64,000 bases of DNA from Meandrina meandrites (Eukaryota > Cnidaria > Anthozoa > Scleractinia > Meandrinidae): positions 23,574,493 through 23,638,492 of the forward strand of contig OY855908.1 of assembly GCA_963693305.1 (NCBI GenBank). The letters are read 5' to 3'. Every line of letters starts with the position of its first letter. Within the stretch, counting starts at the first letter, position 1. This document shows positions 1 to 64,000 of this stretch, piece after piece. The notes beneath the pieces were generated by a model that made no database searches, was not told the origin of the DNA, and was given only the letters and a program-made list of their open reading frames with translations. A program made the translations under genes and the position numbers.

Positions 1-235
1 CAAGATAACACACTTCCGTTGATGCCAGTGTAGTTTCCTTTAGTTCCAGTTCTGACGGGTAAATATCGCTGATTGAAGGTCCAAAAGTCTCGTTATTAAT
101 GCTGATTAAATCGTTGATGTAACGAAAGGTGTTGCTGAATGCAATGGCCTTTGGCATGTCTTGCTTCATAGTTTTGAGCATGTAATCGTACTCGAAAGTG
201 TGGAGAAACAGATTAACAAGGTGAATAGCAAGGGA
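1..235 (-). pseudogene. Reverse transcriptase fragment (retroelement), cut by window edge
   Basis: The minus strand is open for about 73 codons running off the left edge of the window. It contains a run that reads as reverse transcriptase palm motif C, FRYINDLISINN, followed by a segment ending IYPSELELK. In active polymerases the tetrapeptide is normally Y-x-D-D. Here the first aspartate is replaced by Asn (YIND), so the copy should be catalytically dead. The pattern resembles RTs that are multi-copy in cnidarian and mollusc genomes, but I cannot fix the superfamily (Penelope-like or other) from so short a piece. No start, no tail and no terminal repeats are visible. Confidence 0.5.
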
Positions 236-1650
236 TATCCCATGTTTGAGTAGCCAATCAACGTGCTCTAACAACGCTGTCCACTCTAGTATTCATTAAT
301 GGTGGACATTTAACGAGTGGTGAAGCCGCAAGGTAACTATCCATTACTTTCACGGCCAGTGAGGTGAATAATTCTTTTAGTATATACCGCAGAAGCTAAA
401 CAATTAGCAGGCCAAAACATCACTTTCGGTGCCCAAAGCGACACGCAAAGAATTTTTTTTTTATTCACATTTGATGACGCACCCCCTTTATCTTCCCGTA
501 GAACCACCTCTGTTCAGTGAACAAAAATCGACAAAGAGAAACAATCCCCGGCTTCTAAATATTGTTTACCGTTTGGAACAATTCACTGGGCCAAACAATT
601 TTGAAGTAGATAGTTTCCGACTCGAAAAATTGTTGTTTGTCCGATTTTTGAGGATGCTACGGGAGACACTATGGTTATCGCTGCTACAACAGGAAAGTCA
701 CTTTCCGGAAGGGATTTGATATGAGTGAAAAAGAACTAACATATGGTGTGGTTTAAAATGGTTTGATGTATAAAGAAGGGTTCAAGAGTTTATATTGTAA
801 AATATAATAAATAAACAAATAAGTAATTAAGTAACCCTAACACTTTTCCTTGGTGTCGACTTCCTGGACTCCCGCCATCGAAGAAAAGGTTTCTGGAATT
901 TCACATCAAAATTAAGAATTTTGTTCTTTTTTCATCTTTACACTAACATTTCTTGTTTTGTTTACTTACTAATTTCATTTTTCTTTTCTTTTCAGTTGCA
1001 ATAGTCAACATTTCAATTTTGTTTAATGTAAGGTCCATCAGTATGGCGCCTTGTGCGTCAGAAGCAAGGGGTGACCCCTGAATGGGGTGAAAGTCTAGCG
1101 CATTTTTACGCCTCGGAATTTAATTCGCCGGTAGCCGGCTATTTAACACATGGGTAGAGTAATCTGTTAAGTCTAGAGTTAAGTGTTTTGGCGAGTAACA
1201 TAACGCGATGAGCCCTAACTGCTAGTTGATTCAAAGTCCAGTGCAGTAACCATTAAGTCACTTCGCCTCTCACATATAATGTACCTTTTGGATTTAGTAT
1301 CCTTACAAAAGAAAATATTTAATTAGTAATAAATAAAAATAAATCAAGAAATAAGTAAACTTCTAATAATTAAACACATGGTGTTTAAAACCATATCATT
1401 GATAAGCACCCAACTGTTTTTTTTTTCTTGAAATCTCAACGCTGAAAACACAAGAATATTGATGGTGAAAGTGTACATGAAAATCCGCGCCGAAACTTGC
1501 GTGAAAAAAAAATTCTGGCAAAGGGATTTACTCAGGGTATCCGCATACACAACAGCCGATCGATGAAAAAGCGGACCTATGAAGGAAGATCATCTAATTG
1601 TCGGAATAATAAAATGAAATGTACGAATAGCAGCGAACGTGTTCTAAATA
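236..1650. other. No recognisable gene; AT-rich intergenic DNA
   Basis: Short open frames here (for example 429-719 on the plus strand) have no recognisable motif and look like chance. A stretch at about 1180-1290 has a weak tRNA-like look on the minus strand but no convincing B box. Otherwise I see only low-complexity A/T runs. Confidence 0.5.
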
Positions 1651-1659
1651 GCGACAAGT

Positions 1660-1725
1660 AAACAATCGACTCATCGCCTGATGAAGACTAGCAGAAAAGC
1701 AGTCGAAACATCATGAGATTAACAA
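1660..1725 (+). other. Hammerhead-ribozyme-like core, possibly a Penelope-element tail
   Basis: The plus strand carries CTGATGA at 1678-1684, then a stem-loop (GACT at 1686-1689 pairing with AGTC at 1701-1704), then GAAAC at 1705-1709. These are the two conserved boxes and helix II of a hammerhead ribozyme, with one extra A between CTGATGA and the helix. Hammerheads are known in the terminal regions of Penelope-like elements. Helix III and helix I are not convincing here, so this is a degenerate motif at best. No Penelope coding sequence lies directly upstream on the plus strand. Confidence 0.3.
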
Positions 1726-1944
1726 ATACAACAGTTCATCTTCCTACACCAAGATGAACAATAACCACATCTTTAATGACAAATTTGTTTGTTTTGAACT
1801 TTGATCGGGGAAAAAGTCTTTGCTATTGGACTATTGAACTTTAACGGTTTGTAGCGCGTGCCGCGTCCAAATTTCCCTTTCGTAAATGGTTGCTGCCCTT
1901 TTAGTATCACTTGAATTTTTTCTACTAAAAAGAAAAGTGAAAAG

Positions 1945-2022
1945 TTTGTCACCACCCAGAATCGAACCTGGAACCTCTGGTAGGCTAGCATCCCTCTCTC
2001 ACCACTACACCACCACGTTGAT
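1945..2022 (-). repeat. tRNA-derived SINE head (pseudo-tRNA)
   Basis: Read on the minus strand this segment holds a pol III A box (TGGTGTAGTGGTG) and, about 30 nt on, a good B box (GGTTCGATTC) at tRNA-like spacing. The would-be acceptor-stem ends do not pair, so it is not a functional tRNA. This is the pattern of the 5' head of a tRNA-derived SINE. The minus-strand continuation below 1945 would be the SINE body, whose end I cannot define. Confidence 0.55.
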
Positions 2023-2576
2023 CCTAAATCCCCGAAAAATTTAATTGTATAAGGTGACTTTCTTACTGTTACATTTATAACAGATGACCCAATGCCTATC
2101 GCTAACCTACGCGTGAATATAACTTAGATTTTATAATCGTCTTATCTAGGCCTAATTTTACCTAATAACCAAAGCACAGTTTTGACTTAATTCAGGCCTA
2201 AACTAGAGCAGACGTGGCACCGTCCATCCCGAAAAGCTTGGTTACTAATGATGGCATCGACCGTTAATAATGGCAAAGACCGTTTACGAAACGGGAATGA
2301 GCCACGCCGAATGCAAGACTTCTGGAATTCAGACAAGCGCATTTCTTGTGGACATTCAAGCTTCTTACTCCATGTATAAGTTTCTTCTGGGACGGGTTGT
2401 TCTCTTCTCGAGGTCGAATCGTGCCAATCGACATACGCGCGGATTACTAAATGGACCGTCTTCACCAAAAGCACCTTGCCTATCCCTGACAGCTGACTGA
2501 AACGATTCCGCCAATCTTTCATTGTAGAAATAATGAACTGTGGGAACTGAGTAACCTGAAGACAATGCACGGTGCG

Positions 2577-3638
2577 CTATTTCAAATCTTCTTGGGCAGG
2601 CTGTGGATTCGGCTTTGAGTTTTGCGTATCGTATACCGAACGAATATCTATTAATAACCGATCGTACAAATCAACTCCATAGCAGTCAACGAGGATATTT
2701 GTGTCGTCAATCGAGATTGTACCCCTCAATGCAAGAAGTTGCGGTTCCAAAAAATCAGGTGCGTTTTGCCAATAGCGCTGGTCTACATCGCAGTCTCTTC
2801 TTCCCCTTTCGCGAGGTGCTTCCTGAGTATCGAAACCAAGAAGTCGGCTTCTTTTCTCGACACGGTGTACCGGAATGCTGTTAATGTTTCCAAGTTCGAC
2901 CGGATATTGACTTATCATGGCTTGCTTTATTGACTCGTCTTCACACAATCGATCGGCTAAGAATAACCCGTGAACCTTACTTACTTTCAGGCTACTCAAG
3001 CCATCGCCGTCACCCAACCTTGAATGCGGGAATTCCAAAGATAATCGAAGATAAGCGGAATCGTAACGGCTACTTTGCGCTGCGGTGACATTCCTGGGAA
3101 GAACTTCGTTGCTGATGATTTTCTGGTCGAAATGCGACGCAATTTCGGGAATGACGCGCAACGCTTTGTGCCAAGGCAACTTAACCTGTTTTAAAACCGG
3201 AAAATGATAAACGGCCCAAGAAAGGGTCAGGATCTCTTTTAGGTAAGAGTAGCTATAATCGATACGGTTTTGGCTGACGAGATCCCAGGCAACATTCAGG
3301 GAATGCATATTTCGGGAGCGGCCTATTTCATCAATTTGCTTGGCAATTTCTAAATTTTGCAAGAAAACATGATATGTTTCCAATTTGCCCAGATGCTTGA
3401 ACATTGTCGAAACATTTTCAATCATTATGGCTTCGGTGGTTCCAGAAATCGACGGTTGAATTGATAGGGCGGATTTGCACTGAATGGACTCGATGAATGT
3501 GTAGAACTGCAAATTGGAAATATAGGCCTCGAATTGCGCGCGCGAGCGACAGCCTGTGGCTTCACGTATGGATCTTGGCAGGTTGTCGTCAGCTGTGGTT
3601 TGTGACCCCCTCCTACGACTAGAGAAACAGATTAACAA
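2577..3638 (-). CDS. Unrecognised 353-codon ORF, probably an exon or decayed gene
   Basis: This is one of the longest clean frames outside the retroelements, 353 codons on the minus strand. I do not recognise the protein. It is mixed alpha-helical in appearance, with no transmembrane segment, no cysteine-histidine cluster and no obvious catalytic motif. The middle has a hydrophobic stretch around SYLKEILTLSWAVYHFPVL. The first codons are doubtful: an acceptor-like AACCACAG lies at about 3594-3601 on the minus strand, so the true coding part may begin there, about 15 codons in. After the stop at 2577 a further 127-codon minus frame (2187-2570) follows almost at once, in a different register. 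It could be the continuation after a frameshift. It could be a host exon or a transposon gene; nothing in the flanks decides. Confidence 0.4.
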   Translation of the reverse strand: MLICFSSRRRGSQTTADDNLPRSIREATGCRSRAQFEAYISNLQFYTFIESIQCKSALSIQPSISGTTEAIMIENVSTMFKHLGKLETYHVFLQNLEIAKQIDEIGRSRNMHSLNVAWDLVSQNRIDYSYSYLKEILTLSWAVYHFPVLKQVKLPWHKALRVIPEIASHFDQKIISNEVLPRNVTAAQSSRYDSAYLRLSLEFPHSRLGDGDGLSSLKVSKVHGLFLADRLCEDESIKQAMISQYPVELGNINSIPVHRVEKRSRLLGFDTQEAPRERGRRDCDVDQRYWQNAPDFLEPQLLALRGTISIDDTNILVDCYGVDLYDRLLIDIRSVYDTQNSKPNPQPAQEDLK

Positions 3639-3867
3639 GCGGATTTAATGCTTCTGTTAACTGTTTAAATGGATACTAAAGGGATACAAAACACTTTTGA
3701 GGCATTAAAGGGATATCTGTAAGTGTAGGTTTTCCCAAATCAGGTCACATTTCTTTACAAACATCGATATCCAGGGCATCTTGCAGCAGTGGACATCCTT
3801 TTATTGCATCCGAACTAGCCAGATTTAGTGCATGTCCATAGCAACCCTTGCAAAATGAAGCTAGGAA

Positions 3868-4160
3868 TTCTTAGGAATTTCCTGGGAATTCCTAGGATTC
3901 TATTGTTAAGAATTCCTAGGTACTCCTAGGAATTCTTAGGGATAAAGGTGTGAAATTTCACGGTAATTGGAACATGGAATTTCTAGGAATTCCAAGCTTT
4001 GCTTGAGCTCAGGTTGGCTGGGAAAATATTCCTTGGAATTCCCAAGAATTCCTAGGAATCTGAATGGTGTAATAAAAGCTTGCAAAATGTCAGGCCTATT
4101 CCTGGGAATTCTTAGGGATTCCTAGGATTTCTTAGGAATTTTTAGGAATTGCTGGGAATT
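3868..4160. repeat. Degenerate GGAATTCC/CCTAGG-type short repeat field
   Basis: About 300 bp are dominated by variants of GGAATTCCTAGGAATTC, itself palindromic and repeated in irregular spacing (for example GGGAATTCCTAGG at 3889 and 4044). A weaker field of the same motif lies at 16545-16675. I see no coding potential in it. Confidence 0.6.
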
Positions 4161-4840
4161 TGATATAAATTTATTGGAAGGCAAAACTCAGCTGAATATA
4201 GGCATACAAAATTACACATATTTACAACAACAGTTTGAGTTTATTTACTATTTGGCTAACACTTTTGTGATGTACACTCTTGCATAAAATTGTCAGGCTG
4301 TTAAGGTGTCCGTGAAGCAAAATGTTTTTGTACATGCCTGAACTAATTCCATTCAATGGCATATAAATGTGTCACTTCAAACTTGTGGCTCATGTTTTCT
4401 GCTTTGGAAAAAGTATAAGAAAAACCGACATAGCTCGCTGACTTTCTCAGCTGTTCTTTTTAGATTGTCCATTTAAAAAGGTTTCCTTGTTCTTTTTAAC
4501 CTGTAAAAAAATAAATTATATGTATTTCCAGATTAACCTCTTGATATTTTTGTAACTGTTAATTTTAAAGAAGACTGATTATATTGGGAACTGATTACCT
4601 TTATCACATTTGAACAGAACTTGCATTAAAAGAGTTACATCAAGAAAATGTTGGATAACTTTAAGTCTTCAACACTCTGTCAAAAATCCAGAACAGTCTA
4701 ATATGTTTTACACCCTAGGCCTTATGAAGCCTGCAAGCTGCTTGGAGAATTTCACTTTGGTATTTTTGCTCGTGAACAACTTTATAAATTCTGTTTAATG
4801 CAGAACGAAACACACATGGCCGCAACTTCATTTTACTAAA
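4161..4840. other. AT-rich DNA, nothing identified
   Basis: No open frame with recognisable features, no inverted repeats of note. A 62-codon plus frame at 4610-4798 looks like chance. Confidence 0.5.
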
Positions 4841-4849
4841 CATATCCAA

Positions 4850-5790
4850 CAAGGGCGTTGGTAAAACCTGTGACTGTCAAATTTGGTAAAACACGTGACG
4901 GCTATTTCTGTGATGGATCTGTGACATATCCGTGACGGATACTAGATACTAGAAGTTCCGTGACCGTGTTATTGATTCTTAGTCTGAGTTAAGACAGACC
5001 TTAGAGGAGTAATAGCCCTAGATTGAGCCAACTTTGTGAAATCCGCAATGACTAGAAGTTCCGTGACAGTTTTAGCAGGGTCTTAGGGCATATTATAGAT
5101 TCTTATAGACCAGTCTAAGAGGAGTAATAGCTAGTTATGGCCCTAGATTGAGTCAACTCCATGATATCTGTGACGACTACAAGTTCCATGACGGTTTTAG
5201 CAGGGTCTTATTATAGATTCTTATAGACCAATCTAAGAGGAGTAATAGCTACAACCAGTTTCAAAATTGTTGAGACACTCGCCCTAAAATTGTATTCGTC
5301 TTTCAAAGATATGCCCTCGCTTCAAAAATAAACATGTAAATCTTATTCTGAACCCCCCTCCCCATTTCAAAGTTGCTGCCTAAAAGTTTCAATATAATGC
5401 TGAAATTCGGACAACATTGATCAGGGGGAAAGGGGGCGATGCAAGGTAACAATATGAAAATATCGTAAATGGCATTCTTGACCAAGAGTGTCTCAACCCT
5501 TTTTGAAACTGGTTGTAGTTATGGCCCTAGATTGAGTCAACTCCATGAAATCCGTGACGACTAGAAGTTCCGTGACGGTTTTAGCAGGTTCTGTGACCGT
5601 TAACTTATCTGTGATGGCCAAACTCTAGTTAAAACCAGTTAACTTTTCCATGACGGTTTTAGCAGGTCACAATCTGTCAACTGGTTAACTTTTCCGTGAC
5701 GACTGAGCTGCTTTCCGTGACACCTGTCACAATCCGTCATGGCCTGCCAAACTCCGAAAACCGGTTAACTTTTCCGTGACAGCTGAGTGC
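4850..5790 (+). repeat. Minisatellite-like field built on CCGTGACGG and AGAAGTTCCGTGACGG
   Basis: Imperfect copies of a module containing AGAAGTTCCGTGACGGTTTT and GGAGTAATAGCTAGTTATGG recur several times. The longest related blocks are at about 4990-5080, 5085-5200, 5205-5250 joined to 5516-5600, and shorter CCGTGACGG copies continue to 5790. One copy is split by the MITE at 5252-5515. No ORF follows the repeat, so it is not a coding repeat. Confidence 0.65.
5252..5515. mobile_element. 264 bp MITE with TA target duplication and visible empty site
   Basis: The terminal inverted repeats read CAACCAGTTTCAAAATTGTT at the left end and the complement of CAACCAGTTTCAAAAAGGGT at the right, continuing inward to GAGACACTC. 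TA lies on both sides (5250-5251 and 5516-5517). The same local sequence occurs without the insert at 5121-5160 (AATAGCTAGTTATGG), which gives the empty site and proves a precise TA duplication. TA targeting fits the Tc1/mariner group. The 60-codon minus frame inside is not meaningful. Confidence 0.88.
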
Positions 5791-6091
5791 GCTATATTTC
5801 TCTATCTAATGACACAAGAATTAGGCAAGTGAGTGAGTGACCCTCCCTGTTTATTGCAAACAAGAAGCTGCCCGCCAGGAAAAACCCCTTCATGGGAGGA
5901 AACCTGTTCCTTCCCGAATGCGGCTTCTAGAACTTTGAAGGAGAAAAGTTACATTTACCGGTCGGCCACATGAGGCAGAGAAGTTGGCTATTCATAAATG
6001 GTGGCCAAGGAATTAGCCTTTCGTGCATCCTTTGCAGTACACTGGTGCATCTTGCTCTTCCGGAATATCTTCCTTTGACATATCCTCGCAT

Positions 6092-6390
6092 TCAGGATGA
6101 AACCAGATGCAACACCGGTACACTGGAAATAGAAACCATACTCGGGTCTCTTGCATGAAAGACCTTAAGAATGCAGCGTTGCTTGATTCCATTAGGATGA
6201 TCAGAAGTCCTATCTCTTTGAGGGAACATGGTCAAAAATCCCTCTTCAAGACAGTTTCCCAATGCCAGAGATAGAACGTTTGCTATTGCATGCAAACTGC
6301 AAGTGTCGTCTTCGTCGGTTCCTTGGTGATCTGCATCCATCACAAGCATGGCAATCCTGTCATTTTTTAGAGGAGGCTGACCATAGTGAA
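6092..6390 (-). pseudogene. Conserved-looking coding scrap, function unknown
   Basis: The minus strand is open from about 6415 to 6092. It reads as ordinary protein (for example DTQESICNLLHYGQPPLKND, then a methionine-led 85-codon stretch with LHAIANVLSLALGNCLEEGF). Upstream of it the frame is closed by a stop. I do not recognise a family. The hAT pseudogene begins about 360 bp away on the same strand, but there is no evidence that they belong together. Confidence 0.3.
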
Positions 6391-6439
6391 GAAGATTGCA
6401 TATGGATTCTTGAGTGTCAAAGCTAGGCTCTTACTGAAA

Positions 6440-6756
6440 GTGCTCGTAAAAAAAGCATTAAATGCTAAAAGAAGTTCTCGTTTTTTGCCAAAAAAGTGCT
6501 AAAATAATGCGAATTTTTTTAAAAAGTGCTCGTGGGTTACATAAAAATGCTCACTTTTTTCCGATTTTTTTTAACATATAATATTAAATTTTTCAGATTT
6601 TCAGTTACATTTTTCAACATCGACATGTAGCGATCAATGTTTTTTTCTATTAGTCCAACACAATGTTTAAGGTTTTCTATAAATTATCCATACTACTGAT
6701 ACCAGAAGTTAATCATCGCTTGTTATTGGGTCATCGTTACCCATACTAGAAGTTAA
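6440..6756. other. Low-complexity AT DNA with repeated AAAAAGTGCT
   Basis: Five or so loose copies of AAAAGTGCT(A/C) with poly-T runs at 6440-6560, then a tandem pair around CATACTAGAAGTTAATCAT (6695 and 6742). It may be the terminal region of the adjacent hAT element, but no terminal inverted repeat pair was found. Confidence 0.4.
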
Positions 6757-8479
6757 TCATTGTTTGTTGTATTGGGTCATCACACTTGCTTGCAGATAGT
6801 CAACTAAGGTGTGCTCTTGTTGATCATTGAATGAGGAGTTGAGAATAGAGAATACCCTTTCTGCTGCAGCCGAGGACGGCTGCACCAGCAGTGCTTTCTT
6901 CACTGCAGATGCCCAATGAGGGAGCTGATCCTTGTGGTTGTGCCACCATTCTACCTTTCGATCTTTTGTGTTGATAACCACATCTTCAGTGGCAGCTAAG
7001 TAAGCAGGGAGCTCAGCTTTTAGGCCACTGATAATTCCATCATCATTGAGAAAAGGGAAGATTCGCTGGACAAGTTGGACATTGAACTTTCGCAGAAACC
7101 ACTCTATGGCTGATTGGACACGTGCCTTTGCCTGCTGTTCGAGGGCTGCTACGTTTTGGGCAGGATTTTCTTCAGCGATTGCTGCCGCGACTGCATGCAT
7201 GTTAGGAAAGTGGGGGGCTTGGCAGGCTCGGGCAACAGCACTGAGTTTCTCATAACAGGAGAGCACGAGGAGGCCACCACCTTCCAAGAAATACGTCGCT
7301 TTCACAAGCTTGAGCTTCAGGTTGATTAGTCGCGCAGGATCAGAAAGTATTGCGTGAAGTTGAGGGAGTAACTGTGGACCAACTTCAGCGGCTTCTGCTT
7401 CTATCAAGAATCGCTCAATATCTCCAAACTGCATTAATATCTGTTGATAGCCTTCCCACTTTGACCACCATCTCGTCTCACTGTATGATCTTGGTCTTTG
7501 GCCAGTCAGATTCTTCCACAACAGCTTTGCCTTGTAGCTATGGCGGAACAGGCGAATCCATACGCTACCGAACTCTAGAAGAGTCAGAATGACAAGATGA
7601 TTCCCAACATTGTCAAGCGTATGTGAGAAACATACAACATTGAGCATTTTAGGAAATATAAAGGAAATCCTATCCAACGCTGCCTGGTTCACACTTGCAC
7701 CATCTCTCATGGCTGCGAGCAGCGAATTGGTCTCGACTCCATAATCAACTGATAGGCACTGATTAAGCACTTGTGCAAGTTCATCGGCATTTACTGATTT
7801 GGAACATGCATCAATTCTGACCAGACGTTGAATAATCGACCAATTATCGTCAATGAAATGCACGATCACAGCAATTGCTTCTCCTTGTCATTTAATTCCG
7901 TCAAAAATCATCGAAACATCTCTTGTCATGCCAGTCTGACCAGGCAAAGTCAATTCATTTTTTATTCTTTCGACTTCCTTGCTTGAAAACAATTGATATA
8001 TTCTGACCAAGATGAGCACTTGCTGTGAGACATTGGCCATTCTTCTCTAAGAGGGACCACAGCATGTCGATTTTCAAAATTGGGTTTCCAGCCCTCAGAA
8101 ACTCTTCAACCACTTCGAGTCGGTAGGCCTGTTCAGTTATTGGTAGAGTGCTGTCTTTCTGTCTGCTGTCCCCCGCTCTAAAAGCCTCCATAATCGTCTG
8201 ATCCTTCAGCTCAGACTTCTTCAGTTTGTCTTTACTATTTCCACGTTTCTTTGAAGCCAAGTGTGTAGTTAAAATACTCTTCTTTGTAGACACTATTTCG
8301 CAGCATGCCAGACAAAACAACTTCCCTTCTTTCATTGATAGTTGTTCTCCTGGAAATTGCTGAATCCGATCATGTATGCTTACGGTTTTTGCATCACAGT
8401 CTCCCCTAGTCTTATTTTGTCCACTGATTGATGGCAGTATGCTCTCGAGCAATCTCTGCCATGGCTCGCTGACTTCCAT
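6757..8479 (-). pseudogene. hAT-superfamily transposase, inactivated
   Basis: Two minus-strand frames form one transposase. The upstream frame (8479 to 7955) starts with Met and carries a BED-like zinc finger, LFCLACCEIVSTKKSILTTH. The downstream frame (7869 to 6757) has the hAT core: MRDGASVN with a catalytic-type Asp, the CFSHTLDNVGNH block, SETRWWSKW, and the C-terminal dimerisation segment containing PSSAAAERVFSILN near the end, as expected for the family. Inactivation is clear. A frameshift lies near 7990-7996, after which the protein continues in another frame, and an in-frame stop (TGA, minus) sits at 7888-7890. The product would be a nuclear cut-and-paste transposase. Eight-bp target duplications and terminal repeats, the usual hAT hallmarks, were not located. 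Confidence 0.85.
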
Positions 8480-8533
8480 TGTTCCTCGTGGATGATGACG
8501 CCATCTTGGAATGAGTGTTAGGTTTGAGAGAGA

Positions 8534-8741
8534 CTAGAAGATGTCTTCATCTTCTCCCTGTTCCAGTGTTTTGCTTAAAACGCTGTCATCCTTTTGGGCT
8601 TCATCTACCCTTTTGTATTCCTGTTGGTTTTCATTAATTTTATCAGGGTTTGCTGGAATGACTTCATAGTCGTTCGCCCGAGGGCGTTTTCTCCAACGAA
8701 CATAATGCAGTTTAAGTGCCAACAAAGTGTTGTGTCTCTGC
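8534..8741 (-). CDS. Possible last exon of a host gene, product unknown
   Basis: A minus-strand open frame ends in a charged tail rich in Asp and Glu (EQGEDEDIF then stop). It is preceded by an acceptor-like GATTTGCAG at about 8742-8750. A donor-like GTGAGTAC lies on the same strand at about 8813-8820, which would give a very short intron. The protein fragment includes VRWRKRPRANDYEVIPANP and does not match anything I recognise. It lies just upstream of the hAT element on the same strand, so it could be a host exon or an unrelated chance frame. Confidence 0.3.
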
Positions 8742-8820
8742 AAATCGCAAACCTGCAGTTCCTGCAGTCCAGCTGGTTTTACATGTAAAATTAGAGAAAT
8801 ATAAGCTTAGTTGTACTCAC

Positions 8821-9560
8821 CAAAGCATGGGTTGTAAATGACTGTCATCTCAAAAAAAAGACCTTTGCTTTGCTTGAAGAATCACAAGCTTAAGTACACT
8901 ATTTGCCTTTTAACACAGCAAAATCTGTTCTCTATAAATACTGTAAGCGAAACACATAAATACTGAAAGCAGCAGTTAAGAATTCATCCACATTCTCAGG
9001 AGCTATCGATCGAGAACAGAATTCAAAACAATGGCGCCAGAATAACGAGAAAGCATAAAATAGTCACATGGGGTGATTCAGGTACTGTAATTGGTTAAAT
9101 TGTGGAGACCGCTGGACCCTTTAACTGCGGTCTCAAAAAAAAATGGTGTGATTGCAAGCTGATCAAAAGAGACGATTTCTTGTTCTGCATGAACTCATTC
9201 TGGTGGATTTTCAAGGTTTAAAATGGAATAAATGGTGAGAATGAAACGCATATCAGTTGCTCAGTTTATCTGCCAAGTTTTTCAAGATTATGGAGGGTGG
9301 AAAGTTTTGTTCCACGATGCAATGTTGGATGAACTAGGTGAGAACGCAAAATGGTCTAATTCTGTCTAATTCCATTTGCTTCTAAACCTCAGCGAGCAAT
9401 GATTTTGTTGTGGAGTGATGCTCATTTTTATTTTGTTGTGTTTGAAAGAAATTCGAAGCTATAAAAATTAATTGGTATTCATTTCTATGTTTGACTGTTT
9501 GATGAAATTTACAAGTTTTCGACTCATGGATGTGTAGCACGTTTGTTTCAGCTTGTGGAC
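8821..9560. other. Intergenic; one small hairpin
   Basis: No gene seen. A perfect 8 bp stem GAGACCGC...GCGGTCTC with a ~15 nt loop lies at about 9106-9136. The rest is AT-rich single-copy-looking DNA. Confidence 0.45.
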
Positions 9561-10164
9561 CACGGTAGCATGATTTTTTTTTACACCCTTTATTTATCAT
9601 GCAAAAAAGAATTACAAAGCAGGTGTTATTTGTGGTTACATCAGTAACCGTACTATGCTAAAGGGTCTGTTAGTAACACAGTAACTGCTGACCGTCACGT
9701 TGTCAGAACTCTTCTTTAGTGGAAGAAGAAGAAGTGCTGAGCCCAAAACATATGGAAGATTTTTTTTTTCGAAAGGGACTTAATACTCATTTAGTAAGAA
9801 CTTTGTTTTTATTTTTTTTAGTCTTACAAGTACCACGCAGTACACGGAATTTTTTTCTTTTTACCACGTTGTCAGAATGTATATGACATTGCAGGCTCGT
9901 TTTCCCACGCCCTATACTCACGCATGTTTGACCAAACAAACAAAATGGCGTCTGTTGTAGACTCTTTCAAGGCAATGTTTTTTCTCCGTTAACGATTGCA
10001 AGACATCTTTTGAAGTCTAGAATTGAAGGAAATGAATCTGGAGAATACTCAACAGCAGAAACAAGTGGACATTGATGTCTTAGAAATCTTCGTTTCCGGT
10101 TCATTTGTCAAGGAGGATTGGGCAACTCCAGAAAATATCCGTACACAATGACGGATGGCTTCCA

Positions 10165-10285
10165 TATATTTTAAGCCCCCCTTGCCTTCAGAAATTCCAA
10201 AATGCATTACCCCCCCCCCCATGCCCTCTGAATTCCAAAATCGTCAACCCCCCCTCCCGTTCGGAATTTCCGTTTTTTGTCAAGC
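10165..10285. repeat. C-tract/GGAATTTC repeat block
   Basis: Alternating runs of C (6 to 13 long) and AATTCCAAAA or GGAATTTCC units. The same style of block occurs at 54640-54760, suggesting a dispersed repeat family. Overlapping short ORFs here are artefacts. Confidence 0.5.
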
Positions 10286-11011
10286 CCTAAGGATTTACCT
10301 TTTAAATTCGACAAGACCTACCGTAGTTTTTCAGTAAAAAAGCCCACAGATTTTTCGACAAAATTTTCTTTCCGTGGCAAGTTTCACGCAACAAAATCTT
10401 CTAATGATCGCAGTTTATACTGGAACTTACAATATAAACAAGAACCTAAAGACTGACTTTAAACTAATCATTGACTTTTTAACATTTTTAACATTGAAAA
10501 GACACGGCAAGTTTTAACGTGATGTTTATTGCCGCGCGTACGCGAGCGGTTTAGCAACACATGTATACGAGGGCATTTTGTCCATAACTTAAGCAATAGG
10601 CTGAAAAAAATAAAGATACTTATTGCAAACGAACCTTTTGAATTGTGGGGAACCGGAAAGCGGCTTTAGAAGACACCAAAAAACACCAAAAAAAAAAAAA
10701 AACACCAAAAAACACAAGAACCTTCTCGAAACCTTTGAAAACAACTCGACAAACAAATCTTTTGCGAACTTGGTAACCAAGCTACGAAATCGGTGGAGGA
10801 CTGGTCATTGATAACTACATGTTTGCCAAAAAGCCGTCCGTCGTACTGTACGGATATTTTCTGGAATTGCCCATTTTCTCAAGACACACAGCAATAAATT
10901 TAACCCAAACTATGAACTTCAAATGGAGTTTTCAGGACTTGGACGTGCAGCTAAATACAGGGAATGTACTAGACATCTTGGAAAAAAAAAAGAAAATGTT
11001 CAACAAATAAT

Positions 11012-11085
11012 GCGCCGTGGGGGAGTCTAACCCGGATCCAACGTGTCAGGAACGAAAATACTAACCACGAGACTACCTACTACAG
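11012..11085 (-). repeat. tRNA-derived pseudogene or SINE head
   Basis: On the minus strand the order is a D-arm-like CTCGTGGTTAGTAT, an anticodon-arm-like TTCCTGACACG, and a degenerate B box GGGTTAGACTCCC at the usual tRNA spacing. It resembles tRNA-Asp/Glu in layout, but the B box has lost its TTCGA core and the acceptor ends do not pair well. It is therefore a tRNA-derived relic and not a working tRNA. Confidence 0.45.
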
Positions 11086-11909
11086 GTAATGATTTCGGGT
11101 CAATTTCAACTTTTAAAATATGCAAGGTGCTTGCTTTTATTGGTGTAACTGCTGACCGCCACGTAGTCCAAACGTAACCACATGTCCTCATAGAGGGCTA
11201 TTTTTTAAATTACTCCTTACATATAACAACACACATCTAAACTAAAGCACAAGCTAAACTAAACCAAAATAACGAAAAAGATATACAGCCACTAAAAGAA
11301 GATAACAAATAAATACATGCATACTTATATAGGTATAAAAAAGACAATACTAATAAATAAAAAAAAATGATAAAACGCGGAAACCAAGAAATGGTCTCAT
11401 TTATCTTTTTTTCTTGTTCCTATCTCAATTAGCCTGTTTGTAAGGGAAGGATTCGTTTCCATTTTGAGAAGTGTTTTTGTAGTTGGTTACCATCTTTTGC
11501 TATAAGGTGTTCCATCTCATAAACAGTTTTAATCTAGGCAAGAAAGACTTTAAAGGATGGTTGGTTTCTATTTAACTTGCATCTATAAATAAATTGTTTC
11601 ACTAGCAAGACTAAATGATTGAATAAGTGAAAGTCTTTAGAAATCAAAAAATCCGAAAAGACTAGAACAACCGTAAAATGAACTTCTTCAAAGTTATGAA
11701 CGTTTAGCCAAGAAAACAACGTATTCCAAAAAGTTTTTGTTACCTTACACGGGCAAATAAATGCTCGAGGGATTCAACTTCTTCTTTGCAAAAGGCACAG
11801 AGCGGAGAATCTATCATTTTAAATCTAAAGAGTTTGTCATTTGTAAATACAATATTGTTCAGTATTTTATATTGGAATTCTCTTGATTTTGTGTCCTGAA
11901 CAACATTAA

Positions 11910-14900
11910 AGTGCCTATGAAGCGAAAATTTTTTTTACATGATTGAAAAGATTACTTTTTGAAATGCACAATTCCAAAGTTTGAGAATTCTACGATAAAA
12001 ATTGAGAATTTTACAAGCGTTGAAAGTTGCCCTTTTATGCCTTCAAAAATGGCTAATCGATCGCGCGGCCAAAATACCACGTGACATCAAGATGTGACGT
12101 CAGTTTGTTTGCAAATGTTCAAGCAAATATGGCCGACAGTAGGAAAGGAGAGGACGATTTTGTGTTGCTGGTGCACCAAATAACCAAGGTAGCCAAAACA
12201 CATCATAAACCAGGGCATAAGAATGTACCAATTTTCGTCTGAGCAGGTTTTGAGTGGAAACAAGGTGCAATTTGTACGAAGAAATCGCGCTGATTCTCCT
12301 GATTTCAACCCCACTACGAAAGCATCGCTGTGCTCCAGTGCTCGGCACATTTCGATAGCTCGTGCTACCAGGGAAGTTCATTTATGCTCTTTAACTTGGA
12401 TTTAGCCGAGGGATGAAAACTGCAGTCTTTTCTGAAAAGGGACTTTTTCCTTCCAGCGTACGTGAGTGCAAGAAAAGACAAGGAAGCTAACAATTTCATG
12501 TTGTCATTCCAAAATTAAAACCCCAGCAGCACGTGATGCACCTTATGTTTGCAGCGGTGTAGGAACATCTTTTCTTCGTTGGTGTTCACTTACCCTGTTC
12601 GAGTTTTGTATAGACACAATAGCTGTAAGCTTATTCCCGGTGGTCTAAAATAATGCCTGTAATGTTTTCGTTGTACAAAAGGAATTAGAGACTTGACGAA
12701 GCCTCCATGTATACCTCCTTTGTGTTGTTCTTTAGCATGATGGTTTGTTAGGGGAGTATTTGGTGTTGTAGTTTTATAAACAGTGTTGTTTCATTTCACT
12801 GAGAATAAACAATTTATAAATTCATATATTGATATACAATCTATGAATTACATATAACATCTTTCAAACTGGTATAATTTTACAGCAACTGTGCCATAAG
12901 GAACAGTGGCAGATATAAACTACATTGTATAATTTTTTTGGAAATAGATTTTTTTAACCTATATATTTAACTCCACTGGCAGTTAAATTTATACTGCAGT
13001 CAATAACATTGTTGTGGTCATCTAAAAAAGATCCAACAATTTACTATGGCAGCTAAAAATGTTACGTCACAGGAATGGTTTGTGTTTGGTGGATATTGAT
13101 CAATTCCATTTTTGTTTCACTTTGCCATGTCATGCCTTTTGGAAGTGTTTCACTCGGCTGCACAAAATATACTGGGAAACTTACTGCTGGGGGTAACCCT
13201 ATGATGGACTAGCATCCTATCCACCTGAGAGGAGTGGAAATACTCCTAGTCTCTTCATACTACTGCTCAGGCTGGATGGGCCACTTGGCTCAAATGCAGA
13301 CTTAACCTATTATCAGTTTAAAATGCCATTATTCATCCCTCCAAATTTATTTTTTCCCTAACTGCTTGTTTGGTTGCCAGTGAAAAATTTTAGTTGCTAA
13401 ATTAAGTTCATGCTTTCAATCCTTCTTCTTAATTTTCAGTTCCAATTTACATTGTAGTAGCCTGCGAACGCAGACGTATTTCCGGCTGTCGCTTGTCTCC
13501 GACGAAGACTAAATCTGCGTTCGCACGCTAACATTGTAGTTGCCAGCTCCAAAATTTTAGTTGGCATGGCGACTACAATGGTCTTAACTTGGAGGGTTGT
13601 TATTGTTTGATTAGGTTTTGAAATTAAGGGTTGCTTCAAGTATTATTTTCAAAAGGTACATCAAGGGCATATTTGTCACATTTGTTGTAATCCTTGTTGT
13701 GAATTTATGTGGTGGCCAATACTGTACAATCTCTACAAAACATTGAGTAACCAAACGACTTGCAGTACTAAAAAACAGTGCTGTTCAGGACAAGCCAGAT
13801 TGTCCTGAAGGACAAAGAACTTTTCATGCTTATTTGCCTAAAAGCAAAGGCATAGGTAGACAGGTAAGTGGTCTCCTAACTAAATTGTACTGAAAAGCAA
13901 ACAAAGATGAGTATGCAAAAATCCCATGCAATCAAAATTTCAGAACTGCCTATCCAATGGGCAAGCTGGATTTTTTTCTAGTCCCGCTATTATGGTGTGA
14001 TGCAAGTGTAACTTTGTTTTTTATGCCTCTTCTCACCACATACTCAAGGCCCCAAGTGTAACACACATAAATACAGACTATAATTTTGTTTTATTTCAGT
14101 CACAATGCCTGTTATCATTAAATTGTTGTTATCTAATAAAACATATATACATGTAGATGTGAGTGTTTGACTGGAAAATCTACCACTCACGAAATTACAT
14201 CAAGAGACTGTAGTGGCATATTTCTCCTATCCTCACAGGTGAGGAAATCTGTGATGTCATTTTGCACCACTGCACGGCTGCCAAACATTGCCAAATACCG
14301 GTTGAAAGATGGCGAGTGGTAGAGAATAAATTCACTGAAGCCTGTATAACTCAAATTTCAAATCATATTGTACGTCATATGACATATCTCATTCATGAGA
14401 TATTGTTCTTGCCACCATGTAAATATGTACATTCGCAAGACTTGTCATACCATAAATGAATAAGACAAGTTCAATACATGCAAGTGAATAGCCAGCAATG
14501 TGTTTTATTTCAGTTAGAATACCTGCTGTATATATTTCTATAATTGAGGCTGAGCCAAAAGACAACAACAAACAAAATCACATTTCTACTGATTGTCTAT
14601 CCCACCCCATTTACCCATACAGCCAGTGCAGGATTCTCTGACTATAGGCAACTACCCACATGCATCTGCAAAAAAAACAACAACAACAAATGAGCCCAAA
14701 TATCAATGTCTTATGCCATCAAAAATATTATCAGTTTTATGCTAAATTTATTCAGCTTGTTTATTTGTAATTGTAAAGAATATTTGGTATGTATGTGTCA
14801 TTATTTCAGGTTGTGGCTAAAACATTAACTGTGACACAAAGTCCACAGTCCACTAAAATGTATTACCTGTTATGGGGTAAAGTATATATAGGGGTGGGCC

Positions 14901-15751
14901 ACTGTACTAAGATCTGAAAAATATTATTCCCCTCATCAAACAATTTTTTTTGCACCGTAGGAATTGCCCTTTATGCACTATCCTGAACAATCGCTGCACG
15001 CGGAAAGAGGACAATATTGTCATGGATCAGAACCGTGAATAATCAATAATTGTAAAAGAATTAATGTATATGCTGTGGAATTGCCCTTACTCGTAGCAGA
15101 CACTAGAATTACATTTAAAAAAAGCCTTCCAAACGGTACTGCCATGTGTAAAATGTTAAGAGCAGCATTGCAAGAATACTTGGTATCAGGGCGCCCTGCT
15201 TGGTATGAAACAACAAATGCTATCGAAATTATACAAACCATGAGTTTACTGCAATTTCTCTTTCGTTTCTGGCCTGGAACACTGCTGAAGTAAGGTCATA
15301 AAGGTCAGTTTCTTCGATCCTTCCGCAGTTTTCATGTCCACTTCGATATCGGCCAGTGCTTCGTCTTCGTACGGCTTTATTTTTCGCCGAAAAATACTTC
15401 GACATCTTTCTCTTCTTCCTCCAAAATATCTTCTTCGACAGAGCTATCTGATGGTTCCAAAAAGCTACTCGATTCAGGGTCACGAGACAAGTTTTATCTC
15501 TCATAAATTTCTCCTTTGCGACTGAAAATCAATGGCCGTAAACAAAGTTTGCAAACAAACTGACGTCACACGCTGGAATTTCGCGATAACTTCGGACCCA
15601 GTACTCTAGACATTTTTGAAGCAAAAATAGCTAACTTTTGGCACTTGTAAAACGGACAATTTTTATCGTACAATTCTTAAACTTTGGAATTGTGTATTTT
15701 AAATAGTAAACTTTTGAATTATGAAAAAAAAAATTTCGCTTCATAGGCACT
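11910..15751. mobile_element. 3.84 kb TTAA-inserting DNA transposon (Kolobok- or piggyBac-like)
   Basis: Both ends begin AGTGCCTATGAAGCGAAA in inverted orientation, and similarity continues inward for more than 100 bp, with a shared block around TGACGTCA and GTTTGTTTGCAAA. TTAA flanks both ends (11906-11909 and 15752-15755). In the undisturbed LINE copy near 29800 the same spot reads CAACATTAAAAGC, giving the empty site. Coding relics are weak: on the minus strand near 15300-15500 there is an acidic stretch (SSVEEDILEEEEKDVE, then KPYEDEALADIEVD after a frameshift) that could be the N-terminus of a lost protein. No transposase core is recognisable, so this copy appears non-autonomous or gutted. 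Confidence 0.82.
13458..13530. mobile_element. 73 bp micro-MITE with 9 bp target duplication
   Basis: Terminal inverted repeats TAGCCTGCGAACGCAGA (left) and TAGCGTGCGAACGCAGA (right, complement) enclose about 40 bp. The 9 bp ACATTGTAG lies directly outside both ends (13449-13457 and 13531-13539). The end sequence resembles that of the larger element at 17606-18711. Target duplication of 8-9 bp fits hAT or Mutator-like elements. Confidence 0.8.
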
Positions 15752-16459
15752 TTAAAGGCTAGAGTATATATTTGTTTCCAGTCCGTTGACAGTTCAGGGT
15801 ATTTACTGATCAACTTCTCCTGGGCTGAACTTCTTCAATCACTAGGAATAGCATTAAAAATACCCATCAATGTAAAGTAGTCCACTGGCGAAAGCCGAGC
15901 CATGAGCCAATAGCGCCTTGCATTTTTCAAAAGTTCTAATCCCTTGAACATTTAACGAAAGAAGATTAAAATTTGCGTTTATTTTATCAAATTTGGAAAA
16001 TGAAAAAAACACTTTTATCCCACTGGGAAAATGATGGTTATTGAGCAGAACGATGTAGACATTTACCGGTTTCTGCGAAAAACAATATACATAATAAACA
16101 TGTTGACCAATGAAGTAGCACCAAATGCACATCATTTGCAAAAACAAAAGAAAAGAAACAAAAAGAAAAACACGATGGTTATTTACTACAACATCTTGTA
16201 GCTACAGCGGAGTTGCGCCTAGCTCTGGTGTCTACAATCTACGATTTCAAAGCAATGCTCTCTCTCTCTAAGAACAAAGATGTATAGATTGGGATTTTAA
16301 AAAAGTAGCAAAAGTCAGGCGAAAATATTGTAGTAGGTGGTAACATCAGTTTGCCGTTGAGAAATAGAAAAGAGTCTAGTATATTTAATAAAGTTAATTA
16401 AAAAGTTCACCTTCAATATACAACTTTGTGCGGTTCCGCCCGGCTCGCGGTAGCATGAT

Positions 16460-17605
16460 GCGATGAATAATATGTCAATGGCTGGGTACTGTGAAGTTTT
16501 AAGCCTTCCTGATTCGATATCCAAGTTGAGTATTGCCTTTTCCTAGAAATTCTCAGAAATTCCAAGCTTTCAAATTTGGCATAAATGTGCATGTCATAAA
16601 ATTATTGTGAATTCCTAGGGATTCCAAGCCTACAAATTTTTATTCCCAGAAGTTCCCAAGAATTCCAGTATCCTGTTTGCCATAATGCCTATAACGTTAT
16701 TTTGGACCTCTGGTGACATGTATTTGTCAGTCTTTTTCTACATCCAAGCTTTAAGTAATGAATCTTCTCTTCATTTTAATGCTGACAGCTGAAGGAGGTT
16801 AGAGTTTCTCTCATCATCATCACCTCTCAGCCAAAAACTGTTCGTTCAATAAAATTGTAAAAAAACAATGCCTATTTTCACGTTTTTGTTCGGCGTGCAA
16901 GGTAGATAACAATTCTCCAGCGCCCTTACTTGTCTTGGGTACAACAGAGAGACGCTGCATGGCTTAAATGTGACATTTAGACCTTTTGTGACCCTTCGTA
17001 CTGTGAATGAAGTCCTAGCAAAGTCCTCACAGTGTGAGGACTTTGCTAGGACTTGGTACACAGTAGACGAGATGATCAATATTATCCCAAGCAAGACTAG
17101 AACTGATAAACAGAGAGATGTTTTGGAGCAGGGAACTTTGTTGCAGGATGTTGCTGCGAACTTTTGAAGGCACAGTGCAGTATTTATCTCTTAAATGTTT
17201 GGAGTACGCAGTTTTATGGCCACAGTGGTTTAGGATTTAAATTAGTTCGATGTTGTTGGTAAGAGGTTTTTATGGCATTAGAAAGTAAAATGTGCTCTGG
17301 GGGCTTTTGTTTTCCACTGCTTGCAATAAATAATGTAACTTTTAAAACAAGCCTCATTTTCATCAAGAAGTGAATTTGGTGATACTTGGACAAAAAAAAT
17401 GCAAGAAAGCTACTCTTTTGCCTTTGCTTGTTTCATAACTTTTTGTAGTCCTTGTGCTTTAAGGGATTCCCTTGAGGCAAACGTTTAGAAGCATCTTTTT
17501 GATTAGTGGGTGTGGTGGGTGTTCTTTCCCTGGCATTTTGGGAGTGTGGTCAGTTGTTGTGTTCCACGATCGGGGAGTAACAGCTGTGAGCACAATGGCT
17601 AACTT
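16460..17605. other. Intergenic with GGAATTCC-type repeats and a perfect palindrome
   Basis: At 16545-16675 there are scattered GGAATTCC-like units as at 3.9 kb. The rest carries no recognisable gene. The palindrome at 17010-17054 is listed separately. Confidence 0.5.
17010..17054. repeat. 45 nt perfect inverted repeat (21 bp arms, 3 nt loop)
   Basis: Arms AAGTCCTAGCAAAGTCCTCAC and its exact complement are separated by AGT. The flanks extend the symmetry imperfectly (TACTGTG on both sides). No poly-T tract follows, so it is not a classic terminator. It could be the centre of a small foldback element. Confidence 0.85.
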
Positions 17606-18711
17606 AGCCTCCTGCGCAGACGTCTTAGGGCTCGTCGTGCGTTTCTCCCCCACGAACGTCTGCTCAACCGAGCTGCCACTTCCGTTCGCCGGCGGTTAGC
17701 CTTTGTTTTGAAGAAACCAATCAGCATCCGTCTATTGTGGAAATCAAAACCCGCAGCTCGCCCGCGGAGCAAATTCCGCGAAACGATACAGACGATTCAC
17801 GCCATAATGCTGGGTTAACAGGCCTACATTTCCTTTTTAAATGTCCAACTTGTTTCACGTTTTATTGTTATAAGGTGTTTGAAGTTGAATATAGTCATAA
17901 GACTGCAGCATAGCAAATGTATACAGGTCATTTGGTCTGCACGGTTTCCTGTTTGGAGTTTGACACCTCTGTATATTTGCTTCATGTTTTGCTTGCGCTC
18001 GGGTGGTTTGTTTACGCTCATTTCAATCTTCAAAATCTAAGCTACGAAAGGGCAAGGTCTAAAACTATTCGGTAAGATGTTGATTACTTGCATTTAATAT
18101 TTCTGACGCCGGGCCCGGCTGTTAGCGTCACTGTTCCGTCCGCACTTTTGTATTGAATCGCAGATGACATATTTATCATTGTCCGTCCTCGACAGACTTC
18201 TGTAGCTTTACTTCGAGAAAGTTATTTTAAGTTAACGGTTTCCTTTGTCCTGAAGGTCATGTTATTTTTCTGTCAATTTGGATGTTCAGGTTTTTACCTC
18301 ACTTGTGCGTTGTGTGATGTTCTGGTACCACATGATTCAAACCCGGGGATTCAAATGAATTAACCCGGCATGACGGTATGGTCGGTATGGCTTGGATGTA
18401 CAAAGAATGCCAAATCCTCTTGGCAAACCGTCAAACAGACCTATTTTCTTCAACACAAAAGAAATTACGGCTTCCCTTTGCAGTGCATTTAACTCCGTGA
18501 TGCAATATTTTCCGCACACCCGCTCCAAGACTCGCTTAGGTCCATCATGTTATCGCAGGATTAAAACGTGGGGTCAAAGTCCCACTTTCCAGAAATTGGA
18601 AGGTGAGCTATGATTGGCTAACCGCCGGCGAACAGAAGTGGCAGCTCGGTTGAGCAGACGTTCCTGGGGGAGAAACGCGTGACGAGCCCTAAGACGTCTG
18701 CGCAGGAGGCT
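17606..18711. mobile_element. 1.1 kb TIR element with 11 bp target duplication, carrying a helicase-like scrap
   Basis: Both ends read AGCCTCCTGCGCAGACGTC in inverted orientation. The inverted similarity runs about 100 bp to GCGAACGG/CCGGCGGTTAGCC. The 11 bp ATGGCTAACTT occurs immediately outside each end (17595-17605 and 18712-18722). Inside, on the minus strand at 18337-18528, is a short frame with LNALQREAVISFV and then GLPRGFGI, which looks like the start of a RecQ-type superfamily 2 helicase with a ruined Walker A loop (normally G-L-P-T-G-x-G-K-S). A Mutator-like origin would fit the 9-11 bp target duplication, but no transposase is present. Confidence 0.8.
18337..18528 (-). pseudogene. 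RecQ-type helicase N-terminal motif fragment
   Basis: Minus strand, about 60 codons. ELNALQREAVISF corresponds to the Q-motif/motif 0 region and the following GLPRGFGI to the Walker A loop, with Thr changed to Arg and Gly-Lys-Ser lost. No later helicase motifs (DEAH box, motif VI) are present. It lies wholly inside the 17606-18711 element and so appears to be cargo of that element. Active relatives would unwind DNA; this copy cannot. Confidence 0.5.
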
Positions 18712-18884
18712 ATGGCTAACTTGGCCAGAAGGAAAAAATCCTTATGCCCTCTGCTTCTTCCGTTCCCATCTGGTTACTCAGCTAAGTCTAAATTGTTATT
18801 AAAGAGCTTCTTGTGATTACATCGTGTGCTATCAGTTGCTTTGAAATCTCATGTGACTTCGTAGTGCGTATGATGACGAGGCAG

Positions 18885-19082
18885 AATCAAAAATTAAATG
18901 AGACTTACCTTAAGTCGATGTTTGATTGGGATTCTGCCGAGTCATCAGTAGCACAAGAAGTCACGCCCATACCCTGTAGAGGTATCAATACCCACCCACA
19001 CGTGACTTCTTGTGCTACTGATGACTCGGCAGAATCCCAATCAAACATCGACTTAAGGTAAGTCTCGTTTAATTTTCGATTA
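18885..19082. repeat. Near-perfect palindrome, 81 bp arms and 35 nt spacer
   Basis: The left arm (18885-18965) and right arm (19001-19081) are inverse copies with about two mismatches. Each arm carries, facing outward, the sequence CTTAAGGTAAGTCTC, a strong splice-donor consensus, so both strands have the same potential exon end. The inner spacer holds a nested ATACC...GGTAT inverted pair. Open frames cross it on both strands only because of the symmetry. Confidence 0.88.
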
Positions 19083-19668
19083 TACAATCTTTTACCCTTA
19101 AGCAGGTAAGTATCACTGCAAATACACCTGCCATAATTTTTGGCAGTTAACAATATTAAACATTTCTTTTTGGTAAAATAAAAACGAAACAATAATAAAA
19201 TTATTATTCATTTTGTAAACAATTCCATAAAGCAGAACACCAGGTGCAAGAAGTCATGAAACAATAATGAATAATAAGTAACAAATGCCAATTATTTTAA
19301 TTCCAGAGTATTAAAATGTTGCTGAAATCAAACAAACACAACCAGCCATTATTTCAGCAGCAAAGGACATCTTAATTCATGGAAGTAGTAAAAAAAATAA
19401 CAGTTGACATAAAGTGGTTTCCCACACCTTTTAGCAGCACATTAATTTTGTTGTTCACTTTTACCCATACTACAATTTACTATTTCCCTTTTTTATGATG
19501 TAATGTTAAAAAAGGTCAATGAATGGGAAACAACGAAAAAAAAAACGGTAAAGGAAAAATTAAAACCCAACATTCATTCACAGCTAATGCTATTGAAAGC
19601 AAACGGAAAAGGCTAAACCCACTGGTTCCCTGTTAGTCATACCAAAATTGACATTAGCATGCTTTCAG
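19083..19668. other. AT-rich spacer upstream of the RAG1-like pseudogene
   Basis: No ORF, no repeats noted beyond A/T runs. It may contain an intron of the downstream gene, ending at the CTTTCAG acceptor at 19662-19668. Confidence 0.4.
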
Positions 19669-22335
19669 GTTGCAGAGCTTAAAGCCCACATCCCCATGGA
19701 GATGTTAAGAATGATAAAAAGAACCTTCAAGGATGCACTTGGTAAGTATAGAACACAGTAAAACCTTAAACAAATACTACATGTACAGTACATGTGTATT
19801 CATTGACTGGGAGGGACAATATATGTGGCTAATTATAGTACAAGTTATTGATTGCAAATTTATAACAGCACATGTGCACAGTGATAAAGAGCCATATATG
19901 TACTGACCTGATCATTGTAATAATTTCTAGTGTTGAATTTGTTACAATGTCATCAATCACTTTTTCATAATTTCTGATAATTCAATTTTACTGGATTTTT
20001 TTGTTCTTGTAGGTTATGACATCTTTGGCCCTGAAAAGGAGATTCGCAATCACTTGAAGTCACTTGAGTTTGAGTACGAGTGTGAAGAATTTGTGACCAG
20101 TTCTGAAAAGAAGGTCTCATTTATCAGAGTCTCAAACTTTAGAGATGTCTTAACACAAACAGTTGAAGAACTGAAGCAGAGTAGAAACCTTACAAGTCAC
20201 AGCAACATTCCGGAGAATGTACTTTGGACTCTTTTCACTGGCGACAAGGGTGGGAAATCTACGCAACTGCTTCTACAAATACTTAACTGTAAAGAACAGC
20301 ACTCTGTTCATTGTGCACGCCTATTGGCTATCTTTGAGTGTGACAAAGACAGCTACGAGTGCCTGGAGAAAGTTTCAAACCTATTATTGATGAAGCCATT
20401 CAAGTGTTGTCTGACCTTCCTGCTCTAAACATTCATGTTCAACTTCCCAAAAGCAACAGGAAACCCCAGAATCAAACTGACATTACTGAAAACATCAATG
20501 TTAAAGGGACTGAGAATTGGCCAAGGATGAACCCTGGAAATGTGCACTTCAGTGAGAATTGTTTCTTATGTAAGAAACAAGTAAGTTTGGCAGTAAAGAT
20601 TCCAAAGAATGAAAGGGAAACAATTGAAATTGACCATACTTACAGCAAAATTAAAGAAACATCCACCACTGGACCCGCACCTACATCTGAAGCGACTGAT
20701 GTTTGCCTGTCACAGTGTTGGATAAGCCTAGGTGGGGACTGGGAGTTCCTTGCAAGATTTCTGGGCTTGACAGGACCAAATGGAACATGTTTCTGCAACT
20801 TTTGTCATGTACAATTAAAGGATGTCCCAAGAGGCAAACCTCACACGCCATCGCCTTTGCCAAAGTACAGCCAAAGCTGTGAGCAGTTTACTGTGCGTAC
20901 ATTTGAGTCCATCTCTTCAGATAACAGAAGATTTGTTGATGCTGGAGCAAACAAGGCTAAAGTGAACAAATTTCACAACTGTGAGTTGCCACCAATCTTT
21001 AAAACAGCAGGCCCAGTTATTGATTCAGTGTCGTGCATGCCACTGGACTTGTCTCTTGGTCTTGGAAAACAAGCCTTAGAACTTGTTGAAAAAGAAGCCA
21101 TCTTTCTTGACAATGCTATCTAAGAGAAAAATGGAAAAGCTAGTCAGAAATTGACAACTGAGTTAGAAACAAGGGCAGCATTGGAAGAAGAATGTTCTGA
21201 AGTCAAGAAAGAGTTGGATGTCCTAAAGAATGCTGCTTCTTGTTCCCAGGAAAAACTAAATGATTTTCTGCAGAAATCAGAAGCCTATCTCCAAAAGGAA
21301 GGGAGAAGGTACACCTCATGATGTGTTTATTATCAGTGTTCCAGATAAGAAAGGGTCTTAGGCAAAGCCCCACAAAGCTATTGTGTAGTTCTATACATGT
21401 ATGGTAACTATAAATGATTATGAGAGACCCACACCCATCAACCCCTTGCAAGTCCTTGTTGACTTTCTTGTGTGAAAAATATTGTGAACAATGTACCCTA
21501 CAAACAATCAAGTATACAAAATGAACACCACCAATAATTATTATCATCGAACAATTCCATAATATTTCTTGTCTAAATTGTCTGTTAGTTTAACTGTAGA
21601 ACTTATTCCTTACAGAGAAAGAGAAGAAAGAATGCACAAAAATGACAAATCAACAATATATAATAATACAATGAATCTAATAATTAAAACTTTATCAGAC
21701 AAATCTTTATTGTGTCAATATATTGGCAAACCCAATTTGATCAGTGCATGGATGAAATGAATTTGAAAAGGCAGGTGTACCACAAAGACGCATTAGTGGG
21801 AAGTAATGTGGATAAAATAATGCAGACTGGCAACATCAAAAAGATTGTTCAAGTTTTCAAACCTGTGAAAATTCAACTACAAGACGGTTGTTGGCAGATC
21901 TTCAGTTCCAGCAAAATAATGAACAAATTTTCAACATTGCTAACAAAGCTATCCCTTTGCTACCAACTCTACTCGAGAAGTGTCCCTCTATGTTGACATG
22001 AAGTTTGCTTTCTTGCTATTAGATGTGCAAGCTTTGGCTGTTGGTTTCCTGTGAACTTCCCTGACTGCAGCCTGCTCAGAAAATTCCACGTTCTAACACA
22101 CCATGTCCCAGAAAAGGCAAGGAAAAGGGGTACAGTGGGCATGGAAGCAGAGCACTGCTCTGAAAGCATTCACCCAGTGGTCAACAAACTGGACAGGATG
22201 TATGCTACCAATCAAAATGTGTGTAATCGCTTGGCACTGGTGTCAAAGAGCCAGTGGCTTCAGAGCAACTCTACTTTGAGAAATTTTAGGAAGCCTGTAC
22301 AAAGGAAAGCATGTAACATCCCTGTAGAAGAATAG
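19669..22335 (+). pseudogene. RAG1-core-like DDE transposase, multi-exon and decayed
   Basis: Exon 19669-19741 (acceptor CTTTCAG, donor GTAAGT) splices in frame to an exon starting at 20013 after CTTGTAG. The protein then shows FTGDKGGK (first Asp, codon 20243) and GGDWEFL (second Asp, codon 20737). A Cys-x2-Cys pair lies at +19 and +22 residues from that Asp. Later come FHVLTHHVPE (His at 22087 and 22102, five residues apart) and a Glu (codon 22162) 20 residues after the second His. Mouse RAG1 has D600, D708, C727/C730, H937/H942 and E962 with the same D708-to-Cys, His-to-His and His-to-Glu spacings. A coiled-coil-like, Lys/Glu-rich insert spans 21124-21308. Damage: a frameshift near 20365, a TAA at 21121-21123, and further shifts between 21700 and 22050. 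No RAG2-like kelch gene and no recombination-signal-like ends were found. It could belong to a cnidarian multi-copy transposase family related to RAG1/Transib rather than to RAG itself. Confidence 0.72.
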
Positions 22336-23345
22336 GCTTTTTCCATTGGTGATAGATCATTGCTACGCTTATCAGTTGAGTATGCAACAAGGGAAGTTTT
22401 ACTGTAAAGCTTTGCTGTTATCAGGGGCAATGGAGCTAGTTTCAATTGAATGGTACATATATAACTTTCAACACTCAAAATCTGATACAAAAACAACAAT
22501 ATTATTGTTGGTAAAGCTGGACACTATACACTGCTATTATTACTATTAGATACATAGTACCATGCAGCTAACAATTATGAATGTCTGGTCATTGTACCTT
22601 TTGATGGCTACGTGAACTGAGTTTGTTGACATACATTACTATTGTAATGATCTGTCAGATCCTTTACCAAACAGGTTTGGATGTTAGCCAAGAAGAGAGG
22701 GTACCTGTAAAACATGAAAAATAAATTATCTATAACTTGGGGTTCCTTCCACACATGGTGCAATTCATTGTGTACAGTTACATTGCAAGTTTACCTTGTG
22801 AGGTGATGCAAGTTGAGAAATCAACAAAATGCCAATTGTAGCATAAAATGTCTTGAGTTTATTAGTTTGTAAATTTGTAGCTATTGTACATAGTTAATAA
22901 TTGGGGGATGTTTTTACTTGCAACATACTCTTGTAGCATACGACAAACATTGATGATAAATTTATTTCAGAGTCATGTCTCTGCATCAAAAATGAATGTC
23001 TACTATGTTGCCATTTGATCAGATTATGCAATTTAAAAAGAAACAATTGTATGCCAGTGATTGTAAATAGTTGGGCTTATTATATTTAAATCACAAAATG
23101 GGGAGTGTTCACTGGTACTGTATACATGTATGAACAAACAAAATGTTTAATGCAGTGTATATTTGAAGTAATGCACTGTTTTAATATTTAAAAGTACATT
23201 ATTGCTGAAACCTAATGTAGAACCATGAATTATGCAAAAGTATCTGGTAATTCTCAATTTTATGAAAAATATGGAATAGAATGGAATAAAAATTTATTTT
23301 TACATAGCTTGAAGTTTGGCCCTTACATGTAGTGGAATTGCCACT
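22336..23345. other. AT-rich intergenic, nothing identified
   Basis: No coding feature or inverted repeat recognised. It may contain the 3' untranslated part of the element holding the RAG1-like gene. Confidence 0.45.
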
Positions 23346-23802
23346 ACAGTCCGACCTCTATTAAGGTGGCTTGACTGGGTTTTTTAGGGGCAACACCGCT
23401 CAAGTTTGAGAACTAACCAGACTGTCATTAACAATGCCATCGAAAAAGGATCACCACAGCTGAATTAGGTAAAGATGAAAATTTGTTATGACCAGTGTTA
23501 TTTTGACATCGGAGTTGTCATAGCAACGTAATGACGTCATCACGTTTATCAATTTCGTTCGTATTGCTCGGCACCAGGAGATTTTTTCGGAAATCGCTCA
23601 AGGGAGCATGTACCTCCTATACCTGCCTCAGTGTTGGCAAAGTTTGAACAAATTCTGTGAGAGCGTTATCGAAATTTTTGGGGATGAAGTTTCGAGGGTT
23701 ATAAATACAGCAAAAAATATACTATTGAGATAATAGGGTAATATCTGAAGAAAACCACGCGCTTTGGGGATGCAGTTTCATCTCATAGTAGTTTGATGCC
23801 AT

Positions 23803-24111
23803 TTAAAATTGTGTATACAAAATTATGGGGATCGCGACGACCGATTGCGAAAAAAACGGATTTGATGAGCGTGCATTCAGGTGCTCTTGTTGCCACTTTT
23901 GTAAATAATTTGGTCTACACCTACAAATGTGATAATTATTTGGAAACCGCTCGATGAATTTTTTTAAAAACTTGTCAATCTCGAGGTTTGTCATCAGTTT
24001 ATATGTCCTGCAAGTTTCAAGGTCATTGAAAACATTTAAGACAATAAAATCGGGGCTCCAATGTACTACTTTTCTCTCGCAGATTTTGTGTTTACAAGTG
24101 AGTGTCCTCAT
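23803..24111 (-). CDS. 102-codon ORF in the left arm of the TTAA foldback
   Basis: The frame starts MRTLTCKHKI and ends ILYTQF. Its twin in the right arm is open over the same 102 codons. The sequence is Cys- and Lys-bearing (CKHK, CRCRPNYL), which hints at nothing definite. The frame may be kept open only because the arms exchange sequence or are young. It might alternatively be an untranslated terminal repeat with chance openness. No family recognised. Confidence 0.3.
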   Translation of the reverse strand: MRTLTCKHKICERKVVHWSPDFIVLNVFNDLETCRTYKLMTNLEIDKFLKKFIERFPNNYHICRCRPNYLQKWQQEHLNARSSNPFFSQSVVAIPIILYTQF

Positions 24112-24360
24112 TATTCACGTGTATTGTTTTTTACTTTCATGTCCACGTGCACAACTCAGCAAAAAATTCATTTGCATTAAACAGAACGCTCAATTGCTTT
24201 CTAAAAATGTTGGGGAAACATGCTTATATAACTTGAAAACTGTATTTTTGTGTAGAACAACAGATCAGGAAAAAGGTCTAAACTCACTGATAAAATACAA
24301 ATGAATTTTTTGCTGAGTTGTGCACGTGAAAATGAAAGTTGAATACAATGCCCGTGAATA

Positions 24361-24669
24361 ATGAGGACACTCACTTGTAAACACAAAATCTGGGAGAAAA
24401 AAGTAGTACATTGGAGCCCTGATTTTATTGCCTTGCGTGTTTTCAATGACCTTGAAACTTGCAGGCCATATAAACTGGTGACAAACCTCGAGATTGACAA
24501 GTTTTTAAAAAAATTCATCGAGCGGTTTCCAAATAATTATCACATTTGTAGGTGTAGACCAAATTATTTACAAAAGTGGCAACAAGAGCACCTGAATGCA
24601 CCCTCATCAAATCCGTTTTTTTCGCAATCGGTCGTCGCGATCCCCATGATTTTGTATACACAATTTTAA
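24361..24669 (+). CDS. 102-codon ORF in the right arm of the TTAA foldback
   Basis: Inverted twin of the frame at 23803-24111, with 8 substitutions over 102 residues and no stop or frameshift. Like its twin it contains LEIDKFLKKFIERFPNN and CRCRPNYLQKWQQ. Function unknown. The survival of two open twins in a decayed neighbourhood is the only hint that it may be, or may recently have been, coding. Confidence 0.3.
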   Translation: MRTLTCKHKIWEKKVVHWSPDFIALRVFNDLETCRPYKLVTNLEIDKFLKKFIERFPNNYHICRCRPNYLQKWQQEHLNAPSSNPFFSQSVVAIPMILYTQF

Positions 24670-25705
24670 ATGGCATCAAACTACTATGAGATGAAACTGC
24701 ATTCCCAAAGCGCGTCGTGTTCTTCAGATATTACCCTATTATCTCAATAGTATGTTTTTTACTGTATTTATGACCCTCGAAACTTCATCCCCAAAACTTT
24801 CGATAACGCTCTCACAGAATTTGTTCAAACTTTGCCAATATTGAGGCAGGTATAGGAGGTACATGCTCCCTTGAGCGATTTCCGAAAAAATCTCCTGGTG
24901 CCGAGCAATACGAACGAAATTGATAAACGTGATGACGTCATTACGTTGCTATGACAACTCCGATGTCAAAATAACACTGGTCATAACAAATTTTCATCTT
25001 TACCTAATTCAGCTGTGGTGATCGTTTTTCGATGGCATTGTTAATGACAGTCTGGTTAGTTCTCAAACTTGAGCGGTATTGCCCCTAAAAAACCCAGTCG
25101 AGCCACCTTAAGCGGCCACCCTCCATTAAGCGGCCACTTTCTAAAGTCCCAATTTCTTTGTCAGTAAACTGCTGTATTTGATACCTGTATTAAACGATAC
25201 CTCTACTCAATGACCACCTCCATTAAGCGGCCACGGCCACCTTTTTGCTGTCGCAAGTGTATTATTTATATGGTTTTTTACCTCCATTAAGAGGCCAGCA
25301 AATTATCTTTCCAAGCGAAATGGTGACAGATGATAAAAGGTGATAACTGATAACAACAAGGAACAAGAACTGCAGGCCTAAGAAACTTGTCAACGATGTT
25401 TCGCATATGTTTCTGTACATTATCAACCCGGAGAAATACTGCACATTTCAACTACGTGCCCTCTGTGTTAGAGCTAGAACTATGCATGGGCTGCAAATGC
25501 ACTTGATACTTTGTTATAATGAATTTTGGATTTGTCTTAAAATATTTTCACGTTTTAAAAGCATTTTGCTATACAGAGTCAATAGAATCATGATTACTGC
25601 CATTCCTATCCAATTTATGTTGTACCTTTATTAAGCAGCCAACCTCTATTAAGCGGCCACTTGAGAAAGTCCTGAGGGTGGCCGCTCAATAGAGGTCGAA
25701 CTGTA

Positions 25706-26416
25706 ACTGGTTTGGTACCTTGTTTGCATTTAACAAATTATTCTCTTAGAAATTGGCTTTCACATGTAGGGAATGATTATTTTTGATAGCCAATACAAAA
25801 CACTGCTAGCTATATAGATATGGAAAAATTTACAGACATGCAAATGTGTATGAGAATAATTACATTGGAGGCTTTATAGTAAACCTTCGTCTGGGAATAA
25901 AATTGCTTATTATTGCACAAATAATCTTAACAAGTAGCACAATTCCCAGTTAAGTAATACTCCCTTGAGCATGGAGAGTAACTTGCATTTACCTATGTTT
26001 TTCATTCCTTATTGCTTACAGCATGACGCACCTTAGTGCAGCCACCCAAAAAGCTTTTTTACAAGTTTAATAGCCAACCAGAGGGAGAGAATTTCTTTGA
26101 CCAGTAACACTGTCTCCTTTTGATGTTAAAAACACGACAAAGAAACTGTTGATCACATTTGTAAACTAAGTTGGTGCATTTACAGAATGATATAGAGCTA
26201 ACTAACTTGTGAAAAAAAGTTTGTTGGGTAGCTTCACTAGAACGTCAAGCTGTAAAGATTGCCATTAAAAAATTGCACCATTTTCTCAACAAATCAGAGA
26301 TAAAACCAGAGTTTTGTATGAGTTATGAATGGTCGAATAGCTTGCAAGGGGCCGATCATTTTGGGAGTAGTTTGCAAAACAAGATAGTCACAGTTACAGC
26401 TGTGTTGATCAGTTGT
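25706..26416. other. Intergenic, nothing identified
   Basis: AT-rich DNA; no convincing frame or repeat. Confidence 0.45.
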
Positions 26417-26689
26417 TTACAAATTTATTTTCATGTACAAATTTATTTTCTTTTTTTTGGTTAATTTCTTAAGCCTTTCTCTTTCCAGCCTCTCTTTCAA
26501 TTCATCTCTTCTCACCTCCTCTGCCTCTCGCTGTCTTTTTTCTTCTGGGGTTCTGAAATGTATTAATTTGTAAGACCAAAAATTTGTCAAGTGTTTCCTT
26601 TTTAAATGATGAAACCAAATCAAGAAAAAATGAACTGGCGAGAACAAGTTACCTTTTTTCCTCCTCGTCCCCTTCTGGAAACACAACTC
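26417..26689 (-). CDS. Two predicted terminal exons of a charged coiled-coil protein
   Basis: On the minus strand a 37 bp exon (26689-26653) is bounded by CCTACAG and GTAACT. A final exon (26552 to about 26417) follows CATTTCAG. Joined, they stay in frame and read as an acidic piece FPEGDEEEKR followed by a highly charged helix containing EEKRQREAEEVRRDELKER and ERLKKLTKKKK before a stop, with AATAAA close by. The pattern is of a coiled-coil or RNA/cytoskeleton-associated protein tail, but I do not recognise the family. Upstream exons were not found within the following 2 kb. Splice sites are by eye. Confidence 0.4.
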   Translation of the reverse strand, partial: ELCFQKGTRRKKGNLFSPVHFFLIWFHHLKRKHLTNFWSYKLIHFRTPEEKRQREAEEVRRDELKERLERERLKKLTKKKKINLYMKINL

Positions 26690-26899
26690 CTGTAGGTTTT
26701 AAAAATTTTCTCGGGCGTCGAACAACTGAACTTCTTCAAACATAGAAAAACGAATATATGTAGCTAGCTGCTGAAGCCAATTGCCTTGAAAATAACATTT
26801 ATTTAACGTAAAACAAAACAAAAACCGACAATTAAATACACTACCTTTGTTTCGGCATTCCGCAAGAAACAAATCAAGTCGTAACCATTGAACCATAAA

Positions 26900-28870
26900 A
26901 TTGAAACGCAGGCGGCAAAATTCCCGCGCTTTTTTAGAACGCGACCAGCCGACATAGCATCAAGTAAAGAGCGGAAAATCTGTGGTCAAGAAAATGTCTG
27001 ACCAAAGAGAACACTTGATTGAAATATTCGGAATTGACAGCACGAGAATCTATTGATCAATTTAACTTATAGTGAAGTTCGACACATTTAATGACATTAA
27101 AGTCAGTGTAGTGAACAATCTAGCCCCGACACCATCCTGTCAAGAATTTCATACCGCAAATCGAGTACCATGACCAGCTTCGAGTTAACCGTTCAATACT
27201 CGTAGGTCCGTTGTTAAATAATCATCCTAATATTTCATCAATGAAACAAATGAACTACACAAAAAAAACAAAAACTGACCTGAGGCAACTGTCAAAGTTC
27301 TCCGCTAGGTTGGTGGAAAGCGCCAACAATCAGTACCGCCTTATCTAGTTTGTTAAACAAAACTGCAACGCGGTAAAACCTCGAAATCGTCTTGTAGATA
27401 CTGAGAAAAAATTCCACTCCCATACAATCGAGACGGGTGCAAACTGAAACCAGGTATGTAATCTTCGTTTGAGTGTAATGCTCAATGGACAGCATTCCTT
27501 CATGAGCGGATCTGGGCAAATGACAAACGGGTATCGTTCTGTTGGATCTGTTCTGTCACCTTTCAATAAATCCACGTCTGAGCCACTTCACTGGTGAATA
27601 AGGTCCAATATAAACATTTTTACTCGACAAACGCATTCTGTTGAAAACAATAAGAATTTAACGTAAAAGTGGACTGAGGCAAGCAACCCTATAAATTTTG
27701 ATCGATCGCAAACGACACGTGGACAAAGACGGTCGGGCGCGAAGTTATGCTTCTGGCAAAACTGCTAACTATTAAAGTTTTCAATAAAATAGGTTTAAAA
27801 AAAAACTTACCATTATATCGGCCTGTTTCCGACGATGACTTTTATAGCATATTCTCCACACAAACTGTCGAATCTTATAAAAGAAAACTAGAAAAAACAA
27901 TGGGCACGTAACCACAGAACAAAAAACTTCGCTCTCATCCGCTCTCACGGAATGCAAAACACAATTACGACCAGCGAACTCGTCTCAAAATCTACCGCTG
28001 CAAAGATATAGCGCGGGCTTCAAGTGGATCTGGGGGCCCAAGAATGAAACGCTTGTGACTGTTTTTGGGTACAAATGCAAAGCCTACTGTGCGGGTTTGC
28101 CACTTTACAAAAAGAACATGGGCTGGAGAAAAATGCAAAGGCCCCCTGAGGGAGTTTGATGAGGCCATTGCCAGGTTCATGGCTGGGAATTTAAATTGTT
28201 GCACCTGCACTTGGCATTGGACAAGAGCTTAGGCAAACAATTACTGCACATGTCCATGATTGGAACACTGTAATAAGCCATTTACAAGAAAACTTCCAAG
28301 GAGGTTTTACCACTTATTTGACAGGTTTGGGGCTAACGTCCCTAATTAATGGCCTGGAACATCCTGGTGCAATAGATGCGTATGATCGCAGACAGTGTAT
28401 TCTCAGTTGAGCCCAACTACGCTCATCCAGAACAAGTACTGTAAATAAATAACGGAAATAAATCAATGGGTAAATAAAAAACATAGGCACACAATGCGTG
28501 CCAGAGTTGTTTTCAGGTAGTGAAAGAGAATTAGTGCATACTTGTGGGTATTAATTCTCAGCTAATGCGTTTGTCTGGTTACAATCTTTAAGCTAAATTG
28601 ATCATGTGAAAAAATGTTAGAAGTAACTACAGCAATCAGACACAAATCCAAACTGCTGGCAGGACAGGGAAAGGGTAAGGTGATCAGGCCATTCTCGACC
28701 ATCGACTTTTGTTTACTGGTTTGTTTTTTTATGTTTTCCTCATCTTGAGCACCGAGGCTTTTAGGAACTGCAAGTTTGTGCGCATAAAACACTTATTCAC
28801 ACAGTTCATTCTTAGTTCCTGAAAGGTTAACGTCTCTTTGGCGAAGATACTCTTTTTGTTCAACGACCGT
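26900..28870. other. Intergenic, no gene recognised
   Basis: Several 60-76 codon frames occur at 27292-27575, 27992-28210 and 28562-28792. None has a recognisable motif. The GC content rises around 27990-28390, which could mark a relic exon, but no splice pair fits clearly. Confidence 0.4.
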
Positions 28871-28882
28871 AAACTTTTTAAG

Positions 28883-28960
28883 GCATATACTTCATGGTAA
28901 CACAACATGGCCGCCAACAATGAAAACATATAGTCACCCAACCACAAAATGAATGCTAAC
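28883..28960. repeat. Left arm of a 78 bp inverted repeat flanking the intact LINE
   Basis: The sequence from GCATATACTTCATGG to AATGCTAAC is repeated in inverse at 34539-34616 with one mismatch (AACAATG against AGCAATG). The arm contains ACATGGCCGCC. The LINE sits between the arms, so the arms look like the terminal repeats of a foldback element into whose loop the LINE inserted. Confidence 0.8.
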
Positions 28961-29215
28961 CGCAAGCAAATTGCGGTTGCTGTAGTTTGCTCGCAGTTAA
29001 CATTTATTTACTGCAATTTGCTTGCGGTTTTTTTTTTTTTAACACCCTTTATTTATCATACAAAAAAGAATTACAAAAACAGGTGTTTTTTTTTTAAATT
29101 ACTCCTTACATATAACAAACACACCTCTAAAACTAAAGCATGAGCTAAACTACACAAAAAAAACGAAAAAGATATACAGCCACTTAAAGAAGATAACAAA
29201 TAAATACAAGCATAC

Positions 29216-32200
29216 TTACATAAAAAAAAAAAAAATAAAAATAAATAAATAAATAAAAAATAAAAAATAAAACGCGGAAACCGAGAAATGGTCTCGTTTT
29301 TCTTTTCTTTTTTTTTTTCCTGTTTGTAAGGGAAGGATTCGTTTCCATTTTGAGAAGTGTTTTTGTAGTTGGTTACGATCTCTTGCTATAAGGTGTTCCA
29401 TCTCATAAACAGTTTTAATCTTGGCAAGAAAGACTTTAAAGGATGGTTGGTTTCTATGTAACTTGCATCTATAAATAAATTGTTTCGCTAGCAAGACTAA
29501 ATGATTCAATAAGTGAAAGTCTTTAGAAATATCAAAAAATCCGAAAAGAATGTGAACGACCGTAAAATGAACTTCTTCAAAGTTATGAACGTTTAGCCAA
29601 GAAAAGAACGTATTCCAAAAAGTTCTCGTTACCTTACACAGGCAAAATAAATGCTCGAGGGATTCAACTTCTTCTTTGCAAAAGGCACAGAGCGCAGAAT
29701 CTATCATTTTAAATCTAAAGAGTTTGTCATTTGTAAATACAATATTGTTCAGTATTTTATATTGGAATTCTCTTGATTTTGTGTCCAGAGCAACATTAAA
29801 AGCTAGAGTATATATTTGTTTCCAGTCCGTTGACAACTCAGGGTATTTACTGATCAACTTCTCCTGGGCTGAGGGAGGGGTTTGTTTTTTAATTTTGAAA
29901 CTTTTATATATCATTTTGGATGTTATTTTCAATAAATTAACGTTAGTGCCGTCTATATTAAGTTCAATAAAGTCGTTCAGGGGAGTAGGGCGTTGCCCAT
30001 GATTTTGCTTTAAGATTGCTCTCCAGTCACTAGGAATAGCATTAAAAATACCCATCAATTTAAAGTAGTCCACTGGTTAAAGCCTTGTTCCCTGAAATCT
30101 GCTATTGTCCAGGAATGTACCTCTGTTGGATAATAAGTTGCCTATTTTAACAAACCCTTGATTTACCAGATGTTGTGAAAAAACAGAGGCTTTTTCTACA
30201 AGGATGTTCTTATTGTTCCAGATAATCTGGTTAGCTACTTCGTCATAGGATTTCACTGTACTTGGGTTTAAATCCATCCAAGCTTCAAGGCATTCTTTAT
30301 AGAATTCGGGGAGATATATTGGGAGGTTTCGAGTGTCAAAATTACAATGCAAAAGAAACTTTCCACCTACTTGCCTTAGATAAACATCGAGGATGGACTT
30401 CCAAGTGCTATTATAGTCTTCCATGTACTTTTTTAAACTTATTATACGCTGAGCAGAGATCATAGATTGAATGTCTAACATTTTTAGACCCCCGTCATCT
30501 ATGTCATTTATAAGGGCTGACCTTTTCACTTTATCTTTACCTTTCCAAATAAATCCATACAAAAGCTTGTTGATTTCTGAAATAAGGTCTTGACTTACAG
30601 GAATTAAGGTCGCCTTATACATAAATTTTGGTATGGCGAATGTTTTAACAATTTGGATTCTACCCAGTAACGTAAGGCCCCTCCATTTCCACATGTTCAG
30701 TGTTTTTTGGATGGACTTCAGGATCATATCGAAATTTGCTTTCTTCCTGGCTGATTTGTTATAATTGAAATACACCCCCAAGATCTTAATCGATTTCTGT
30801 ATTTTATGAGAGAAATCCTTTTGAGACAGTTGCTGTAAGCCGATCGCAAAGACTTCAGTTTTTTCATTGTTTACATGGAGACCAGAATGCTCTGAAAAAA
30901 GTTTAAGAGCGACAAAAAGCTGTGAATAAGATTGCTTGTCCTTTAAGAAACAAGTCATATCATCTGCAAACACAGTTAACTTTATCTCTTCACCATTGAT
31001 ACTTAAACCTTGAATGTTATTATTTTGACGAATATAACAAGAAAGAATTTCAAGGGCTAAAATGAAAAGTAGAGGTGAGAGAGGGTCACCCTGCCTTACC
31101 CCACGACTCACTTGGAAAAGGTCAGTTGTAAAACCATTGTTTAAAACACAGCTTGATATATTTGTGTAGAAGGTTTTAATCCACTGGATCACATACGGTC
31201 CGAAATTGTATTTCTGTAATACTTTAAACAGATAAGTATGGTTTAAAGAGTCAAAGGCTTTCTCGAAATCAATTGTTACTAAAATGCCAGATTTATTAGT
31301 GATTTTTGCATATTCCAGGACATCATCAATTGTTCTAACAGCGTCAAAAATAGATCTACCCCGTATAAACGCATTTTGATTGTGGTGTATAAGGTCCGGT
31401 AAAAAGGGCTCCACTCTTTTGGCTATAACTTTAGATGCAATTTTCACGTCCACGTTTATCAACGATATTGGGCGCCAATTTTTAATGAGTCTTCCGTCTT
31501 TATCTTTCTTTTCTAGCAAGGTAATTAAAGCCTGTTTTTGGGAGTTAGATAGCTCCCCATAATAGTGAGCAAAGTTTAGGCAATTAACTAGTGGTTTTGC
31601 TAAGATGGGCCAAAATTCGAGATAAAACTCCACCGTCAAACCATCGTTCCCTGGGGATTTATTTTTTTGGAAAGTTTTAAGAATCATAAAACATTCACTT
31701 ATAGTTAATTCTTTTTCTAATGCATCTCTTTGCTCGTTAGTTAGCTTTTTAGTGTTAATATTTTGAAGGAAGAGGTCCATTGAATGATCATCAGTTTTGC
31801 AAGCACCTCCATTATAAAGATCTTCATAAAAGGTCTTAAGTTCATTCATTATTTTCCTAGGGTCTGACGTACAATTATCATCATCTGTGTATAATTTCCT
31901 TACACATTTTTTCTTTCTGGAGTTTTCTAAATTTAAAAAATACTTGTTACTTTTCTCACCGTATTCATACCAATTTGCCCTAGACCGTATAATTGTTCCT
32001 TTTGTTATGTATTCATAATGACGATCATACTCTGTCTGCAAAATTTCTAATTCATTGAGATTCTCATCGGATGGATTTGAGTCGCACAAGGACTGGCAGG
32101 ATTTAAGCCTCTTTTCTAAATCATGCAAATACGCTCTTCTTTCTCTGGCTTTTCTTTTGCTGTATGAAATCGTTTCCTGCCGAATTTTGTATTTTATAAA

Positions 32201-33178
32201 ATCCCATAAAACTCTCGGATCTTGTATTTCTTTACTTTCCTCCTCCCATTCAGCGTATTTACTGTTTATTAATTTGATATATTCTTCATGGTCGAGCAGG
32301 CTTGCATTAAACTTCCAAAAGGATGGGCCGTGCGTTTGACTTTGAATCCCATTAATTGACAAAATGATTGCTGAATGATCCGACTTGATTGCTGGAATAA
32401 TGTCTACACTATCAATGTCCTCTTGTAAATTACTCCCTATCAACCAAAAGTCTAAACGAGGTTGAATAAGAGGGGTTTTCTGCCTCCAGGAAAAACGCTT
32501 TGCTATCGGGTTTCTTATCCTCCAAATATCAACAAGATCAAATGAAAAACATACATTTTCAATCTTTTTGACCGAATCTTTTAATTTAGGTTTGCCTCCT
32601 ACCCCATCCAATGCGGGGTCAAGAATCACATTAAAATCCCCGCCCATAATGATATTACAATCACTGTCAATGTCAAGTTCATCGAGTTCGTTTTGAATTG
32701 TTTCAAAAAAAGAGGACTGTTCGTTTGTTATGTTTGGTGCGTATATGTTTACAAAAATAAAAGGGTGACCCTGCACCGTAGCTACTAACAGTATGAAGCG
32801 TCCGTTTTCGTCCGATTTAACCGCAGTTAGTTTGAAATCTAGGGACTCTTTAACAAGTATGAGAACACCTTTACTATGCTCCGAGCCATGAGCAAAAAAT
32901 AACTCTCCACGCCACTGGGTTCTCCACGTATTTTCAATTCCTGGGGTACTATAAGTTTCTTGAAGGAAAATTATATCTGACTGGTCCTTTTTTAACCACT
33001 GGAATAGCGTCTTGCGTTTTTCAAAAGTTCTAATCCCTCGAACATTTAACGAAAGAAGTTTAAAATTTGCATTTATTTTCTCGAATTTGGAAAATAAAAA
33101 AACACTTCTATCCCACTGGGAAAATGATGGTGATTGAGCGGAACGATGTAGACATTTACCGGTTTCTGCGAAAAACAA
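29216..33178 (-). pseudogene. LINE ORF2: endonuclease and reverse transcriptase, one nonsense codon
   Basis: The first segment (33178-30077) is 1033 codons. The N-terminal third is an apurinic-type endonuclease (LLSLNVRGIRTF, IIFLQETYS, GGDFNV, SDHSAI). It is followed by a reverse transcriptase with CLNFAHYYGE, VTIDFEKAFDSLNH, RGVRQGDPLSPLLF and the catalytic FADD near residue 737. A TAA at 30077-30079 interrupts the frame, which continues in register (30073-29216) with a Cys-rich region CAFCKEEVESLEHLFC typical of LINE ORF2 tails. In the truncated copy near 15880 the same codon is TCG (Ser), so the stop is a recent change. Residues after about 29290 are read from the tail and are probably not coding. 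The product would nick the target and copy the RNA in the nucleus. Confidence 0.92.
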
Positions 33179-33519
33179 TATACATAATAAACACGTCGAC
33201 TAATGAAGTAGTACCAAACGCACATCATTTGCAAAAACAAAAGAAAAGAAACAAAAAGAAATGATTATATACTACACTCCCGAAAAATAAAAGGTAGTTA
33301 GTAAATAACATACTTGTAACTACAGCGGAGTTGCGCCTAGCTCTGGTGTTTACGATCTACGATCTACGATTTCAAAGCAATGCTCTCTCTCTCTAAGAAC
33401 AAATATATATAGATCGGGATTTTAAAATAGTTGCAAAAATTCAGGCAAAAATATTATAGTAGGTGGTAATGACAGTTTGCCGTCGAGAAATAGGCAAGAG
33501 TCTAGCATATTTAACAAAG

Positions 33520-34458
33520 TTAATTAAACAGTTCACCTTCAATATAAAACTTGTGCGGTTCCGCCCGGCTGAAAAAAGCAGTCTTTCCTTCCTCCCTGGC
33601 CTTTATTAGTTCTGGAATAAGCTTCTTTCTGATATCCACCACATTTTTAGGTAAATCTGGACCCATCCCAAGACCCTCGCTTTCTGCTAACATTTTGCGG
33701 CGGGACATAACCTCTTCGCGGTCGGGATAACGAAGAAAACATGCTATGATTGTACGTGGGGCTCCCGAAGCTTGTGGCTTGCCGATCCTGTGGACTCTTT
33801 GGAATTCGATTGAACGAGCTGAAGACATTTGCAGATGTATTTGAAAAAACTTGTACAGGACTTCTTTACAATTTTCGGAGTCTCCTTCCTCGGGTATTCC
33901 GTAGAAACGAAGATTCTCGCGTCGCTGGTATACGTCTTGGTAGATTGTTTGGTCGGTTAATTTCCTGTTTTCCGCTTTCAAGCTCTTGATCTCGGCTTTG
34001 TAGTTTGTGCTGTGCTTGTCAAAGTTCTTCTTCATTCCTTCAATCTGCTCATGAGCGAGGCTTAGACTGCTTTCTACATTATTTATCGTGTCTCTCATTG
34101 TTTTCATTTCTTCATCGATACGTGTGACTTCTTGCGTTACGTTGCCCAAAGATGTTTGCATGCCCTCGACCGTTTTAATCATCTTATCCAAATGTGATTC
34201 GATACGGTCAAATCTAGAGGAGTAGTCTTCTTCCAGCTTGGAGAGCGTCTTTAGTATGGCGTCTAACTTAATATTGATTTCCTCTGTCATATTTGAAGCA
34301 AGTGAGCTGTCGACAATACCTTCGGGTTCCTCGTGGTTTGGTGAGAAAACGTCAATTTCCTTCGGTTTCTTCGCAATAGGTGAAGAAGACTGACTTTCGT
34401 CGCTATCACTACTTTTTGCTCTGGTTTTTCTTTTTGTGATATTTAAAGTTTCATTCAT
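33520..34458 (-). CDS. LINE ORF1 RNA-binding protein
   Basis: 312 codons, open from Met to stop. The N-terminus is basic and Ser-rich (KRKTRAKSSDSDESQSSS). A long coiled coil follows at about residues 60-170 (LDAILKTLSKLEEDYSSRF and onward). Next is an RRM-like block starting RRENLRFYGIPE, then a C-terminal domain with PRTIIACFLRYPDRE and IEGELFN. This is the domain order of L1-type ORF1p, which trimerises and coats the element RNA. It lies upstream of ORF2 on the same strand with a ~340 bp gap. The truncated LINE copy at 16.4 kb starts within its last codons. Confidence 0.88.
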   Translation of the reverse strand: MNETLNITKRKTRAKSSDSDESQSSSPIAKKPKEIDVFSPNHEEPEGIVDSSLASNMTEEINIKLDAILKTLSKLEEDYSSRFDRIESHLDKMIKTVEGMQTSLGNVTQEVTRIDEEMKTMRDTINNVESSLSLAHEQIEGMKKNFDKHSTNYKAEIKSLKAENRKLTDQTIYQDVYQRRENLRFYGIPEEGDSENCKEVLYKFFQIHLQMSSARSIEFQRVHRIGKPQASGAPRTIIACFLRYPDREEVMSRRKMLAESEGLGMGPDLPKNVVDIRKKLIPELIKAREEGKTAFFSRAEPHKFYIEGELFN

Positions 34459-34538
34459 CCCGAATCAAAAAACAGCATTTCCGAACGAGAGCAAACGTTC
34501 GTGCGTCTAGCTTGCATCCATGCTCGACCCAGACTCCA

Positions 34539-34616
34539 GTTAGCATTCATTTTGTGGTTGGGTGACTATATGTTTTCATTGCTGGCGGCCATGTTGTGTT
34601 ACCATGAAGTATATGC
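34539..34616. repeat. Right arm of the 78 bp inverted repeat flanking the LINE
   Basis: Inverse copy of 28883-28960. It starts directly after the LINE 5' leader (CCAG then TTAGCATTC). See the left arm. Confidence 0.8.
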
Positions 34617-34790
34617 CCTTTTTAAGGTTGTCAGGCGACTGACAGTGTCGAAGATGTTCTTCAACTAAACTGTCCACCATATTTAACCCAGAAATGTTGC
34701 CTCTTACAGGTATGGTGTCTAGGTTGCTCTCCCAAACTGCAATGCGAGCAAAATATTCGGAAAATAGCGTTTTATATAAAAATTCTTTAT

Positions 34791-35399
34791 CCTGATGTCA
34801 CAAACTACCTAGAAAGAAATCTCCACAGTACAATTCCTTTTGCTACAAACCTTTTATTTAAACCTAGCCGATTTTTTTAGTGTTAAAATATTTCTTTACA
34901 TTGAATAGGAGATTGTTTGCATTGTCCCCAGTTTGTAAGGCTTTTTCACACATTGCTGTGTACACCTTCTGAGCCCCTTTGTAGATACAAGTACTGTTAA
35001 TATAAATCTAGCCAGTAAAAGACTGGCCAGTAGTTTCCAGCATAAATAAGTCATAAGACACAGCTTTGACTTATCATATCTTTCTGTTTGTGAGATCTCA
35101 CAATTTGTTCTAATAAAATGACGAGTACCAGTATCAACATTAGACACCTAGCAATTTCATTGATCATGGCATGTAGCATGACAGCTACTACTTACTGGCT
35201 TGCCATTTAGTTATTTGCAGCTTTCCCACCCACAACGTATGAAAAAGCCTTACAAACTGGGGACAATGCAAACAACCTCCTATTCAAAGTAAAGAAATAT
35301 TTGAACACTAAAAAAAATCAACTAGGTTTAAATTAAAGGTTTGTAGCAAAAGGAAATGTTGATGCTGAGATTTCTTTCTAGGTAGTTTGTGATATCAGG
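34791..35399. mobile_element. ~610 bp foldback element with ~160 bp arms
   Basis: The left arm (34791 to about 34950) starts CCTGATGTCACAAACTACC. The right arm (35237-35399) is its inverse, ending GGTAGTTTGTGATATCAGG. The arms share TTTGCTACAAACCTTT, TAAACCTAG, TTTAGTGTT and TTGCATTGTCCCCAG with scattered differences. No coding region lies in the centre. A target duplication could not be decided by eye. Confidence 0.75.
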
Positions 35400-35618
35400 C
35401 TATTTTGAAAACACATTGTCTAAAGAGTTTTTATAAAACGTTATTAATTTATTTAGTTTAATTTATTTCTGATCTTGGTTTTTTTTTGCGGTTATTAGTT
35501 GTGTTGTGCCTAATGTACACTTCTGTCTAGTAGAGATTTCTGTATGGGCCGGTAGTATCTTAGCTGATTGTATAATAGATACCATTGTTTCATTTTAATG
35601 AGTATTATTTTACATTAA

Positions 35619-37133
35619 CCCATTGACGCCTGGAGGTTTTTAGCGGGCACCCACCCCTAAATACCTGGCTCTTTTACGGCATTCAATGCAAATGTAAGAG
35701 TGGAAAAAATTAACCATATGCGCAGTAAATCCAGACAAATAATTAGTTTCTGAAGTAAACTTTTATTCCAACTAGACATGTTGAAAGACTAACTTATGAA
35801 CTGAAGAGTTTATCAGCCTTGATAAATTGATCACAAACCAAACTTCAAGACAGCGACAAAATTTTATTCACCTCCGCACATGATTTTAGGACCTCGCAAA
35901 AACACACAGACTTTGAACAAAATCTAAAAAATATCGTAAAATACTCTGGAAAAAGGAAGGTTTTCATTCTGTACAAGTGACACTGCCATTTATTCAATAG
36001 TACAAAGGTATTTTCTTGTTGCAAAAAAGCGGTAAATCGAGATGACAAAAATATTTACATATCACGGCGGCGTGAAACTGGGAAAATCGCTGACAAAACT
36101 ACAGAATTATTATTTCCACTAAATGAACACTTGCAATGCTTTCCTTTACTTTTAATCTTAATAAACATATTCCTTTGTATTTTCTGAAGCACTGTAGTAA
36201 TTTTCTAAAGCTATAAACACAACTCAAAACAAAGCGCTTAAATAAACAACTGAAGCAAGTCTAGGTGAAAAGATCCGTATCAGATAACAACACGTGCGTG
36301 TCGAACCTGTTCGCTTCAAAAGCCCAAAATTCCGAACTAAAGATTGATAAATGAAAGAAACTTGAAAGAAACTTTATTTTGAATTAAATTTTATTAAGGA
36401 TAAAGCAAAGAAATGTATTCAAAAGCGTCAAAATATCAAAAAAATGTAAAGCCGTGTAATCGTGCATCAAGAATTAATTATTCACATGTTCAAGCTAAAG
36501 TGAAAGTTTTAATTTCAGCCGACGGCTTTTGCAGTCAGTTGTTCACCCAATGGCTTTACCGATTCTTCTAAAAATTCCATCCATATTCGAAGCACTACTG
36601 TACATTACCATTTTTGTTTTCAAAAGTCTTGAGAAGCCGGGTTAAGTTCGTGTGTTGGTCCGTGATTTGTATTCAAAACACATTTCGAAGCGTCATGACA
36701 CCGTGTCTTCGCGGCCGTGGAAGGAAGATGAATCCGTCCTCAACGAGGTTTAAGCACTCTGTACTCAATGATTTTCCATTTTAGAGCCACTTAAAAATTG
36801 GTCGGTGTTTCTTCTTTTCATTTTTAGCCCCAAAGAGGGAATTTTCTGTGTTCCAAACGAAAAACAAGGCCTTGAAAGTTTGTAAACAACAGCGGTGGCG
36901 CGCCATGATCTTCTTCTACATTTTGAACGCACGAGTCAAGACGAAAAACCCTTTCTCTAGGACCCCTAAAGTTTTCTAAAAATATGCACAGAAAACAGAT
37001 TCTGATTGGCTTATTTGCCCTTATTATCTGTAGAACAACAGGAGAACCAAAAAGTCTCCAGGGAGGGAGGAAATGGGCATTTGTCACCATGTGCTTTTTT
37101 CGGGCGGTTACGGGCGGCACAGGCGCCAATGGG
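35619..37133. mobile_element. 1.5 kb piggyBac-like TTAA element
   Basis: The ends are CCCATTGACGCCTG and, inverted, CCCATTGGCGCCTG. TTAA lies outside both (35615-35618 and 37134-37137). A CCC start with TTAA target sites is the piggyBac signature. Inside I see only short frames and no DDD transposase, so it is a non-autonomous derivative. The interior from 36500 to 37080 is more GC-rich than its neighbours. Confidence 0.82.
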
Positions 37134-37137
37134 TTAA

Positions 37138-38420
37138 ATTAACTTCCTGATCCCAACACATGGTGTTATAGTCTGTCTTTGTGTTTATTGCCCAATTCAA
37201 ATTTCTCTTCTTTTGCCTGCTCCCTTCTATTCCGTTTTTGAGGAACTTGGTGACAAATCTATAAACTGGTGGCTCATCTTTGCCTTCACGGGTTCAAACT
37301 TTCCTTCAGGTGGTGTCATTAGCTTGGAGCACTTGGTCTTCTTGGAAACAAGCACTTCAACCAAGTTCCTTTGTTTGCTCATAATTGGCATAATGCATTT
37401 TACATTATATGTTTTACCCTGATCTTGTTATTGGAATGCAATAAATAAAGATCAACAATGTGCATTGGCATTCCCACAGTGTCCAGAATCATTTGCTTTG
37501 TAAAAACCAGAACTTCTGCCCAGCTTTTGCCATTTCAGAGGTTACAACAGTTTAGTACAAATTGTTTTCCTGTGTCTCCTATAGAGACGCACTTTCTTTT
37601 GGATTGCCCTGTAAAGCAATTAACCTCAGAAAAAACTTGATGTACCTGTCGTTTATGCTTAACAAGTCAGACTCAACAATGGCACTGGTGGGAAAAAATG
37701 GTTAGGTATATACCTATGATTGCTTCTGTTTCACTCTCCCCATTTTGTCTACCATGGCTGTCAAATGTGACTTATTTTCAGCCAAGAACATACACTTCAT
37801 AAAACAAGCCCAATAAACTATGAAGACCTCTGATTAGGAAATCTATGTGTGCCTGAGGGACTGTTAAAAACAATACGTAATTATCAAAACCATGAGTATT
37901 TTGCAGCTTAAGACCACGGGGGCAGTACTTTTCAACATAATTACCTTGCTGCTACTTTTTGTGATTTTTCTGCTACCACAGCCACAATAAAGTTATTACT
38001 CTACACAGCATTGGTTCTATGAGAATTTTCAAACGGAAGTGTTCAGCAGTCGTGACATGTTTTCTTTGATATCAGGATTGGCGCATTTGTTCTGGAGATG
38101 CACAGGTGAAGCTCCAATGTTCTTCCTGCAATTAGCAACCGACAACACTCTTTTACCTAATGCGAAATGGGCTTCCATACAGATAACAAGGGCAACAGAA
38201 AATAAATATTACCAATCAAGTTTTGCTAGTGATGCTATTGTTATGGAAATGCCTGCACATGGATACACTTGCACTTTGGTTTGATGCTGATCCAACTTTC
38301 GTTATTTGCATAATAAACGGAACACTAGTAGAACTTTGGCATTAATTCTGGAAACAAATCAGATGACCAAACCGCAGCAGCAAATGCTATGTTTCCACTT
38401 TTTTTTTTTTTAATAAAGAA
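37138..38420. other. Intergenic; possible 3' continuation of the minus-strand relic gene
   Basis: No recognised motif. The minus strand from 38284 to 38040 reads protein-like in part but is broken by stops. It could be the tail of the pseudogene that follows. Confidence 0.35.
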
Positions 38421-38429
38421 GTATAGCCA

Positions 38430-39450
38430 GTTCTGTTTAGATTTCCAGTAGCCAGGTAGGAAGTTCTTTTATTAGTCAGAGTCACTAAGAAAGGAGATTG
38501 CTGATTTATTGTAGTGTTTCCTGCACCAAATGTTAGAGGATAGCCATTTGTGCCATTACAGGAAGATATAATTCAAAGTCTTCTGTTCTGAAAATTTGGT
38601 TCTGGCAGTAAACTAGGGGAATGACATCATCCAGCAAGTACAGTATTGACACAAACTCATGGCTCTTACAGAGTGTTGACTTCAACACTCTATCACAAAC
38701 CATAAGCCAGCTAAGAAAAGCTGCAGGTACACAAAGTGTGGACTGGTATGGATGTGTTTTTCTTGGCAAAGTACCACCAAATAAATGGGAGAATAGTTTT
38801 TCAAAAAATGCTGAAAAATTACAACAGTACCTTCCACTGCATTTAAGGCTGCATGGAGTGGACCCTGCTCTGGTATTATTAAATTGTACTTTCCCTTTTG
38901 GGGTCCAAAAGCCAACCCCACCTCCTTGTTGTGTGATCTTGGGCAACATCAAGGTGGCTTTATACGGGGCTCTGGTATTGTGAAGTTGACAGTTGCATCC
39001 CAATGAAGATGTTGATAATAAACAATCACAATAAAACAAATTTGGCCACCATTAAATAGTGTTTTCTGATTTTTATTTTTAAATATATCATCATCATAAC
39101 TCCTCTTGCCATTAGGAGCATGAGACTGTCACGCTTTCTGTCCAACACTCCCTGTTCTGTGCCACCACTTTGGCTACTTCCCAGGTGGGCCACCCCGCCT
39201 TATCGCATCCTAACACCCTTCCGAAAACCCCTTTCACAATTGTTTGATTCAAAACTTGTATCAATATTTTTCAATGATAAAGGAGAGTTACATGTATCTT
39301 CAGTAGCAACTTTGTCCAAGGATGACTTCTGGGTTGGTGACATTTGGGTGCCTGGATCAGATTCGTATTCCAAAGATTCAACTGATTCGGTATCACCACC
39401 TTGATCAGGACCTTGCTCAGACGATCCAGTATCATCCTCAACACTGTTTT
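38430..39450 (-). pseudogene. Decayed gene of unknown, probably multi-copy family
   Basis: The minus strand first gives an acidic Ser-rich stretch (39446 to about 39230; DDTGSSEQGPDQGGDTESVE) after an acceptor-like CTAAAACAG. Then, beyond a gap, come two frames that read as one protein. The first (to about 38800) contains GPLHAALNAVEGTVVIFQ. After a one-base shift the second runs FFEKLFSHLFGG ... AAFLSWLMVCDRVL ... FVSILYLLDDVIPLVY to a stop at 38533. A further shift continues to RKHYNKSAISFLSD near 38440. I think I have seen this pattern in cnidarian repeat-associated proteins of unknown function, but I cannot name the family. The plus-strand 120-codon frame here is a shadow. Confidence 0.45.
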
Positions 39451-40109
39451 AGAGTTGTTCAAGGAAGAAATTGCAAAATTTTATGAGTATGCTACAACAT
39501 ACTTTAGTAACTGTCTAACTCTATCAACTTTTCAGGCCTAGGTCTGTTTTCCCTTTCTACTTGCAAAATGTGAACACTGGTTTAAAAAATAATACAATCT
39601 TATTGAAACTCGCCACATAATATTAAAGGGAAAACAGTCGCGTGCTACATGCCTGGTGTCCTTCCTTCTTTTTCTTTCTTGGATAGGTTGGAGCCTGTCA
39701 AAAAAAAAAAAACTAATCAAACACATTTTAGATCAAAAGCATTTGCAGTATTCACAGCATTTGACTTGTTTTTGGTTTTAAGAGACACAAGCCAGGCAGA
39801 GTAATACCTAGATTTGATGTGTTTGGCTGATGCGACAAGACAGTCAAGCAATAGGGAATAATGGTTGCTTTAAACTAGATGTTATAATTGGTGTTACATA
39901 AAAAGTTGAGGCAGGGCAAAGTTATGATAAATCTAAATATTAATACTGCAACACACACAGGTTGAAATAAGTAACTGAGCTCAAAATCGTATTATTTTTG
40001 TTTGCACACTGGGCTAAGCCTCATTTGTTTTATTAATAATGAAGGAGGACATATATAAAAAATTTTTCTATCTATATTTTGAATCAGATCGATTACTTAT
40101 ATCAAAAAT

Positions 40110-40290
40110 TAACCAGCTGATGGAGGCACAAATTCATTCGGAATGTTGCCTACATAGTATACTATATTGTCTATGATTAAGTTTTGGTCTATGAATTTAA
40201 CTTGCAAACCTTTTTCTCCAGCTTGGTACATCGCTTTAATTAAAGCTTTCCTCTCTAACTGAACAGCTTGCGCATCTTTTGAATCATGCT
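40110..40290 (-). pseudogene. Short coding scrap, perhaps a LINE ORF1 C-terminus
   Basis: The minus strand is open for about 60 codons, KDAQAVQLERKALIKAMYQA then GLQVKFIDQNLIIDNIVYYV, ending at a TAA at 40110-40112. Retroelement ORF1 tails often have such a closing domain, where a basic helix is followed by a short beta segment. The assignment is weak. A frameshift upstream (near 40295) separates it from any longer frame. Confidence 0.3.
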
Positions 40291-40299
40291 GACTTCTTT

Positions 40300-42905
40300 A
40301 CCTTCGCTTTGGCTCTAAATATGGTGTCTCGGTCTTCCCTGCATAAGAAAAGACCAATTATCGGTTAAAGGGAGGTATCAAATGCATCAACTGTCGAAAA
40401 CACAGTTACTCACACCACTTTCACCACTATCCACTCATTGATGGTTTTTGATCTGATCTCAGGCATCTTTTATCCCCTTGTAATATTTCCTATCATTGAC
40501 TGTAGTACGACCCTCTCAATTTCTCTGGCTGGTCATTGGGGAAGTTTAGAAGTCTTGTGGCTTTTCTTGGGCTTGTCTTCCAGTAAACGCACCCTAAAGT
40601 TAACTTTCTTTTTCATCATCTTCACAGATGCAGCGGAAAGAAGTCTCATGAAAAAATAATAAAAATTTTTAATTGCCACCCCTAATTTCCATTTGTTTTT
40701 CCCTGGAAATAATGGATAGACAACAAGGAATCATTTTGCATCCTGTGTTAAGCGTGAAATATGCCTTACATCAAGAAGTTAATAGTTGATTCAGGGAAAA
40801 AATTTATGAGATATCTAAGAAAAACTCAGAAGAAAAGGGCAGAAAGGCACTTTGTTTTGTAATCATAGCACACATGGCTTGTCAAAGCTTTTGAGAAAGA
40901 AGCTTGTCAATGAGGCAGAGTAATCAGGCCTTGTTTGAAATGGCAGACATGCAGTTTGGTGAACAACAGTGGTATGAGAATTTCTGAGTTACTAGTGATA
41001 CATTTCATTTTATTTCATTTCCGCTCACGTTTCTTTTGAAGACTTTGAATGTTTGAATGCCAGTTGATGGACTCCTCAGCCCATAGTTCAATCAATGTTT
41101 CCGTAGCCTTGTCAGACCAGCTTATTCCACGGTTTTTCAGGTTTTTTCTTTTATTACAACTTCACGTTGATTTAAGTGTGTCATTCAGAAATGGGTGAAA
41201 CCACTGGCATTTTTACCCCGAGGGCTCAGTTTATTCCTTTGGGTAATGTCTTCGGCGGCCACGAAAGTCATGCGGAACAGTGTTCGGTCTAATTCGTTTC
41301 ATTTCACTTGCAGAAAGGTGTTATATTTTCAGGAAAAGCATTTAACCGATTTCAATGAACAAGGACTATAGCTTAATTAAACAACCTCAAGTTGGATACT
41401 TGAATACGTATCCTTTTGTTTACTGTTTTGTTCGCAAGTGCGTGAACGAACTTGTGAAAGTAGGCTGAACATTTTGAGAACTTTAACATTTCGCCTCTCA
41501 AATTGAACGCCGATTTTAATTTTAGAAACCACAGTTTTTTGAGAGCTTCAAAACGAGATGTCAAACTACTTCTGACGACCACTGAAAGCCGAGATTCGTT
41601 TTTTTCGACAAAAATGGCGGTGGAGTTACGCGTTGTTGGCAAAGAAGGTGCGTTTCATTTTACCAAAACAATGGGTCACAAGATGACATATTTTTTCACT
41701 GGAATAAAAAAAAGAACAGAGTAAAGGCTCAATCATAAAGATATGTTGCAACAGGTCTGTTATTTCCATGAGTAAAAGTCGGCCGTCTGGAAAATGCCCG
41801 CTAAAAAATACTCGCTCGCGAAATCCCGCCAGCTACGCAGGCTAGTCTGCAACCCGAGTAAAGATTTTGTTTCGACGTAGCGCTACCGCTCTAAAAGCAA
41901 AACCACAAGGTTTACAAATTAAAACCTTTGGAAAAGCTTGTCTTGAAGAATTGAAATCACTGTCTGACAAAAACTGCCCACGGCTTCTTTTGTAATTGTA
42001 AACACTGTGCATTTCAAACGGGTGAAACTTTTCGATGTTGAAATTCACATGTAGCAAGACTTTGAGACACATGCGATCCATTAAAATATATTAAGCGTTT
42101 GATGCAACAACAGTTGAAATATTTCTGATAAGCAACAGATTTCCCCGGAGATATTGTACGATCTTTGAGCAATTTTCTTACAGCCAGCTGATGTTTTGAA
42201 TATTTCGATCGCCTTCGCGGCAAAACTACAATGTCAGCTAGGAGATCTGAGCCGTAATTGGTCAGATCTTGACGAACGGACCAATAGTGTTGTAGCATTC
42301 ACTGTCACGCAGGGTCACGAAGGATGAAAAGCAAAGAAACAAGGTCATCGATCGAATGGATGTCCTTGATCCGTTGATCACGAGAAATTGGAAACAAAAC
42401 ATCTAATAAACCAAGCAGATAAATTATGGGAGAGAATATTCAATTTCATTTTCCAGCGAAACATTTTCTAGGGAGCGGTGTTGTCACTATTCTTTAAAAT
42501 GAACATCGCTCGATCGGATCTTCACTCCCTTGAAACGACACGCTTATCATTTTTCAGGAATGCGATTCACATAAACTAAGTCAAGCGGCCACTTCTTTTG
42601 TGGTCCCAGAGGTTTCATCTCCTTCCATTAAACAAAAGAAATATATCTCACATACATCAAAGGGTTTGCGCTCTTCGGAAACCAGCCGCATCTTCGGCAA
42701 GTAATAGTTATGAATGATTAATGAGTAAGAACAATAGCTTGAATATATGAATACTTAACGACCTCGATTTTCGAGGTTCACACTTTAATCGACGTGAAGT
42801 TGTAATGTTGGTGAAAGGGAACATGTCTGCATCTCTTTGGCCGCCATTTTTGTGACAATTATGCATGTGCCACGGATGGAGTTATAACAAAATGAAAAAG
42901 GCCTG
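40300..42905. other. Intergenic, no gene recognised
   Basis: Frames of 60-94 codons occur (for example 41373-41642 and 42014-42298, minus) without known motifs. Near 41812-41850 the segment CGAAATCCCGCCAGCTACGC followed by AGGCTAGTCTGC looks like one end of a dispersed element, but I found no partner end. Confidence 0.4.
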
Positions 42906-42911
42906 GAATTG

Positions 42912-43480
42912 TCAATCCAGCTGGGATACAAAATAGTTTAACTTGTTGACTTTCATAAGGCCAGGATTTGAGTGTACTCTTGTTTCGAGGCTATCCCAGA
43001 AACTTCGGAAGTGCGTTACTTCTCCTCTGAACTTTGCCAATGTGATCTTAGGTAGCCGGGATTTTGGTGGTTGCGTTGCTTGAACTACTGGATTCTGTTG
43101 AATAAGAGGAGATGTTGGTGGAGTGGGAGGCAAGGTGTTGGTGAAATTCTGATGCCATGATTATGCTGGTGGTGGTGTTGAAACTGTGGAATTGTAGTGC
43201 ATTGAAGAAGGTGCCAAAGGAGCTGGTGGAGTCAAAGTGTTATCAATCAAGATATATCGAGATATTTTGTGGAACAAATGATCCTTGTGCAATGGTAGGC
43301 AGAGGGGTTTTTGGCAAGGATGGATTGCTGCTTAAGGGGATGTACTCAATGACATCCATGATCTTCATTTTCAATTTCTTTCATTATCTCATTGATTTCG
43401 CTGGTGGCAAATATTTTCTTGTCAAGCTCTTTGAGTGATTGCATTTCGTTGAGCTTCATTTGTATTCACTTTCATGGGTT
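42912..43480 (-). pseudogene. BEL/Pao LTR retrotransposon gag fragment
   Basis: The minus strand carries a Pro-rich linker (MPPTPPTSPLIQQNP) and then LPKITLAKFRGEVTHFRSFW followed by DSLETRVHSNPGLMKVNKLNYF, which is the hallmark of the DUF1759 gag domain of BEL/Pao elements. Upstream on the same strand, in shifted frames, a helical stretch (LKELDKKIFATSEINEIMKE) fits the gag N-terminus. The frame stops at 42912, before any zinc knuckle, protease or RT. No LTR was found, so this is a small relic. Confidence 0.7.
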
Positions 43481-43696
43481 TCTTAAATTTACATCCTGAA
43501 ATGCAATGCTGTTTCTAAAATCTCTTCAGACTTGGATTATTTTTGTGATTACGCCTCTTATTTGATGCATGTGTAGCTAACCTTTTCTGCTATCACTCGA
43601 GATTCACCTTTTATGTTGCACGCCAGGTTGTTACATCAAGGTGCGTCCTATACAAGCAAAACCGTGAACGTGTGACTAATGGTACATGATAAAGAT

Positions 43697-45335
43697 CAAT
43701 TGAAGGGTCCAGTGGAAAAGCGACACATTCGAATTTTCGCTAAATTGAACATTGTCAAAACGACTCCAAATATCGCATGCGAGTTTGTTTACATGTCTTA
43801 AACATTGCGATGTATTTGAATCCGCTCGTCTCTGCTTCGCTCTAAAAAAATAATGTAGCAAAAATGAGAATAAAGTGTTTTGCAGCTTACACATTCTCCT
43901 CAGTCAGCCAGTAGTATGAGTTTTTCCACACGTCGCATGCTAATCTTTCCTTGTAGTGTTCTGTAAGTGTTTCAGCAGGCCAAAAGCATTTCAAACGTAC
44001 TCACACAAACGCCATGTTTTCAATAGAATTGCATTAGGCGGAGTAGGACTGGAGACTGCATTGTGACGTGGAGGTCACATGTGAGAAAAGAAAAAAAAAG
44101 ATGCCAATTTGCTCGTGAAAATAAAAATTCCTCCTGGTCTTTTGACCACTTGTGTAGCCGCTTGGTGGCTGAAGGACATCATTAAGTCTGGATGCCTGCA
44201 AATCAAAGCATCTCTCGAAGAACTGAGGGCTATTCTGACTTTTGTTTTGCACAATAGTGCTGTTTAGGCGCTCGAGTGAACGTTGTTGTACAAAAAGCAG
44301 ATCGATCCAAGCGGAAAGTCTAAAACAATTTTCTTGTCGGGAACTTTGTGAGCGTCACTTTTGCAGTATCTGCTTAGGTGCTGCGGCGACAAAGTTGCCG
44401 AGAAGTGAGCTGGTTTTAGACTTATAAAAATTGATTGAGTGTCGAGGGCTGAACCTCCCCTGTCGAAAGATTTCTCGGTGCCTCATGAAAAATTCCACGA
44501 TCGATCGATCGATCAATGCATGCAAAAACCAAGAAGTGTGTGCGATCTTTTCTTTTCTTGATTTTGTGGGATTTTGTACTGTGTGCGATGTGATGATGTA
44601 AGGATTGGAGAAGTGAGAGCATATAGTGCTTTACTGTAACCAGAAGTTAGATGTAATGGGAAACTAAGGGAATGTAGTTTTGACAACGTCCGCCATGCAT
44701 GTTTACTTTAAATCGATTTGACAGCGCGTGTGAAACATAAGCAGAGTGTTGTACTGGCTAATTAACGAGCAAACTCATTAAAATAGTGTTGACCTGAACA
44801 ACAAAAAAGAGCTAACCGCAAGCAGACCGGAGTGAAAGCTAACCGCAAGCAAACCAGAGTGAAAATAACTGCGAGAAGGCAAACTGCTAGCTCGGGGTTA
44901 GCATCTAAATCCTAACCCTAAGCCATTTCTTAACCCTAACCCTAATATTAGGGTTAAAACAATAACCCTAACGTTAGGATTCGAGTTTATGGTTAGGGTT
45001 GAGGTTTAGCGTTAGGGTTAAAACTGTAACCCTAAAGGTTAGGGTTAAAACAACAGCCATTCAACCTTCGCTGGTTTCATTGTCTTGAGAAACAAAGGGT
45101 TTCTTTTATTTATCGTTTATCAAAGAAAATTCTCAAAGACGCCGCCAGCAAAATCCTTGTTTTTTGCATGCGCTATTTCAGGAGAACGAAGCAAAGACCA
45201 GCAAAATGAAACACAGGACAATGTTTAAGACCTGTAAAACCTGTAAAACTCGCATGCGAAATTTGGAGTTGTTTAGGCAATGTTCAATTTAGTGAAAATT
45301 CGAATGTGTCGCTTTTCCACTGGACCCTTCAATTG
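43697..45335. repeat. Inverted-repeat pair (~150 bp arms) enclosing ~1.3 kb
   Basis: The left arm (43697 to about 43850) and right arm (about 45185-45335) are inverse copies. They begin CAATTGAAGGGTCCAGTGGA and share CGACACATTCGAATTTTCGC and the GCATGCGA block. No clear direct target duplication lies outside. The interior holds telomere-like repeats and no gene. It is probably an old foldback transposon. Confidence 0.7.
44900..45055. repeat. Degenerate interstitial telomere-like repeats
   Basis: Scattered CTAACCCTAA units are followed by TTAGGGTT units, changing orientation around 44950 and again within 44995-45040. Units are separated by filler such as AAAACAATAAC. TTAGGG is the ancestral animal telomere repeat. 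Here it is short, imperfect and in both orientations, so it looks like an internal relic and not a chromosome end. Confidence 0.7.
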
Positions 45336-45339
45336 CCAA

Positions 45340-46240
45340 ATACACAACTGTTTGTAACATACACTGTGATTCATGTAAATTTTGTATAAATGCACCTCTA
45401 TGCTGATATGTTTCATCATTTTAGCGAGGCTGTTTATTCCAAGCAGTCTTGCTTGGTATCAAACTGCATCTATGCTGTTGCTGTTTTCTTCAGATACTGG
45501 TAAAAGGCAAGTGTGTTTTGGATTGACTTTCTGCAGGTACAGCTTCAGCAGCTTGTAGCCGAGCCGTCACCTTTATCGTCAGTCATGCAAATAGTGCCTC
45601 TTTTTCTGTGCTTTGTACATCATGCAATCCTGGATTGCATCATCGTGGCTCATTGTTATGTAAGTCGATTTTAACCTCCTATCATAGTAAATGCTCTTTA
45701 ACAAAGCAAATTTAAAACTTTTCATCAATATTGCTTATGGACAGCAGTTAATAGGGTTACACGGTTGCAAACATGTTACTCATTTGTAAAGGCTTCTTCC
45801 ACATTGACAGTTTCAGTATACACTGCTGTCATCTGCTTCGTGAGTTATCTTCCTCCACATTCACTTTTTGTCAGTTTTGGCATTCACACTTTCTTTGGTG
45901 GTGCCGTCATCTCCATCATACTTCACCATCACTTTCCTTACATTCTTTTCCCACTGATCATGGTTGTGGATCCTGTCAGGAAGCTGGCCAGGTGCAAGAT
46001 TACGGTGCTTTCTTTCTGTATCATTAAACTGGCAGAAGTCAGGGGTGAATAAATGATCAAAAAATTTATTCATTCCATTTATTCAGGGTTTGTCTTGTGT
46101 GGTCCAGCCCATTTTTGGGGGGTGGCCATCTACAGCCTCTTTATTAGAAAGTCTTTCCTACATGAAGCCAAAAAAGATAATAACCTTTTTATTTGAATTA
46201 ACTGAAATCGGTAGTTGATTTTGGGAAACATTTTAACAAG
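45340..46240. other. Intergenic, nothing firm
   Basis: A plus-strand stretch at 45537-45660 reads open and ends at a TTATGTAAGT donor-like site, but I find no motif. Frames at 45765-46073 overlap on both strands and look accidental. Confidence 0.35.
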
Positions 46241-46249
46241 AAGATTAAC

Positions 46250-48190
46250 GAAATAAAAGTTACTTGACGTTTCAACGACTTCATGCCGTCATTATCGAAA
46301 GTGAAATGTGAAAAAATTAACATAAGATATATATACAAAAATAGAAGTGTGAAAAAGAAATACACAATTACATAAAGCATGATAAGCGCGTATAGAGTCC
46401 GCTTGAGTGTATAGCATTTTGAAAATTAAGCACTCAAGCTTACTTCGGCATTTCTTGAGAATAGTGAAGTTGTCACGTAGGTTGGAGGGTTTAACACTGT
46501 GTTCATCCTTTAGGTGTTTTCCAATTACAGAATGTTTGTGTTCCTCAACACATTGATGTAGATGGCGGCGTGTGTACCCAATATAATTTGTATTGCACAA
46601 ATCACATTTATATTCATAAACCACACTTTGTTGGTTGACTATGGGAGGCTTAAATTCCGTTTCTCTCAGGTCATCAGCGATCTTCGTGCTCGTAAAATTT
46701 GGCTGCAACTCATGATCAATTTTTCTTCCAAGGTTGCGGAGTTGTTTGCGAACCACATCAGCAGATTTCTGATCTTTATAAGGTATAATGATCCTAATGG
46801 GGCTGTCAGATGGTGTGTGAATTAGGTCGGGTGGGTGATGGACACGATTGATAGCCACGTCAATAAGCTTGTCTGGATATTTTGATTTCAAGAATATCCC
46901 CTTTATGTTCTTACATTCTTGTGTAAGGAACTCTGGTGTAGACGACAAACGTTTTGCACGGTCTAGCATAGTTCTTAGAAGCGACCATTTGTACCTGCCG
47001 TCGACATGACTCTGGAAGTGCAGGAGAAGTCCTTTATTCGTTGTCTTTCTGTAGACACAGGTTTCCAGAGGGTGGTCTACTTTGATGATCTCCATACCAA
47101 TGAATGGTAAACGGTTGTTGGTAGCTGCCTCCATGGTAAATTGAATAGAGGGATGGGCTTCATTTAGAGTAGTAAGTAGGTCAGTGGCGTCGGAGTGGTC
47201 ACGTTCTAAAGCTAGCGTGTTGTCCGTGTAATTCTTGTAAAAACTCGGAAGCTTGTTCTCATGTTTGAGTTTCTCTTCCACTGAGCACATAAAGACATTT
47301 GCCATAGCAGACCTAATGGTGACCCCATTGCGACACCATCGATATGTATGTACAGTTTTCAATTAAACTGAAATAGCTGGTTTTTTGTAGCGACGTTAAG
47401 CAGCTCGATTAAGTCATCTTTGGTGATGTCCAAGTTGTGAGTGTTGTTAAACCAATTGCCGTCAAAAGCTTTATCTGCCAAGAGATGGATGGTTTCATCC
47501 AGGGGAACATTTGTGAAGAGCGCTGTAACATCATATGAAACTTGAAAATCATTTTCGTTGATTAGAAGGTGCTGGATTTCTTCGGCAAACTGGAAGACAT
47601 CAGATTGTGTTCTGGTTTATAAATGGAGGTTTCAACTTCTCGTCTAGCCATTTGGCTAGAGGGTTATTGTAAGTTCCAGCTGCCGATAGGATCGTTCTCA
47701 TTGCAAGACGTTCTTTATGTGTTTTGGGGAGGCTGTACAAGTGGGCTAGTCTGGTAAACATAGTCAGCTATTTCTTGTGGAAGGATTCTGTGAACTACTG
47801 ATTCGAGATGCTTCTCTTTCACGAAAAACGGATGGTAATATTTAGGTGGCCTTCCTCTCGTGTTTGGTCTCTGCTGCTCAACAGTCTTGAACTTCGTTCG
47901 ATCATTGATAGATGCCTCACTCAACCAATTGGATGTAATCAGACTTATCCATGATAACGATGCCCGAACCCTAGTCCGGTTTGGTGATTACTATGTCGTC
48001 ACGGTTCTTCGATTGCTGGATTGATTTTACAAGAGTTTTCGGTGGTTCAGGGCCTTTTCTTTCTATATAGTTCAAAGCTATTGAACGAAGGGTCACTGCA
48101 GCTAGTTCTTTCTTGTCATCAGCGAGCGTTGGTTTGAACAATAATAGATTTGCTTCATGACACCCCCACCCCACATGCGTCAGACGACAA
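46250..48190 (-). pseudogene. Penelope-like retroelement: RT and GIY-YIG endonuclease, inactive
   Basis: Minus strand, 5' to 3'. A stretch at 48174-47971 ends KNRDDIVITKPD, as in Penelope-type RT N-termini. A frame at 47924-47715 has YYHPFFVKEKHLESVVHRIL. A long frame follows from 47362. The palm motif reads FYKNYTDNTLALE, where an active enzyme has Y-x-D-D, so the second Asp is lost. Further on, VYEYKCDLCNTNYIGYTRRH followed by LHQCVEEHKH is a Cys-motif-led GIY-YIG endonuclease, which defines the class. At least two frameshifts and several stops separate the parts. The tail (46250-46300) contains the GACGGCATGAAGTCGTTGAA segment that often ends such elements and has a weak hammerhead-like layout. 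Confidence 0.85.
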
Positions 48191-48857
48191 TTTTAGTTAG
48201 CTCAAATGTTTTGGCTGAAGGGGACGTATTGTGGAGAAGAAAGAAAGAGCAGAACAGCAGTATTTGTGGCCTGACTTTAGATAGGATTGAATAAAGTAGA
48301 TATGAAACGCAGTTGCTTAAATAGGTGGAACACAGATTCAAGATATCAAAAAAATGTCCTAAAATTGAAAAGAAGCATCTGTTCTTTTTGAGAAACCTTT
48401 AGATGCAAACCAAGTTAAGGTTTTATTTCTCTCTAGTTCTAAGCCAGACTGCCCATAATTTTGTGGACAAATTGTTAAATAATGCTCCAAAGTGCTGGCC
48501 AACATGATTTTGGCATATATTGATCTTACGAAGAGCAGTTTGTTTGTCTGAGGAACAGCCGGGGATCAAAATTTGTGACATCAGTAGTACACGGCACTGT
48601 TACCTTAGGTGGTTTGAGACATGAGCAACTCAAGGTACCAGTGGGAAATAAATTGGCTAGCTGCAACAAATAATAAGAATTTATCTTTCACTCTCATGAC
48701 AAGACACATTGCATGATTTTAAGTGAAGAAATGTACGAATAAAGGAGCAATGTTTATATTCGCTGCATCAAAACAGAGACCACTGAAATACACACAGAAA
48801 CATGTTTTATCCAACCCTTGATCAACTTAAACCAAATGTTGCCTTTGTTGTCCTGAT
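48191..48857. other. Intergenic between the Penelope relic and the YqaJ element
   Basis: No coding feature or repeat identified. Confidence 0.4.
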
Positions 48858-48884
48858 AATAGACTCTTCTCCAAAATGGTGCAT

Positions 48885-48916
<32 letters not shown>

Positions 48917-48924
48917 GTTTCAAT

Positions 48925-49370
48925 ATGGCGGAAAGCCTAGAGAGAAATGTGCCGCAGAATGGAAACTTCAAGAGATCTTTTTTAGACTTTACGAATAAGT
49001 GGCTCAAAAGCAAGAAGGGAAGGGAAAAAGGAGGCAAGTAGTACCTGGAAACGTATCTTGAGAATGTCAAAATATTGTTTTCTGAGGATTGTTGCATCTT
49101 AAAAGCAAGATGTTATCGCTCGATGAGGAAAACCGAAGCACCACATTACCTAAGAATTGTATTTGATAGTTTGGAAGGAGACAGCATCAAAGTTACCACT
49201 CAATATTCATGTAAAGCTGGAACTGGGAAATGGCAGCATTTAGCTGCTTTGTTTACACGTAACCTGCCATCTACAACAGTGGCATAAACCTCAAGGTCCT
49301 TTGCTAGAGCCACAAAGATGGTTTCCTTCTGAATTTGTGAAACCATGAATAGATCGAAACCCTCATGAAA

Positions 49371-49401
<31 letters not shown>

Positions 49402-50400
49402 CGATCCCAGACCTATCGAACAAAGGCTGATTACCGAAAGAAACGTTCACCAACTTGCAGAAAACATCTCATTTGAGAGTCCAACCACTTATAATTCTTG
49501 GCTTCAATATTCTAACTTTGCAACCCACAAGTCCCTTCCAAGGGGGGGTTTTTTAGAAGGCCATCCTTTAGCAAATCAGTTAAGAGATATGTATCCTTCG
49601 GGCTTTATAGATACTGTTTACAGTAAGGACTTTGAGGCAGTGTTTGACTTTCCTGTAGAAATTACTTTACCAGAACATGTTGGGAAAGGGCCACCACCAA
49701 CAGTGCCAGAAGAAGAAAAACCCTTCCTATCAAATGTCATGTTATCTCGAGAAGAAGCATTGGAAATTGGGAGAAATATAAGACGTCAGTCCAGTTGCTC
49801 AACTCGGTACCAAGAGCAAGCATTCAGAATAACTGCTTCAAGATTCGGTGAAGTTGTTTCTAGAAAAGCATCTGTCAATGATAAGTTCTTACATACTTTA
49901 TTTTCATCAACAAAGGTGCTGACTGAGGCCATGAAATATGGTCTAGACATGGAACCAGTGGTTGTCAAAAAGTTTAAGAAATTATCAGGCCCTCGAGTAG
50001 AAGTTTTCAAATGTGGGTAGTTGATTCATCATGACATTTACTGGATGGGTTGTTCGCCTGATGGTATTATTTATGATACTAATAAGAATCCATCTGTTGA
50101 AATTCTGGAAATTAAGAGCTTGTTTTCGATGAAGGCTTACAACTTAAAACGGACATTTGTATTCATCGAGATAAAAATGGAGAAATAAGACTTAAACATA
50201 ACCATACGTATTACTTTCACCTACAAAGCCCAATGGGAATATCAGGGTTGTTGTGGAGCAAATTTTGTATTTTGTATGAGGGGTCAGAATATCTGTTTGT
50301 ACAAAAAAATTGAATTTGATCCTGGAGTTTTTCACTAAGTCACTTCCAAAGTTCATGAACTTTATTTTTCTCACTGCTTGCCTTATTTTTTTTAAGGCAA
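48925..50400 (+). pseudogene. SWIM zinc finger plus YqaJ-type nuclease protein, inactivated
   Basis: The frame starts at ATG 48925 (MAESLERNVPQNGNFKRSF) and, through one stop near 49036, reaches a SWIM-like finger YSCKAGTGKWQHLAALF, where one Cys has become Trp. After further breaks the frame at 49589-50020 shows RITASRFGEV and MKYGLDMEPVVVKKF, the entry to a YqaJ/lambda-exonuclease fold. A TAG at 50018-50020 interrupts, then GCSPDGII and VEILEIKSL supply the catalytic Asp and Glu-x-Lys. A final shifted part (HNHTYYFHLQSPMGISG) matches the end of the domain. Such proteins would cut or resect DNA ends. SWIM-YqaJ fusions are common in cnidarian genomes and repeat-associated. At least four lesions make this copy dead. 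Confidence 0.75.
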
Positions 50401-50409
50401 TAAAAAGAT

Positions 50410-50624
50410 AACTGATGACACATAGCATGCAAAGTGTAAATTTGTCTCATGTACAAGCATGCTTTTGTGCAAAATATAAGGGAAAGAAACAAACTTCTGG
50501 ATCTCTTAACTGTTGTGATTTTACATAATATGTGTTTAATTTTTTTTACAATAAATCCAGACACTTTATGGATCAGAATAATCAGTCTTCTTCATACTTT
50601 TCCTGGTCAATAATTGGGGACTGA

Positions 50625-50666
<42 letters not shown>

Positions 50667-50682
50667 GCCACTGCCGGGGCCG

Positions 50683-50724
<42 letters not shown>

Positions 50725-50952
50725 CATAGCCCTTTACACATGGATGCGAACACTAGCTACTGACTGTGTATTGTCAACTTCTTCCTCGTTAAACTGGACT
50801 TAATCCAAAAGAGAGGTAGGTATATTCAAAGTTCTCCAATTGGTTCCAGTTGATCTTTAAAGGTGAAATGAAGCAAAATTTTGATTTTTCTTTTTTTTTG
50901 CCCAATCTGTTAATTAAGAGCCAAATAAACATTTTGAGGTTTCAAAGTTAGT
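50410..50952. other. Intergenic, nothing identified
   Basis: AT-rich DNA between the YqaJ relic and the long-TIR element; no recognisable feature. Confidence 0.4.
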
Positions 50953-51500
50953 TACACTTGCAATATCTCTGCTATGCCTGCCCATATGTAGCAATATTTA
51001 ATCCTTGTTGATTTATATTTAATTTAAACTTACTTTCCTTTAAATTTAAACTTCATGTCCAAAATTTATTTCAATTTAAACCAAATTCCTGTTTAAACTT
51101 AATATATTTGATTCAATCTTGTAGTGAAATCTATTCAATCCTAATTTGAATTATTGTTTAAACTTTTTACATTTTAATTTAATCTTTTTTTCATTTAAAT
51201 TTAAACTTTTAAAATGTCTTTAAACCTTACTGCTATATTTCTTTAGACCGCTAAAAGTTTGATTTAATCCTTTTTATTGATTTCAATTTAAACTTTTGAA
51301 ATTTTATGTAAACTTACGAATGATTCTATTTAATCTTCCTGGGGCGAGCTCGGCCAGGGTCACGTGTGAACGTCACATGGTGATCACCGGCGGCCATTTT
51401 GTTTGGCGGGATTTTCTAAACGACTTCTTTTCCAGCCTATCTTGATTTTGCCGTTTACTGGAAAGATTAAGCTTCACCAGTCTGAACAAGCAACTCTGAA

Positions 51501-52334
51501 ATGGCTGACGAGGTAGAGACGTTTTTGAAATATGTGTTGGAGAAATCGGAAGAAATAAATGGAGGCGCTCATCACGAAAGTTGAGGGGAGAACTTCCTCA
51601 ATGAACTGCTGTTGCACGTGGATTTACTTGGCAACACAGTGCAATTCTTGCATGACATTGGGAATATATCGTCTCTTGACCATCAGGATAAGACAAAATG
51701 GAAAGATCTGGAAAACGTTTATTTCAAAATAGAAAAGGAGTTTGTGCGTCTCTATAATCAATGTTATTATGAATCAACATTCACCTGCGAGCTTCTTTTA
51801 CTTACTGTTGATACAAATCGTCCTGGAAGACCTTCTTATCACATTCCAAAGGAGGTCTTAGTAGAATTGCGTGGGTGGTGTAAAATACCGCATATGTTTG
51901 GAGTGTCCAGGTGGACTGTTATGCGCCGTGTCCAAGAGTATGGACTTTCTGATTTGCAGGCATTTTCTGACATTTCAGATGAGAGAATTGACGAAATAAT
52001 TCAAGAATACATCTCACACCATGGTTCTACCACTGGTGAGCCGCTCATGTCAGGCTACTTTCATTCTCTCGGTTTGCATGTGCAGAGAAACCGAATAAGA
52101 GCGGCAATAAACAGAGTGGACCTTCGCAATACTGCCCTAAGGTGGGGTGCACTGGTATCGAGAAGGAAGTACTATGTGCCCTGGCCAAATTCCCTTTGGC
52201 ATATAGATGGGCATCATGCACTTATAAGGTGGAGGTTCGTGGTCCATGGTTGTTGTGACGGCAAATCTAAAAAAATAATGTTTTTAAGGTGCAGTACAAA
52301 TAATTTGGCAGAGACAGTCTTGGGCCTTTTCAAT
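51501..52334 (+). pseudogene. Integrase-core (rve-like) transposase with HTH, truncated by a LINE
   Basis: Starts ATG 51501 (MADEVETFLKYVLEKSEEIN). A TGA at 51582-51584 breaks the frame, which then runs clean to 52334. A helix-turn-helix-like segment (FGVSRWTVMRRVQEYGL) lies in the middle. Near the end the RNase H-like core begins: LRWGALVSRRKYYVPWPNSL and then WHIDGHHALIRWRF, with the first catalytic Asp in HIDGHH. FVVHGCCDGKSKK holds the next strand. The later Asp and Glu are missing because the gene is cut by (AAT)n and a LINE fragment. This integrase type recurs in fish and cnidarian genomes. It sits just inside the left terminal repeat, so it is probably the mobilising enzyme of this element. 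Confidence 0.72.
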
Positions 52335-52710
52335 AATAATAACAGTAATAATAATAATAATTTTATTCAGCTCATAATGTAGTTTACAGTTTTGTTTGTA
52401 TTCTTAGTAAAATAGAGATGAGGTGTTACAGGAATTCGTAGTTAGTTAAGTATTGAGCTGGGGAGCTAAATGAACCGGTAGGTTTTCAAGTTAGCTCCCC
52501 AAATTTGTTCAACTTCTGGAGAGCTATAGGTTTCCTGTAAAAAACATATGTCCGCTCGCGATTTCGAGAGCCAGTTGAATAAAGCTTTCCGTTTCTCAAA
52601 AGATCGAATCCCTCAAGCATTAAGTGATAAAAGTTTGAAATCAACGTTTATGCACACCATAATTAGAGAGCAAGTGAAAAAAAGGCCACAGGGAAAGACA
52701 TTTGAATAAT
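52335..52710 (-). mobile_element. Internally deleted LINE fragment (endonuclease start plus (ATT)n tail)
   Basis: The minus strand at about 52640-52500 reads FKLLSLNA, stop, GIRSFEKRKALFNWL and then ADICFLQETYS. This matches the first motifs of an L1/Tx1-type endonuclease but differs from the 29-34 kb family. The 3' end at the left is GAATAAAATTATTATTATT, a microsatellite-like tail. The flanks show TTTCAATAAT at the left and TTTGAATAAT at the right, a probable imperfect target duplication. Confidence 0.6.
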
Positions 52711-52789
52711 GTTAACGGTATGCTGGTATTAGAAGAATGCGCCGAGGAAAACACCATACGGAAAGCACACCGTTTTAGGAGCTTGGCTG

Positions 52790-53026
52790 TTACGCTGGTA
52801 AGGGCCAGATGCTGCTCTCAACCGTTCTTGTCTGTTCAATCGTCTGCAGAGGCCGGTAGATGCACTTTCCCGAAGCATTCCCTGAGCAACTGATCGTTGC
52901 CTGTGGTATCGCTGAACGACTCAAACTCACAGCAGGGTTCGAAGCAGTAGAACTGGAGGACGAAGACAAAAGCCTGGATGCTTCGCTTAGTAATTCGGAC
53001 ACTCTTCCTTTGGTCCCTTCGTCCAT
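52790..53026 (-). CDS. Second ORF of the long-TIR element, unknown function
   Basis: Starts with Met just inside the right terminal repeat (MDEGTKGRVSELLSEASRLL) and continues through a Ser run and SLSRSAIPQATIS. The N-terminal 20 residues look like an amphipathic helix and the rest like a disordered linker. The frame mirrors the position of the integrase gene at the other end. It may be a first exon, since the 3' part drifts into unremarkable sequence. No family recognised. Confidence 0.35.
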   Translation of the reverse strand: MDEGTKGRVSELLSEASRLLSSSSSSTASNPAVSLSRSAIPQATISCSGNASGKCIYRPLQTIEQTRTVESSIWPLPA

Positions 53027-53524
53027 ATTTACTGACGATTGACAATAAATCTAAAGCGCGCCAAAACAAAACAAAATGGCCACCGGTGACCACGATGTGA
53101 CGTTCACACGTGACCGTGGCCGAGCTCGCCCTAGGAAGATTAAATAGAATCATTCGTAAGTTTACATAAAATTTCCAAAGTTTAAATTGAAATCAATAAA
53201 AAGGATTAAATCAAACTTTTAGCGGTCTAAAGAAGTATAGCAGTAAGGTTTAAAGACATTTTAAAAGTTTAAATTTAAATGAAAAAAAGATTAAATTAAA
53301 ATGTAAAAAGTTTAAACAATAATTCAAATTAGGATTGAATAGATTTCACTACAAGATTGAATCAAATATATTAAGTTTAAACAGGAATTTGGTTTAAATT
53401 GAAATAGATTTTGGACATGAAGTTTAAATTTAAAGGAAAGTAAGTTTAAATTAAATATAAATCAACAAGGATTAAATATTGCTACATATGGGCAGGCATA
53501 GCAGAGATATTGCAAGTGTAGAAG

Positions 53525-54389
53525 TGCTTATTTTTGGTCTTCATAATCGTGGAGCAGTCGGGTAATTGTCAGAAACACAACTAAGACGGCGCTGTTGGTG
53601 ACCTGTAAGATTGCGGGAAATTCAAAGCCATTCAGTTCTGAAGTTCACCAAGCCGGTGACGAGCCGCTGAAGTCTAGAGTAAGTACTTTTAGGTTTTATG
53701 AAGATTCAAAATTTAGAGAATGTTGGGTTGTAAAAATGAAAAGAGAATTGTTTTAACCAAAACAAGCACTCATGCATTTATGCGGCTCATTTCACTGAAA
53801 ACTGTATTAAACAAAATCTATCAGTAAGGAGGTTTCTGGGTTCTGCCTTCAAGTCTCCAAGACTTGCCCTAAAGAGGATGAACAAATTAAATACGGCGAA
53901 GAATGCCCGCTGAAGAACAGAGAGACTACGTACAACTGTTCGTTCATCTTTTGCTTAATGTAGCAAGTTGGAAGTAAGGAATTTTAATAACTAGAGCTTG
54001 CTAGTATTTTTATTATGATTATTAACACTTTTATTTTGTTGGTTTGGCTTGGCAAGTATTGCAATCTTCAATATCAACTTCAGTATCGATTCAATATCCT
54101 CACCGAATAATGCAGCTTCCACGTGCATGCTTTTTGTGGAGACAGTCGGTAAACGCTCTGTATTTATTATTCACCACTGAATTTTCCTTCAGCTGAAAAT
54201 GACACGAATTTATTCATTCAAGAAAGTTTTACCCTGCGTGACGGTTTGCAACCGGCAACCTCTTGCTCTCCCTTTTCCTTTTAGAAATGCTCGAACCTTT
54301 CACTAACTTCTATCAACTCTGCAGATAGCAGCTTGTTTTCTTTCGCAGTGCGGGCAGCTCTTTTGTTGCCGTTTGTTCCGTGGCACTGT

Positions 54390-54420
<31 letters not shown>

Positions 54421-54640
54421 ACAAAAGTACTCCGAGACTTTCCATAGACCATTTAAAAATAGTTGGAACAGAACCTTTCTTCAGAATAATTTTCTTGCCT
54501 TTTCCATCTTTGCTGTGTAATCTTCCTCGCAGAAGTGCTTTGAGCAGACGCGTGTGTTCTCTGTAAAAGCGAAATGATCTCATCGCGGCAAATTTTAGCA
54601 ATGTGTTGTTCCAAAAAATATCCATACCCCTCCCACGGAA
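53525..54640. other. Interior of the YqaJ-bearing element, no gene recognised
   Basis: A few short open stretches (53600-53690, 53820-53930 on the plus strand) look like exon fragments, one ending near GTCTAGAGTAAGTAC, a donor-like site. No motif allows a call. Confidence 0.35.
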
Positions 54641-54770
54641 GGTTTTTTGGTTTAACCCCCCCCCCCCTTTCTGGAATTTCCACTCTAGCCCCATACTTTC
54701 CTTTTAAAATTTTGGCCTTTGAGACCCCCCCACTCCCTCGGAATTTCCATTGACCTTCCATGAGGTTGGT
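54640..54770. repeat. C-tract/GGAATTTCC repeat block
   Basis: Runs of 7 to 13 C alternate with TCTGGAATTTCCA and CTCGGAATTTCCA units. Related to the block at 10165-10285. Confidence 0.5.
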
Positions 54771-54846
54771 ATGGATAATTTCTGGAACTGCATAATCCAC
54801 TGGTCTTTCAGCTCTCGTTTCTTGGGAAAACAGTGAAATCAAAGGT

Positions 54847-54880
<34 letters not shown>

Positions 54881-55029
54881 TTCACAACAGTTATGTGGCA
54901 TTTTCAATTTTTGTAAATCTTCCGACCAAAAATGGCAGAAATCGATCTCTGCGACTCTAGATGTCAACAAACTATACCCCAGTTTCCAGTCCTCTCTCGG
55001 CTGGCACCATTTTGGAGAAGGGTCTATTG

Positions 55030-55975
55030 CTTTTCAGTGTGAATTGAATTGAATCTAGTAAAAAGTAAAAGGCCAAAAAAATATATTTACAATTATAAAC
55101 ATAAGCAAGACTTATTGTAAACTCAAATGTTGCTGATGTATAATCAAACCTGTACAGTAATATTTCAAAATTCCAGTAAACTTGGTGTCCACATTGCTGA
55201 ACAAACTAAAATTTTTAAAACTTACCTGCCAATGGTAACCTTTTTTTGATCCCACTGATCTTGAGCGGTCTAAAGGTAATCAGAGTGATACTGAAATTGC
55301 CCACATCAAACGTAGCATCCAAGCCAAGAATGGAAAACGAGCCTGGTTGGGCACAGTACTACTCATTATCGTTCAGTTGGCAGTCAGTGGTAAGAAAGGC
55401 CATAGCTTCTGGTGCACAAACAACTTCTCTAACAAAATGATCTTTGTTTTGCACTTCAGGGAAGGTTACACAACTATATGATTGTATCAATAACCTTACA
55501 TTGCTGGGAATGCAGGTAAATCCAGTCTGGCACTCTCATTGACTTTAGCTTCAACTTCAACTTCCACACATCTTCTGGAATGAGCTCCAAAAATGCCACA
55601 TTGACCCCTTTTTCTTGTACAACTGTTATCATAACTGTGCTAAAAAATTCTCTGACATCTTGGCCAATGTTTTTGGCGAGAGCCAATCAACTCTCCTTTG
55701 GCTGCACAAAATGTTTCATTTCTTTCCTCAAGCTCACAGGTTTCTGTTATGGGTACCCTAGAAGGCTGGACCTCATTCTGATTAAGATCGAAAGCGTTAA
55801 CCCACGCCACCAATGCTTGAAACTGGTTGGATTGGATGGATAGGATGTCCGCAAGTGACTTATGGAGCAGTGTTCCTACAGTACAGTTAGGATAGGGTCA
55901 CTACTTATGGATGTGAGAGTTCAAGCCCCTAGACTGGACTAGTACTGGGGCGACTGCGCGTAAAGGGGGCAAAAT
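55030..55975. other. Intergenic, nothing identified
   Basis: Short frames on both strands at 55246-55843 overlap each other and carry no motif. Confidence 0.4.
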
Positions 55976-56187
55976 TTGGACTTTCATTTGACATTAAGAT
56001 TGTGTCTACGAGAACCCAGACTACGGCTGCACTTGGAAAAGATGTCTTCTGAAGATGTTAGAAATGCTCTTGTAATCGCTTATGCCGATGGTTTTCTCAA
56101 TGATGATGAGGTTTTTATTCTCTACGATTATTACCAACCCATTAATCCTTCCTTTCCTTACTGGAATTTTGATCCATTCTGTTTGGA
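55976..56187 (+). pseudogene. N-terminal scrap, probably of a PIF/Harbinger-type gene
   Basis: The plus-strand frame contains MSSEDVRNALVIAYADGFLN followed by DDEVFILYDYYQPINPSFPYW, then is cut at 56187 by the LTR that begins TGTGTTCG. An acidic helix followed by a LYD...LPYW-like segment is how several cnidarian Harbinger-derived (HARBI1-like) proteins begin, so I suggest that family. The DDE domain is absent, so the call is tentative. Confidence 0.4.
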
Positions 56188-56337
56188 TGTGTTCGACTCT
56201 TGCAAGTGTGAAGTTTGGTGTCGTGAACTTCTTTATTTCTAGCTGATCATCTGTATTCTTACAACGCCCTACAGTTCTGAATGTCTCATATATCTGAACT
56301 GATTTCGTAATCAAGTCCTTACGTGTCAATCACTACA
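56188..56337 (-). repeat. 150 bp Gypsy LTR (3' LTR of Gypsy element 1)
   Basis: On the minus strand the LTR begins TGTAGTGATTGACACG directly after a polypurine tract GGAGAAAGAGGGGGA (56352-56338). It holds AATAAA and ends GAGTCGAACACA. It therefore has TG...CA ends. It lies 3' of the pol gene on that strand and directly abuts the Harbinger-like coding frame, marking the insertion point. The matching 5' LTR was not found. Confidence 0.7.
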
Positions 56338-56474
56338 TCCCCCTCTTTCTCCTGGATGAAGAGGGAAGTTGAACCAATCAGTAACTGAAATCACCACAGT
56401 TAATCAAACTACAAAACAAAACAACTTATTCTAATATCACGTCCGAGTTAATCAACTTATTGTCACTGTGTCCG

Positions 56475-58171
56475 TCACCGTTCTTCAACATAGTATCGGG
56501 GACGTTCACGCTGTCGAGCAGGATAGCGCCTTTCCACTGCAGGTGGTGGTTGTGGATCTGAGATATCTATGTCTTCGTCAGATTCACTTGAACGCTCCGC
56601 CAAGCCTTGATCACACGATCCATGGTAAGGTTTGAAATATGAGATGTGTCGAGTCCGTTGCAGACCTGATCTCTCCGCGGTAACTTGGGTGCCTTTGACC
56701 GAGATCACTTGATAGGGATTTGGCTCATATCGTGTGGAGACCTTGTCGCGCTTTGCTTGTTGCATTAACACGATGTCACCGACTGCAATGGTGGGTTCTT
56801 TTACGCGACGTCTGCGATCTGCATACTCCTTCATTTTCGTCTTGTGTTGGTGATCAAAGCTGGCTGCTGTGCGATGTTGCTCTGACGAACCACTATTAGG
56901 ATGCTTCACAGTTGGTATTCCATTGCTAAGTTGCCTGTTGAACAGCAGTTCAGCTGGAGAGACACCTGTGGTCCAGTGTGGAGTACATCGGTAATTGAGC
57001 AGGAACTGATAAAGCCCGTGCCGCCAGTCACATCCTTCTACGAACGGCTTTACACAAGGGTTTCATGAACGATTCGGCCAATCCGTTTGCTTGAGGCCAA
57101 AGTGGAGTTACTTTGTGGTGTGCTATACCTTTGAGCTGTATATACTCTTTGAATTCGTGGCTGTGAAATGGGGGTCCATTGTCTGAAGTAATCTTTTCCA
57201 GGTATACCATGAGTGGCGAAGATTTTTTCCATGCATAGAATGACTGATTGGGTTGTGGTGCTTTTCATTATCTTCACTTCTGGGAATCTGGAGTACTCGT
57301 CGATCATCACAAATAGCATTTCTCCCGTAGGAAACGGTCCACAGAAATCAACGCGTAGCGATTTCCAGGGATGCGTAGGCAGAGTTGTCATTTGTACCAG
57401 GGTCGAGGGCATGGCGGGTCCAGTAGCTTGACAGGCTAGACAACTGTTAATAAGTTGTTCTGCGTCGTTATCAATACCCGGCCATCATACTTTGGATCGG
57501 AGTAACTGCTTGGTTTTGACGATGCCTTGGTGGCCTTGATGTGCCAATTTGAGCGTTTTTGGACGTAATGCCTGCGCAATGATGATCCGATTGCCACGCA
57601 GTAGCACGTTATTGGCAGTGATGTTTAGCTCTTGGCGTAAATGGTGGAACCGTTGCAACTCAGCGGGCCAAGTGCTGGTCTGTGAAGTTTTGATGTCTGC
57701 CTGTAGCTGTTGGTCAGCCTGGGTTGCCGACTGGATTTCCTGATAGGTCATGGACTTCCTGATAGGTCATGGGATGCGCAGCAATGAAATTGAGGTACTC
57801 ATCTGCAACATTCACCTTTTGTCGTTTTGTTGGTAGAGGCATCCGGGATAGTACATCAGCGGGGTTCCTGTCCCCTTTGCGATATTTCACAGTAAAGTCA
57901 TATTGTTGGAGTCGTAGCGCCCAACACTCAATGCGTGCAGGTGGCTTGGATGTTGGGGAAAAGATGACTTCGAGTGCTTTGTGATCTGTCAATATGTCGA
58001 ATTTTGTTCCAATGAGATACATGGTGAAATGTTCGCATCCCCAGACTACGGCGAGTGCCTCTTTTTCAGTGCGAGAATACTTCTGCTCCACCTCTGTGAG
58101 AGAACTGCTAGCGTATGCAACATGTCGTGTTGTGCCATCCTGGTCAATATTGGAGAGAATGGCACCTAGGC
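56475..58171 (-). pseudogene. Gypsy 1 RNase H, integrase and C-terminal domain
   Basis: Minus strand. EQKYSRTEKEALAVVWGCEH and ILTDHKALEVIF are RNase H. After YRKGDRNPADVLSR the frame is broken by a 19 bp tandem duplication at about 57737-57773. The integrase zinc region (KLAHQGHQGIVKTKQLLRS, then INSCLACQA) follows, with a TGA where Trp is expected near 57486. The catalytic core has RVDFCGPFP, then after a frameshift near 57195 SDNGPPFH and ANGLAESFMK, giving the D, D, E triad. The tail (56909-56475) has VGDIVLMQQAKRDKV and a Pro/Arg-rich end. It would have integrated element DNA into the host genome. Confidence 0.88.
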
Positions 58172-58177
58172 CATATG

Positions 58178-59986
58178 TGACCTCTCACGCGAAAACGTGC
58201 CTAACGGTATCCGTTCGAACGGCCGAACGCACGGCAAGCGAACGGATGAGAAACGGGTAGGCAAGCCGTTCGAAACGGATAAAGCGAACGGCTGAACGGA
58301 TGCAGAAAATTTTCGAACGGATGAGGTCGAACGGCTGAACGGATGAAGAAAATTTTCGAACGGATGAGGTCGAACGGCTGAACGGATGAAGAAAATTTTC
58401 GAACGGATGAGGTCGAACGGCTGAACGGATGAAGAAAATTTTCGAACGGATCAGGTCGAACGGCTGAAGAAAATTTTCGAACGGATAGGGTCGAACGGAT
58501 GAACGGCTAAAGGAAATTTTCGAACAGCTAAATGAACCAGTTCATACACGGCAACGGCGCTCTGTTTCCGCTCTAATTACATTTGCAGTCGCCACCGAGA
58601 ATGTAACACCACCGGCTGTTTATGAAGTCAAAATCTTTCGAATTTGCTTGGTGCATTCCTGTTCTTTAAAAGAAAATAAATATCGAAGGGCAAAACAGCA
58701 GAAGCGTAGATAAAAAGTAAAATAACAATCGTGACAACGTGAGACAACTCGACGCGCGAAGGTCACACTTATGTCGGAATGTGCTGTGTCAGCGACTGAG
58801 AACGTTGTTTAAAATTCACGTATATGTATACTTGAAAGGTGTTATTACACCGCAAATGTCTGGATATTTATTATTTCTTTCAACTTTGCCACACAGATCG
58901 GATATATAAGAAGCCAAATCAATGTTTTGATCGTCAAGTTGTTTCCCCGCATACACATGTCTGGGACGGCGGGACGTAATGCACGTGCTTCATTTCTTAA
59001 AACTTTTCAATATTTACATGTAAGCCGCAAATATTAACACTGATCACCGACCAAGCGATCTGAGCATCCAATTTCAAACTGACCGAAAAACGTTACAGTG
59101 GGATATAATGAATTATTCTTATTTGCAAAAGAAACGAAACTTCTAGCCGAACAACAAAGTAAACAACTCGTGGGAAGAAGCCGACATTTGCATAATCAAC
59201 GATGAACGTTTCCCGAAAGATAACACACTTCCTGCAAAATAATGTCATTGATTCCCTGATCTTGCGTAAAACTTTAATTCGATCGTAGTGAGCGTTCACA
59301 AACTTACATGTAAGAAACAAACTTTTTATGTGTTTGTTTTCATGACTACATATTTCAACTTTGCCGCGAATACTTACTACAATCGCTGTCACGCTTGTTG
59401 TTGACAGCCGTATTACAACTTATGAAGTTTTCATCCCGGTAAAAGCCAACTTGATTGAATAAAACTCAAGTCTTGAATAAAGCGTTTATCGATAATCGAA
59501 AGATAGCTCAGGAGCAGAAAAAGAACCGTGATTATAATATTCCTGCGGTGTTTGTAAACAACACATATTTTCATTCGTAACGCTACGTAACGGCGAATAT
59601 TTATTTCACAAAGTTGTTCGACGCGAGCGGCTGAACGGATAGCGCTAGCCCGAACGGTTGCCCTTTTTTTCTGAATGGATAGCTCAATCTGTTCGAACGG
59701 CTGACAATTTTTTCTGAACGGATAGCCCGAGCCGTTCGAACGGCTGACAATTTTTTCTGAACGGATAGCCCGAGCCGTTTGAACGGCTGGCAACTTTTTT
59801 TGAACGGATAGCTCGAGCCGTTCGAACGGCTGGCAATTTTTTTTGAACGGATAGCTCGAACGGTTTGAACGGCTGACAATTTTTTCTGAACGGATAGCTC
59901 GACCCGTTCGAACGGCAACCCATTCCGTTCGAATGGCTGACGAACGGCTACCGAACGGCTATCCGTTCAGAAACGGCTAGCCGTCA
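58178..59986. mobile_element. 1.8 kb insertion with inverted satellite arrays and a 6 bp target duplication
   Basis: CATATG flanks both ends (58172-58177 and 59987-59992). Removing the insert restores the Gypsy RNase H reading (a Y-G-L-G-A context). Both ends begin TGAC. The left end carries a 43 bp tandem unit starting GAACGGATGAGGTCGAACGG (58315, 58358, 58401 and a shortened copy at 58444). The right end carries a 43 bp unit in opposite sense built on GAACGGCTGACAATTTTTTC. The core motif GAACGG occurs dozens of times. The middle (58560-59620) is AT-rich without a recognised gene. It looks like a non-autonomous DNA transposon with sub-terminal arrays. Confidence 0.82.
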
Positions 59987-59992
59987 CATATG

Positions 59993-61110
59993 GGCTGGCA
60001 TCAACAGTAAGGGACGGTTTTCTTTTGAGGGTCATAATAAGCCATGAGGCAGTCTGCCATGATTGCTTGTTTTACTTGATCAAACGCTGGCTGTTGCGTT
60101 GGTGTCCAGACGTACTTGACACCTGTCTTTGTAAGCTCTCTTAACGGTGCTGTAATTGCAGAGAAATTGGGAATGAATCAAGCACAGTAATTCGTGAGTC
60201 CCAGGAAACTTCGCAATTGTGTTACATCTTGCGGAACGTGTGTGTTTTGTATCGCGGCAATCTTCTTCCGATCTGCTTGCAAACCATCTTTTGTCAACAT
60301 GTAGCCATAGAACCACAGGGATTCTTGTTTGAATAAACACTTGCCCGGGTTGACAGTTAAACCTTTTGTACTGAGAAGAGCAAAAAGAGCATTAAGGCGC
60401 TCACCATGTTCCTCATCAGTGGATCCCCACACAATTATGTCATCAGCAATGTTGCGAGTGCCGTCAAGTCCCTGAAGCACGTTTTGAATGATGTTCTGAA
60501 AGACTTCACTTGCGGCATTGATCCCGAACGGAAGGCGTTTGTAACGAAATAAACCACGATGTGTAATGAAAGTGGTGATGGAGCGAGATTCTTGGTCTAA
60601 GAGAATCTGATGATAGCCAGCTTTGAGGTCAACTTTGCTGAACTTAACTGCTCCAGACATATCCTGAAGAAGCTCATCTACCGTTGGGATTGGATGGTGT
60701 TCGCGTTTGATCGCTTTGTTGGCTTGGCGATAGTCACCACACACACAAACTTCAGAGGGGTTGTGTTTTGGAGCCACTACCAGTCCACTTACCCAATCAG
60801 TGGACTCATCTTGAACAGGTTCAATGATATCTTTGGTTACGTAATCGTCGAGCCAAACATCTAATTGCTTGCGTAAATGAAAAGGGGTTCTCCTGCATGT
60901 CTGAGAGACTGGAGGTACTGTTGGATCCGGTCCATCCAGTGGCTGTCAACAAGTCTGGGGCATTGGATGTAACAGATACCGTATTTAATTTTAGCTGCAA
61001 GATTCCTAGTTCCATTGAGGTTTCATAACTCAGTAAAGAGCCTGTAGGTTGATCTGTAACGTAGAAGGTAGCCAGAGTGACTTTCTGTGCAGATTCAGCG
61101 CTTTTTTCCA
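59993..61110 (-). pseudogene. Gypsy 1 protease end and reverse transcriptase
   Basis: Minus strand. A protease-like tail (TLATFYVTDQPTGSLLSYET) lies at about 61080-60960. The RT follows with WVSGLVVAPKHN, VCGDYRQANKAIKREHHPIP, FSKVDLKAGYHQI, LPFGINAASEVFQN and IADDIIVWG, where the active-site Asp pair is intact. After GLTNYCA a stop (60178-60180) interrupts, then FIPNFSAITAPLRELTKTG continues in frame to the junction with the 58178-59986 insertion. The segment upstream of the protease is not Gypsy-like and seems to be foreign. Confidence 0.88.
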
Positions 61111-61183
61111 ATCGAAAGGCGGCGTAAAGAATTTTTTCAAAAAGAAAAACAACAACAACTTGTAGAAACATTACCTTAACAAA

Positions 61184-61503
61184 ATCTTCCTGCATTTGCA
61201 ACTGGTTCCTGAGAATTTTAGTGTTTACGTCTTCAATGGCGTCCAATCTGCTCATGAGGTGACGGCACTCTTCTGTCTTGGCAGTAAGCTGCTGATGCAA
61301 TGAAGCGATGAGGTCTTCTTAATTGTCACCGCTGTGGCTCGTTGAGGGTACCGGTGTTTTGGACTGTACTTTGGCCAGTTCTGCTTCTTGGTTCTCCTTC
61401 CAGCTCAATTTTCGCTGGTTTTGACCGGACAAAAAGTGGTCGCACGGATGGTCACCCTGTGTAACTTGACTGGCTCCGGTGTTGGTACTTTTTTCATCAG
61501 CAG
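61184..61503 (-). CDS. Possible exon of a coiled-coil protein
   Basis: Minus strand, from an acceptor-like TTGACTCACTAG (61504-61515) to a donor-like AAGGTAATG at 61183. One TAA occurs inside (61319-61321). The second half reads EDLIASLHQQLTAKTEECRH followed by LMSRLDAIEDVNTKILRNQL, a clear heptad-type helix. The first half is polar (QSKTPVPSTSHSGDN). It does not look like a Gypsy protein. It may be a host or DNA-transposon exon adjoining the truncated Gypsy protease. Confidence 0.35.
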
Positions 61504-62056
61504 GCTAGTGAGTCAAAGAAAATAATTTGAAAAAAATACAATTGGTAATTAGTGACTGAAAGGTTTGAAAGGCTTGGCGTCTTAACTTTTTTCTCACCTT
61601 TAAAACCCACGTGCAATGTGCGAACATATGCTAATTTTAGTTTTATTTCAAGAAACACAACTTCTACCAGTTGCATGTTGTAATGTTTGTCACTAAGACT
61701 CTGAAGCCAGAGCGACATCTTTAGATTCTTTATTCAACAACAACAAATCACGTGCAATATATAGTGTATGCTAATTATGCAAGCTTAAACATGACATCTT
61801 CCTTTCCAATAAAATAAACAAATAAAAAGACAAAACAAAAGAGGAACAGAAAAAAACAAGGTATGTCAACAATTTATGTGACAACAATTCACAGAAAATT
61901 ACTGGAAATGTCTGTTCCACACTGTTGTCACTGTTAACTGGAACTTGCCCATAACCAGCCATAACATGGCCTAGTTGTAAGTAAATATAAAGGCCAACAC
62001 AGTCAATAAAGTCAAAAACAGTCTGATTCAATGTCTGGTCACTGAATCTGGACAGT
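61504..62056. other. Intergenic or LTR region of Gypsy element 2
   Basis: No gene. Because Gypsy 2 ends at about 62057 on the minus strand, its 3' LTR should lie here, but I could not identify a polypurine tract or TG...CA ends. Confidence 0.35.
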
Positions 62057-64000
62057 TCAGTTCATAACATAGTCCTTTCTGAATCTTGCTGGTAATCTGA
62101 CAGTCCGGCCACTGGAAGTACAGTGTGTCTGTTGAGGACTGCAATGGCTGGATGAGTTTAGGGAAGGTGGGGCAGCATCAGGTGGTGGGACAGCAACCGG
62201 TGGTTCGGCTACTAGTGAAGGCATGCCTGGCCCATCAATAGCTGGTCCTGTGACTGCTGGAGGCAACTCAACTGTTGGGAGCAGGTGATGACGGTTTCGT
62301 CTGTAGGCAGTACCATCAGGTGTTGTAACTATGTAGGATCTTGGAGCAGTATGTTGTGCAGTAACAATGGCAGGCTCCCAAGTCTTTCATTTTCTTATTC
62401 TAGCTGTTTCACCCTCCTTAATACTTGCAGCTGCTTAGCATTTCGATCATAGTACATCTTCTGCTTATTTCTCCGCTGTTGCAGCTTCTGTTGGGGGCTA
62501 TCAACCACTTGAGGTTTCAAGAGAGACTCTACAGTAGGTAGTTTGGACTTCAACATGCGACTCATTAACAGCTGAGCAGGTGACTCCTTAAGTCCAGAGA
62601 TAGGTGTGTTCCTGTACTCCAGTAGAGCAATGTAGGGATCATTTCCATCTTCACAAGCCTTTCTAAGTAAATTCTTGATGGTCTGGATTGCTCTTTCACT
62701 CATCCCATTGGACTGTGGGTATCTGGGACTTGATGTAGAGATTTCGAATCCCCACTCACTTGCGAAATTACGGAAAGCCTTGCTTGAGAAAGGCATGTTG
62801 TCGGCCACAACTTCATCTGGAATACCATGTCTGGCATAGATTGATTTCATGCTAGTTATAACAGAGCTAGCTGTCTTGTCTTTCATAAGGCCAAGTTCAG
62901 GATATTTAGAGTAGTAGTCAACCATGACTAAATAAGAGTTAGTGTTCAGTTCAAATATGTCTGCACCAAGCTTCTGCTATGGTCTCTGAGGGACTTCACG
63001 AGGCAGGAGAGGCTCTTTCTGGTTCTCTCTTTGATACTTGAGACATACTGGGCATTTAGCCACCATTTTCTTGATTGCAGTAGACATGCCTGGCCAATAG
63101 ACTACAGCTCTGGCCCTCGACTTGCAGTTTTCAATACCAAGGTGACTCTCATGGATACAATTCAGGACATCTTGTCTCATATGTTGTGGGATTATGAGCC
63201 TCTGGCCAAGGAACAAAAGGCCTTCTACTTCATGAATTTCACTACGAAGACTCCAGTAATGGGCAACGGATGCAGGCAATTGGCTTCTATGGGAAGGCCA
63301 ACCATTCTTAACAACTTTACATAACATCTGAAGATCTTCATCTTGATCTGTTGCAGACTTCATTTGTGCCAATTTCTCTTGGGTCATGGGAAGATTTGTT
63401 ATAAGGCTATGGACCATCACTTCCATGTCATCGTTCAAATCAGCATCTATAGGCTGCTCATTCAGAAAGGCTCTTGAGAGTGTATCTGCTACATACATGT
63501 ATTTGCCATGAAAATAAGAGATATTGACTTCATACTTCTGGAGTCTCAGAAGTAGTCGTTGAAGCCTTGGAGAAGAATTAACCAGTGGCTTCTTTGTGAT
63601 TGATACAAGGGGTTTATGGTCTGACATAACATCTACTGGTCTACCATAGACATAATGATTGAATCTCTCGCAGCCAAATACCACTGCAAGAAGTTCTTTC
63701 TCTATTTGTGCATAGTGTTCCTCTGCTTGGGTGAGAGATCTCGATGCGTAGGCAATCGGGTGGCCATCCTGGAGAATGCATGCTCCTAGACCTGACTTAG
63801 AAGCATCCACTTGCAACTTGACTGGCTTAGAGGGATCAAAGAACTTTAAAACAGGCTGACTTGACAGGATCTCCTTTAGATGCTCCACTGCCTGCGTGTG
63901 CTCATGTGACCAGATCCATGCTACATCTTTCTTCAACAGGCTTCGCAAGGGGGTAGTAGTTTCTGACTGATTAGGAATAAACTGAGAAAAATAGTTCACC
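62057..64000 (-). pseudogene. Ty3/Gypsy element 2 pol (RT end to integrase), runs off window
   Basis: Minus strand, three frames forming one pol. The first (to 62977) starts at the RT end (MNYFSQFIPNQSETTTPLRS), then RNase H (LQVDASKSGLGACILQDG, AQIEKELLAVVFGCERF, SDHKPL) and the integrase zinc domain (CPVCLKYQRE). A TAG at 62977-62979 interrupts where Trp is expected. The second (62925-62395) has VDYYSKYPE, VADNMPFSS and SNGMSERAIQT, the integrase catalytic core. After a frameshift near 62390 the tail (to 62057) has [20 protein letters not shown] and a Pro-rich end. It differs from Gypsy 1 and resembles the K02A2.6-type group. Only two small lesions suggest it is younger than Gypsy 1. Confidence 0.9.

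Follow-up and report, generated by a model that had tools for sequence, protein, structure and literature searches.

A broken transposase gene, probably of the Chapaev (DUF1280) lineage and with a predicted RAG1-like core plan, in the coral Meandrina meandrites

The plus strand of the window, as we call the whole analysed stretch of 64,000 nucleotides, carries a broken, intron-bearing transposase gene at 19669-22335. Its first exon (19669..19741) lies upstream of the domain with the first catalytic Asp; it is bordered by gctttcag up to 19668 and gtaagt from 19742, and the relative P0015 aligned across it in tblastn (19597-19743). A GT-AG intron read from the sequence (19742-20012) separates it from exon 2 (20013..20373), which encodes the first-Asp, or DUF1280, half of the RNase H domain and loses its frame near its end. 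Judged by tblastn against the relative P0001, the frameshift lies near 20371-20374. The part in the new frame (20374..21120), delimited by tblastn with P0001 and by codon reading, holds the second Asp and a Cys pair, and P0001 is identical to 20374-21318 at 307 of 319 positions (96%). An in-frame TAA (21121-21123) comes next, and from there to 21318 runs the initial half of a charged, coiled insert, recognised from the sequence, tblastn and the helices that models of relatives show; the sequence suggests a splice donor near 21309, where a second intron would probably begin. The stretch between coil and C-terminal domain (21739..21993) begins LKRQVYHKDALVG and leads to the C-terminal domain (21994..22335), which was placed by tblastn, codon reading, PF12940 and a phmmer search with mouse RAG1, and ends at TAG 22333-22335. 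Positions 21739-22332 form a single frame apart from a TGA at 21994-21996, and this stop is the sole break in the single-frame tblastn alignment of P0021 (53% over 21739-22305). The gene is thus broken by a frameshift and two in-frame stops, in agreement with the decay reported in the first-pass annotation. No upstream exon was recognisable by tblastn, and an Rfam scan of the window gave zero matches at the gathering threshold.

We read the codons of the putative catalytic residues directly in the window: Asp 20243, Asp 20737, Cys 20794, Cys 20803, His 22087, His 22099, His 22102 and Glu 22162. The two Cys follow the second Asp by 19 and 22 residues, His 22102 comes five residues after His 22087, and Glu 22162 lies 20 residues beyond His 22102, which confirms the D-D-Cys2-His2-Glu arrangement first noticed from the letters alone. 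A protein search with the read-through of the gene as query returned 32 matches, 30 of which carried a precomputed PF06918 assignment. P0001 was the best match (95% identity over 63% of the query), and the sole named one came from Desmophyllum pertusum (54% over 53% of the query), which agrees with the earlier guess of a probable cnidarian. In 32 of 32 matches the second Asp was followed by Cys at +19 and +22. Five relatives are full-length (P0021, P0023, P0024, P0026 and P0027). They share the two Asp, the two Cys, the first His and the Glu without exception; four retain the second His, and P0024 has Asp at that place. The Lys/Glu-rich coil described in the same annotation is present at 21124-21318, and its counterparts in P0021 and P0024 form long helices in predicted models. 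Further protein searches recovered only P0021 and P0023 again, phage records gave zero matches, and none of 83 pattern matches in viral contigs was confirmed.

Other repeats surround the gene. Just 5' of it lie a small foldback (18885-19081; 81-nt arms, 98%) and a 97-nt inverted repeat (17605-18712; 96%). By reading of their ORFs, we labelled pieces on the minus strand as hAT-like transposase (6760-8533), LINE-like, with a long reverse-transcriptase-like ORF and a coiled ORF (29219-34464), and Gypsy-like pol (56478-63999). A 43-bp tandem unit forms two arrays amid the Gypsy-like pieces (58269-58525, 6.2 copies; 59631-59916, 6.7 copies).

In order to collect copies, the 551-Mb assembly of 56 contigs was searched, the resulting counts being lower bounds. 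A DNA search gave one more partial copy, at 36.70 Mb of contig C1 (88%), and a protein search one more place, at 43.30 Mb of the same contig. Window positions 19492-20692 aligned to the former in two pieces of 86-88% identity, with stops present there too, and 21366-28042 aligned to the latter (about 43.29-43.30 Mb) in five pieces of 90-95% identity. Since the 43.3-Mb copy runs about 5.7 kb beyond the 3' end of the gene, it looks like a segmental duplication rather than a product of transposition. A near-perfect 1.75-kb palindrome of the window (23361-25111; 818-nt arms, 96%, 115 nt between them) is missing from this C1 copy and has TTAA on either side, as a foldback insertion. The suggested collection of genomic copies thus yielded two further places, both broken or partial, and all three places of the gene in the genome are in such a state. 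Element ends and a 5-bp target duplication had also been proposed as a check; none were found at the window gene, where the scan gave nine candidate pairs vs five in the reversed control.

The family of the gene was assessed with Pfam profiles. The first-Asp exon matched PF06918 (DUF1280) on 20015-20425 with E = 1.9e-14 and 54.3 bits vs a cut-off of 25, and the last piece of the gene matched PF12940 (RAG1) with E = 0.013 and 14 bits, under the cut-off of 25. According to the available text of Majorek et al. (2014, PMC3985635), DUF1280 proteins are Chapaev transposases and form one clade with RAG1. The accessible parts of Kapitonov and Koonin (2015, PMC4411706) place Transib, TransibSU, Chapaev and Chapaev3 in the Transib superfamily, describe a Chapa zinc finger, report RING also in two Chapaev subgroups, and name Nematostella and Hydra in a tree legend; DUF1280 counts are non-zero in six of seven cnidarian columns in the Hydra viridissima genome paper, as far as its text was available (PMC7642931). 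The Chapaev motif, as given in the accessible part of Kojima (2025), has C(2)C and H(3-4)H placed between the second D and the E of D-D-E, and the window gene fits it. We consider, with a probability of roughly 0.8, that the gene is a dead remnant, detected in few copies, of a cut-and-paste transposase gene from the Chapaev (DUF1280) lineage with the core domain plan of RAG1/Transib, the name Chapaev being taken from papers rather than from reference sequences. Against this reading stand the end scan of the window gene and the C1 copy that resembles a segmental duplication. This already named lineage is the most likely home of the gene, not the line that led directly to RAG1. The first-pass description of a little-described branch has to be abandoned, since the portions of the literature cited above already assign DUF1280 to Chapaev and set Chapaev beside Transib and RAG1, and the profile comparison that it proposed against RAG1/Transib favoured another DDE group, DUF1280/Chapaev scoring clearly better than RAG1/Transib in the narrow sense.

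Of the six matches in a genome scan with PF06918, four lie at other loci. The profile of the window family matched all four (best per locus 3.2e-9 to 7.9e-6), a result that is partly circular because these loci were chosen with the DUF1280 profile; exons outside DUF1280 matched there too. The same profile matched none of four control stretches, nor a RAG1-like gene on contig C14 (see below), and it also matched the unrelated window ORF 33523-34464 (4.8e-4), probably through coiled-coil similarity. RING matches were found upstream in the three loci scanned there (L026, L027 and L029), and the RAG1 N-terminal profile PF12560 matched L026 over the cut-off (6.9e-8) and L027 under it (1.5e-4). L026, on contig C8, holds a RING-bearing Chapaev-type element (466-8100) bounded by CACGGCTGTTTC ends, with GGCGC as a GC-rich target duplication of 5 bp. 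Three rows came out of its end scan and none out of the reversed control; 466/8100 (GGCGC) and 465/8101 (GCG) are the same repeat one base apart, so that a 3-bp duplication can also be read after a shift of one base, and the other row is 1235/7483. An inner conserved block, GTGGAAAYTTAGTTCGC, is preceded by 15 bases at the left end and by 25 at the right, an asymmetry that may be a chance indel as this is one element. End scans found none in L029 (control 0) or in L027 (scanned without control), and a right-end-like stretch at 9484 of L029 had no partner; the asymmetry is thus seen on L026 alone. Chapaev elements have a 4-bp target duplication and terminal inverted repeats.

Pfam scans of the relatives of the window gene revealed an F-box-like domain near the N-terminus, over the cut-off in P0021 (1.3e-11) and P0023 (3.9e-8) and just under it in P0024 (3.1e-5, 24.1 bits vs 24.3), for which the domain also stands in the precomputed list; P0024 combines it with a FAM60A match, in place of a Chapa zinc finger. 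P0026 and P0027 gave no F-box in Pfam, so that three of nine scanned proteins and three of the five full-length relatives were positive. Among PDB sequences, the full-length profile A2 also matched FBXW7 chains (2.4e-4). P0023 has 1,070 residues and stems from contigs no longer than 3,957 bases, which would leave little room for a splicing artefact. We found no F-box in the window copy, and the domain is attributed to the relatives only, because that copy has no recognisable upstream exon. A literature search, with subscription papers mostly outside it, found no F-box paired with Chapaev or RAG1-like proteins. F-box genes with a captured Tc1/Mariner HTH are other F-box/transposase-domain fusions in print (2025, PMC12062965), and a term search of the available text of that paper gave no DUF1280, Chapaev or RAG1. 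An N-terminal F-box at the place where RAG1 and some Chapaevs have RING is possibly new, to judge from these profile matches. It may be, although we regard this as rather doubtful, that a Chapaev subfamily including the decayed copy swapped a RING ubiquitin-ligase module for an F-box (an SCF adaptor), and that the RING-bearing element on C8, with its 5-bp GC-rich duplication and its 15/25 ends one helical turn apart, recalls the 12/23 rule, for which there is one element. If so, a link to ubiquitin ligation would have been gained more than once in RAG1-type recombinases.

An F-box in three of five relatives would also suit a host gene that was domesticated long ago from such a transposase, duplicated with its surroundings and decayed here. 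The few detected copies, the intron, the lack of ends found in the scan and a duplicated block that reaches beyond the gene point the same way. The invariance of both Asp and the Glu in all five full-length relatives is however what is expected under selection for cutting, and the three places in this genome are broken or partial; we consider domestication unlikely and retain the remnant of a Chapaev-type transposase as our reading.

The first-pass proposal, a true RAG1L/Transib member near the ancestor of V(D)J recombination, draws on real resemblance. RAG1 was the best fold match for the predicted models of two full-length relatives, with the whole core covered; residues 387-1078 of the P0024 model superposed on RAG1 459-1007 (6xnz). 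The Transib match was weaker, in part due to the shorter Transib protein, and the P element was the only other DDE family in the fold lists, where the absence of the rest excludes nothing. We know of no solved Chapaev structure, and RAG1 as top fold therefore cannot separate Chapaev from RAG1L/Transib. The C-terminal profile A3 gave eight matches among PDB sequences, seven of them RAG1/RAG1L with weak E-values of 0.15-1.1 and the second-ranked one an unrelated decorin-binding protein; for comparison, mouse RAG1 as a single sequence reached HzTransib in this library with 0.0099. In both RAG alignments displayed from that search, His, His and Glu were in register. When mouse RAG1 was run with phmmer against 2,701 ORFs of 12 stretches, the window piece ranked second (8.4e-5, an E-value for this small set) behind the C14 gene (5.7e-10); in the same ORF-set comparison the family profile did not return mouse RAG1 at E<=1. 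Nor did A2 find RAG1 up to E = 10 among its 23 PDB matches, which F-box chains headed. In a Pfam scan of seven C-terminal rows, RAG1 appeared in one, among five weak families with one row apiece. Over the C-terminal block, identity was 20/87 to mouse RAG1 and 17/91, 18/88 and 18/89 to Chapaev-type loci, so that by this block RAG1 is at least as close as the Chapaev-type loci, which counts against the Chapaev reading. These results support a kinship with RAG1/Transib through the predicted fold of two relatives and the C-terminal profile, while the sequence link to RAG1 is weak but consistent in what it points to. Membership of RAG1L/Transib proper did not hold: the PF12940 score stayed at 14 bits, the genome scan with this profile listed C14 and not the window, and DUF1280 was by far the better profile, which makes such membership very improbable.

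The C14 gene is a separate, decayed RAG1L (C14:12173615-12174632, minus strand, within L018), with PF12940 over the cut-off in two stretches, stops, and a combined tblastn Expect of 3e-26 with mouse RAG1 over a 19.7-kb stretch. RAG1L-RAG2L pairs are described from two corals and a jellyfish in the available text of Martin et al. (2020, PMC7204232).

That the spacing arose by chance in some unrelated gene might be argued from the identity of about 10-16% to RAG1/Transib in the fold alignments, from hhalign probabilities of 0.7-0.9 percent between A2 and mouse RAG1 and from the A2 search of the PDB, but we rejected it as practically negligible given the second Asp and Cys pair kept throughout the protein matches, the whole-core fold match of two models, and two of three hhalign alignments in which mouse RAG1 lines up with the D-C-C and H-H-E segments in register (the third being spurious).

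By analogy with RAG1 and Transib, the intact Chapaev-type protein would have attached to short inverted ends and made its cuts there through a D-D-E metal-ion centre, and insertion of the element would have produced a short target duplication. Contacts within a dimer or with a partner are the probable role of the coil that separates the Cys pair from the His pair, and those relatives that have an F-box probably use their N-terminus to recruit an SCF ubiquitin ligase. None of these steps is within reach of the window copy. For the DUF1280/Chapaev lineage as such, predicted structure now adds support, beyond the motif, for a core plan shared with RAG1, and with this shared plan Chapaev can be used as an outgroup when the assembly of the RAG recombinase is traced. 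Should the F-box variant be borne out, the old question of why RAG1 has a ubiquitin ligase in the first place becomes testable.

Among known systems, Transib (HzTransib) has CAC-type ends and a 5-bp GC-rich target duplication, features that the end scan did not find at the window gene but that the related C8 element in L026 shows. Canonical Transib differs in consisting of the core only, with no further domain, in the accessible text of Kapitonov and Koonin (2015, PMC4411706). With the RAG1 core and RAG1L (BbRAGL) the window gene shares the predicted domain plan, including counterparts of D600, D708, C727/C730, H937/H942 and E962, and the RAG1-type core fold, the latter in models of two full-length relatives rather than of the broken gene; it differs by falling under the PF12940 cut-off and by the long coil between its Cys and His pairs. 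With Chapaev it has in common PF06918 well over the cut-off, D-D-E with Cys2/His2, and a family profile that recognises the DUF1280 loci of the same genome, whereas no Chapa zinc finger or RING was detected in it and an F-box match takes their place in three of the five full-length relatives.
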